DNA from: Coptis chinensis
Taxonomy: Eukaryota > Streptophyta > Magnoliopsida > Ranunculales > Ranunculaceae
Assembly: GCA_015680905.1 (NCBI GenBank)
Contig: CM027383.1
Coordinates: 96,805,501-96,869,500, forward strand
Reading direction: 5' to 3'
Length of the DNA stretch: 64,000 nt
A model generated the notes under the pieces. It saw only the letters and a list, made by a program, of their open reading frames with translations, was not told the DNA's origin and did no database searches. Below, piece after piece: positions 1 to 64,000 of the stretch; within the stretch, counting starts at the first letter, position 1; each line of letters begins with the position of its first letter. The position numbers and the translations under genes are program-made.

Positions 1-86
1 TGAGCCGTGTGCACCCCCTTACCCCCTTCTCCGCCAGCTTTGCTACATACACCTAGTGGTTGGAACTAGGACTTTCCTGGTTGGCA

Positions 87-183
87 TTTTGTTGGGCATT
101 GAAGAGTGCATCAAGATTTAGAAATGTAATGAGCCTTTATGGCCCATTAAGAAAAATGTAAGATTATGTTAAGTAAATAAATT
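87..183. repeat. Direct repeat X, copy 1 (second copy 782-880)
   Basis: About 95 bases containing GGGCATTGAAGAGTGCATCA recur nearly unchanged at 782-880. The two copies bracket repeat Y1 (219-783). No coding content is visible. It marks a local duplication of host sequence beside the Helitron array. Confidence 0.75.
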
Positions 184-218
184 ATAATAATACACTATAC
201 TATGTTTAGTGTGTGCTA

Positions 219-783
219 AACAATAGAAGTTTAAATAAATTATTTCATACTTAGACTTTCGGACTTTCAGAGGGAGATGTTGTATATCTTTTTCACCACA
301 TTGTATGTAGCCACAAATCTAGCGAGATTTTTTCCTCGAACGATATATGTTTTTGTTAGTATATATTATCCACAAATGTTTTTGTAGTAATATCATATTT
401 GATTTATTAATTTTTCTTCCCCACCAAAATCGCTCCTAACCTTTTATGCGGAGATCTATTGTATGAATAGACTATAAAGTAGACCCGTGCATACGCACCG
501 ACTCTTTTAAAAACTTGCTTAACAATCGTAACAAATAATGATTTTTGTTTTCATCGCTAATTCGTTTTAATTTTCTAACAAATTGTTTTAATTAAGTTTT
601 AAAAGCTCGTTTTTTAATTAGGGGAGAGATCCCGTTTTAATTTAAAAGTGTGATTATCGTTTTTAATAGGAGAATGATTCTCATCTTAATTAGAAATGCT
701 AGATTTTTCTTTTTCAATAGGAGAAAATTTTCTATTATAATAAGAAAATTATTTCCATTTAAATTAGAAGTGCTAGAAAATTA
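219..783. repeat. Direct repeat Y1: host flank plus an inverted Helitron-like fragment
   Basis: This roughly 560-base block recurs in the same orientation at 7779-8337. Its first 250 bases are unrelated to the Helitron array. The rest, from about 475, is the reverse complement of the array elements: the hairpin GTGCATACGCAC is at 490-501, followed by A/T-rich sequence matching the array repeats on the minus strand. The copy stops at repeat X copy 2. Together Y1 and Y2 bracket the whole forward array. Confidence 0.7.
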
Positions 784-902
784 TTTTGTTGGGCATTGAA
801 GAGTGCATCAAGATTTAGAAATGTAATGAGCATTTATGGCCCATTAAGAAAAATGTAATATTATTTTGAGTAAATAAATCTATATCTATATCTATATGTA
901 TA

Positions 903-1218
903 TCTTAATATTAAAGCTCCCACAAGAGGTATTTTTCGAGCTCTATTAAAATTCCACATCATCTCCTATTAAAACGAGAATTTATCTCATATTTGAAAAA
1001 TGGGAATTCCTAATTAAAATGGGAATCCTTCTCCTATTAAAACAAAATATCTTTTCCAATTGAAAAAACGGATTTTTAAGACTTAATTAAAACTTAATTT
1101 AAAACAATTTATTAAAAAATTAAAACGGGTTATCTACTAAAATGGTAGTCAACCAGTTATAAAAAAAATATAAATGTTTTCAAAAGAGCCGGTGCGTATG
1201 CACAGGCCTACAAGCTAG
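903..1218 (+). mobile_element. Non-autonomous Helitron-like element H1
   Basis: The 5' end is TCTTAATATTAAAGCTCCCA, preceded by an A. The 3' end has a GC-rich hairpin with GTGCGTATGCAC, then 12 bases, then CTAG followed by T. TC at the start, a hairpin followed by CTRR at the end and insertion between A and T are the hallmarks of Helitrons. There is no coding capacity. The left flank is a short TATATC microsatellite. H2 starts at the next base. Confidence 0.7.
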
Positions 1219-2018
1219 TCTTAATATTAAAGCTCCCACAAAGAGTATTTTTCGAGCTCTATTAAAATTCCACGTCATCTCCTATTAAAACAGGAATTTC
1301 TCTCCTATAAAAACTGTAATTTCTCTCCTATTTGAAAAACGGGTATCCTTTTTTACAAAGGGAATTCCTCTCCTATTATAACGGGAATTTCTCTCATATT
1401 AAAACAATTTCTAACACTTCGAATTAAAGCGGGAATCATTATCCTATTAAAACGAGAATTCATCCCCTATTGAAAAGGGAAAATCTAGCATATTTAATTA
1501 AAACGAAAAATATTCTCCTATTAAAACATGATCTCTCTCCCAATTGAAAAAAACAGGTTTTTTAAACTTAATTAAAACTTTATTTAATGATTTTTGGGTA
1601 AATGATTTTCGAGCTCTATTAAAATTCCACATCATCTCTTATTAAAATCGGAATTTCTCTCCTATTTGAAAAACGGAAATCTTTTTTTACAATGGGAATT
1701 CATCTCCTATTATAACGTGAATTATTATCTTATTAAAACAAATTATAACACTTCTAATTAAAGTAGTAATCATTCTCCTATTAAAATGAGAATTCATCTC
1801 TATTGAAAATGAAGGAAAAATCTATTAAAACGGGAATCATTCTCCTATTAAAATAGAATCTCTCTCCCAATTGAAAAAACGGGGTTTTAAAACTTAATTT
1901 AAAACAATTTGTTAGAAAATTAAAACGGGTTAGCGACTAAAATGGTAGTCTTAATTTTCTAAACAAAATCTAAATGTTTTCAAAATAGTCGGTGCGTATG
2001 CACGGGCCTACAAAGCAG
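1219..2018 (+). mobile_element. Non-autonomous Helitron-like element H2
   Basis: It starts directly at the CTAG end of H1 with the same TCTTAATATTAAAGC terminus. It ends with the same hairpin and a decayed AGCAG terminus. At 800 bases it is longer than its neighbours because an internal segment (GAGCTCTATTAAAATTCCAC near 1240 and again near 1611) is duplicated. Confidence 0.65.
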
Positions 2019-3292
2019 TCTTAATATTAAAGCTCCCATAAGGGGTATTTTTTGAGCTCTATTAAAATTCTACGTCATCTCCTATTAAAACGGAATTTTT
2101 TTATCCTATTTGAAAAACGATATATATATTTACAACAGAAGTTTATTTCCTATTATAACGGGAATTCCTGTCCTATTAAAATAAATTCTAACACTTCTAA
2201 TTAAAGCGATAATCATTCTCCTATTAAAATGAGAATTCCTCCCCTATTGAAAAGAGAAAATCTAGCATATCTAATTAAAACGGAAATTATTCTTCTATTA
2301 AAACATGATATCTCTCCCAACTAAAAAAACAGGTTTTTAAAATTTAATTAAAACTTTATTTAAAACAATTTATTATAAAATTAAAACGGGTTAGCGACTA
2401 AAACGGTAGTCTCAATTTTCTAAAAAAAATCTAAATGTTTTCAAAAAAGCCGGTGCGTATGCACTAGGGGTGGGCAATGGGCCGGGTCGGGCTAGCCCGG
2501 CCCTAAATATTTAAAAGCCCTTTAGATATTAAGGTCGAGTCGGCCCGGCCCTAAAGTCATCATAGGGTCGGGTCGGATCGGGTCGGGTCACAAATCTAAA
2601 TCTCAAGCCCTGACCCTACCCTAAGCCCTCTTTAAAGGCTTTAGGGCCGGGTTTTAGGGTCGAGCCTATATATTTTATTCGTTTTACAAATGCCATTTTT
2701 CAGACAAAGATTGTTTTTTTTGGTTTCTGTGTTACAAATGTCTGCTCTGTATTTCGCTTTAATGGTGTGGACGGAAACCTTTAGTTCTAGACTTGGTTTG
2801 GATGCGAATAAAAATATAATTTATAAGAAGTAAGTGGAAAAATAAATTGAGAATAATAAGTTTTAGACTTTGATTTGATAATCAAAGGAATAAAGTCTTA
2901 TTTTTTTATTAGGCTAGTGCTCATTGTTTTTCATGGCTGCTAGATAGGTTGACAAGTTTTTGTTATATAAGACAAGTTATTGGAAGTACCCTTGGGTGTA
3001 AGTGATAAATTACAAAGGACAATGTTATTTTAATTTACAATATTTAACAAATAGTTGGACAATTATGGTACGTTTATTTATAGTGAAAATGTAAAACTAT
3101 AACTAGGACTTGGTTAGGGCTGAATTAAGGTCGGGCCTATGTTTCAAACCTTAGCCTCTAGCCCCGCCCTCTAAACTCGTGGAGGGCTTTAGTTGTGAGG
3201 GCTTTATAGGGGCTTTAGGGTCGGCCGGGTCGTATCGGTTAGGTCGTTAGGGCCAAATTCTCACCCCTAGTATGCACGGGCCTACAAGCTAG
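2019..3292 (+). mobile_element. Helitron-like element H3, interrupted by a hAT element
   Basis: The standard 5' terminus is at 2019 and the CTAG 3' terminus at 3292. The 3' hairpin is split by an 805-base hAT-like insertion (2465-3269) whose 8-base target duplication is GTATGCAC. Without the insertion and one target copy the element is about 460 bases. Confidence 0.7.
2465..3269. mobile_element. Non-autonomous hAT-like element nested in H3
   Basis: The ends are inverted: TAGGGGTGGGCAA on the left and TTCTCACCCCTA on the right. The 8-base direct repeats GTATGCAC flank it at 2457-2464 and 3270-3277. An 8-bp target duplication with a TAGGGGTG-type terminus is diagnostic of the hAT superfamily. 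The subterminal regions are rich in GGCCGGGTCGGG motifs. No transposase ORF is present, so it depends on an outside source. Confidence 0.85.
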
Positions 3293-6200
3293 TCTTAATA
3301 TTAAAGCTCCCACAAGGGTATTGTAACGCCCGTATTTAAAATAAGTAATTATTTATTAATTAATTAATTAAATTATTTATTTAAAAGTCGCTAGATTGGA
3401 TTTGGGATATGTGGGCCTGATTTCAGGGCCCGAGTCTATATTGGGCTTGAGTTTCAAACCCAAGTATATAATCATATTGTTCTAGAGAATATGGTTTTTA
3501 GAGAATAAAATATAATTAAAATGGAGGCGGCTTGTTTGCTCGAAATAGTTGAAATAAATGACGATTCGGACGATGAGGGATTCGTCGAGTTGAGTTTTAA
3601 TACAGGTGAGTAGTTAGTTTTTCTACTTCACCGATATACAGAAACAGTTTTATTGTTCATTCTTCTTCGTCATGTCTCGTTATTAGTAAACTAGTTAAAT
3701 ATCGGTATATTGTTTTGAGTTATTATTTGAACTGTTGCAGCTTATTGGGTCGCTGGCTCGAAAAACGCCAATGGCGCGTCCGAGTCCAACAAAAAGAAAT
3801 CGCCAAGATTTCTATTTGAACCTTTATTATTATGTTATATTGTGTTTGGTGTGTGGTTGGTTTCGATTGGTGGTCGCGATTTGGAGGAAGCGGTACGCAC
3901 CTAAATCAGTTGATTGTTTTGGTGGGTGATGTGGGTTTAGAATCGGTTGTGAGGAGTCGCTTCAAGCTCGACGGTCGTCCAATGGCGCCGCCGGGTCCGC
4001 TTTTATTTTGAACTATGGTGGTTGTAGTGATGTTTAATTGGTTGGTTTGAGTTTGGGTATTGAGGTTGGAATGAGGGGTCCGAATGGGTGCCGGAAAGAG
4101 TTCAAGAAGCTCGAAGCTCCATTAATGGCGGCACCCCCAGACGTCCTCCAATAAATTAATTCTAACTGTTTTTTGTTGATTTTGTTGGTTGATTGATAAT
4201 GGGTTGAAGGGGGGTGTGTTTGAGTGGGTGAGGGCGGTCGAATAGGAGTTGTTGGAAGCTTCGAGAGGCGTTAATGGCGGTGGGAATTTATCTAGATCTA
4301 GTTTGGAGGTAGGAGATGGAGTTAATAAATCGAGTTGGGGCTTTAATTAAAGTTTAAGGGGGTTTTATGGGGATTAAAACCGGGGTTAAGGGGGAGGACG
4401 CAGTGGTGGCCGAATTCAATCCGTGGGTGGTAGTGGGGGTGAAGGAGAAGACAACTTGATGGTGTGGTCGGGCTTGGGCTTGGGCCAAAGCCAATGGGTT
4501 TTGTTTTGCTGGGCCTTAGTTGGTTTTGTTTGGGCCAAAAATCTATTTTAGTTTTGGGCCAGTTTTGATATTAGTTGTTGGGCCGGATCAGTGTAATTAA
4601 GTTTTGGACCAGTTTTAGTTTTAAGTTCTATGGGCCAGTTTCATTTGTTTTGTTTGGGCCCGGTTTTGTTTTAGTTTTCGGGCCAATTTCTAATATTGTT
4701 TGGGGCCAGTCTATAGGACTTAATAGAGATCCAAATGGGTCTTTCAACAGTTTAGACTTTTGGGTTATAAGGTTTGGGTTTGGGCTTGGCTAGTGGGTTC
4801 GAACCATGACCTTAACCATGAGCCCATGAGTCATGCACCTTTGACCTTAGCCATGAACCATGGCCATGACCATGAACCTGTTGAACATGGAAATGACAGT
4901 TTGACTTTGACTTTGACAATGACGTGTTGACTTTGACCGTTGACCGTTGACTGTTGACTTTTTCCAAACTATTATAGATTGAATTTTATGGACCAATCCG
5001 ACGATAGGATGTTGGTGACACTTGTATAAACTTGTTTGTCAGTATCTTATATAGATTTGACGTTGAGGTTGTGTATTTTTGACACGTGACGAGATAGAAA
5101 CTTTAGGAGATATAATATTCCTAAAACGCTATAAAAATGTTATGCGATATGTTTGAAGTAATTGTGACATTATATAACATCTTGGGATATATATATATTA
5201 AATGCAATAGTTTTGGAGAAATAAATGTATAAACACTCCATTATTTTATCTGTGAGATGCTAGTAGAGTATTTGTGGATATTTCCCACGGAATTGTGGCG
5301 TAGTGCAAAAATATATTGGCACGTGAAAGAATAAAAGTTGTTATGAGATGTATTGAGATAATTCTAAATATATTTGGCTTAGTGCAATATTTGACATGCA
5401 CGTGATATAGTGAAATGATTATGAGATATTTATGTATGACACCTGAATAAATTACGTAACGAAAATCCTATAACCTAGCTACCACAACTCAGAGGATTTG
5501 GCCCTTGTGATGGGCGTATGTGATATGATTGGCCCTTGTATAGGGTGTATATATAAGATGTTGATTGACCCATGTGTTGAGCAATCGTAGCCGAATGGTG
5601 GTTTAATTATTCCGTTCGCAAAATTAGAACGAGACACGCGATATTTTATGCCGAATAGTGGCAGTAGTTACATAATGACTTTCATGTGAGGGTTACCTGG
5701 TGTGCGGCATCCCGCTCAGGGTAGTTACGCACGGAGTGGTTCATTATGTAAGGGGAGGCATGTGGATGTATATGTTCGGCGTTGGGAAGCGATTGTGGTA
5801 GACATGGAAACTAGGTAAGACATAGATACGACGTGATTTTAGGGACACACAAAGAAAGCCTTAATTAATATAATCTTGGTAATATGTTGGTTAATGATAT
5901 ATCTTTAGACAGATGATTGTATATGGTTTTCCATAAGGGTGGGTCAAACTAATTACTTGTGCGCAGACGCGACCCCTCAGAATTGAGCATGAAAATGCGG
6001 TAAGTATAGAATATGTTTGGTCAGTTTATTAGTTTAGTTAGAACCTAAAACTACGTGGAGGAACTAAATGCCTTTGTATTATTGTCGGAAAAGCTAAAAA
6101 TTCAAATAAGAACTACCGCCGCCTTAATTATGGTACTTAAAGATGTTGTATTATTCGTTGGATGTTAAAAGGCTTCTGTGGAGGAACTAACTCGCCTTAT

Positions 6201-7056
6201 TTAGTGTGTAAATATATATATAAATATATATTATATTTTAGAGTCTTCACACCAGCATTTTTATAATGTCACCCGATTTGCATGTTTGCTTATCGGGTAT
6301 GTTCATTAAATGAACATAGTTGATAAGTCTTGATAGGTTTCATATTGAAGAAGGTTGGTTGCTGCTTGTGGTTTGCATTAGCGTCGCATTCAGGATATGT
6401 TTTGTTTTTCCTTAAGGTGTAATAGATTTTTAGTTGAGACAAATGTTGTTTTATATTTTCAGTTGTATTTAAATGAAGAGTTATTGAAAAGAGATTTGTA
6501 ACCTAATCTTATTTGTAAATTTTTGTAATGAAGATGACTTTGGTTTAAGTTTAAAATTTTTATTGGTTTTTAATTATCCGCATATTTAAACTGTTTATAG
6601 GTTTTTGGGAGTTGAGAGTGCGTCACACCTCGAAGATCGAGTCGGGAACAAATATTGTTTTTCCAAATTCTGTCGAAATTCGGGGTGTGACAGGTATGTT
6701 TCGAGCTATATTAAAATTCCACGTCATCTCCTATTAAAACGGAAATTTCTCTCCTATTAAAATGGAAAAACGGGAATCCTTTTTTACAACGGGAATTCAT
6801 AATTTATCTCATATTAAAACAAATTCTAACACTTATAATTAAAGAGGAAATCTAGCATATTTAATTAAAACGGAAACTATTCTCCTATTAAAACATGATC
6901 TCTATCCCACTTGAAAAAACCGGTTTTTCAAACTTCATTTAAAATAATTTGTTAAAAAATTAAAACGGGTTAGCGACTAAAACTGTAGTATCAATTTTCT
7001 ATTTTTTTTTAATGTTTTCAAAAAAGTCGGTGCGTATGCACGGACCTACAAGCTAG
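3293..7056 (+). mobile_element. Helitron-like element H4, interrupted by a solo LTR
   Basis: The 5' terminus at 3293 abuts the H3 CTAG end and the 3' hairpin and CTAG end at 7056. A 3371-base solo LTR sits 29 bases inside the 5' end. Removing it and one target copy leaves about 390 bases, close to H1, H3 and H5. Confidence 0.7.
3322..6692. mobile_element. Solo LTR of an LTR retrotransposon nested in H4
   Basis: The element begins TGTAACGCCCG and ends CGGGGTGTGACA. These form short inverted ends with TG...CA termini, and the 5-base direct repeats GGTAT flank it at 3317-3321 and 6693-6697. This is how an LTR looks after recombination between the two LTRs of a retrotransposon. No gag or pol reading frame and no second LTR are seen. 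TG-rich tracts and TTGACCGTTGACCGTTGACT repeats (about 4930-4960) lie inside. The lineage cannot be fixed from an LTR alone; a Ty3/gypsy origin is only a guess. Confidence 0.8.
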
Positions 7057-7471
7057 TCTTAATATTAAAGCTCCCACAAAGGGCATTTTTCGAGCTCTAT
7101 TAAAATTCCACATCATCTTCTATTAAAACAAAAATTTCTCTCCTATTTGAAAAAAGGGAATTTATCTTCTATTTATAACGAGAATTCTTCTCCTATTAAA
7201 ACAAATCCTAGCAATTTTAATTAAAGCGGAAATCCTTCTCCTATTAAAATGATAATTCCTTCCCTATTGAAAATTAAGCGAAAATCTAGTGTATCTAATT
7301 AAAATTGAAATATTTATCCTATTAAAATATAATCTCTCTCCCAATTGAAAAAATGGGTTTCTAAAACTTAATTTAAAACAATTTGTTATAAAATTAAAAC
7401 GGTAGTCCCAATTTTCTAAAAAAAATATAAATGTTTTCAAAAGAGCCGGTGCATATGCACGGGCCTACAAG
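7057..7471 (+). mobile_element. Helitron-like element H5
   Basis: It starts at the H4 CTAG end with TCTTAATATTAAAGC and reaches the 3' hairpin, but the sequence jumps from CCTACAAG straight to GGGTATTTTTCGAGC, the inside of another element. The last bases of H5 and the first of the next element are missing, consistent with a deletion between short repeats. Confidence 0.6.
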
Positions 7472-7535
7472 GGGTATTTTTCGAGCTCTATTAAAATTCC
7501 ACCTCATCTCCTATTAAAACATAAATCTCCCGAGA
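7472..7535 (+). mobile_element. 5' fragment of a sixth Helitron-like element (H6)
   Basis: About 60 bases match the internal start of the array elements (GAGCTCTATTAAAATTCCAC), with no hairpin or CTAG end. It marks the right edge of the forward array before unrelated sequence begins. Confidence 0.5.
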
Positions 7536-7778
7536 GTGGAGTTTGGTAAAAAAGAAGTTTGGTTGTTGGTCTTGTGACGTTGAATTTAGACATTGGAAGT
7601 AGAACTGAAATTAGGAGGGAACATCGTTTTAGGATTTTATGTTTGTTTCTTGCAAATCTGGTTTGAAGTTACATTTTCTGGATTCTGCAAGATGAATCCC
7701 TCCATGCAGAGTTGTCTTTTACTAGTGCGTTTGAAATGAATTAGTGTGATAATTTTAACATTCTCCCCTTTATTTGTA

Positions 7779-8397
7779 AACAATAGAAGTTTAAATAAAC
7801 TATTTTATCCTTAGACTTTCGGATCGAGGGAGATGATGTACGTATATCTTTTTCACCACATTGTATGTAGCCACAAATCTAGCGAGATTTTGTCCTCGAA
7901 CGATATATGTTTTTGTTAGTATATATTATCCACAAATGTTTTTGTAGTAATATCATATTTGATTTATTAATTTTTCTTTCCCACCAAAATCGCTCCTAAC
8001 CTTTTATGCGGGGATCTATTATATGAATAGACTAGAAAGTAGACCTGTGCATACGCACCGACTCTTTTTAAAACTTGCTCAACAATCGTAACAAATCATG
8101 ATTATTGTTTTCGTCATTAATCCATTTTAATTTTATAACAAATTGTTTTAATTAAGTTTTAAAAACTCATTTTTTAATTAGGGGAGGGATCCCGTTTTAA
8201 TTTAAAAGTGTGTTTCTCATTTTTAATAGGATAATGATTCTCATCTTAATTAGAAGTGCTATTTTTTTTCTTTCAATACCTGAGAAATTTCTATTATAAT
8301 AGAAAAATTATTCCCATTTAAATTAGAAGTACTAGAATTTACTTTTTTAATAAAAGATAAATTCCTGTTTTAATAGGAGTTGATGATGTGATAATAT
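7779..8397. repeat. Direct repeat Y2: host flank plus an inverted Helitron-like element
   Basis: Second copy of Y1. The first 250 bases are host sequence and the remainder is a minus-strand Helitron-like element whose 3' end (CTAG on the minus strand) lies near 8030. This copy runs about 60 bases further than Y1, into sequence complementary to the CCACATCATCTCCTATTAAA part of the array elements. 8398-8674 is AT-rich, has a short TAA microsatellite near 8519, and forms the upstream region of the next gene. Confidence 0.65.
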
Positions 8398-8674
8398 TAC
8401 CATAAAGATTAGTGTTGGAAGTTGATAACATAGATTTAAACATTTATATATACTTATTAATAGATTATTTGAAAGTAGTAATCTTAATCTTACTTTCCTC
8501 GTAACAATTTGTTTAATAATAATAATAATAAACAATCTGAAGATGGGCCGATCCCCAACTAAAAGCCCAATCCTCTGAAGGTCTATTTAATATAAATTCC
8601 AAATCTCGGTATATATTTATTAATTCTCTGGCATCGTTTTTAATATTGATTTTGAATATCGGTTTGTATAATAA

Positions 8675-8814
8675 ATGGAGGAGGAGAAGAAGAAAAAGAA
8701 GAACAAGAAAAAGAAAAACAAACAACCCCCACCCCACCCAGATTCTAAATCTACCAATGGAGATGCAACACTCTCTTCTGTCGATCACTCTGACGGAATG
8801 GTACATTTTTCATG

Positions 8815-8846
<32 letters not shown>

Positions 8847-11800
8847 TATACTAACTATTTTTCCCTTTTAATTGCCAGGCCAGCTTAGCTAATAGAATCA
8901 AACAATTAGAGAATGACAAGGAGTTTTCGGTCTTAGAAGAGGTAATCATGTTTTTTTTTTTTTTTTTTAATATTAACTGTGTTTATTTCAATTTCTTTAA
9001 GGTTTCAAATCATGTTGGATTTGACAGAATGTATTGAAGGAAACAATTGCTAAAATGACTATATATCAAATGGAAGTACAGGCTCAGGTATGGCTCATTG
9101 CCTCCACTGGAGGGACTTTATCTAGAAACATTAAATACCTTTTTTATATAGCATTGTGTAAGCTGTTTGTAATCCTAGGTTTAAAGGTGAGAAAAGACCA
9201 TGTTAAACCACTAAGGAATACAACAAAAACTTCCACTGACCTGAATATCAAAAAACTTAAATACCTCTTTATAATAGAGGACGTTGCGTACAAGCAACTA
9301 GGTGTAAAGAAATGACTCCCCCTCCTCCAAACCTAGGACCTCCTGATACAACCACGAGGGCCTTAACCAGATGAGCTACTGGAGACTTACAATACACACA
9401 GGCTTCGGTGGATATCATTTTAAAAGTTTGCTGGTGAGAATAGAACTTAATATGAGGTGATTCAAGGGCTTTGGCTGTCCTAGTAGGTGGTTCACCACAA
9501 AATCTCCAGAGAAGCTGCAAGTACCCTCAAATTTGTAGCTTCTAATTTGTTTGCATTTACGGTTTTCTTACCATCACTTTAAAAGTATACCGTGAAATTG
9601 TCAATGCCTCTGAAACGGGTATTGAAAACAAAGCTTGGCAGGTGAAGGTGTTGCAAGAATCCAGGGACAGTCTTCTACAAGAGAACCAACAGTTAATGGA
9701 GACCATATCGTATCTGCAATCACAGGTTCAACATCTTGAAGATAAATGCTCTTTATCTGCGCCCTCAACTACAAAAACTGTAAGTGTTCCTCTTTTCAAG
9801 TTTCCGTGGGTGCCATCACTGGTCATTTTATGTTATTCTACTGCTGTAGAGAAGACTCTTATTCTCTAGTCTCATCTTAGCTGTGTTCCTGCAAAATCTA
9901 TATTTGGTACCGTAGCATGTGATGGCTAGTTGGTGGCATTTGTCTGCTGGCCTCTGTAGAAGATTTCTTGTTCAAAGAGGAATTTTGACTAAATCTAATC
10001 TGATTGGTGACCTTTTCGGTTATTTCATCCAAATAAACTTTGTTTATAGAGTCTTTTGAGTTTGAGATGTCGTGGTGGATTCTCTGAGTAGGTCATCTGT
10101 TCTTACGTATGTGTACACCGTCTGGTTCTACTCTGTTTCCCGACTGTCATTTGATTGATTTATTTATTTATCTAGTTATTTTCTACTTTTATTTATTAAC
10201 TTTTTCAAGTTTTTTTTGGTGAAAAAGCTACAGGTAGGGGGGTCCCAGCCTGTATTACTTGTAGAAACCATTGCAATACTCCCAAATATAGTTCATGATG
10301 TGGCTGTGAGGGAGTGAGCCTGACAGCCTAACTAAAGGCTTTACAATACCAAGTGACTAGTGCCACCCTAGACCCTAATAGGTGATTAGAATTACAAGGA
10401 ATTACAACTGCTACATCAATACTAGCAACGACACAACAAGAGAAGAACACCTTCAAATGTTATCTTAAAGTTAGAATTGAAGTTGATAATATATTGGGGA
10501 ACGGAGGGGTGCTTAACTGATTAAAGGGGGGGGGGGGGTTGCCAATCAACAAGAAAAACAAAAGGAAAAGATGCCCTTGTGAGTATTAGGCTGCATTTGT
10601 TTTAACTTTTGCATTTAAAATCACTCTTGGAAATGTTCAAATATTTTTGTTATAATTCAGGAAAAGGATATGAGGATGCAACCGCTGTTTCTTAAAATTC
10701 AGGCACTCTTTTGGTTTTTAGGTAGCTAATGCTTACTTCTACACAAGCATTATGCGGTTGTAGAAGCTTGTCTGAACTGAGATGGCGCTAAAATGCTACT
10801 AGTGAAACAACTTTTGTTTCCAATCTAATTTCTTCTAAAATGGGAAGAGTCAAGAAGGAAGCTAGGAATTTATCATTGCATTGGAGGGGTTGACTATGGA
10901 AAGAAACATAATAATTACAGTATTTCTATCCACATATTCTGTTCTGGACATATATTGGTGCGTTACATGGTAATAGATTGTTGAAGGTGTTAAGGGACAA
11001 CTGGTCATACCTTGGGGGTTATGCCCAACGTCATTGAATGGCTTTCCACGTTTATTTGGGGAACGGAGGGGGTGCTTAACTGATTAGGGGAATTAGGAAA
11101 CATTGCTTCAATTGCCACTTTTACTTGTGTGTGTTGGGGGGGGGGGGGGGTGTTAAGGCAGATTATTTTGCCAATCAACAAGAAAAACAAAGGGAAAGAT
11201 GCCCCTGTGAGTATTAGGCTGCATTTGTTTTAACTTTTGCATTTAAAATCACACTTCAAATCTTTTTGTTATAATTCAGGAAAAGGATAAGGATGCAACT
11301 GCTCAGATCGAACCAGCAAGCATACTAGTGGAGAAGCTGATTACAGAAAATGCAGAGCTTGTTCAAAAGGTAAGACCACCTTGTGACGCAACCATTTGAA
11401 TAGCATACATAGTCTATCTGCATGTGTTGATTTTTAAATTCTTAAACTGATCTTTTGCTATCGATGGGTATGTGCTGTTTAGTTTAGGTGTTCCATTAGG
11501 AGACATAAGTAAATAACTGATATTAATATGTTATGGTCATCAATGCAAATGTACGAGTCAGTGATGCAACCAGTCGAATAATATACGTAGTCTATCTGCA
11601 ATTCTGCATATGTTGATTTTTGAATTCTTAGATGGTCTGATTTGCCATCGATGGGTACGTGCTGTTTAGTTTAGGTGTTCTATTAGGAGACATGAGTAGA
11701 TAACTGATATTAATATTTTATGGTCATCAATGCAAATATCTAAGTCAGTGGATTATCCATGTAAGCTAGTGAGACTTAATTCAACTATGCTCAGATTTTT

Positions 11801-13073
11801 TTTTTTTTTATCGGTAAAATGTAATGTGTATATATATATAATCATAAAGTCAAAGTTCGTAGGATGAGATATCCCACTCAGATACAACAAAGGAAAAGAC
11901 AGATACAAAATCGATACTAGAAAAAAGAAACTATGACTATTAGAGAAAACTAAAACAAAGGGATGCAGTCATCCATGGCCGAGCAAGGAATCCCATCTGA
12001 ACATAAGGTCCTCGAACGATGTATATGTCCACTCTTCCCAGAACTTCGACCAGAGAAAGACGAATCCCTTGATTTCTACAATCACCTGTGCCCTAGTCAT
12101 CACACATCCATCAAAGTGTCTCCTGTTCCTTTCCAGCCACAAAGCCACATGATAGCAAAAGGTAAGATGCTCAGAAAATTGGGAACCATTACTCTGCGAT
12201 TCTGTGCTTTATACATTTGCTTGTGTTGCCTAGTAGATCAGGTTCTTAATCCCAATAATGTTGATAAAGATCACGTTCTTTATATTGATGATCATGCTTG
12301 TTTGCAGTTTTATGATCAGGTCTTCCCATACATTTGAATAGACCTAGTTAGCAGACCTCCAAAAGCTAGTGGTTCTTCTAAGTCCCAATGAGTTCATGGA
12401 AGCTCTTGCTTGCTTTTTCCCACTGTGCATGTTAGATACTTAATGAAGTATCAGTTGGATCCAAAAAGCATATGCTAGCTAGAACAAGTGGTTTGTCTAA
12501 GCCTCTAATTTGTCGATGAGTAGTGTGGACTAAAATGTTTGAACTTTATATAAGTTTAGGCATGAAGGATTTTGCTTATACAATCCAGTTTGAATATATG
12601 TCACGTGTGCCTAGGTGAATGAATTGTGCATTAAGTTTAATCAGCAATGTATAACTGCTGGCCGTGTTTCAATGAAGGGATTGGACCCAGAGGTACAAGA
12701 AACTGCTATTGTAGATAATGGTATTCCTGAGTTTTGTGAAATGTCAAAATTGGAAGAAATGGTGGATTTTCCAGCCAGTATTCAGATGAAAGAGAAGGGC
12801 ATAGCAGTTGATCATGCAGACTCAGCTCCTAAAAAGTTCGAAGAAATTAACACAGAAGATTATCAGGAAGCAGGTGAAACTGAAGAGATTGTGCAGATTC
12901 CTCTGAATGAGAATGAAATCCGGGAGGTGGAGGTACAAGATGCAAATGAGGTTGATGTTCCAATTACAGATGCTCCGTTGACTGGGGCTCCTTTCCGTTT
13001 GATATCCTTCTTTGCTAGATATGTGAGTGGTGCTGATTTGGTAAAAAATAGCAATTCAAGTTCTGGAAAATAG
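8675..13073 (+). CDS. Coiled-coil protein of unknown function, six exons
   Basis: Exons 8675-8800, 8879-8941, 9028-9087, 9642-9779, 11280-11369 and 12615-13073 join in frame through GT-AG sites at phase 0 to give 311 residues. The N-terminus is a Lys-rich stretch (MEEEKKKKKNKKKK) that could be a nuclear or nucleolar signal. Exons 2-5 encode a heptad-like, Glu/Gln/Lys-rich segment (about residues 43-159) typical of a coiled coil. The last exon is acidic and ends in a short hydrophobic block, GAPFRLISFFARYVSG, which looks like the most conserved piece. I do not recognise the family and assign no function. Introns 4 and 5 are enlarged by duplications and transposon debris. The start is the first ATG in a good context, preceded by AT-rich leader. 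Confidence 0.75.
9303..9385 (-). mobile_element. tRNA-derived SINE head, antisense in intron 3
   Basis: On the minus strand an A-box-like TAGCTCATCTGGTTAAG (9362-9378) is followed at tRNA-like spacing by a B-box-like GGTCCTAGGTTTGGAGG (9324-9340). This is the internal Pol III promoter layout of a plant tRNA-derived SINE. The downstream tail cannot be delimited. It does not fold as an intact tRNA. Confidence 0.6.
10206..10450 (-). repeat. Probable antisense retroelement 3' remnant in intron 4
   Basis: A T-rich start on the + strand is followed by GC-richer sequence with many short direct repeats of the GGAATTACAA type. It resembles the 3' end of a retroelement with its A-tail read on the minus strand. 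No ORF or terminal repeat is left, so the class is uncertain. Confidence 0.3.
10494..11303 (+). repeat. Direct duplication of intron 4 end and exon 5 start
   Basis: Blocks 10494-10690 and 11056-11303 share GGGGAACGGAGGGGGTGCTT, a long G run, GCCAATCAACAAGAAAAACA, and the acceptor tract TATAATTCAG followed by GAAAAGGAT. In the first block the exon copy (from 10661) is out of step after a few codons. The second block carries the working exon 5. The first is therefore a decayed pseudo-exon with an intact-looking acceptor. Confidence 0.75.
11383..11750 (+). repeat. Tandem duplication of about 180 bases in intron 5
   Basis: Copy A (11383-11560) and copy B (11561-11750) both contain ATAGTCTATCTGCA, ATCGATGGGTA and GTGCTGTTTAGTTTAGGTGT in the same order, with scattered differences. 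The unit is non-coding and sits just after the exon 5 donor. Confidence 0.8.
11796..12175 (-). mobile_element. 3' fragment of a LINE, antisense in intron 5
   Basis: Read on the minus strand, it encodes a piece with the LWLERNRRHFDG motif typical of the end of plant L1-type ORF2, then WSKFWEEWTYTSFEDLMF and a stop. About 150 bases of 3' UTR follow, ending in an A-tail (T run at 11796-11809). It is 5'-truncated, the usual outcome of target-primed reverse transcription. It is antisense to the host gene and should be removed with the intron. Confidence 0.75.
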
Positions 13074-14023
13074 CTGTTAATTTTTTGGGCGTGAAATTAG
13101 AATTATCTATTTATGATCTCATGTTTCTTTTGTTAAAAAGTTCACTTTGGTTACCTGCCCAAATGGGCTCCTCGTTGAGGTGGGAGGTAGAAACAATGTG
13201 ATGTGTTTTCATATAAATACGATTTGATAAAGTTAGATAATCTAATTAGATATTTGCTGTTAATTGAGTTTATCTTTTCTTCACTCTTCTGCCAAAGGAA
13301 AAGGCAAAAAGAAAATCCAATCTTGTTTTTATCTGAAACTTAATTCAGTTTGGTCCAGAATCCAGATATCCTACATTGAATAGGATAATCTTAATTCGAC
13401 TGTCATTGTTATACAGGATCGGCTTGTTTATAAATCTTCGGCCGAAAGCCCTATCCTTTAAACTTTAACTTGGAACATCTCGGAACATAGGGTCTTGCAC
13501 TCTTGCCAGATGATATACTGGTCTCGCCTAATGAATTTTTGCTTCTATTCTGCACTGTATTTCCGGGAATTCATACACAGTTATCGAAGTTCTGCAGTGG
13601 CTCATCATCAGACGTGAGTCTAAGTTCAGGGTCATGGGATCAATTCTAACAAGTCTACGGATGACAATTGTCACCGTCGGCTGGCTGTCCTCGTGAAGAT
13701 AAAAATACATACTCATTGATTCGCAAAATCAACAGATTATTTGTAACAAAATCATCCACCAATCAACCATGGGCAAAGAATGGTTGTTACAACAAATTTT
13801 GAAGGGAAAACCTTGCCAAACACAAATGGCAAGGTTCATAATTACAAATTTTGATGCTGAACCTCCAAAGAAAGAACATGACACACAGCACAGTTCATAA
13901 TTAAAAAAATGGCACTATTCAGATATCTATTCATATTTTGCTTCACAGATTTTGATATTGCCACTATGAATTCCTAATAATCACAACTGTAATCAGATAT
14001 GAGACAACAAACAAATTTCAAGA
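13074..14023. other. Intergenic, convergent 3' regions
   Basis: This holds the probable 3' UTR of the coiled-coil gene on the left and of the receptor kinase gene on the right. It is AT-rich with no supported ORF, RNA gene or transposon. Confidence 0.6.
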
Positions 14024-16615
14024 TCATGGGGTTTGCATAGTCGAATCCTTGGACTTGTTCTCCTCAGAGGAAGGTCGGTTCTCCGAGTCGGATTGCCGAA
14101 CTTCCTCAATCATTTTAACAACTTCATCCATCTTAGGTCGCATGTCTGGCACTTTCACAACACAGGCCATGGCAATTTGCAGCATCTGAACCATTTCTTC
14201 TTCAATATTTTGAAACTTCATCAGCTCGACATCAAAAACCTCTGCAGTCCACTCTTCCCTGACAACTGACTGGACCCACCGTGGGAGATCGGCTATGTCA
14301 TCACGCCCTGGTGACTGCAGCGGGGCCTTGCCAGTCAGCATCTCAAGAAGTAGAACTCCAAAGCTATAAACGTCAGATTTTTGCGTTGGTTTGCGGGTTT
14401 CAATCACTTCTGGGGCACGATATCCTGCACTTCTAGATGGTGTGGCAGGGAAGTTCATAAGTGGAGTCAGACCGAAATCTGATACACAGCCATCAAGCTC
14501 TTGGTTCAACAGGACGTTGGAGGACTTTATGTTTCCATGGCTGAATTTGCCACCACCGGTGGAGTGAATGTGAGCAATGCCCCTTGCAGTTCCAAGAGAG
14601 ATCTTCACCCTAGAGTCCCAGTCTAGTGGAGTTCTTCCAGTACCCCTGCTTCCTGTTATGGAGTTGGTAACTGAGAGATCAGAGTAAGGCTAAAAACTAT
14701 ATTGCTTGGATATTAAGATAAGAAATGCCTGACAGTGGTTATGATACAATAAGGTGATAGGGCAGAGAGCCAGAGAGGCATATGGGAAGATAGATACACA
14801 TGTGATGCACTCTACAGCATGAAGACTCTACAAGTTGATACTACACTGTGATAACGTGGATAGTTATCATTAAAATTCAATTAGGATCAGCCAAGTTTTC
14901 TTAGGATGAAGACTAGATAGAGTATCTTCCTGATAGGGTCCCATGCATGCTGATTCCTTTTATAGGATCATGCATCATACCCTTATTCTGGTATTCAAGT
15001 TCGTCCAACTTTTGGTGCTTCTAGGACAATGCGTCTGTATCTTGTGAGTGCCACATGAAACACTAAAGCTGATTACATTATTTATGCAGTTGGTACTTAA
15101 TAGGTGGTAAGTAGCTTAGCTCATAGGCAGACTTGGATACGTTCATAAACTAAGTTAAGAACGGGCAGGGGTCTGCCTTGATTTTAATTTAGGAATATAT
15201 TATAAGATGTAAGCTTCATGCTCTGATTTTAATCATACATATAGCTGTCTGCCTTAACCCCTAACTGATTCAAAAAAGAAGAAGTTAATAGTTAATAATA
15301 GGTAGTACTTACCATGCAAAAGCGCGGACAAGCTGCCAGCTGCAACATAGTCATAGACAAGGAGCTTCTCATCCTTGGAGTAGTAGTAAGCACGAAGAGG
15401 AACAACATTCGGGTGCTGTCCAACCCTCCCCACTGTTTCCATCTGCTGCTCAAACTCCCTCTTTCCCACCACAACTTCTTTCAACCTCTTGACCACCACT
15501 GTTGTCCCCTCCTCCAACGCAGCCTTATATGCTGTCCCATAACTCCCTTTACCCAAGACTTCGGCTGAAGCCCTCAATAGGTCCTCAAGGTCAAAGTTGA
15601 AGGAACAACCTTCAAAGAAAACCAACTTATTTTTCTCAGCTTCCTGAGCTCCACTCCCAAACTCTTCTTTAGGTGTTTCGTGCCTTCCACCACCAGTTCC
15701 CTTCCCTTTCAACACATGTCCGCCTTCTCTATCTCTCTTCTTTAAACAAAAGACTAAAATGACCAGTGCTAGGAGAAGCAGCAAGGCAGACCCTCCAGCT
15801 GCAATAGCAATAATAGCCCTAGTTCCAATTTTCTTCTTAGAACCATTCCGATGTTTCTGAGGAACTAATGGTAGTGGAGGGAAGGAAGGAGCAGAAGGAG
15901 AAGGTGAAGGAGAGATTGGAAAGCATGGCCGCAGAGGTGGTCCACACAAATGAGAGTTCCCTTCAAAAGAAGAATTGGGGAATTTTTCTAGTGATGATGG
16001 AATTGAACCGTTTAAGTCATTGTTACTTAAATTTAAATGTTTGAGCCTTGGAAGGTTGAGATCAGGAATGTGGCCACTCAGGTTGTTGCTCTGGAGGCTC
16101 AAACCAGTGAGTTTTGTCAGGTTCTGAAATGTAGGAGGAATATTTCCTGTGAAGGAGTTGAAGGAGAGATCGAGGACCTTTAGTATAGGTGGGAGAGAAG
16201 GGATATTACCAGCGAAGTTGTTATTTTGGAGGAAAATATACTGAAGTGAAGGAAGGGAAGTGATGTCAGATGGGAGACTTCCAGTGAGGCGGTTGGATCG
16301 GAGGCTCAAGGTTTGGAGAGCGCCGAGTTTCCCAAGAGTGTTGGCTGGAATCTGCCCATAGAGTCCAACACCAGGGAGTCGGAGGGCAAGCACATGGGCG
16401 CCATCTGGGGTGCAAGTTATGCCAACCCAAGAGGAGCAGATAGGGGTAGCATTAGTCCAATTGAGTTTCCGGCCATGGGGGACAGAAGCCGAGAAGTTAA
16501 GGAGAGCTTGCTTTTCAGAGACCAGGCTAGCAATGGCTACTGGTAAGAATAATATGGTGAAAAGGAAAGAAAGAGAAGTAAAATAGTGGGAATTGAGTCT
16601 CAATAAGTGTTTCAT
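14024..16615 (-). CDS. LRR receptor-like kinase, At5g58300 type (probable inactive kinase)
   Basis: Exons 15313-16615 and 14024-14652 join in phase 1 to give 643 residues, close to the usual length of this subfamily. In order: a signal peptide (about 1-30), an N-terminal LRR cap, five or so leucine-rich repeats ([35 protein letters not shown] and others), a Pro/Ser spacer, one transmembrane helix ([13 protein letters not shown]), then a kinase domain. The glycine loop ([12 protein letters not shown]), VVVKRLK lysine and SDFG motif are kept. The HRD loop reads HGN ([13 protein letters not shown]), so the catalytic Asp is absent and the protein probably signals as a pseudokinase at the plasma membrane. 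An upstream in-frame Met at 16705 would add 30 non-signal residues, so 16615 is preferred. The 660-base intron before [13 protein letters not shown] is at the position common in this family. Confidence 0.92.
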
Positions 16616-19600
16616 CGATAGTTGTCCAGTAACCCATGCATGAGAGGGACTGTGGGTGTGAGTGAGTTGTTTTGGGAATTCCTGTTCTTCTCCTGATTTA
16701 CTCACAAGAGCAACGGAATAATGTCAGCTGACTAAAAAGAAGCAAGTATTGGTTAAATGACAGAAATTAGGTGCAACCATCCTATATTTGCAGTTGAGCA
16801 TGAACTATAACAATTCCCACATGGATTAAAATTATTTAGTAAGCTTCTCCATACAGCAAGGTAAAATGGAGGTAATAATATATCAATATATCTTTGTTTT
16901 ATGCAATACTTAAAAACTGTAGAACCTCATCACAAATAAATCATATAAATATACCATTTTTATAGATATCCATCTGCTCTGCATAAAAAGTCCGGAGAGT
17001 TTACTTATAATAGAGCAGAAGAACTCCATGAAAAGACCATTCTCTAATCCCTTAATATATTTTGAACACTTCACTGATCTAACCTTCTTTTGCTGAGATA
17101 TCCTAGAAACCACACTCGAAAAGTTAACAGACTCTAATCCCAAAAGTAATGCATTTGTCCAAAAAGCCAGAAAAAGCTCACTACTAGTAAAGCAAAACCT
17201 TCTTTATTTGCCCTTTATTTTTCAAAGAAGAGTAAAAAAGAAGTCCACGCCCAAAAGAGTATTCTATGTAAGATGCTCAGCAATGCAACGGGCACCTGTG
17301 TGGTAAGTGTCTATCAAACTTAGCAACTAGTATATTAAAATGTATAACGAAGATCTAAGAACAACAACCAATTTGAACCCAATGGAGTAAAATAATTAAG
17401 GACAAAAAGAAATTATAAAACTATAGGTACAAAATATGGCAAATTCTAATTGCCACAAAAGAAATGAAAGAGAACTGACCAGGGACGACACTGATGTGGT
17501 TTTCCTCAAAATCCATCAAATGAAGGAAGCTGCATTACAGCTGAAATGCACACAAATCTGTATTTGAAACAGCTGGTTCTAATTCAGAACTAAAGAAAAA
17601 AGACAGGGTCTTGAAAAAACACTCTAGTCTAGTCTAACCAGATCCAATAAAAAAGAGTTGAAGATCTGTCTGTTGAGCACCAGCACCACCGCCACTCTGC
17701 TCATCAATTGTATATATATCAATAATATATAAAAGCTCCGGATCTAGCATTAAAGCTATTAAAACGTGTGCAAAACCTGAAACAATAACTCATGGTATGA
17801 GATAATGAGAGGCAGAGTCATGCAGGAAATGTGAATGCATGTGTGAAAAAAACATGGCATTAATTCAACTCGAATGAAGCAGGCAACAACCCCCAGCCTT
17901 AAAATTAGTATAAACTCCATAACAATAACAGTGGGCTTGATTTATGAGCATGCATGGAGATAATAATGTGCTAAAATTACAAGAGACCTTAGAATTTAAG
18001 ACAAGTATATATGATGAACTAAAAAGAGTACAAACCTTGAATCTAATATATTTAGTATAGCAGTCAGTGAGCTGAAACCCATAATGACAACACATCATTT
18101 ATTTGTGTTCAAAGTATGAATTTGATTAGAGCTGAAAATGAAGTATGGAGCGTTAGTTATTTTAGTTTGTTTGTTGATGAAGCTTATTGGGTATCCAGCA
18201 TTAAATGAGCTTTGGGCAGTTGAGCTGGAATAATCTCTTAAGCTTTACTGTACTGATGAGTCAGGGAGTGTGGAGGAAAGTCAGAACTTTTTAAATTAAA
18301 GATGCTCCTCCCACTAATTAAAACTTTTTAAATTATATTAAATTAAATCAGAAAAATAAAGGTAAGACTAAAGTTTTTGGCAAATGATAAGAAGAGATCA
18401 TTCTCTCTAAATTTAGTGCGCATTTCATATCGGCCGTTGGATGATATAATCATATGGTTTGGTTTGGTGTGGTTTGTCAATTGTGGGCCATGCAATAATC
18501 TTGATCTCAAGAAAAAATTTCTCCATCCAACGGCTATTTGCCTTGATTTCTCTAAAATTTAGAGAAAATAATCTCACCATATCACAACTCAAAGTTTTTT
18601 TTGTTAATTTAATTATACAAAAAGTCATAAAGGTTAAAGCTTGTTGTGCTCGTTGAAGAGCCCAAAGACATTCGTACTTATTAGTAACAAAATGTCAGTG
18701 GGCAATGTTAAGTACAAAACTACAGTACATCCTATATATCAGTGGTTGACAACTTGCTATAAGTTAAATTAGCAGTTGAGGGAGAAGGTTTTAGGCTCCC
18801 ATCGAATCAATGTAAATGCTGTTATGCTAGGCTGCTAGCAACAGTGGAAAGTTCTTACACATCCCAACGAAGATTTCAGTTTACCTAATAAATACCCCTA
18901 CACAACTTGAAAGCCTGCCCTAAACAACCTGAAAATACAGAATTTTCATTTGTGAGTTGCTGGAATTTTCCAAATTTAACTTGAAACTGTTGACTTTGCT
19001 GCTGGCTAGTACGATGGTTTAGGATGGTATGTCACAGCTTTTCTAAGCTTTGTATAGTGTGTAATTTTAATATTTTATACACATTTCGCCAGGTCAAGTA
19101 AGACTCAAATTATGCGGTTTAAGATACAAAGACTGTGACACATTGAGTCGTGCATGGTTTTCTAATACAGCCATACAATACAACACAAAACAATTGTCCT
19201 TGCACATGGCTCTTTAATTTTGGTAGAGAATATCAATAGATCCATACAAGATTACAAGTATACAACACAACAAATAATCTACAATTGTCTCTGGCAAATG
19301 GCTATTTTTTTTTTTTTTTGCTGTATATCATTCTCTGATTTCTCTCATAAAGTTGCAGATTAATAGGATCTGAAGAACTGACTGACATCGATTATTGATT
19401 AAAATATCCCTTTTCTAGCTGTGATTTTAGCAACCAGAAGGTGGTTTTGTGAGTTCGTTGATGGTGTTTGACAACTAAGTATACTCATTTTTAAAATCGG
19501 AAATGTTTAGCTGTCACATGCAGATATACTCGTATATATATGCCATTAACGATAGCTTGAGTGAGTTAATTATAAAAGTATAAGACAGTTTAGTGGGAGG

Positions 19601-20077
19601 TAATGAAATTATAATAAATCAGTTAATATGAAAACTTCATACTGAAGTTTGATGAAAGTTGGTGTCAACTTAAGTGTGGTACGGTGGTCCAAACTCCAAA
19701 TCTACCATATGTTATATCTCGGGCTTATACTCAAAATAATTAAAGTACAATTAATTTCTTTTTTGATTACGATTACATTTATTTTCTTTTCAAAATGTGG
19801 GTCTTCATCTTATAATTGTCCACTATTAGATCACTAATTTGTCAACTTCACAAAGTAGGTTCATCACTGTTTTAACTTTTAAGTACGTGCTAGAATGATT
19901 GTCATTTTAAGTTCAGATAGGGAAGATTTGTCTAAATTTACTCTGTTTATACTCCATGCATATTATGTGACCTACATAAGCCATAAGCGACAGACTAGAC
20001 AATTAGCTGTGGATATTCTTAACCTACATAAAAATTCATCCAAAACTTAAAAACCTAGAGCGCAGATTACCGTTACG
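16616..20077. other. Long upstream intergenic region of the receptor kinase gene
   Basis: Mostly AT-rich with no supported ORF. A possible 5' UTR intron acceptor (TTTTTAG on the minus strand near 16731) would fit the leader intron seen in related genes, but I cannot place its donor with confidence. One MITE-like element lies at 18394-18575. Confidence 0.45.
18394..18575. mobile_element. MITE-like inverted-repeat element
   Basis: The left end (GAGATCATTCTCTCTAAAT, then GCCGTTGGATGA) is mirrored on the right (reverse complement GAGATTATTTTCTCTAAATT, then GCCGTTGGATGG). The arms are about 45 bases around a 95-base centre. No target duplication is clear, so family and exact ends are uncertain. 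Confidence 0.55.
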
Positions 20078-20272
20078 TTATTTTGATTTTGATTCTTCAC
20101 TGGACACTGGGTTGCAAGTTTCTGATTGAATTAATTTTTTTTTGTGAGGATGAAATATCTTACTAAGTACTAACATAAGTGTGGGTAGACATGTATAACT
20201 GAAAAAGAAAATGCCTAAAAACAAAACAGAGATTCCAGCCCCAAGAACAAAGCCCAATAATAATTTTGCCAT

Positions 20273-23020
20273 ATAGTTTACTTTGATTTTTAATTTCGTA
20301 TATGAATTTATATTTTAGGACTTGGAACGAAATTAAAATTGAAGTGGATTTAGGATGAAAATATTTGAGAAAATTGAGCTCAGCCCAATTACTTGAAAAC
20401 AAAATTGTTGTTCGGTAGGAAAAGGTCCTTAATATTAGATACTTCCATCCACTAAATTGCGAAAAATCTGAATTGGCACTCCGTCATAACCTCCAAAAAA
20501 CCTAAATCGTGCGAAGGAGTGGGGCTTGCATTAAACATGTGGTCCTTCCAGGGACCTCACTATCTCTTACCAACTCCCAAGCGTAATTAGGCCTTAGGCA
20601 GAATTTGGCAAATTGCACAGATTGGTTATTGGTATATCGAAAACCTTATCCTTATGCTTCCTAAACTAGCATGGGATAAATTTGAATTGGTGATGGAAAG
20701 ACATTAAAAGCGCAGAACGAGCAGGAAATTATTATTAACCTATAGTTGATTTTCAATTACATTCTTTCACCTAAAAAGTTCTCAATTCACATGGTAGGTC
20801 CTTTTTTTTTTATTGATGAGAGATATGGCAAGAGTGCAAGACCCACTTAGAATTGAGTCAAACATGATCATGAATCATCATGTCAAATATTGTCAAGGGG
20901 TCAAGCTTCTATGTGCTGAGACGGATGTACAAATAAGCCCAGTTGGCAAATTTATGTTTTGAGCTTTTGACATGGCAATATCTGGTGCTGTTGGAGTTTT
21001 GCTCGTTTCTATCATATCTCTCGAGCAGTCAAGCTTATGCAAAATGCTAAGATGGAAGTGCACGTGTTCGTGAAGAATAATATCTCTACTTATTTGTTGT
21101 CTACTGAAAAAATTGAGCATGACATGATCTTTCAACAATTCAACCTTAAGCTTTTAGCGCAGGTTCTCAATATTGATCAGAACACAACAAGATCAATACT
21201 GATATTTCAGTAACATGCGTGCTAAATATTTCAATCTGATTTAGCGCCAAGCACCTAAGATATGTAGGTCTACCCTATTTGAGCTGTCTTAATAATTGCA
21301 AGATTTTAACTGACCACCTCTAATCATCAAATGTATTTCATGTAAGAAAGTATTTCTATTACTGTAGATCAGTTGGTTGCTATTAAATTGTTCTTGGTGT
21401 TATTTTTTTTTTAAACGACACAATGTGGCCGGGTTAGGTTGGAATTTGGGAACCCACCTGATTCATTGCTACTTCACTTTCTTGGATACAACCTCCCATA
21501 CTCATATGACATCAAATTCTCATCGACCAAAAGAATTTTAACTCGTTTCCTTCTGAATGTATGTGACCACCTCCTTCAATGGTAGAACAACAAGATAACA
21601 AGTGAGACACTCTATGAAGTCAGATTCTCCCAAGTTAGTTGTGCTCTTACTTGCACTTGTTGGTCAATTAAAGTGGTTGTCAATTTGTCACGTTCATATG
21701 GCCATATATATGGGTCGAATTATAGTCATTTACTAAGATAGGACCACGGTTGGTTGGAGAGATTTTAGTATCCTTAAAATTCAAGTTCGTATATATATAC
21801 CTTTTTAGAAAATATTACTTACCTCACCCACCATATTGAGAGCTAATCGACCCTTGCGGCTACCATCACTTCGTGATGCGTGGCTGATAACAAAATGATT
21901 TTTTTTCAGAAATTATACAAAGCTTTGTAATGCTGAATTTTTGAATTTAATTAAATTCATGGAATAGATAATAGAATGGCTACAATTTAAGTGACGCACA
22001 TTAATTTTATATACTAAAAAGAAATTTGTATTATATAGGTAGCGTCAGCTCTTTAATTCATCAGGTTAAATGGCCGAGAACGTAGATGATAAACTGAGCA
22101 AACCTTGTGATAATGGATATGATTTTAGCAGAAATTAAGCTCTAAAAGTTTCTTTCGAGTTTGAAAACAATTGAAAATTTATAGAGTAAAAATAGTCTAA
22201 AACCTTTGTTTTAGCTGTGTGACAAGTGATGATTTTACGAAATGCAAACAACCGACAAAGGTGACAACGCTCATCTTATCAAATTCCATCTCCTTCTGAT
22301 TATTCATATATTTAATTATCTGTTGCTTTGAGTGCCTAAACGTTTTTTATTTTTATTTTTTTATAACCTGCAAAGCTGAGCTTCTCTATGACAGCCCAAT
22401 CCAGCCGAGGAAGGTTTCGATGTGGGCTTGGGTTTGAAGCAGCTGATTAGAATTGGCTGATCCGAAACACACTGCAAGTACTGACCAGGCATTTCGATAG
22501 GTTTGGCCGTTTGGGAACCTTTAACGTGCTGAACTCTTATACTGTTCTAGATTTAGCAGTCTTCACTAAGATTTCATGAATAATTTTCATATAAGGAATA
22601 ACATATAAGGGATTAAGGCGTTGGCAAGTAGCCATTCAGAAGATAAAATGTTCTAACATTGTTGTGCAGAATTAGATTTGTAAAAACAGTGTTGGAGCAA
22701 ATCACAGATGATTTCCATGTTCTCAATATGGAAGGAAACCCCAAACTTGATTTGTTTAGGAGATGGCTTTCTACATGCTAGTACCATTCCAGTTGTACTT
22801 AACACTTAATGGTGAACGGTAATAGCAAAGGTGCGGTACTCTCTAATGTGTTACCTCTTTTGGCATTAATGTGGTACTCTCTAAGAGGAGACGAGATAAA
22901 CAGCATACAATTTACTGGTGGAAACTTGATGGCGAAGGACCAAAACAAAATCAAATGCAACTGGTAAAGTGGACAGACATTTCAAATTATAGACATTTCA
23001 CAGAAGAACATTTGAAAGAA
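20273..23020. other. Intergenic region without a supported gene
   Basis: AT-rich sequence. Open frames are short and have no recognisable domains. A 64-codon frame just to its left (20078-20272, minus) encodes a hydrophobic N-terminus but has no other support. The right end holds the probable 3' UTR of the next gene. Confidence 0.5.
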
Positions 23021-26000
23021 TTACAAGGGATCAAATGGTTCTGGAAGCAACTCAAACCTGTGATCAAACATAAACCCCTGATCAGACTTGTCGTCAAGCA
23101 GCCAATTTGTATTCTTTGAATCTTCCTTGAGGAGAATAGCGTCGTATCGTGAGCTTTCGTATATATCCAGTTCACTTAATTTAGCAGAAAAGCGACTAAA
23201 ATCTTCTGCAAACTCACCATCCAGAAACCTACTGGTACAGCTTCCATTCTCCAATATGTCGATGTTGCTGCTTGTTGGTGACCCTCCATTACTGCCGACT
23301 GGAGCTGGAACATCTGACACATGAGCAGATTGACCTTTTGCTGTTCCAAGGCGAATGCTCTGAGGGAAAAGAGTAGACCCTGGAGACGAACGAATGCTCC
23401 CAGAACCATGTCGGATATCCTAATTAATGCAAAACCAAATCAATTAAATAAGTAAGCACGAATGGAAATTGATTAGACTGAACCATGGTATATTTGCTCC
23501 TAACAGAAATATGATGCAAAAGAAAAATGGGAAAGTGAAGAAATTCTCCCCACAAATTTACATCATGTTCACCTGCATACGAACCATGCACCAGAGTACA
23601 CATTGGAAGAATTTAACGTACCATATGCCTGAGAGCCATATCGAGTGACTTCTTTGAGATTGTCCTTCCAAATCCACTACTTTCTGTGGCTGTTGCAGAC
23701 TTTGCAGGCCTCCTTGATGCTGGATCTATGACTGGTGGCGTTCTTTGACTTTCCACTGCATTAATACTATTCCCATTGCTATGCAATCGACCCTTTCCAG
23801 GGGGATCAGGAAGTCTTCCTCTCGTCACTATCGGGGAAGATGACAGTCTTCGTGGTGGATTTGTAAGCCCTGGTTCTGAGTTTCCCCGACCAGAGACGGC
23901 AGCACTAGGGCGTGATCTGCCAGCAGAAACTGGCCGGTCGGGCATTGTGGTCCTTAGGTTCGGAGGGGTATCGAGTGGAAAATCAGGTGGCACAATGGGT
24001 TGTGGTGAAGGGCGGGATCGTGGCCCCGGAGAGCTTCCCCTAGATGCTGGTGCTGAATTCCGTCCATTCGCGATAACTCGTCCATTGGAAGCTGAGTAAC
24101 CAGTGAGTGGTTGTGAACCTGGTGCTGTATTCCTACGAGTTGGAGTTGATGGTCGAGAATTTGACCGTGAAGCTGAGGAGTTCAAGTTTGCAGGGGGAGG
24201 CCTGGAAGTTGGAGTTGAGGGTCTTGGCTGGTTTTGGGGTGCACGTGATTTCTCACTGAAAGAGCTGCTAGGAGTTGGCCTGGATTTGACAGGAGTTGAC
24301 GGCCGTGATGTCCCACGAGAAGTTGGGGTGGAAGGTCTGGTAGAGCGGGAATTAGGGGTGGATGGTCTGCAAATTGATGTAACTGACCCTGAGCTTGTAT
24401 TTAGGATCGAGGAAGATCGGTTGGAATTAGAGGAATAGGTGTAGATAACACTAGGAATGGAAGAGCGTGTAACTGAAGTACTTCTAGTTGGTCGCGAGGG
24501 ATAGCTGTTCTCCAGTTGTGTCATAGAAAGCTGAAAAAGAGACCCAACATTAGACAATACGAGCATGTATTAATCTTGTAAGTTCTGTTCTGAAGCTTTC
24601 ATAGAACTAAATAATTATAACTCAAACCAGATGCAGTTTTACATGGATGACAAAATGCAAAGAGAGGAGTAGTAGTGTTGGACTACCCTTGAACTTTAAA
24701 AGGGCTTGTAACATGGTAGCGGGGATCTTCTTGGTCATTGCATAGCTCCTTGCTATGTAGTCTACTACTCGTAATAGTATAATTTTATCATGTTAATGAA
24801 CTAAAATTTAGTATTTTACCGATCAAATGGAAAAAAAAAACACATACAAGAAAAAATGCCACTTAGGTCTCATATGTTAGGTGTTGTGACTTTCAACACT
24901 GTCTATAAACTTATTAGGACAACTGAGTTACAATATTCTATAAGAGCAAGTGCAGAACTTGACCATTAGATGAATCAAAACCCAAATCTTCAGTCTTGTA
25001 GTCCAAGGTTTTACTATAGCAGTTAGAATAGCATGACCGTTTCATGTGCTGATTATCTAGTGGACCATTGACAAATCCGTTCTCAGTGTATCCACTAGGG
25101 CCTCAATAAATTGGAAATGTAGTATTAATCAAATTATTCTCTACAAAAGGTTGTAGTATCGGAAAGCATTCATAGGTTTGCAACTATGTCTGGAATCTGT
25201 TAAATGTACAATAGTAAGGACACTGTCCTGTCATACCCTGTTAATGTTAAACCAGGTGAACAGTTGTGACGGAAAAAAAATAAAAAAAAACAAGATATGA
25301 GGGGAATATAGAAAACCATACTCTTGAAGTCTTAGTATTAGAGACTGATCTAACAGAGGAGAGGTTTCGCGAAGGAGCTATGTTCTGTTGAGGTTCGCTC
25401 GTGTCTGATAATAGAGGAGTTCCCGGGGGAGTGAGAAGCCTATTCACACAATCAGAGAAAAAAAAAAAAAATAAGTCCACTTAGCTGTGAGTATTGGTTC
25501 GAGCTCAAACTCCTACAGAAGAGTACAATACAGTACTATGCCACACCTACATCTTCAAAGAATTTGCATGCAATAATTAAAACAAGTGAAATTTAGGCCT
25601 TGCCCTTTTCATCTGAGGTGAGATAAGTTTTTGAATAATGCAGAGTGCACTCAATATTGTGGAAAGCAAAATTTGCAATATAGGGAACTTTGCTTACACT
25701 ATTTATATATGATGATTAAATGGATATAAATAAATAAAACGCTAGCCCCTTATCAAGTCAGCTTCAGAAGTCAGAACCATGGGATGATAACATTTTCCTT
25801 ACACTGCATTTACTGTTTATATTAACATAATGAGCCCTTTGAGAAAACAATGATGAATTTTAAGGCAAGTGAAAAGAAAAGAAAAATGATTATACCAATC
25901 ATAGTCATTCTTTCCTCCGTCATCAACAGAGGTCAATAGATCGTCCATTCCAGTCCTGGCTAATTTAAGCGATCCAACAGAAACTCTGGGCAACTTCATT

Positions 26001-26219
26001 GAAACTGCACTAGGGAATTATGATTATGTTAAAGAATTATTATGAAAATGTTGCACTAGGGAAATGAGATCTGTTACCTTCTGATTCATCAGAAGAGGCC
26101 AGTGAGAGGGTTGGGCGATTGCGAGAGAAGAGATCCAAGTTCTCATCACGGCACCCAACAACCAAACTTCGACCTCTGCGTTGGTTATACTGCTGAGATC
26201 CCGATGAGATGCGGTTCAT
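23021..26219 (-). CDS. Basic Ser/Pro/Arg-rich protein (At2g40070-like family)
   Basis: Five exons (26078-26219, 25896-26004, 25322-25439, 23622-24530, 23021-23419) splice in frame to 558 residues. Exons 2 and 3 together make DYDWLLTPPGTPL, the signature near the N-terminus of this plant family. The large fourth exon is low-complexity and basic, with repeated RPSTPTSR-type units (SRPSTPTRR, TRPSTPTSRG), then GRTISKKSLDMALRHM. The last exon is acidic and ordered-looking (SRFSAKLSELDIYESSRYD). Related Arabidopsis basic proline-rich proteins have been reported to bind microtubules; that role is an inference here. The start is the ATG of MNRISSGSQ; an upstream in-frame extension would need a non-ATG codon. 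No broken frame is seen. Confidence 0.85.
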
Positions 26220-26383
26220 AATGCCCAACCACAACACTACTACTACTAGTTGAAAAACTCCGGGGTTGTGGAAGAGTGGAGTGGAATGTGTGGATGGATA
26301 GATAGATTGATAAATGAATGAATGGATCTGTCTTTGTATTTGGAGGGAGAGAGTGACTCCACTTTTTAACTTACTTTAAAGTA

Positions 26384-26395
26384 GATATATATATA
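26384..26395 (-). promoter_or_regulatory. Candidate TATA box of the Ser/Pro-rich protein gene
   Basis: CTATATATATAT on the minus strand lies about 165 bases upstream of the start codon. It is the only strong TATA-like run in the proximal region, but it could also be a plain TA microsatellite. Confidence 0.4.
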
Positions 26396-27262
26396 GTGTA
26401 GTAGTAATGTGGACAGGTAATAGCAAGCATGTCTTTAGTATTAAGGTGTTCTTCCAGAGTTCCAGCCGCATTTTCCTACATAGTATTTACCCATAGTAGT
26501 GCTGTAAAGAAATCAAAGTCGGTGATCTGGGGATGGGGGTAAGGGGAACACCCACGACCGATGACAATTATTAACACATGGTTTGCAAAACAATCAAAAT
26601 GTTCTCCATCACATATACAATTACATCTTTTAATCTTGACAATCATACTTCACCAAAAGAAAGACAATCATAGGTTAAAAATTAATAATTGAATCATTGC
26701 TCTGATATACTTCAAATCTCAGTAACACCTAACTCTATAACAAAATTGAAATTTAATAAAAATATAAAATATAAGTGTACTTGCAACTAAACTATCAAGA
26801 TTTTTTACTCTTCTTCATCAATGTCCAACTGTCGGACCTTCTAAACGGGTTGTAGCTTTTCAGCATTCTACATAGGATAATAAAAAAACTAATCTAATAA
26901 ATGAGTAGGACTCTGGCTTCACATGAAAAATTACAGAGACATTATCTATATCTACTGCACACCTCAGTGAATCCAAACATGTCAGGGAAGAGTTCACAAC
27001 ATGAGCAGTAAACCTTTAGCAATTCGCAACCAAAAAAAAGAGAGTTAACAGAGATCATAACATTAACAAAGAACTGTATATCAACCGTCGTCTTGACATG
27101 TTTTACTAAATAACACATTCAACAGTTATCACCAATGAATTTCAGTAAAACCTTTCAAGTCAGATCAACCTGTTACATAAATAGAGACTGGTGAATTCTA
27201 GAGGTACACAAGAATGTAGGACTCCTGGAATAAAACTACATCTAAATGTCCTTGGAGTAGAC
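26396..27262. other. Intergenic between the Ser/Pro-rich gene promoter and the RPT3 3' end
   Basis: AT-rich with no supported ORF or repeat. The right part should hold the RPT3 3' UTR. Confidence 0.5.
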
Positions 27263-30377
<3,115 letters not shown>

Positions 30378-30452
30378 GATAGATTGTGTTTGCTGTGGAA
30401 GAAGATGCCCGACTTCTCTTTTTATAGACTCATCAACTCCGAATCCACATCC

Positions 30453-30490
30453 CAATTGGGCTCTCTGGTTGTGGGCTTAACTAGTCGGTT
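30453..30490 (-). promoter_or_regulatory. GCCCA (site II-like) elements upstream of RPT3
   Basis: Two GCCCA-containing motifs (AGCCCAATT and TTAAGCCCAC on the minus strand) lie 80-105 bases upstream of the RPT3 start codon. GCCCA or TGGGCY site II elements, bound by TCP factors, are common in promoters of plant proteasome and ribosomal genes. Both motifs recur unchanged at 39579-39605 in the second copy of the duplication. Confidence 0.4.
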
Positions 30491-30574
30491 CTGGAGTTTC
30501 TCTCAAGTAATGTTTTTTTTTGGCCCTATATTTTGCCCACCTCAACAACACTATTTTTTTTTTTTTTTTTTTTT

Positions 30575-31820
30575 CTTTCGATTTTATGAATATTAACACA
30601 TAGCTTGTCTCCCTTAGACCAACTTTAAATCAAAACATCTATTAGTTGAAGTTTAAATTTTCAAATGTTGTTATTATATTTTTTCGATTGAAATTTTATT
30701 TTGTTATTAGAGTATTGTTAGTTATATTGTTTTGAGTTAAATGTTGGAATAGACAATAATTACTCAAAACATTTAAGTAATTATTGTTTTGGGTGCCAAT
30801 ATAAATTTTAATGCGGGGTATTTGTGCTATGCCTCCGTCCAACACTCTTGTAACTTTTTTTTTTGTTTTTTGTTTTTTTTGTTTTTGTTTTTTTTGTAAA
30901 CAACACTATTTTTTTTCCCCTTCGATTGTATGAATATTAACACATAGCTTGTCTCTCTTAGACCAACTTTAAATCAAAACATCTATTAGTTGAAGTTTAA
31001 ACTTTCAAATGTTGTTATTATATTTTTTCGATTGAAATTTTATTTTGTTATTAGAGTATTGTTAGTTATGTTGTTTTGAGTTAAATGTTGAAATAGACAA
31101 TAATTACTCAAAACATTTAAGTAATTATGGTAAAAGATTCTAGCAGTTGATAGGCATGGAGAGACTATCCGAGTAATATTATTATTGTATTGCTCCGATG
31201 AGAAGGTTTGTGGGTTTTCATTATTATGTATTTATTTATTTTTCTCTAATGAGTTATGTTAATTGTTTGTGTTGTCAACTTTTCAGATATCAAATCTTTT
31301 ACCAATTGCGTTATTGGTTTCAAATGTATTCATTTATAACCTGCTCTGTTTGTTGCTCCAAGGGGATTTGGCTTTGGGGTCCCCCACTTCTAGCAGTTGA
31401 TAGGCATGGAGAGACTATCCGAGTAATACTATTGTATTGCTCCGATGAGAAGGTTTGTATTGTCAACTTTTCAGATATCAAATCTTTTACCAATTGCGTT
31501 ATTGGTTTCAAATGTGTTCATTTATAACAAAGTAATTTTTTTGTTCTTAGCATTTTAAAGCTAGTGTACTATTATAGATGTTATGTTGGTGGGAATGTGA
31601 TGCATTTTTTTTTGCCCTATAAGCACTTGCCCACCTCAACAACACTATTTATTTTTATTTTGTTTTTTGTTTTTTTATTGTATAGACATCAACTTTAAAT
31701 CAAGACATCTATTAGTTAGTTGAAGTTTAGACTTTCAAATGTTATTATATTTTTCGATTGAAATTTGATTTTGTTATTAGAGCATTGTTAGTTGTAGTGT
31801 TTTGAGTTAAATGTTGGAAT
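30575..31820 (+). repeat. Tandem internal modules of the duplication unit, copy 1
   Basis: A 200-base module (ATGAATATTAACACATAGCT... ATTACTCAAAACATTTAAGT) occurs at about 30585-30785 and 30930-31125, with a partial third version at 31680-31820. Between the last two lies a second module starting AGCAGTTGATAGGCATGGAG (31142 and 31391), followed each time by a TTTCAG acceptor-like site and ATATCAAATCTTTTACCAAT. The set recurs in copy 2 (39700-40990). No protein family is recognised. Confidence 0.65.
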
Positions 31821-32040
31821 ATACATATTGACAACTAATGCACTTGCAATGTATAATTTGTTAACCATTTAGTATAACTTACAATGCAATTAAACATATA
31901 AAGGACATCGTTTTTTAAGTCATGGGTTGTTTCTAACGTGAAAAGGGTGTTGTTAACCCATGGGTTGTTTTTAGTGAAAGCACGTTAAAAACAAACAAAG
32001 TTTTGTCCTTTAAACTTTAAATTATTGTTGTCATTTAGAT

Positions 32041-32079
32041 TAAAAACATATAACATACAAAGTTATGTTATATGTTTTT
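32041..32079. repeat. Perfect short hairpin
   Basis: AAAAACATATAACATA pairs perfectly with TATGTTATATGTTTTT over 16 bases around a 6-base loop. The copy 2 version (41197-41236) has one extra A in the left arm and one extra T in the right arm, so the stem stays perfect. Confidence 0.7.
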
Positions 32080-33477
32080 GGGTTATAATATGAATATGCA
32101 TGAATATAATTATTGTTTTGGGTGCCAATATAAATTTTAATGCGAAATAGGGTACCATGTATTGCATCATAGGGTATTTGTGCTATGTGTCCAACACTCT
32201 AGTAACTTTGCAATTGGTAACGTTTTAAAAGTTCTTTGCTGTTTTATGAAGTGATTTAAGTTCTTGTTATTGTCACATTTTCAAAATCAATTACTGTTTA
32301 AATTAAATAACCATTTAAATAAAATATAATTATCTTATACTATAACTATAGCAAGCCGGGCAAAGTGGCTAGTAAAATATAGAATGAGTGTTACCTAAAG
32401 TGTGCATTTTGGACCGTGGTTGAACCCAAAAAGTATTGAAGAGAACAACTCGGTGAACGTTTGGTTTTATCAACCGTAAACAACTCGACAAAATAAAGTA
32501 TCAGCCCGGTTTCAAATGCATATATATATCGAAGATTTTATACCACCCATTTCTAAACCCTAATTCTTTCTTTTATCGAGAGAGAAAACAAATGAATATT
32601 AACCCTAATTTAAAGCAGACATAGATTTTGATTATTCGCTTTCTAGATTGCTTGCTTGGTGGGTCTTGAAGGGAAAACATTTTAAAGAAGATCTTGCTAG
32701 TGGTTCACCGTTAAAGGGAAAGGAATTCAAAGCAGACGAAGATCTTCAATTCACCCATTAGAGAAAGTTTCATAATGTCTTTCTCCTTTATGTCTTTTTA
32801 TCCAAACGATTTCTAAGGCTAGCTATCCGCCTTCTTGCTTTCACTTACCAGACTGACTTAATTAGAACATCTTTAATAGTGACATCAAATCATGTCAAAA
32901 CACCAAATTCCTGAAAATTTGGTTAAAAACCATCTTTAGTGGAGACACCAAATTATTTCAACATTAAAAAATCAGCAAATCAAACACCAAACCGGTCACC
33001 ATTTGGTGTTTGGTCTGGCGCTTAACCAAATGTACGACGTTGTTTTTTAACTGGGTGGGCTTTGGGCTCATTTATGGGCTTCATTGCACTGTTTCATATC
33101 ATAAAACAGCGTGGGCTGCTTAAAGTTTAGGCCCATGCGCAGTTTACTAAAAGCAACGTGCTCTGACTAAAAAAAAAGGCCAAAAAACAAACAACCAAAA
33201 AACAACTAAATTTCTCATTCCTTAACTATAATTTTATACACTCTAATTTTATTTTTGCATGTACCTTAATTTAAAGTTGATAAGTTTTATTATTTCATTT
33301 CTTGACAAATAAACATCATTCTTTATTGATAATAATAATAACAGATTACAACTTGGGAATTTAAAAACACACACAAAATAAATAAACACACATTGAACAT
33401 AAAACATGGCACAGAAATATATACATGGAACACAAATACATATGAACGATAAATAAACCAAGTCCAAATGAATTCAA

Positions 33478-33726
33478 TCAATGCCGACCACACCTAGACC
33501 ACAAATGCTTGACCAAGTCAACTTTTAACCTATCATAAATAACTTGTGAATGAAGCCGATTAACGCCAGTTGCCCAACGAGACAGAACAAAGTGGCGTTC
33601 ATGTTCAACTGCCCCTTATTTACTTGGAGGTTCATAATCAAGAATATATCATGGAATATCAGTTTCACGTTCATCTTCCACAATCATATTGTATAAGATT
33701 ATACAAGCCCTCATCACAGTAGACAT
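33478..33726 (-). pseudogene. PIF/Harbinger-type transposase C-terminal remnant, copy 1
   Basis: Minus-strand translation gives MSTVMRACIILYNMIVEDER, then, after a stop, HERHFVLSRWATGVNRLHS and a C-terminal VDLVKHLWSRCGRH. This pattern (RACIILHNMIVEDER followed by HxxLQxDLVEHLW) is the C-terminal end of plant Harbinger nuclease-type transposases. Two stop codons interrupt it, the first TGA at DIP-stop. A terminal-repeat-like GAACATCTTTAATAGTGAC preceded by TTA lies at 32865. Confidence 0.65.
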
Positions 33727-33917
33727 GGTCTCCAAATTTTTCACCATCTTTCAGAGAAAGAGCATGAAACGAATTTTTCTGCGTCTCGATGCCTCGTGCT
33801 TCCTGTCTATTTGATATGTCACGTATAATAATACTTGTGACTATGTTCTCAACAACAGGGGTCTCCTGCTCATCACTGTGTTCTTGTTGATGTGCTCTAG
33901 GCACAGCCCCTTCAACA

Positions 33918-34992
33918 TTAGACCCACGAACTACTAGTGTTGTAGTTGGTACTAGCTATCTCGGCTACTATCACATTGTTCTCTATAATCTGCTCTTGAG
34001 CATGTGCTTCAGTCAGAACCACTGCATTTGCATGCTCTTGTTCGGCTGGGATATGTGTATGAGGCACTCTCACTTCCTCATTATGAACCTCAACCTGTGT
34101 AATAAGAATCTCAGCTAAATTGCTAGTTTCCCCAGTTTCTGTTACCCGCCTACTTGTAAGATGATCTTTGCGTACCCAAGTCTGAGTTTGGGCTTCTGCA
34201 ACCTTATTATTCTTTTTGTAAGTTTTCTTTGTAGTCTTAGGCGCTTGCGGCATGGTAACAGGGCAATTAGATTCAGAGTGTCCAAATATACTACAACTTG
34301 GGATCCAAGGGTATTCTACCTTGACATCAGGAAAAATGCCTTCACCCAGCTTAACGGGTATAGTTGTAGGCAATTCTGAGTCTACAACAACCACAATACA
34401 TACCCTAGCAAAAGAAATCCTTTCTTTCTTAGCTGTGAGTTTGTCTAAGCACAAGGGTTTCCCCAAATAGCTAGCAACATATCCCAAATCTTTCCTGGAC
34501 CACAATTGTATAGGTAAATCTAAGTGTGGCCAGATAGGAATGGTGGTGAATTTTTGGCGCTGAATATCAATATCAACCGACCATTTCCTTAACACAAAGA
34601 TTTTACCGGCAATAAAGTAAGGCCCTGCTTCTAGAATCTTGGATCTGTCTTCATCTTCAGAGAATTTGAAGTAGAACAATTCCTTATCCGCAATTATTTC
34701 ATATGCTGCTTTAGTCTTCCAAAGTCTACTCAAGGTTGCTTTCACGTATGTACTGACTCCAATCTGATACCCCTTGTTGAATCACATCAGGGGGGATTTC
34801 TAGTACACCATCCACTAGTGTAGGGAAATACTGTTCAAGATTGGTATCATAAGAAGTATCATTACTACCAAACAGATTTCTCCATGTTCGATGAGGTTGA
34901 ACAGAAGGCCCTAAAAGTGAGGTAACAGTTTGTTGAGCTTGATCTGTAGAAGAGATGATCACCTCACCATCCGTTTGCGAGTTCAACTCCAT
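33918..34992 (-). pseudogene. LINE ORF1-like (DUF4283 plus zinc-knuckle) remnant, copy 1
   Basis: Two overlapping minus-strand frames, MELNSQTDGEV (34726-34992) and VKATLSRLWKTKAAYEI (33918-34745), make up one DUF4283-type nucleic-acid-binding domain broken by a frameshift near 34740. Recognisable pieces are RLWKTKAAYEI, FYFKFSEDEDRSKILE, GPYFIAGKIFVLRKW, IPIWPHLDLPIQLWS and a zinc knuckle PSCSIFGHSESNC whose second Cys is Phe. In plants this layout is ORF1 of L1-type LINEs. No reverse transcriptase follows; instead the frame runs into the Harbinger remnant. A decayed mobile-element gene, not a host gene. Confidence 0.7.
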
Positions 34993-35438
34993 CTCGGTGA
35001 GCCCGATCCAGCCGTTGTCGAGTCAACGGCAAAACACGCCGGCCATAGCCTGTCAAACTTACCTGAATAGGCAAGTTATCTTCAGAGAATAGAGTTCCCT
35101 CCAAAATAACCTTTAAATGGTTAAAAACCAAGTAAAAGTTGATAGTACCCTTATCCTAAAATCGCTCTCTAGGTATTTTGAGTTTAAGTAGATTTAGAAT
35201 TCTAGGTTTCTTGGTTATCAAGTTTGGCTCATCTAGGTATTTTAGTGTTTCATTAATTCAATTATTCAATCCAACAAATTATCACTTATCTAACACCTAA
35301 TATTATCTTAAACTTCTTATTCCTCTAAACTCTTCAATCTCTTTTCGTTCTTTTATCCTAGGAAAAATTTCCATATCAAATCTAAACCATTGTTCCCCGT
35401 TAGGTAAGAAGTCTATAACATTATTCTACAATACTTAC

Positions 35439-36212
35439 ATGCCAACAAGAAGTGTCCTGTATTTTGCGGAAAAAAAAATGTTGGACGGGATCATCTCTTT
35501 CCTTGAAAGAATTCATATCAAGGAACCAAAAAAGCCACCAAGAAAGCCCGAACCCGACGTGATTAGCTCTCTGCCTCAACCAATCATAAGCCACATAGCC
35601 TCCTTTCTTCCAACGGAAGAAGCAATAAGAAGCACCATTCTTTCTACAAGTTGGAGAAACGTATGCTCATCGCTTTCTAATTTGGAATTCAATCAAGCTT
35701 ATTTTAAGAAGAAGAAATTAGATAGTGAGGTTTTTAGCCGTTTTGTCTCTCACACACTTCGTAGCCATGATGGGTCAGATGTACACAAGTTCACACTCGA
35801 AGCTTACTTTGAAACCCTACCCGAACCTATGTTAGTCAATGAGTGGATCTCTTTTGCTGTACAACACAATGTTAAAGAAATCTATATTTCATTACATACA
35901 ATGACACCCGTAACTCTTCCGTGTTGCCTCTTTACATCTCCAACCATTACACTACTGGATTTGTTCGATTTCCGACTTAAGTTGCCTTCAGTTATTCATC
36001 TTTCCAACCTCCAACATTTGCAAATTGAGAGCTTATATTTTTGTAATGAGATGAGTTTGATCAATTTATTTTCCAATTTAAGTTGTCCATTAGTCAATTC
36101 ATGCTGCGTGGTGTCTTGCCCTCCGTATATTCCTGATTTGATTCCGAAATCGGGCTGGAATCTTAGGAGCTTCAGTATAGCTAATACGGTTACAGATTTT
36201 GATCGCATATAA
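35439..36212 (+). pseudogene. F-box/LRR gene, copy 1, 3'-truncated
   Basis: The frame matches residues 1-255 of the intact gene at 44585 and keeps the whole F-box (SSLPQPIISHIASFLPTEEA, then STSWRNVCSSL). At 36204 the match stops in mid-codon and two foreign residues and a stop follow, so the LRR and FBD-like C-terminal half is missing. Most of the visible differences from the intact copy change an amino acid (A/V, Y/D, E/K, D/N, V/F, D/N), as expected for a relaxed copy. A truncated F-box protein could still bind SKP1 if expressed, but there is no direct sign of function. Confidence 0.85.
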
Positions 36213-36265
36213 ACAAGTTGTATGTATGTTTAGTAATATGAATTGGGGGGGAGGGAATTTTTCAG

Positions 36266-37311
36266 GTTGTTCATCCAGCACCTGGCAATGCTAATGGCAC
36301 ACTTGTAAATGGAATTCTTCACCACTGCGCTCTTCCAAATATATTAAGCAATTCTATACTTTCTGACCTCGATGATGATTCTGACGCTGAGCTCACTGGC
36401 TCTCATGATGATCGGAGTTCCTCTATGGAGATTGGTTCTAGCATACGACCTGGAATTGTACATAGATTGGACAAAGGAACTAGCGGGTTACTTGTTGTTG
36501 CAAAGGTGAGCATTGGTACTTTGCTATTAAGCTGCTGCTTTGCTAATTAATGTAAGATTGGAAGGTTATATTCACATATATCTGTGGGGCTGTGTCCATT
36601 ATGTATTCACCCTAAAGGCATTTTTGTAGCTTCATAACATGGTACCAAAGTAATCCGACTTGTGAAGTCATCATTGACTCTTCACTTCTAGCAATCCTCC
36701 TCCTTGATCAGTTTCCTATCTCAACCTCTTCCACAATACTGGTTCCTTTTGTTTATGTTATCTCTGTTCTCTATCTCCCCCATATTTTTAAATGTAATTC
36801 CTTAAGATAATCCGGATGTTTTTTTACTTGGCAAAAGAATACAGAAGAGTTTCAGTAGTGCTTTGGTTTATATAGATGTATATGAACTTTGGTAAGAATA
36901 TGATTCTAAGAATCATCTTATCTATTGCAGGACGAGTATTCTCATGCCCATCTATCTGAACAGTTCAAGCAGCATACCATTCATAGAGTGTACATAAGTC
37001 TTACTTCGGGAGTTCCCACCACCCTTTCTGGACGTGTTGAGGTCCCAATAGGTCGTGATATCAACAATCGGATTCGTATGGCTGCTATACCTTGCCCTAG
37101 TGTCTCTAGACAGGTTCGCCATGCTGCTAGTAGGTCATTTTCCTTTCCTGCTTTAACTCTCTGGTTTTCCTAAACATCAGTCAAGTCTTCTCCTTTTCAG
37201 TATTTCACATATAGTACATTTTCTCTTTTTATGTTGAAGTGGTTTTGAAATTGAACTAGGTACAAGGTGATTGAAGTACTTGCAGGTGGTGGTTCTGCAT
37301 TGGTTGAGTGG
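36266..37311 (+). pseudogene. Captured fragment of a chloroplast-type RNA pseudouridine synthase gene
   Basis: Three exon pieces (36266-36505, 36931-37133, 37260-37311) with intact introns read [20 protein letters not shown], then [19 protein letters not shown] with the catalytic Asp of RluD-type synthases, GRVEVPIGRDINNRIRMA, and RYKVIEVLAGGGSALVEW. The third exon then stops abruptly in mid-domain, just before the expected RLETGRTHQIR segment. Both the 5' exons and the 3' part are absent. Because introns are kept, it was copied from genomic DNA and not from mRNA. It most resembles plant RNA pseudouridine synthase 2. It cannot make an enzyme. Confidence 0.85.
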
Positions 37312-38568
37312 ATCCTCCGAGTTATAATACATTGGTAATTATAATAAATTTAATCAAATCTAAATCATTTCAAGCTAAATTATAATCTTTATACATTTCG
37401 AGCTAAATTACAATTCTTTCGTCATTACAAGTGGTACAAAATACAAACACTCTAAAATGGATAATTGAAATACACAAACACTCAAGCACTACAAACACTA
37501 AACTATATTTCTAACTCTAAATCTTGTATTAACTCATACAACTTATACAAATAATATTCACGAATATTAAAAAAAAAAAAAAACATTCAAAAGACCTCGC
37601 TGGTTCGTTTGAGCCATTTCCAAAATGACCTCACCGAGTCATTTCAATGTTTTTCAAACAATACTTCGTTTTGGAGTTCAAATAACTTGCATTATATAAT
37701 AATCAATAATATAGAAACTACAAATTATTCAACAATAACAACCATACCGTATTATTCAACAATAGAAACCACAAATTGAGAAACTAGAGTTGAATTTAAA
37801 AAAAATTAAACAAAATGCATTAACAAAAATTGATATTCAAAATTGAAGAAATCCTTGTTTGCACCAACCAAACTATCCTTGCACAAAATCAAGTTTTGCT
37901 TTTGGTTTTTGATTTTTGGTTTGGTACCAGTTGAAAAAGTTGTTCCCAATTGCTGTGCAATTTAGGTAGGGGTGTATTGGACTTGCTTTGGACTTCGGTG
38001 TTTGTGCTTAGGCTGGAAGCTGCCCAATCCAATTCCTATGTCACCCCAAAAAATACTCAGTCCTCTAGAGTTGTTTTGACTTTTGAATCGAAATTTGACC
38101 TCGGACCAATATATTGAAATGGGCCTAGGGACGAATTTGTTGATATTAAAATCATGGCTTCTCTGTTCTCTCTTAATAAACTTTAGTACTTTACTCACTT
38201 CACACTCAAACACAAACATTCCCTCTTTCTACTTCTCACTAACAAAGAAAAAAATGTCACTACTACTAATAACACTAGATCTCCTTCTGCTCCGTAATTT
38301 TATACATGATTCAGAACACAGAACTGTTCTGTTGTTGATCCCCCAGGTAACATATATGCGCAGAGTACACCAAATCAGAGAACTCCATCTATCTTTTACT
38401 GTTTTACACTACATACATAGGCACAGTAGACCATGTTCTACTAATTTTCATCACACTAATAGGGAAACAAACCCAAAAGGGATGGAACATTGGAACCTAA
38501 CCGACCAAAGAAGAAAACAAGAATCCTATATTCTAAAATCTAATGCTGATCTACGGACAAAAGAAATT
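37312..38568. other. Filler sequence of unknown origin
   Basis: AT-rich sequence between the two captured gene fragments. An A run is at about 37570-37584. The right part (about 38220-38568) is probably 3' UTR of the polygalacturonase fragment. No ORF with recognisable content. Confidence 0.5.
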
Positions 38569-39246
38569 CTAACAATCATAGTTGGCGCTTTCGATAATTG
38601 TTTCAGGTCCCCCTTCTTGTAAGCAGCCAATGGGAGGGATGGTCAAGGTTTCTAGTGTTCCATAAGCATTCCAACAGAAAGGATCATCCACCAGCTCTCC
38701 CTCTTCGGGTAGTAATTCAACTTCGGATAGTGTTATATTTGTACATGCGACTGAGTCGCTGCAGGCAAAGTGTATAGGAGGGCTTCGGACGTCATAGGTG
38801 CCCTTTATATTCTTGTAAGAAACATCGCTTACATATACTGCCGAGGTTTCATTTCTGCAACCTTTAGTGAAGCAGTAGTATTGATCTATGATTATGCAGT
38901 TCTTCACATTGTCCATTTCGATGTTCTCAAATCTTATACCAGCTACAGAACCCATTCCGCCTTGCCATGTCTTGATTCTAACCCCGTTATCAGAGTCCTT
39001 TATATATGTGTTGCTGACTGATATGTTTGAAAAGCAGGCCTGTGAATTATGCACTCCAAGGCTCCCAATGCTGTACAAAAGAGATGGTTCAGTTATATAA
39101 GCATTGTTCACTTCTCAACTAGGATTTTTGACTAACTGAATTGGTTGCTGACTTAGTGACTCACCTGATCCCGTGACCATGTAAACAAGTGACATTATTT
39201 ATATCAACATCTGAACAACCTGGTCCAATGGAGATGCAATCGTCGC
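38569..39246 (-). pseudogene. C-terminal fragment of a polygalacturonase (GH28) gene
   Basis: Two exons (39165-39246 and 38569-39070) give DDCISIGPGCSDVDINNV, the GHGIS motif spanning the splice, [24 protein letters not shown], and a natural stop after ESANYDC. GH28 enzymes hydrolyse pectin in the cell wall; the DD, GHG and RIK motifs are present but the NTD motif, signal peptide and N-terminal half are missing. No upstream exon is found before the duplication boundary at 39579. It is either a captured fragment or the severed end of a gene. Confidence 0.85.
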
Positions 39247-42200
39247 CTGTTCAAAATCAGAAAGGCGTGGTATAATTCAATGTATAATCGGTTCTTCACT
39301 ACTGGGGTTGGGGGGGAATGTTTTCTGTTGGTTTTTCTGGACGATTATTTTATTTTAAATGGAAATATGGGTAAGTGGCAGTCCACGTGGCTCGGAACAC
39401 ATATTCACTGCCCTGCTGAAATGATAAATAAAACCCCTCAAAATTTCTTATTATTGTTTGGTCACAATAGAAAATTGGTTCAAATTTTAACTTGCTTTAC
39501 TTGTGAAACATGTAATATTCAATTCCCATCAAATATAGTAAATCCAAGTTGTGACGCAGTAAACCATCTGATAATAGAATTGGGCTCTCGGGTTGTGGGC
39601 TTAACTAGTCGGTTCTGGAGTTTCTCTCAAGTAATGTTTTTTTTTGGCCCTATATTTTGCCCACCTCAACAACATTTTTTTTTTTTTTTCTTGGATTGTA
39701 TGAATATTAACACATAGCTTGTCTCTCTTAGACCAACTTTAAATCAAAACATGTATTAGTTGAAGTTTAAACTTTCAAATGTTGTTATTATATTTTTTCA
39801 ATTGAAATTTTATTTTGTTATTGTTGGAATAAACAATAATTACTCAAAACATTTAAGTAATTATTGTTTTGGGTGCCAATATAAATTTTAATGCGAAATA
39901 GGGTACCATGTATTGCATCGTAGGGTATTTGTGCTATGCGTCCATCCAACACTCTTGTAACTTTTTTTTTTTTTGTTTTTTTTGTTTTTGTTTTTTTTGT
40001 AAACAACACTATTTTTTTTCCCTTCGATTGTATGAATATTAACACATAGCTTGTCTCCCTTAGACCAACTTTAAATCAAAACATCTATTAGTTGAAGTTT
40101 AAACTTTCAAATGTTGTTATTATATTTTTTCGATTGAAATTTTATTTTGTTATTAGAGTATTGTTAGTTATATTGTTTTGAGTTAAATGTTGAAATAAAC
40201 AATAATTACTCAAAACATTTAAGTAATTATGGTAAAAGATTCTAGCAGTTGATAGGCATAGAGAGACTATCCGAGTAATATTATTGTATTGCTCCGATGA
40301 GAAGGTTTGTGGGTTTTCATTATTATTTATTTATTTATTTTTCTCTAATGAGTTATGTTAATTGTTTGTGTTGTCAACTTTTCAGATATCAAATCTTTTA
40401 CCAATTGCGTTATTGGTTTCAAATGTGTTTATTTATAACTTGCTCTGTTTGTTGCTCCAAGGGGATTTGGCTTTGGGGTCCCCACTTCTAGCAGTTGATA
40501 GGCATGGAGAGACTATCCGAGTAATACTATTGTATTGCTCCGATGACAAGGTTTGTGGGTTTTCATTATTATTTATTTATTTATTTTTCTCTAATGAGTT
40601 ATGTTAATTGTTTGTGTTGTCAACTTTTCAGATATCAAATCTTTTACCAATTGCGTTATTGGTTTCAAATGTGTTCATTTATAACAAAGTAATTTTTTTG
40701 TTCTTAGCATTTTAAAGCTAGTGTACTATTATAGATGTTATGTTGGTGGGAATGTGATGCATTTTTTTTTGCCCTATAAGCACTTGCCCACCTCAACAAC
40801 ACTATTTATTTTTATTTTGTTTTTTGTTTTTTTATTGTATAGACATCAACTTTAAATCAAGACATCTATTAGTTAGTTGAAGTTTAGACTTTCAAATGTT
40901 ATTATATTTTTCGATTGAAATTTGATTTTGTTATTAGAGCATTGTTAGTTGTAGTGTTTTGAGTTAAATGTTGGAATATACATATTGACAACTAATGCAC
41001 TTGCAATGTATAATTTGTTAACCATTTAGTATAACTTACAATGCAATTAAACATATAAAGGGCATCGTGACGAAGTCATGGGTTGTTTCTAACGTGAAAA
41101 GGGTGTTGTGACCCATGGGTTGTTTTTAGTGAAAGCACGTTAAAAAACACGGAACAAAGTTTACCTTGCCGCCAAATTATTGTTGTCATTTAGATTAAAA
41201 AACATATAACATACAAAGTTATGTTATATGTTTTTTGGGTGCCAATATGAATATGCATGAATATAATTATTGTTTTGGGTGCCAATATAAATTTTAATGC
41301 GAAATAGGGTACCATGTATTGCATCATAGGGTATTTGTGTTATGTGTCCAACACTCTAGTAACTTTGCAATTGGTAACGTTTTAAAAGTTATTTGCTATT
41401 TTATGAAGTGATTTAAGTTCTTGTTATTGTCACATTTTCAAAATCAATTACTGTTTAAATTAAATAACCATTTAAATAAAATATAATTCTCTTATACTAT
41501 AACTATAGCAAGCCGGGCCAAAGCCGGGCAAAGTGGCTAGTAAAATATAGAATGAGTGTTACCTAAAGTGTGCATTTTGGACCGTGGTTGAACCCAAAAA
41601 GTATTGAAGAAAACAACTCGGTAAACATTTGGTTTTATCAACTGTAAACAACTCGACAAAATAAAGTATCAGCCAGATTCCAGAGCATATATATACCGAG
41701 ATTTTATACCACCCATTTCTAAACCCTAATTCTTTCTTTATCGAGAGAGAGAAACACAATGAATATTAACCCAATTTAAAGTAGACATAGATTTTGATTA
41801 TTCGCTTTCTAGATTGCTTGCTTGGTGGGTCTTGAAGGGAAAACATTTTAAAGAAGATCTTGCTAGTGGTTCACCGTTAAAGGGAAAGGAATTCAAAGCA
41901 GACGAAGATCTTCAATTCACCCATTAGAGAAAGTTTCATAATGTCTTTCTCCTTTATGTCTTTTTATCCAAACGATTTCTAAGGCTAGCTATCCGCCTTC
42001 TTGCTTTCACTTACCAGACTGACTTAATTAGAACATCTTTAATAGTGACATCAAATCATGTCAAAACACCAAATTCCTGAAAATTTGGTTAAAAACCATC
42101 TTTAGTGGAGACACCAAATTATTTCAACATTAAAAAATCAGCAAATCAAACACCAAACCGGTTACCATTTGGTGTTTGGTCCCGGCTTTAACCAAATGTA

Positions 42201-42628
42201 CGACGTTGTTTTTTAACTGGGTGGGCTTTGGGCTCATTTATGGGCTTCATTGCACTGTTTCATATCATAAAACAGCGTGGGCTGCTTAAAGTTTAGGCCC
42301 ATGCGCGGTTTACTAAAAGCAGCGTGCTCTGACTAAAAAAAAAGGCCAAAAAACAACTAAATTTCTCATTCCTTAACTATAATTTTATACACTCTAATTT
42401 TATTTTTGCATGTACCTTAATTTAAAGTTGATAAGTTTTATTATTTCATTTCTTGACAAATAAACATCATTCTTTATTGATAATAATAATAACAGATTAC
42501 AACTTGGGAATTTAAAAACACACACAAAATAAATAAACACACATTGAACATAAAACATGGCACACAAATATATACATGGAACACAAATACATATGAACGA
42601 TAAATAAACCAAGTCCAAATGAATTCAA

Positions 42629-42877
42629 TCAATGCCGACCACACCTAGACCACAAATGCTTGACCAAGTCAACTTTTAACCTATCATAAATAACTTGTGA
42701 ATGAAGCCGATTAACGCCAGTTGCCCAACGAGACAGAACAAAGTGGCGTTCATGTTCAACTGCCCCTTATTTACTTGGAGGTTCATAATCAAGAATATAC
42801 TGCGGAATATCAGTTTCACGTTCATCTTCCACAATCATATTGTATAAGATTATACAAGCCCTCATCACAGTAGACAT
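42629..42877 (-). pseudogene. PIF/Harbinger-type transposase remnant, copy 2
   Basis: Same as 33478-33726, but the first stop of copy 1 is a CAG codon here (DIPQYILDYEPPSK). One further stop remains before HERHFVLSRWATGV. Copy 2 is thus nearer to the ancestral frame at this point. Confidence 0.65.
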
Positions 42878-43071
42878 GGTCTCCAAATTTTTCACCATCT
42901 TTCAGAGAAAGAGCATGAAACGAATTTTTCTGCGTCTCGATGCCTCGTGCTTCCTGTCTATTTGATATGTCACGTATAATAATAATACTTGTGACTATGT
43001 TCTCAACAACAGGGGTCTCCTGCTCATCACTGTGTTCTTGTTGATGTGCTCTAGGCACAGCCCCTTCAACA

Positions 43072-44108
43072 TTAGACCCACGAACTACTAGTGTTGTAGT
43101 TGGTACTAGCTATCTCGGCTACTATCACATTGTTCTCTATAATCTGCTCTTGAGCATGTGCTTCAGTCAGAACCACTGCATTTGCATGCTCTTGTTCGGC
43201 TGGGATATGTGTATGAGGCACAGGCACTCTCACTTCCTCATTATGAACCTCAACCTGTGTAATAAGAATCTCAGCTAAATTGCTAGTTTCCCCAGTTTCT
43301 GTTACCCGCCTACTTGTAAGATGATCTTTGCGTACCCAAGTCTGAGTTTGGGCTTCTGCAACCTTATTCTTCTTTTTGTAAGTTTGTAGTCTTAGGCGCT
43401 TGCGGCATGGTAACAGGGCAATTAGATTCAGAGTGTCCAAATATACTACAACTTGGGATCCAAGGGTATTCTACCTTGACATCAGGAAAAATGCCTTCAC
43501 CCAGCTTAACGGGTATAGTTGTAGGCAATTCTGAGTCTACAACAACCACAATACATACCCTAGCAAAAGAAATCCTTTCTTTCTTAGCTGTGAGTTTGTC
43601 TAAGCACAAGGGTTTCCCCAAATAGCTAGCAACATATCCCAAATCTTTCCTGGACCACAATTGTATAGGTAAATCTAAGTGTGGCCAGATAGGAATGGTG
43701 GTGAATTTTTGGCGCTGAATATCAATATCAACCGACCATTTCCTTAACACAAAGATTGATCTGTCTTCATCTTCAGAGAATTTGAAGTAGAACAATTCCT
43801 TATCCGCAATTATTTCATATGCTGCTTTAGTCTTCCAAAGTCTACTCAAGGTTGCTTTCACGGATGTACTGACTCCAATCTGATACCCCTTGTTGAATCA
43901 CATCAGGGGGGATTTCTAGTACACCATCCACTAGTGTAGGGAAATACTGTTCAAGATTGGTATCATAAGAAGTATCATTACTACCAAACAGATTTCTCCA
44001 TGTTCGATGAGGTTGAACAGAAGGCCCTAAAAGTGAGGTAACAGTTTGTTGAGCTTGATCTGTAGAAGAGATGATCACCTCACCATCCTTTTGCGAGTTC
44101 AACTCCAT
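43072..44108 (-). pseudogene. LINE ORF1-like (DUF4283) remnant, copy 2
   Basis: Same content as 33918-34992 with two further lesions: a 45-base in-frame loss that removes the region from KILEAGPYF to AGK, and a short deletion near 43385 that splits the frame at the linker after the zinc knuckle. It is more decayed than copy 1. Confidence 0.7.
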
Positions 44109-44584
44109 CTCGGTGAGCCCGATCCAGCCGTTGTCGAGTCAACGGCAAAACACGCCGGCCATAGCCTGTCAAACTTACCTGAATAGGCAAGTTATCTTCA
44201 GAGAATAGAGTTCCCTCCAAAATAACCTTTAAATGGTTAAAAACCAAGTAAAAGTAGATAGTACCCTTATCCTAAAATCGCTCTCTAGGTATTTTGAGTT
44301 TAAGTAGATTTAGAATTCTAGGTTTCTTGGTTATCAAGTTTGGCTCATCTAGGTATTTTAGTGTTTCATTAATTCAATTATTCAATCCAACAAATTATCA
44401 CTTATCTAACACCTAATATTATCTTTCTCTATTTATTCTTCGTCTTCTTCAAACTAAACTTCTTATTCCTCTAAACTCTTCAATCTCTTTTCGTTCTTTT
44501 ATCCTAGGAAAAATTTCCATATCAAATCCAAACCATTGTTCCCCGTTAGGTAAGAAGTCTATAACATTATTCTACAATACTTAC

Positions 44585-46194
44585 ATGCCAACAAGAAGTG
44601 TCCTGTATTTTGTGGAAAAAAAAATGTTGGACGGGATTATCTCTTTCCTTGAAAGAATTCATATCAAGGAACCAAAAAAGCCACCAAGAAAGCCCGAACC
44701 CGACGTGATTAGCTCTCTGCCTCAACCAATCATAAGCCACATAGCCTCCTTTCTTCCAACGGAAGAAGCAATAAGAAGCACCATTCTTTCTACAAGTTGG
44801 AGAAACGTATGCTCATCGCTTTCTAATTTGGAATTCAATCAAGCTGATTTTAAAAAGAAGAAATTAGACAGTGAGGTTTTTAGCCGTTTTGTCTCTCACA
44901 CACTTCGTAGCCATGATGGGTCAGATGTACACAAGTTCACACTCAAAGCTTACTTTGAAACCCTACCCGAACCTATGTTAGTCAATGAGTGGATCTCTTT
45001 TGCTGTACAACACAATGTTAAAGAAATCTATATTTCATTACATACAATGACACCCGTAACTCTTCCGTGTTGCCTCTTTACATCTCCAACCATTACACTA
45101 CTGGATTTGTTCAATTTCCGACTTAAGTTGCCTTCAGTTATTCATCTTTCCAACCTCCAACATTTGCAAATTGAGAGCTTATATTTTTGTAATGAGATGA
45201 GTTTGATCAATTTATTTTCCAATTTAAGTTGTCCATTAGTCAATTCATGCTGCGTGGTGTCTTGCCCTCCGTATATTCCTGATTTGATTCCGAAATCGGG
45301 CTGGAATCTTAGGAGCTTCAGTATAGCTAATACGTTTACAAATTTTGATCACAACGTACTCAGCCTAAAGTTGGATACATTTCTATATCATGGATCGCCG
45401 CCAAATATACATCCGAAGTTCTTCTATTCTATGAAGACTGTTACAATTTCGCTTTTAAATCGTGCCGAAAATCTTACTGAGGATTGTCGTCGTGCTACTA
45501 ATATTATAGTGGGACTGCGTAATGTGAAAGCACTCTGGCTAAATAGGCTCACTGTTAAGGTAAGATATCTTTTCATTTCCACACTAAATAAACGTTCTTC
45601 TTGTGTAATCTGTCTATATCATGTACTATTGATCTAACGCTTAATTGATGCATGTTTGCAGTATCTTGCCCATGATGAGCGTTCACTAGCGCAACTTCCT
45701 ATATCTTTTCGTCGTATGAAGATTTTGGGTTTCCACCTTTATCCTAAAACAAACCAAGTTCAAGTTTTAAGTTTCTTCCTGGGGAGGTGTCCGAACTTGA
45801 TCAACCTTGTCATAAAATTCCTTGTATGAAATCGTCTTTTTGTTGGTTTGTTTGTTTTGTTCAAATAATTTAAAACTATTTTTCCTTTTACTAACATCTT
45901 TATCTTGATTAGGATGGGTCTCGTTTGGGCAACGTCAAAGAAAAATATTGGCAACTACCGAAGTCGTGTGATGGAGCATTGGATAATCTTAAATCAATTG
46001 CCTTTCATCTTTTTTATGGAAGCAAAAGTGAATTAGAACTCATGAGATGTATATTTTCTCGTGCTAAAAACATTGAGAAGATGGTTATTCATTACTCAGA
46101 AGAAAAGCAGAAAAATGTAGCGTGGAAGAAAATTGTGAGTAATAAGATACGAGGATTCTTGGAAGATCGAAATGTTCTGATAACATTTATGTGA
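44585..46194 (+). CDS. F-box/LRR protein with FBD-like C-terminus, intact copy
   Basis: Exons 44585-45559, 45662-45823 and 45913-46194 join at phase 0 to give 472 residues, normal for plant F-box/FBD/LRR proteins. The F-box is at about residues 41-85 (DVISSLPQPIISHIASFLPT, then SWRNVCSSL), degenerate LRRs follow (LPSVIHLSNLQHLQIESLYF), and the last exon has an FBD-like region (LDNLKSIAFHLFYGSKSELE, then RAKNIEKMVIHY). Such proteins are substrate receptors of SCF ubiquitin ligases; the target is unknown. The first 255 codons lie in the duplicated block, the rest only here. A second Met at 44624 is a possible alternative start. The C-terminal exon has no counterpart in copy 1. Confidence 0.85.
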
Positions 46195-47239
46195 GCTATG
46201 TATTTTTTTTCATTAGGCAGTTTGTTTTCTAGTATACAATTAGAAGAAGTGTATTCGGGTAGGTAAATCTGGTGAATATAAGATTAGTCATGTACCAGAG
46301 CGAGTGACAGGATGTAATATATTTTGATAACTTCTAGTCTAAGTCTTACTTTCCTTATCTTATGTTTCATACGTTAATGTCTAACCATCAGTCTATTACT
46401 ATGTTTACACTGAGTATTTTTTCATGCTGCTAGTATAGTTGTATAGTTGTATGTACATGGTATCTCTAGGAGATATGTTTCAATTGTTGTTGTTGTGGAT
46501 TTAAGTGTGGCACAGAAGGATATTTCCATATCCCTGGTGGTGTAAAAGGCAGTTGCTGAAATTGCTAGGTGGTTTCCATTTCTCACCCGCTTTGACTTTG
46601 TAAGGATTACATGCTTTCTGGTCAATTTTACAGAATTCTGTGTTCTACTTGGCTCTTGTTTACAAGTTGTCTAAACCTGGTACTGATTTTTACGAGTCTT
46701 TCTAGTTTCTAGATGTATGTCAGGTTCACAACTTCAGGTTTTTTTATGAATGAACTGAGAGCATAAGTTTCATGTATACAGTATGCCACCTAAAAAGCCT
46801 GTAGCCCTGTACAACTTAATTGGAACAGCTTATTTAGCTGTGGTAACTGAAAAAACATGCAAACGTTGGTTTGATGAAATCATTAATTTTATTAGTATAC
46901 GTTTGATGTTGTTGTTGGTTACCTAGCACAGTAGCACTGTCTTGGTTGATGGTATCGATCATTACTAGACATTAGTACCAGTGACCAGAGTACCAAATGG
47001 ACTGAGGACATATTTTCTTGAAGGCATCTCAGTAGTATTTTCCCTTTACCGTTGCAGAATACATGCACCATGTATGGATTTGAAATGCGAGAGAGAGAGA
47101 GAAAACTTCATTGGAGAAGAAAACACTATACAACAGTTTCAAAAAACAATCACATTTCTCCTTTCTTTACTAAAACTTCCGACTTATTATCAAACAATAC
47201 CAGCTTATGAGCGTCTAAATTATAATAAACAACCGGTCT
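46195..47239. other. Intergenic, convergent 3' regions of the F-box and RPT2 genes
   Basis: No supported ORF. A short GA microsatellite is at about 47089-47102. The rest is probably 3' UTR of both genes. Confidence 0.5.
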
Positions 47240-50200
47240 TTACGAAATTGAGAACCTCCTCCTCCTTGGTTTTGTTATCTCCAGATCACAATCCTCGATG
47301 TTCAGTGTATCTTTTGATCCATGTTTAAATGGATTCAACTTGCCTAGAGTTTTACCGACGGAATGAAAGAATGTTGGTCTCTTTGATGCAGACTTAGTTG
47401 ATGAGGGCCCTGACTGATTTTTCTGCATATCCGAGACGTACATTTTCATCTTTAACAATTCAGTCCTGAGGACTTCGTTCTCTTTGGCTAATGATAAATC
47501 TGTTTGTAATTGGCTCCTGGTTGATGTGGCATCTGGCATGTTGCGATCATCAACTCCACTCCTCAACTTGAGTTGATCGTAGTAGAGAGCGTGAAGCACA
47601 ATTTGTACAGGTAATCGCTTATTTTTAGAAGCATGGACCCTTGCTTCATATGAAAGCTTGAGTGCGTCCATCACACTACAGACCTTTTCTCTTTCAATCT
47701 CATCTAAGTTTGGATGTGCCTGATTATAACGACCACAGTTTCAATTAGTTAGTTATGTTAACGAGTACCTTCAAAAAATTGCACCTGGTTGTACTCTTAA
47801 GTTATAGTGTAGATAAATGAAATTCTGTAAGGTAGCTCCTCCACACTTATTATATTAAATTTGACGAGAGCTAATATAATTTGTACCTTCAAATAGATAT
47901 CAATGGCCCTGTAGAGATCGTCGTCAACCTTCCTTGCTGCCTTAGGAACTAGATTGGCTATTCCATTGAACTTTGAAATTGCGAGTTCATGATATGTTGC
48001 AATCTCACTAAGATATGCATCAACAGTCCTAGCAACTTTTTGCATAGCTGCTGAACACACCTCCTTGAAGTCACCACCATTGAAAACTGCTACACTATTC
48101 TCCTTCTCCATAAAGCCTGAGATGATTCGACGAACACTCTCAAGATCAAAGAGCTTTTCACCATCATAACTGAATGACACTACCAACAGATCATCCACTG
48201 TAACATGTTCTAAAATGGCAGAGATTCTTTTCTCAAGGTTGTTCTTACAGCTACTTGTTGCGTTCAAGAAAATTGCCGACTTGAGGAGACAGCATACAAA
48301 ATTGACAGGCAACGATGCCTTTTCAGATGGCAAGAGACTGACGATTGCTTCTAGTATATTTCGTTGTTGTTTTTTCATATTTGCATCATCAAATTCCAAC
48401 GATTTAATGTTGTTTGCAGGATGATCCCTAACAAGGTCTCTGAGTGATTTCTCGGTATATGTAATGAGAGCACTTGATAGCGTGTGAGTTTTTGCACCAC
48501 GAGATTTCATAGAAGAAATTACTTTCTTAAATGAATCAATATCTAGGATAGTTAATTCTTCCGTCCACCAATTTGTAGGAGAGCGGCTTGGAAAGTTTGC
48601 TTCATTGCAGGCCTACAAAACAGAGTTAATGCAAACTAGTTAAATACACTTGCATAAAGGATTCATCAGTAGAATACTGGGCAGAGTTTGTGTGACAGTG
48701 TGATCCCTTTAAGAAGGCAGTATTGAGCTACCCCACCAAAATACAAGGATTTTGAAGAATATTAACGCCCTTGGAAAACTAGATAGTATAACAGTTTGTC
48801 TCAGTCCTACAATAATCTTGTTTTTCAAGGGTAGCCTTGTGCTTCCTTCTTAGCCTCTTCGGGGAACTTCTAACGTTCCTCTGTATGTAAAATGTAATAT
48901 CGTTCTAGGTATGTCCCCACTCCGCACAGCCAAATTGGCATACTACCTGTATCCATGACGGTCTGATGGAACTGTGATTTATGACAGAGAAGTAATATAA
49001 GAAAAAAGTTATAGGACAAACCTTAGAGCTTAAAACATCCACACATCTTTGGACAATATTAACCTCTTCTGCCATAGGGAGTAGATCTTCACAAGTTTTC
49101 AACACAACCAAAGCAGCTGAGAAGCTCATCAAAGCCACTTGGGTAATGAACTCCTCTGTTCGACCTGCCAGATTTCCTTCACAATACTTGTCTGTCATTT
49201 GTAGAAATTCTGCGGCGCAATACAGTGCTGCAATATTCTGTACTGTTATCTCAAAGTTAACTCCATAACAAAATTTGGCCGCTTTTTCAAAGATTGCTGG
49301 TCCTCCAGGGATATCCGAGAGATCTATTCTTGTCAAATCTGGTTCGTTTGATTCCACTATCATCTTTCGTATATAACCACTCTTGGCTACGAGCATAAAC
49401 TGTAACAATAAATTCAGTACTCTTAAAACCTGTAAATCGTATCTAAATTCGAAAGGCAGACTAATTTCCAAAACACTTAAGTTTACAACCTATCAAATCA
49501 TGCAAGATGGCATTCTGAAAGTTAGGCAATTGTTAAGTAAGGTAGAATTTTGAGTAATTCCACGCTGCAAATCATTGTAGTATACTACAGTTTTTAGGAT
49601 TGCTAATAAAAAACACAAGAGAATGCTTACTTCCTTATGAGTAGTAGTTGTAAAAGCTTCTCTTGTGTTTCTTATTCCTCGTATCTTTATCCTCTTTTTG
49701 CAGCTAAGAAGATACCATTTCTCTCCACCAAATGGAACAAGTCTACAACTAGGACAACAATAGAGAGTGGCAGCAGCAACCGTTTTGGTGCCATTAGAGC
49801 CTCCTCAGAGGCTCAGGCTCTCCAGAAAGAACCATAGAGGGAGGAGTGCATTTGACACCCCTCAAGAACTTTCATGGAAAGTTTATGGTAACTGTTTAGG
49901 GTGTTGAAGAATTTCTTTGGAAGTGTTATCCATTAAAGTCTGTCAATGGTGGTGAACTACCCTGACTACGCTTCCTATCATGAAGATTTGTAGTAAAGTG
50001 GAATTCTCCAGTGAAATTCCATAGACCAATAACCAGCCAAACACACGATTAATACCAGTATAGCATGTCTGAGTTAGTTCCGACTTTGTAGTTAACATGA
50101 TTTCCATTTCTTTTTCCCAAAAAAGATGTTACAAAAAAACATGGTTTCCGATCCGTTTCTTTTTCCCAAAAAAGATCTGATCTTACGAAATTTTTTTTGT

Positions 50201-50729
50201 AGTTCCATGAACTTTAGTTGAACTCTCAAGTTACGCAACTTGGGAAGTTTGACACTAAACACTCCATTTGACTCATTCAGATGTGCTCAAGAGAAAATAG
50301 GCATCACGTGGTTCTATAATGTGTGCAATTAATCAAGAAAAAAAAAAAAAAAAAAAAAACTGCACAGAAGAAATCAAAAGCAAATAAAACTATTAGAAAG
50401 CAGAGGATACATATTAGTCATAGCTAGAAATGTACCTTGTGAAGGGAAAAATTAGCCTCACCCACTTCCACAACAACATCAGATGGGATATCTTGAGAGA
50501 AGATCCTGAAAATGAGTTCAGAAGAAAGAAACAAGGATCTATATTCAGATTCTGAAGCATTGAAACAATATAATTAGACAAAGAAGAATGACTGAAAATG
50601 GTTTAGTTATTTCCAAAAAGTAGTAATTAAGTACCACTGGCCAGTTCTTTCCATGGCAGTATAGAGCCTGCGGTTGTTGTTGTTGTTGTTGTTGTTGTTG
50701 TTATTGTTGTTCTTGGCAATGGTAGCCAT
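47240..50729 (-). CDS. RPT2: BTB/NPH3 protein, Root Phototropism 2
   Basis: Five exons (50635-50729, 50436-50505, 49022-49399, 47887-48612, 47240-47719) give 582 residues in one frame. RPT2 acts with phototropins and NPH3 at the plasma membrane in phototropism and in adaptation to bright blue light. The BTB domain starts at DIPSDVVVEVGEANFSLHK and runs through LAKSGYIRKM-type sequence; the NPH3 domain includes WWTEELTILDID, LLPSEKASLPVNFVCCLL, DDDLYRAIDIYLKAHPNLDE and RLPVQIVLHALYYDQLKLR. A coiled coil (SLAKENEVLRTELLKMKMYV) follows, then the C-terminal RRRRFSIS. The antepenultimate Ser there matches the known 14-3-3 docking site of RPT2/NPH3. Residues 7-19 are 13 Asn, encoded by a GTT microsatellite. 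Intron 2 is long (about 1 kb). Confidence 0.95.
50673..50711. repeat. GTT microsatellite encoding poly-Asn in RPT2
   Basis: Thirteen near-perfect GTT units (one is ATT) lie inside exon 1 of RPT2 and read as 13 Asn codons on the minus strand. Likely variable in length between individuals. Confidence 0.9.
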
Positions 50730-50785
50730 TAACGTATGTCTCTCTTAAGAAAAGTGGCCTTTGAAAAGGTATTGCTGTACTTTTT

Positions 50786-50794
50786 CTTATATAG
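50786..50794 (-). promoter_or_regulatory. Candidate TATA box of RPT2
   Basis: CTATATAAG on the minus strand, about 60 bases upstream of the RPT2 start codon. It is a near-consensus TATA box and leaves room for a short 5' UTR. Confidence 0.55.
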
Positions 50795-53700
50795 AAACTA
50801 TTATTTCTGTAATTGGATTACTTCTAAAATGAATTTGCCTTATCTAAATGTAATCTAGCTCTTCTTATCTCACAAGCTCTTTAACTTGCTTCACTATTTA
50901 AGACTAAGAGACAGCACACATGCAGTTTTGTGTTCTCATGCATGCATGGCGGCTCATCATATCAGCTAACCTCAACTTGATCACCTAAATTGACATTCTT
51001 TTTATCCATTCCTAAAGTCCTCATCAGTGTACGTGGTCCTCAACACAAATTATACTTTTTAACTTCAATAAATTTTCTGATGGGCTAGACGAATTGCACG
51101 AAACATGCATCTTCTTCATGGCACCGACACTCACAAATCATAATGGTCTGAGTGACGAGTGAGTGTCGATGAGGCCATGACTCCCATGAGGGGTGCACAA
51201 CGTAATGTCATACTAGAGTAGTCATGCGTGCAGTGGCGTGGGTGCGTGCATCGGTAGCAGACCAAGGACTACGTGCAAATCACATACCATAAGTGGTAGT
51301 ATAGCCACGGTTCACCACTAGCTGTTTCCTTGTATCGATCCGCAATTCCACGTACATTAGTTTTAAGAACCCCAAACTTTTATGACTATAGCTAACATAA
51401 CACGCTTTTAGAGAGATTGGTGTCTTTTTGTAACAAATCATGCTAACAAGGATCTGAGGAATGGTAAAAAAAACCTTGTGACTTATTGGATTCGAACAGG
51501 ATGGTTCGAACTAGTCATAGATAATTATGTTACCATATCTCACAGACTAGGCTTATAGAGACCTAAGGTCAATGCTAATTATGTATGTAGCCAATTCCAA
51601 ATTCTAGCCTGTTACTGTCACTTTTACTACCATATGGAATATGTTGATAGTTAGTACTTAGAACTGGGTGTTAAACCGTATCATGTGGCTGGGAGTTGAT
51701 GCAATGCAAGCTTATTCAACTTGGGTTGGCTTAACTCAAACTGGCTAGTAAGATGTTTGTCAAAGACAGACGGAATGCTGCATGTTTGTCCATTTATTTG
51801 TTTGTTAATGGCGGTGGGGTTTGTACTTTTCTCCAAATTTCTGTGGACTGCAAAGCTTTTGCGTCGAAAGTTCAATAAGCCTTGGTCCAATTCTCGTTAT
51901 TGAGTGTCTCCGCCACACAAACCATATGTGGCTAGTAACTTTTCACCAAATTTTAAGTACAAGATTATGGTTGCCTTGGTTCCACGTCATTTGCCAACTA
52001 ACTTCCTAATTCCTCGCCTCCATCGATTCTGACAGGATAACATGGTGGGCGCTCACTATAGCAATCTGATCGGCCGTCTCAGCTAATACTTTTCTTACGC
52101 GTGTATTGAATATTGATCCGCTCATCCACATCCACTCATAAAGTCATAAACCTCCCTTATATACTGAGAGCAAAGCTGAAAAGCTATGTCATAGTGTCAT
52201 ACTCACTGAAAAAATACTTCAAAATATGGAAACGATCCTCTAGTTGATCCGAAATTTCCATATGCTAGGACACTGGGCCACTGCTTGTCTGCAATCTGCA
52301 TCATATATGCCTAGAGTTGCATTCTTTTTGTTTTTTTTGTTTTTTTTTTGTTTGGTTTTTCCTATTGCTGCATACATGCATTCAGTAATTCATTCTAGAC
52401 CCTGTATAAACTTTAATACTTTAAAGTGATGGGATAGGTACAACTCTTTGTTCAATACGTACATGTATCCTATCAGTTTTCCTCCAAGATATTGGGTACA
52501 TCTGATACCGTGCCTGTACTGGCAAAAATGCTAAGAATACTCTTCTCACATTCTAAGCCCAAAGGAAACAGTAGTCCAGACGAACTTCCATTGATAGCAA
52601 ATTGTTTCCTATCCACCAAAAAATATGACATTGGCGTCGATACAAAATATCCTACTGTGATATGTATTTGGTTCCTCGAAATGGATGATATGAAGTCCAA
52701 TCATTTTGTTTTTTTTTAATAAGCTTAGGGCTAGTCAGTCCCCCTGTTCATTAGAATCGTAAATAAAGATTACCAGCTTCGTCCTCAGCTCCTCCACAAA
52801 GTAGAGCAGTTGAGCTTAGAGGGAGGTTACAAAGTAGTTACAGGCTACATTAGTTTGTAGGCCGGCAAGGAAGTCTTCAGCTATAAATCGTGTCTATTGC
52901 TAAACAAAACCACACTGTCACAGTGTCACTTGTGATTTTGTGAATTCCAAATGCAAAACATGGTTGTTACTATAGTGGACCTTCATTAGGTTGTGGCTTT
53001 GGTGGCTTATTTACGACAAGAACCTTGTTGAGTTGGAGACCCAAAATAGGCTCAATGGTTTCACTTCATGGGTTGGGCTAATTTGAGTTTGTTCCAGTAA
53101 GATATTTGTGGGCCAAAACTCAATGTTCTAAAAAACGCTAGGCGGTAGTCAGGCGGTGGGAGAGTGCCTAACACTTAGATAGGCTAGGTGACAGACGGTT
53201 TTTTTATTAATATATCTTATAATATATATAGTAATACACATTTATACTACAATAAATAAAGAAAATCATTTACCTTAACTCAAAAAATAAACACAAACAA
53301 ATATACTTATTACAAAAATGTGTAATAGTTGAAGAAAATCGACTTCATATGAAAACATACTCTTTCTTATAGTGACATATAATTTACATTGGACTTTAGT
53401 CTTTTAAACTTATTCAAATCTTAAGCCTACACAAAGTACACAGGTCTTTAATTTTCAACATTTAATCATTCAAAAAAAAAAAAAAAAAAAACTTGACTGG
53501 ACCGTTTAGAGGCCGCCTAGCCTGTCTAATTGGTCCACCAATTTTTTAAAAGACTTGGAATCAGGCAAGTTAGTTGAGCACCGCATGACGCCTAGAGTTA
53601 CCTATACCGATTTTTAGAACAATGTTAACTACATGGACTGCTGGACGTATCATTTACACAAAATTTGTACACCTGCGTAATTAATTTAACCAGTTGGAAA

Positions 53701-55488
53701 AGTGGACATCAAATTCTACCAAAAAAAATTCTAGTGGGGTAAGGTGGTGATTGGATGCAAAGCATAGACATCTTTGGTAGTCAACTTATGTTGGGTTGCA
53801 TGTGAGGTGAGTGGAAAATGGATGTGGTAAGCCCTTTATATTGGTTGGACGGCCCAACCAGAAGTTGGTGGAATTGATATTTTCAATCACACAAAATATA
53901 CTGCCTTTTGACCCGCCTGGTATGAGGACCACTTTCTATGCGTGCCACTTTCTACAACATATTTCTTTTGGCTTCATGGACACATGATGTCGCTTTATTC
54001 ATCAAAGATTGCTCTAATTTACTGCTTAATGAGTTTCAAAATTTTAAGTTGGAGTGTCTAATTTGAAGCGTTATGTGGAATATGGAATGATGATAAAGAC
54101 TTACCTAATCGATGAGTAGAATTTGGTTGGTCGTGCCATTTGGCCTGATTGCCCCATTGTCGCAAGTCCCTGAGCCACAAATCAAACCAGCGCTGTTCAT
54201 ACAATTCAGAATTGAAATGGTCATTAGAGATGTAGGGTCTTCTTTTTCTTTTTTCTTTTTCCAACAAGGAGGTGTAAGGTCTTCTTTAGGAAAACGTTTT
54301 ACTAGGATTGATATAGATTGAAATTAACATCCTATGCAGCCAGCAGCCCCTATTTCCATGAGATTGAAATTAATGTTAAGTCCAATGAATGCGTAGAGTG
54401 AAATGCACTCCCCCAAAGAATTAGTGAAAATCGTTTGACTTTTGGAGCGTTGGTACGAAAGATAGACTTCAATGCGCAGGGGTGTTTGTTCAGCTGGGAC
54501 TAGGTGCCTCTTCTACTGCTACTTGATAGAAAAGCTCTGTACTTTTTCAAGAAGATTCAGACGTTAATCACGTATCTCAAGTGTACTTAAACCGAAACAT
54601 ATATACTAAGCGTGATCATTGCTCTCAAACAAACAGTAGCAACCTATGCACTAGCTAATTTTATTCTTCTCTTGTGTTTGAGGCTTTTGAGTACCATATA
54701 ACAAACCATACCACACGCCCACACCCCTAGTTTCACTTTTTATTTCTTCTATAAGGCGTTTTAGTAAAACAAGTGTATGAACTTGTATCGACTATTTAAA
54801 ATAGTTTACCTAAAAACAAAGCAAAAGACTACTTAAAATAGTTTTGGACTCATGAGCTTGTATAACTAATCCAGCAATTCACAATATCTAAATCTAAACT
54901 GCTCTCTCTCTGTGCTATTTGTCTTGTGAAGGTAAATACATAATTTGTCCTAGTAACTTGAGTTCGTTCAAGCTTAAAGGTATTTTCAGGAAACATGCAC
55001 GTCACCTTCATCGCAGTTAGCCAACAAGGACACGACGACAGAAATAAGATTGAAAAGAACAGTAGGTTGAATCATCAAAGTCAATGAAGAAAGACAATAA
55101 TAATAATCTTGTAGTTAACCAACAAGAAAATGATGTAATTAAAGTTAACCCAAAAGGAGATAGAGAGCTAAACAAGAACATGTGTAAGTCTCAGATGGCT
55201 TGTTATGTGGGGGACAAAGAGTGATATAATGTTGCGCAAGAGATTTCGCCAACCCCACTAATTTTCATGGTATAAAAAGGAAATGTTTTTCTCCCACAAG
55301 GTGTGCACTTTGAGGAACGGTTGGCGACTCATAAAACTCATTTTTAAACACAATTTGCCTTGGACTCACGTTATCCTTTGTCACTGCCTAGGAGGAAAGT
55401 GAGTTCAGTGGACAAACTCTATCTTGCTAACTGGGTTTTGTGCTCATCCTCCCCTGATCTGTTTATGGTATATATCACCTCGATCTTC
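50795..55488. other. Long intergenic region between RPT2 and the acid phosphatase gene
   Basis: No supported gene. Short RY-type CATGCATGCATG is at about 50938-50950. The clear insertion is the inverted-repeat element at 53126-53619. Several 60-75 codon frames have no recognisable content on either strand. Confidence 0.55.
53126..53619. mobile_element. Inverted-terminal-repeat element (MITE) with 5-base target duplication
   Basis: It starts TTCTAAAAAACGCTAGGCGG and ends with CCGATTTTTAGAA, flanked by CAATG on both sides (53121-53125 and 53620-53624). Subterminal CTAGGCGG/CCGCCTAG motifs are also inverted. It is 494 bases and non-coding, so non-autonomous. The exact TIR/TSD split is ambiguous by a base or two, and the superfamily is not certain. 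Confidence 0.7.
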
Positions 55489-55498
55489 TATAAATAGT
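55489..55498 (+). promoter_or_regulatory. TATA box of the acid phosphatase gene
   Basis: CTATAAATAG is a near-perfect plant TATA box and is followed by a CT-rich initiator-like tract (TCTGTCTCTCACTCTCAC) at the right distance for a start site near 55525. Confidence 0.65.
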
Positions 55499-55793
55499 CT
55501 TCTCTATCTTTCATCTGTCTCTGTCTCTCACTCTCACTTTCCGTCTCCACATCTTCATTCATTGTCGAGGCAAACAAGAGTTAATTAGTAAGCCTCGAAA
55601 TTGTACTTCATTACCCTGTGTGTGTGTGTGTTTTGAAACAAATGCACGGAATATAACAGGCCACAGGCCAGTTGACCAAAAGTTAGTAGGACTACATACA
55701 TATATCTATCGAATTTAGCTTTAAAGTAGTTACTCATCTTCTCCCTAGAGTCGCCTATAATTTCCTCTTTTTTTTAATACAAATTATGGCGGC

Positions 55794-56012
55794 ATGGGGA
55801 ACCAACTGAACGAGGTGCTAAGTCACTGTATAATTCATATAGTCATATATAGTCATATAGTTTTTTGGGGAACTGTGTCTGTAATTCTGTTCTTGGGAGC
55901 AAGATTTCACCGTTTTGTCCTACAACATATTTTACCTAAAAAAAGTCGCACAACTTCTATCATTTTAGTGTTGTTATTACTAATCGGTGTCTGTTTTGTT
56001 ACTTTTGCATGA
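55794..56012 (+). other. Upstream ORF of 72 codons in the phosphatase leader
   Basis: An ATG frame with a hydrophobic C-terminal half (IILVLLLLIGVCFVTFA) ends at a TGA three bases before the preferred phosphatase start (56016). A second, eight-codon upstream ORF begins at 55786. If the leader is unspliced these would have to be passed or reinitiated from. An intron in the leader could remove them. Confidence 0.35.
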
Positions 56013-56015
56013 TGC

Positions 56016-57187
56016 ATGAAATATGAAGTGCTGCGTATATTTGGGGCAATGCGGGCAATGTGGGAGGTACTACTGATGCTATTTTTAGGTGTATTCCCAA
56101 ACACCATAGGCAGCACAAAACCATACAAGTCGAATTCTGAGCTCAACCATTGTCATTGTTTAAGTTGGAGGGTTGCTGTGGAGGCAAACAACGTCAAAGG
56201 ATGGCGCACAGTACCAACTCAGTGCCTGCACTACATCGAACATTACATGCTTGGGGGTCAGTACGAGAGTGACCTTGAGATGATTATGGATCAGATCTCT
56301 AACTACATAGATGACATTGTTTTGACGGCCAATTCCAGTGGCATGAACGCTTGGATTTTGGATGTTGACGACACCTGCATTTCCAATCTCCTTTACTATA
56401 GAGGAAAACACTTCGGGTATGTAATTCTACCTTTAGTTGAAAGATTTATCAGCTTAAACGTAGACTATGCAACTCTCGTCAAGATAACTGGCTCTGATAT
56501 GAAAACCTTTTACTCATAAGATCTCCCTCTATTTATTTACTTATCCAAATGCTTAACTGGAAACATATAGATGCAATCCGTATGATCCAATGGGTTTCAA
56601 AACATGGGCAATGAGAGGAGCATGTCCTGCCGTTCCCACAGTTCTCAAAATGTTCGAGAAATTGGTCGAAAATGGCTTCAAAGTTTTCCTCCTTACTGGG
56701 AGAGACGAAGAGACGTTAGGCCAAACTACCATGTACAATTTGCATAACGAAGGATTCATTGGGTATGAAAGGTTAATTTTGAGGTAAGGCGATGATCCTT
56801 GGTTTCTGTAATTTAGAAATGGTTCTTTGTTGAGGTAAAACTTGTGTTTACTTCAATCAAGCATGGCTTAAAAAAACATTCTCCTCAATCTGAGTACAGT
56901 TTTGGGAATGCCAATCTAGTTTTTGCATAATCAAGCGTCCATACTTTGTTTTTCTTTTAAAACACAATCATTTTCCTGATAGGTTTGTGTTGTCATTTTT
57001 CTGTTACAGACCTCAGAGTTACAGGGGACAGAGTGCCGTGTTGTTCAAATCAGCAATGCGTAAGCAATTAGTAGAACAGGGCTACAGAATCTGGGGTAAT
57101 GTTGGGGACCAGTGGAGTGATCTAGCTGGAGACTGCTTAGGAGAGAAAACATTTAAGCTTCCTAATCCCATGTATTGTGTCCCCTAA
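56016..57187 (+). CDS. HAD-family acid phosphatase (vegetative storage protein type)
   Basis: Exons 56016-56416, 56571-56783 and 57010-57187 splice in frame to 263 residues, the usual size for plant class B acid phosphatases and VSPs. The N-terminus holds a hydrophobic signal-like segment (MWEVLLMLFLGVF), so secretion or vacuolar targeting is likely. Family markers are AVEANNVKGWRTVPTQC, HYMLGGQYESDLE, motif I LDVDDTC with both Asp residues (about 116), motif II LLTGRDE, Lys in AMRKQL, and motif IV GNVGDQWSDL. With motif I intact it can be a real phosphatase rather than a pure storage protein (soybean VSPs lose the nucleophile). The Met at 56049 is an alternative start just before the signal segment. 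Confidence 0.88.
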
Positions 57188-58261
57188 ATAAGACAATACT
57201 ATAGTATGTTAGTATGTAGATGGGGACTCAGTATTTTAGATTTTAAAGACCAATAATTTAAGTATTTAATCTTAGCAATCAAAAGGGCGGTAGTTGAGTG
57301 GCACCCGTTTCAGGTTTTATTTTCCTTTTTCCAAGTGATACTCCAGAAAACCATCCAAGCCACAATTTATTGTACAGAAGGATATCAGTCACTGGATTCT
57401 GCTTGATTCTCATCTAACTGCAAATAGTAAACAAGGTCCAATAAGTAAGCAACTTTAGAAAATGGATACAGATCCTTGTGTAATGTTGTTTTCTTCACCT
57501 CTTACTGAAACTCTTTCTAAACTTGTAAGGGAGGATAGGAAGGAAAAGTGTACTGTAGATCTTTGTATTAATGGAACTACTTGACTTTCGGGAAAAAAAA
57601 TACAGAGAAAAAAAAGCCTTTAGAAAGTGGATTGTACGTGGCCACTCAAGATAACTGGAGAACCTGCCGATCTGAAGTTGAAATTGCCAAATTCTCCACC
57701 AACCATTGTCAACAAGAAATGTGGTCCATAATACATTCAAAATACATTCAAACTGCAAATATAATCGAAAAGATTTCAAGCAATTACGAGCAGTCTGATC
57801 CATCAAACATTGTCGATTTACTGACGCCACAAACACAGTTTTAAGTCCTCCACATACGAGTCACTAACGATGTTACGAGACACGAATTTATTAATGCCCA
57901 AATTGGTATAACACAAAAGATATTCAAGTAAAATATGGATTACAAAACCGGCCAAGGGGAAGTCTACTTGTGTATTTGTAGAAGGCTCACCTACTCATTC
58001 TGGACCAAATAGATCATCACATATTTGCACCTAGTTACAGTTGCAAAGTTCTCATAGATGTTTGCCTTCCTCATGCTGTCAATTAGTAAGTGAACTTTTT
58101 CCAACTTCGAACAAGCAGGGCCTTTAAACTCTATAATAAAGGGTGCAGCTGTAAAATTATTTGTTGGAATTTCTTTATCTCAAAGCCTCTGTAAGCTGCA
58201 AGTTCAACTGAAAGCCTGAAAACAGATTGAGAAACAATGCAAACCCCCTAACGAAACATTA
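57188..58261. other. Intergenic, convergent 3' regions
   Basis: Frames at 57495-57844 on both strands have no recognisable motifs. The rest is AT-rich, with the 3' UTRs of the phosphatase (left) and the Coa1-like gene (right). Confidence 0.5.
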
Positions 58262-60382
58262 TTATGGGCCATCTTTTTCCAGCTTCGTAATCTCTTCACG
58301 GTTCTTTCTTTCTGCTTCCTCAAGTTCTCTTTCTTCATCCTCTTCATCCTCCTTTTCGTCCATATCCTCAAATTCCTTCTCTGCTGCCATTGCTCTCACT
58401 ATGGGATCTCTAAGTTCGGATATTAATCCACCCCCTACTTTGTACTCATCTTCATCTCCAATCAGAAAAAATCTCTGATCAGGTCCAGCTATCATGGGAA
58501 CATCAATCGCGAGTAGCTTCATGTCATACTGCACCGCCAAAGAGATACCGTGGGTAAGTAAGACTAAAACTAAAATCAAAACCTAATTATTTACCTTCCA
58601 AAAAGACGATAAAAACAATAGCTAGGTAATTCAAGTAGGTCTAATGATAGCCTTGAGTTCAGAGATTCTAGTAGATGAAACTACTTCTTACAGCATTCAA
58701 GAGCATGTTACAAGATGGAAAAGGGTAATTTGATCTTTGAAGTCTAAAGAGTTAACTAAGATCATCTGAGGTAGAAGCTGATTCAGATTAAACCAAGGAG
58801 ACTTCATTGTGATCTAACAATGACGAACATAATCGGGAAGAAAAATCCTAGAAGTTAATGGATCTATATAAGCTTATAGGTCAAAAATGGATTTCGGAAG
58901 CAGTTAGAAACTTAGAATAGGTTAGAGCAGTAAATACAACTGTAATGCTATTGCAAGGATCGACAATGTCATCCCAGAAAACAAACAACTCTATCCATGC
59001 CTTCTTCGGTGTACCTAGTTGCACATTTCCAGCATCTGCACTATGTGCACGCATATGTTGAAAAGTGGCCACCCGAACAAACTTTTGGTAGGATATAATC
59101 GTATATCAACTTATCTACGACAGAATAAAGGTAATTTTTCAAATATAGATGAGTCTGTCTTTTCCTCCAAAGCAGAATGAACAGTTAAAAAAAAAAGCAA
59201 ACCTGGCCTTTCTTCTTCTTAACTCCAACGCTTACAAGTCCTTTTCTTTCAGAGCCTTGTATTGGGAAAATAAGAAAACATCTTTTACCCCCAAGCTTTA
59301 GCTTAAAGTTTCTTAGGCTGATCCCACCTCCAGACATCACATATGCTCTCACATCCGTCCCTGATAGAGGAGCTCCCATGACTTCAAGAATTGCAGCTGA
59401 TGTATTCAGCTTCCTCATGGCAATTCTATAAACCCTATCAGGATTTATGGTAAATCTCGAGCGGATGTACAATCCCTTAATGAAAAATGAAAAAAAAAAA
59501 ATATCAAGCCTCAGGACAAAGAATACTTGTTGCGATTATAGAAGTCATGGTTATGCACACATAAATACACCCAAATGCCACATTCTTACAACTATATCAG
59601 AGAGTAATTGGGTTTTTTTCTGAAAAGTCAGACTTTCACAATAACAAACACTTGTTTAAATCATTAAAGGCATACCAATATGTTAAATGCATTAATAACA
59701 ACACAAGACAAGAATGGCAGATATAAAAAAGGTAGAGTTTATAAGATTACGGCAGGTCCCAATGCCTGAGCAACTGGACTTGTAGATGGTTCTCAAAATG
59801 TGCATAGAATAGATATCACAGGCATTGAGAGCTGATGTAATTTAATCAGGTCTCTACAATTAGTCATCTAAAAGTGTAAAATGTAGAGTTGTATATAAAC
59901 AAAGACAGGGTGTATACTGACAGCAAAGGCGACAATGGCAGATGAGAGAGCAAGAAAGCCATATTTAGCCATGCCTTCAGAGAGGCCAACGAAAGTATTA
60001 GCAATGCCAAACATTAATCTCCAGAGAAGCATGCATTCCTCTTCCAGAATGCGTCAATTTGCAGACCCACAGCCTCTCGATACCGCGAGAAGACGGATCG
60101 AACAGCAGATAATGGCTTGTCAACGACGGTCCTAGTCAAATTGGGATTCAAATTGAAACGAGACGAGGGGAAAGCATTGAGCAGTTTAAGAGACAAGCTT
60201 GTTTTAGAATCGGGGCCGGGGCTGGTTTTAGAAGAGAAAGTGTTTGTTAATAAGAATCGTTCGAGTAAGAAGGTGTTGGAGGAGGAAGTGGTGATTCGGT
60301 GAGATAAAATGCCAGAGCTGAAATTGGAATGCAATAATCTACGGACGAGTGGTTCGACCACTTTTTTACTTGGTGTCGCCAT
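58262..60382 (-). CDS. Coa1-like probable mitochondrial membrane protein (one-base frameshift in exon 1)
   Basis: Exons 59922-60382, 59203-59475 and 58262-58528 give about 333 residues once a one-base loss is allowed for. The N-terminus (MATPSKKVVEPLVRRLLHSN, Ser/Arg-rich) looks like a mitochondrial presequence. A hydrophobic segment (GFLALSSAIVAFA) follows, then a soluble domain with SAAILEVMGAPLSGTDVRA, FLIFPIQGSERKGLVSV and MKLLAIDVPM. The pattern of a small domain after one membrane helix resembles the cytochrome oxidase assembly factor Coa1/Tim21-like fold; that is a family-level inference. The tail is Glu/Lys-rich (DEKEDEEDEERELEEAERK). At 60034-60036 the frame changes between FWKRN and MLLWRLMFGIANTF, best explained by one missing T. 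The donor used after FA is GTCAGT. Confidence 0.7.
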
Positions 60383-60530
60383 TGCAATCAATCCTTCTTC
60401 TTCCTTCTCCTTCTTCTCCCTTTGTAATAATTTTCATTTCAGAATTCCAGCCATCTCGTATCGACACATTTCACGATATTTATTCTATCCACCTACGATA
60501 TCTCGCAACATTATGTGGACATTATTACTA

Positions 60531-61300
60531 GAATTACTGCATAGTCAGTGGAGACGTGAGCGTAGCAAGGGTAGGAGATGAGAGGAGGAGGAAAATGAAG
60601 ATAAAAACAGGAGATGAGAGGTGGAGGAAGATGAAGGAGGGAGACAGAGAGTGAGAGAGAAACTATTACGGGGGCACAGATAGACAGCAGCCAAGACACA
60701 TTTTACGCCCTCTAAAAAAAAAAACCCAACTCAAAAACGTTCGCATACGCTCACTTGAATTACTGCATAGCAGTGGGGAAGTGAGCGTAGCAAGGGTAGG
60801 AGATGAGAGGAGGAGGAAGATGAAGGAGAGAGATGAAGATAAGAGCAGGAGATGAGAGGTAGAGAAAGAAACAAAATTATTTATGAAGGACCGCTAAGAT
60901 AGGGAGAGTTAGAGGGTAGGAAATTTAGGAGGGAGGAGAAAGATGAAGATAGCCAAGACCAGGAGATGAAAAAAGATGAAGGAAGAACGTTCAGAGACAC
61001 TCAGAAACTATTACGGGGGTACAGATAGACAACAGCCAAGACACATTTTACGCTCTCTTAAAAAAAACACTCACTTGATTACTAGAATTACTGCATAGCA
61101 GTGGGAAAGTGAGCGTAGCAAGGGTAGGAGATGAGAGGAGAATGAAGATGAAGGAGAGAGATGAAGAGAAAAACAGGAGATGAGAGGTGGAGAAAGATGG
61201 AGGGAGACAGAGAGTTAGAGAGAAACTATTAAGGGGGGACAGACATATAGCAGCCAAGACATGCCTTCAAAAAAAAGCCAACTCAAGAACATTCACATAC
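60531..61300. repeat. Imperfect tandem repeats, about 230-330 bases per unit
   Basis: Units begin GAATTACTGCATAG at 60531, 60757 and 61085. Each has GTGAGCGTAGCAAGGGTAGG, a purine-rich GAGATGAGAGG stretch, AACTATTACGGGGG and an ACAGATAGACAGCAGCCAAG block. A shorter rearranged copy lies at 60830-61040. Non-coding. They sit upstream of the Coa1-like gene and downstream of the second NPH3 gene. Confidence 0.8.
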
Positions 61301-61532
61301 ACTCACTTGATTATAATAAATCATATGGTTGAGATCAAGTACAAATCTAGTTATAGGCAGTTGTGTACATTCCCAAGAGCAAATAACACGATATAATACA
61401 TCAGCATTGCCGGAATCAAGCTAGTTAACAGATTTGCTTACAACCACTAGGATGATCGCCTTTCTTGTGTCGTTAAACTGCGTACTAATAATAAAAAAAT
61501 TACAATTCAAAAAGGTTTAATTGAAATGCTGA

Positions 61533-63693
61533 CTATGAGACCGCCTGTTGAGGCTTCCTCCCTTGTTTCCCTACTATGGTGGCTGAACCGCCAAATATAG
61601 CAATCCGTCCAATTCCCCTTGACAGTGAGGTCAGGAAGGTTGACTTGTCTCTCATCCCTTGTTTAATACATACCTGCTCCTTTTCCAGTTCACTCAGCCT
61701 TACACGCATCCTCGATATCTCAAGCTTCAGATCCCGGTTCTCTCTCCTCAAAGAAGCGTAATTGTCTCTGGGAGACATGGCAGCACTTGGAACCCCACTG
61801 CAGATCCTTTGCGACTGAAATCCGTCCCCACAACCACCAGAGAATAACCTCTTTAGGCGGACTTGCTCCAAGTATAGAACCCGCACTGCCATCTGGACTG
61901 GAAGACGATCATTCTGAGCAACATGATTACAGGCCTCTTGAGAAAGCTTCTGGCAGTCAATGAACTTGCATAGCTTCTTACACTCGTTTTCAGTTAGCAT
62001 TGGATGAGCCTGAAAAGAGAGTTACAAGACATTTCTGTTCAGATTGAAAATGCAATGCACTAGGCGTTAGGACTTAGACCAAGGTCCATGATTTTCTGTA
62101 TACATCTCAAGTCTCAACCCTCAAGCGAGATGGTTCTCATTCATCCACAAAAATAAAATGTCTGCTATAACAAGGAAAGTAGATTTCCTACGACCAGAGT
62201 TCAGAGACACGACTTAACCAACAACGCATTGGAAATGGGCTTGTCCAGTGTTCAAAAGCAGTGTAGCAAATATTGCTGAAAGGAATTGGATGTGAGGGAC
62301 ATAATACACTAGCAACGGCAAAATGATCAAGGGAGGATGCAGAACGGTGTGAAGTACTCCACCATTTGGTAGTTCACACCAGACACATCCAGAAAATGAA
62401 CTGGCAAATTAATATGATTCATGATCCTAAAAATCCACAGAACATCTTGCTTATAACAAGATCTACTAGTCTTCTGAGTTATACTGAGGTTAATTGTATA
62501 TAACAGAAACAAAAGAGTCAGGTGAGTTACCTTCAAATATATATCAACTGCTCTGTAGAGTCCATCATCAATAACTCGGGCATAGTCAGGCAAGATTTCA
62601 ATGATAGCAATGAATTTCTGTAGATCTAGATATGGATCAGGCGCAATTTCCGCTAGATAAGAATCAATTAGTTGTCCAACCTTTAGGACTGAGCCATGAC
62701 TTGGAGAACCAACGCCTTCCGATTCATACCCAAAATGTGATGCCTCTTCGGATTCTTCGTCTTCGATTTGCTGCAAAAAGTTCACCAGTATTCGATGTAC
62801 AGTGTCAACATCGAAGAGAGGATCACCAGCACGTAATGAAGGAATAAGTAAGTCATCAAGCGAAACCATCTCTAACCGGAAACCAATCCTCCTTTCTAGC
62901 TCAAGCCTGCATGCAACTGTAGCATCAACCGTGATCGCCAATCTCAGCATTCCAAAGAGAAAATTCAGCGGAATGGTAGTGCTTTTCTCTGCTGGAAGAA
63001 GACTTACAAAAATTTCCAGAATCACCTTGGGTTCATTTTGAGCCATTCTGCATTGCGGGTTTATCTTTGTTTGATCCCAAACTTCATTTTTTCCAATACC
63101 CTTCAGTGACGTCTGAGCATAATGCATTAAAGACGTAATAATGCTGTCAGGACGAACACCTGATCTTCTCAACGCAGATATCACTCTCTGATAGAAATCG
63201 ATCCCCAAAACTGAGAGATCCTCGACCCACCAGTCAGTACATTCTGTCTTCAATTTCCCTGAGCCACCATCACAGTCTAAACGAGATAAACCCAACACTA
63301 GCTGTTCCTTGCTGGCGTTCATGGCAATTGCATCGACACACGTGTTTACAATCCCAAGATCATCTACTATAGATGGTAGTGTCTCACAGATGGAAAGAAC
63401 CGTAACTGACTTCTCAAGACTTTGAAGCACGACATCGTTCAGATAGGCTTCTGTTCTGGTGATGAGGTTTCCTTCCCAATAGTCTTCAGTCATTTCCAGA
63501 TAACTCGAAGCACAGTGAAGTTGGGAAACATTTGCAACATTGATATCAAAGTTAGAACCATAACAGAATTTGGCTGCAAGTTCAAATATCTGGGGTCCAC
63601 CAGGAAAGTTTCGTAGCTCCACCCTTGAGAAATTAGAACCCTGGCATCTGCGACCATTTTCCTGATCTTTCCACTCCGAGAGACCAGAGGGAA
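61533..63693 (-). CDS. BTB/NPH3-family protein (At5g48800/SETH6-like), 5' exon(s) outside the window, one-base frameshift
   Basis: Two exons are present (62531-63693 and 61533-62009), together about 545 residues. They begin at FPLVSRSGKIRKMVADA, the second half of the BTB domain; the first BTB exon must lie beyond 64000. Then come ELRNFPGGPQIFELAAKFCY, WWVEDLSVLGIDFYQRVI, LLPAEKSTTIPLNFLFGMLR, VDTVHRILVNFLQQ, IDSYLAEIAPDPYLDLQKF, DGLYRAVDIYLK and the C-terminal NYASLRRENRDLKLEISRMR coiled coil. NPH3-family members are plant-specific adaptors in polar auxin or light responses and some associate with CUL3. At 63639-63641 the run CCC (GGG on the coding strand) is one base short: MVADAR is followed by GSNFSRVEL only after a shift. 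The exon length is one short of a multiple of three, as expected. Confidence 0.88.
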
Positions 63694-64000
63694 CTTGAAC
63701 AAAACAAACCACAACATAAAGGAATATCAGATCTTGACAAAGCTAACCTTTGAGATCCATAGAATGTATACTTGATTAGCTTGCACAGGTCAAAATATTA
63801 GCCTTCAGTAGACAAAATGATAATAGGCAACATGCAAGACGAGTTGCAAGTCAACAACTACTATTGTGTTTATACAAATCAAAATTTTGTAGTTCCCTGC
63901 GTAATAAGTAACTAACACAAAATGAGGACAAAGTTTGTTATGCCTACAAATGTGACTACCTTCTCAGTTCAGTGCTCTGACGTCTCATGTATACGAATGG
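63694..64000 (-). other. Intron of the second NPH3 gene, running off the window
   Basis: No coding frame is seen. By comparison with RPT2, where the intron at the same codon (HK|F) is about 1 kb, the missing BTB exon is expected to the right. Confidence 0.6.

Follow-up and report, generated by a model that had tools for sequence, protein, structure and literature searches.

The window is a stretch of 64,000 nucleotides in the Coptis chinensis assembly (C7:96805501-96869500; 935.6 Mb in 116 contigs). It carries no N. Contig C7 ends at 97.19 Mb, about 0.32-0.38 Mb away from the window taken as a whole. Two direct copies of a 5.75-kb unit are found in the window, separated by a filler of 3,375 bases (36203-39577, measured from where piece A begins). 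The features are given in Table 1.

The duplicated unit and its flanks

Table 1. Features of the duplicated unit, its left flank and the filler. Positions are those of the window. The edges of the two copies were set by base-by-base reading.
Feature	Position	Strand	Content
RPT3 first exon	29988-30377	-	Left flank of copy 1
Copy 1	30454-36204	+	RPT3 upstream DNA, dispersed-repeat modules, DUF4283 ORF, truncated F-box frame (+)
DUF4283 ORF in copy 1	33918-34781	-	
Piece A	36203-37312	+	Exons and introns from within a pseudouridine-synthase gene
Junction A/B	37313-37323		11 bp, outside both BLAST matches
Piece B	37324-38292	+	Dispersed repeat followed by an expansin-like gene's upstream region and first 13 codons
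122-codon reading frame	38254-38619	+	Expansin-like start fused to antisense polygalacturonase
Junction B/C	38293-38300		8 bp, outside both BLAST matches
Piece C	38301-39271	-	Polygalacturonase (GH28) 3' exons, stop codon, 3' flank
Junction C/D	39272-39287		16 bp, no clear assignment
Piece D	39288-39478	+	Low-copy sequence, C3 matches
Piece E	39479-39577		99 bp, match at the window's own place alone
Copy 2	39578-45350	+	F-box frame extends into the right flank

To its left, copy 1 is flanked by the 5' end of RPT3, and the unit begins about 75 bp upstream of the RPT3 start codon. For the first exon, chains of 26S subunit 6B/RPT3 are matched at E 4e-42, and the top match is an AAA protein that does not bear the RPT3 name (4.7e-51). 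Both copies have an F-box domain, in a frame that is truncated in copy 1 and extends beyond the unit in copy 2 (44417-45637). A dispersed repeat family, common to C7:96.70 Mb and C2:76.66 Mb, has its left boundary 12 bases inside the left edge of the unit (30454-30466).

Self-BLAST gives two blocks: 30454-31458 corresponds to 39578-40556 (90.4%) and 31453-36207 to 40610-45353 (96.2%, 58 mismatches). A genome search with 30000-36300 placed the full unit at these two positions only, among the best 40 of 666 candidates. Within the same best 40 of 666, a 1.43-kb part of the unit that includes the DUF4283 frame is also found on C4 and C6 (88-89%). An earlier reading made from the sequence alone (hereafter the sequence-only reading) had described near-identical direct copies, the first keeping the RPT3 flank and the second the F-box flank. 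Self-BLAST and base-by-base reading bear out the copies, with edges at most one base from those it gave, and protein matches, domain matches and self-comparison bear out the flanks.

The MAFFT core of the two copies contains 99 mismatched columns among 5,737 ungapped ones (short flanks counted in), or 71 difference events once neighbouring mismatches are merged. That the copies are almost identical, as had been stated, holds only if the uneven placing of these 71 events is kept in mind. No event falls in 31528-31904 or in 32617-32996; 21 fall in 31905-32616 and 21 in 33251-36202. Over 31528-36202 the differences are patchy (index of dispersion 1.68, p 0.03), and for this reason copy divergence is not used as a clock for the left half. 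The stretch 33251-36202 differs by 19 substitutions in 2,952 positions (0.6%) and the DUF4283 part at 4 of 1,389 sites (0.3%). A cluster of complex differences is seen at 31905-32018, where copy 1 is derived and copy 2 has the state of the repeat family; it may reflect templated mutation, conversion or sequence error.

Composition of the filler and its joints

The filler is a chain of pieces that match, in order, contigs C2 (A), C1 (B), C8 (C) and C3 (D). Of its 3,375 bases, 3,217 belong to pieces that are matched at other genomic places (A, 1,110; B, 969; C, 947, a 24-bp extra segment being left out; D, 191), with smaller internal indels still counted in. The chain A-B-C-D is found at this place alone among the best 40 of 330 candidates. 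The sequence-only reading had described intron-containing pieces of a pseudouridine-synthase gene (+) and of a polygalacturonase gene (-), and had proposed a search for their parent loci. Donor alignment and domain matches establish both pieces, and the search leads to C2 for the first and to C8 for the second. Its description of the filler as two unrelated genic fragments is right as to these two, but is an undercount: pieces B and D were overlooked.

Piece A has its best match on C2 near 106.13 Mb (1,113 columns, 17 mismatches, 22 gap positions), which amounts to 17 of 1,091 ungapped columns (1.6%). A second C2 match, near 106.56 Mb, starts from 36489 onward. The three sequences relate in a star-like way, with private changes numbering 5 in piece A, 8 in the first C2 copy and 13 in the second (803 columns). 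The second C2 pseudouridine-synthase piece (positions 3396-5604 of C2:106559000-106567500) follows directly on a protein-kinase gene's end and is without the 5' part; it may be a further truncated or relocated gene piece.

Piece B is best matched on C1 near 1.977 Mb, in an alignment of 984 columns with 71 gap positions; 27 of the 913 ungapped columns are mismatched (3.0%). The dispersed repeat in its first part recurs at dozens of genomic places (best 40 of 330 candidates). The C1 sequence that follows the match corresponds, in another frame, to the expansin-type domain DPBB_1; the more specific model EXPB1_D1 is under its cut-off in this gene.

Piece C is the closest to its match, on C8 near 24.496 Mb: two substitutions and indels (~0.2%), or three mismatches by BLAST if the ambiguous tail to 39288 is counted. 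A segment of 24 bp (38325-38348) is missing from the C8 copy. By eye, this segment and its flanking bases (38318-38348) form a 7-bp inverted repeat with a one-base spacer, the trace to be expected of snap-back synthesis. Where the filler keeps the frame, both the C2 gene and the C8 gene have a frameshift, possibly through gene decay or assembly error.

Piece D matches C3 near 29.994 Mb (92%, over 39312-39478) and near 30.385 Mb (83%, over 39288-39478); its left end is closer to one C3 place and its right end to the other. The frame tried in it gave no Pfam match. For piece E, the genome search returned its own place only (1 of 1 candidates) and no source was found. Its derivation from a diverged upstream part of the dispersed repeat of the unit was rejected, since shuffle support is uneven between two members: against member 1 the score is 38 (shuffles 30 +/- 5; equalled by 0.07 of 300 shuffles), and against member 2 a fraction of 0.38 of shuffles is as good.

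Four joints have a source on both sides; the two joints of piece E are not counted, because without a source they cannot be read. Short microhomology is found at one of the four, the joint between copy 1 and piece A, where 2 bp (TC, 36203-36204) are common to both. The other three carry 8-16 unassigned bp; these figures are relative to the assembled matches, from which the true donor alleles may differ. Local templates for the junction inserts were set aside; an 11-mer of the C/D insert recurs in the unit at 31847 and 41004.

Two 6-kb segments of the window served as controls (best 40 of 297 and best 40 of 997 candidates; mostly repeats). In 9000-15000, a 1.9-kb stretch (13091-15000) has up to three C4 matches of 93-95% at 107.1-107.7 Mb (best 40 listed) and is possibly another inter-chromosomal copy, a gene family or an element. 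The same control has, among the matches listed, 0.5 kb that matches C2 and C8 at 87%, plus a high-copy repeat. In 50000-56000, one high-copy repeat is found besides the window itself among the matches listed. Likeness to other chromosomes is therefore not peculiar to the filler. A four-chromosome chain at a duplication seam is absent from the matches listed for both controls, which says little about its rarity.

Origin, age and possible consequences

One break-repair event with serial template switching, of the SDSA or BIR/MMBIR type, is considered the probable origin of the locus (probability about 0.7). The two copies, the mosaic between them, the best matches and the junction sequences can be read directly from the assembly. 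Repair would have started here from a broken chromosome end or a collapsed fork. Synthesis would have copied, in turn, sequence of C2 type (about 1.1 kb), C1 type (about 1.0 kb), C8 type (about 1.0 kb) and C3 type (about 0.2 kb), and then a piece of 0.1 kb. It would then have re-entered the home locus, on the sister or the homologue, about 5.75 kb behind the break. The outcome would be copy 1 bordered by the RPT3 flank, followed by the filler and by copy 2, which would border the F-box flank. The enzymes would be those of MMBIR-type break-induced replication, or of SDSA ended by polymerase-theta joining.

Several observations argue for this origin. The C2 and C8 matches sit in longer genes that run past the filler edges, and the C1 match runs on into expansin-type coding sequence; since the donor matches continue into their own genes, the filler is the derived arrangement. 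The position of the filler coincides exactly with the joint of the duplication. Break repair with several template switches, one of the two origins suggested by the sequence-only reading, is thus supported: four of the five pieces match four other chromosomes, and homology to C2 starts from the last two bases of copy 1.

Divergence is uneven, and the single event is therefore proposed rather than demonstrated; the direction of copying is likewise a proposal. One recent date would be compatible with the DUF4283 part (4 of 1,389 sites) and with piece C (2 substitutions). The excess divergence of A and B may come from alleles or paralogs that are missing from the assembly, in view of the star-like relation of A to its two C2 relatives, or else from rounds of repair. 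The latter belongs to a scheme of two or more steps: a tandem duplication, perhaps larger, would have come first, and a later break at or near the seam would have led to loss of DNA and to patchwork filler, possibly in rounds. This scheme, which is rather unlikely, draws on the range of divergence of the pieces from their best matches (0.2% to 3.0%), as rounds of unlike age would give, and on the patchy differences between the copies themselves. However, non-reference donor alleles also account for that range, and a filler repair placed at the duplication seam is an extra coincidence.

Insertion of a transposon with captured gene pieces (Helitron, Pack-MULE or other Pack-TIR) between tandem copies, the other suggested origin, is disfavoured and appears extremely improbable. 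Several captured intron-containing gene pieces are typical of Helitron/Pack-MULE-type elements; by eye, the TC at 36203-36204 and, near 39570, a CTGA with a T after it also superficially resemble Helitron ends. Ordinary C2 gene sequence (piece A) nevertheless runs from the last two bases of copy 1 onward; a transposon end has no room there, and no terminus fits the left edge. Filler ends of Helitron or Pack-MULE type were rejected on account of piece A at the left; the right edge was judged by eye. Moreover, the filler edges are the two duplication halves, insertion precisely at the seam would be a coincidence, and no second copy of the chain is found among the best 40 of 330 candidates. An assembly artefact, in which allelic contigs or chimeric reads were joined, is very unlikely. 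The frameshifts of the C2 and C8 genes against the intact frame of the filler indicate that base-level assembly errors are possible. Yet the window is free of N, a four-chromosome chain with short junction inserts would be an unusual stitching error, and the 71 copy differences, with pieces unlike their best matches, show that contigs were not re-used.

Comparison of filler and copies, proposed by the sequence-only reading, gives ~0.2% for piece C, 0.3-0.6% for the copies in places, 1.6% for A and 3.0% for B. At neutral rates of ~7e-9 to 1.3e-8 per site and per generation or year, the low values would correspond, in order of magnitude, to ~0.1 to 0.5 million years or generations. Indels are not used for dating, because the C2 and C8 frameshifts warn of small assembly errors or gene decay. 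The earlier description of the locus as recent finds support only in its least diverged parts (the DUF4283 part, 0.3%; piece C, ~0.2%).

Of the four pieces with matches, three (A, B in its latter part, and C) are clearly genic, and such cases can therefore be used to test a genic-template bias of plant break repair. They can also gauge the share of break repair in gene duplication, gene-fragment dispersal and chimeric genes. Read in this way, the locus would be a readable record of kilobase-scale template switching between chromosomes, linked to a plant tandem duplication.

It is a long shot, suggested by the arrangement, that the single repair event was also a gene-assembly step, any expression being a prediction. 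Three features would jointly make it so: an expansin-type upstream region, a start codon and a signal-like leader would precede new coding sequence (the 122-codon frame); the duplicated RPT3 upstream region would face the polygalacturonase 3' exons in sense direction; and one F-box copy would be truncated. The 122-codon frame (38254-38619) gave no Pfam match. The chance that the copied upstream region and the new frame do something is small, and a function of the locus other than truncation of one F-box copy is unlikely. If the reading were true and the frame transcribed, template-switching repair favouring genic templates would build promoter-bearing chimeric genes in one step.

Comparison with known repair systems

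Plant filler DNA is reportedly attributed to SDSA-type break repair (Wicker et al. 2010). Four of the five filler pieces at the present locus match loci on other chromosomes that keep the original, a feature considered for MMBIR/FoSTeS and SDSA alike.

The locus resembles plant SDSA filler (PMC4423477, PMC3706897) in that foreign pieces are copied from ectopic templates into a repaired break. Non-homologous segments are given for 38 barley indels (12.7%) (PMC3706897), and gene movement by SDSA filler is mentioned (PMC3445842). Rice excision fillers are reported as 1-123 bp long (PMC4423477), whereas here the filler is ~3.4 kb, consists of five pieces and lies at the seam of a 5.75-kb duplication.

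In helq-1 worms, tandem duplications of ~100 bp to 10 kb are ascribed to theta joining of aborted recombination; plants are said in the same paper to be without HELQ and to have patchwork insertions (PMC8654963). The present duplication is within this size range and has patchwork at its joint. Theta patchwork in that account maps to break-flanking sequence (PMC8654963), whereas the pieces here match other chromosomes; such kilobase-long pieces would need longer synthesis.

The published account of MMBIR/FoSTeS (PMC2621351) includes pieces copied from elsewhere, of hundreds of bp to a few kb, and a direct duplication by return to the home template behind the break, which gives the order copy, foreign pieces, copy. 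The arrangement of the locus fits this order, the process here being deduced. Unlike in the duplications of that account, the pieces match four other chromosomes, and whereas its joints have 2-5 bp of microhomology (PMC2621351), here 2 bp are common to copy 1 and A and the other three readable joints carry 8-16 bases unassigned relative to the assembled matches, which may not be the true donor alleles. The kind of event is already known; this example of it is unusually large and clear.
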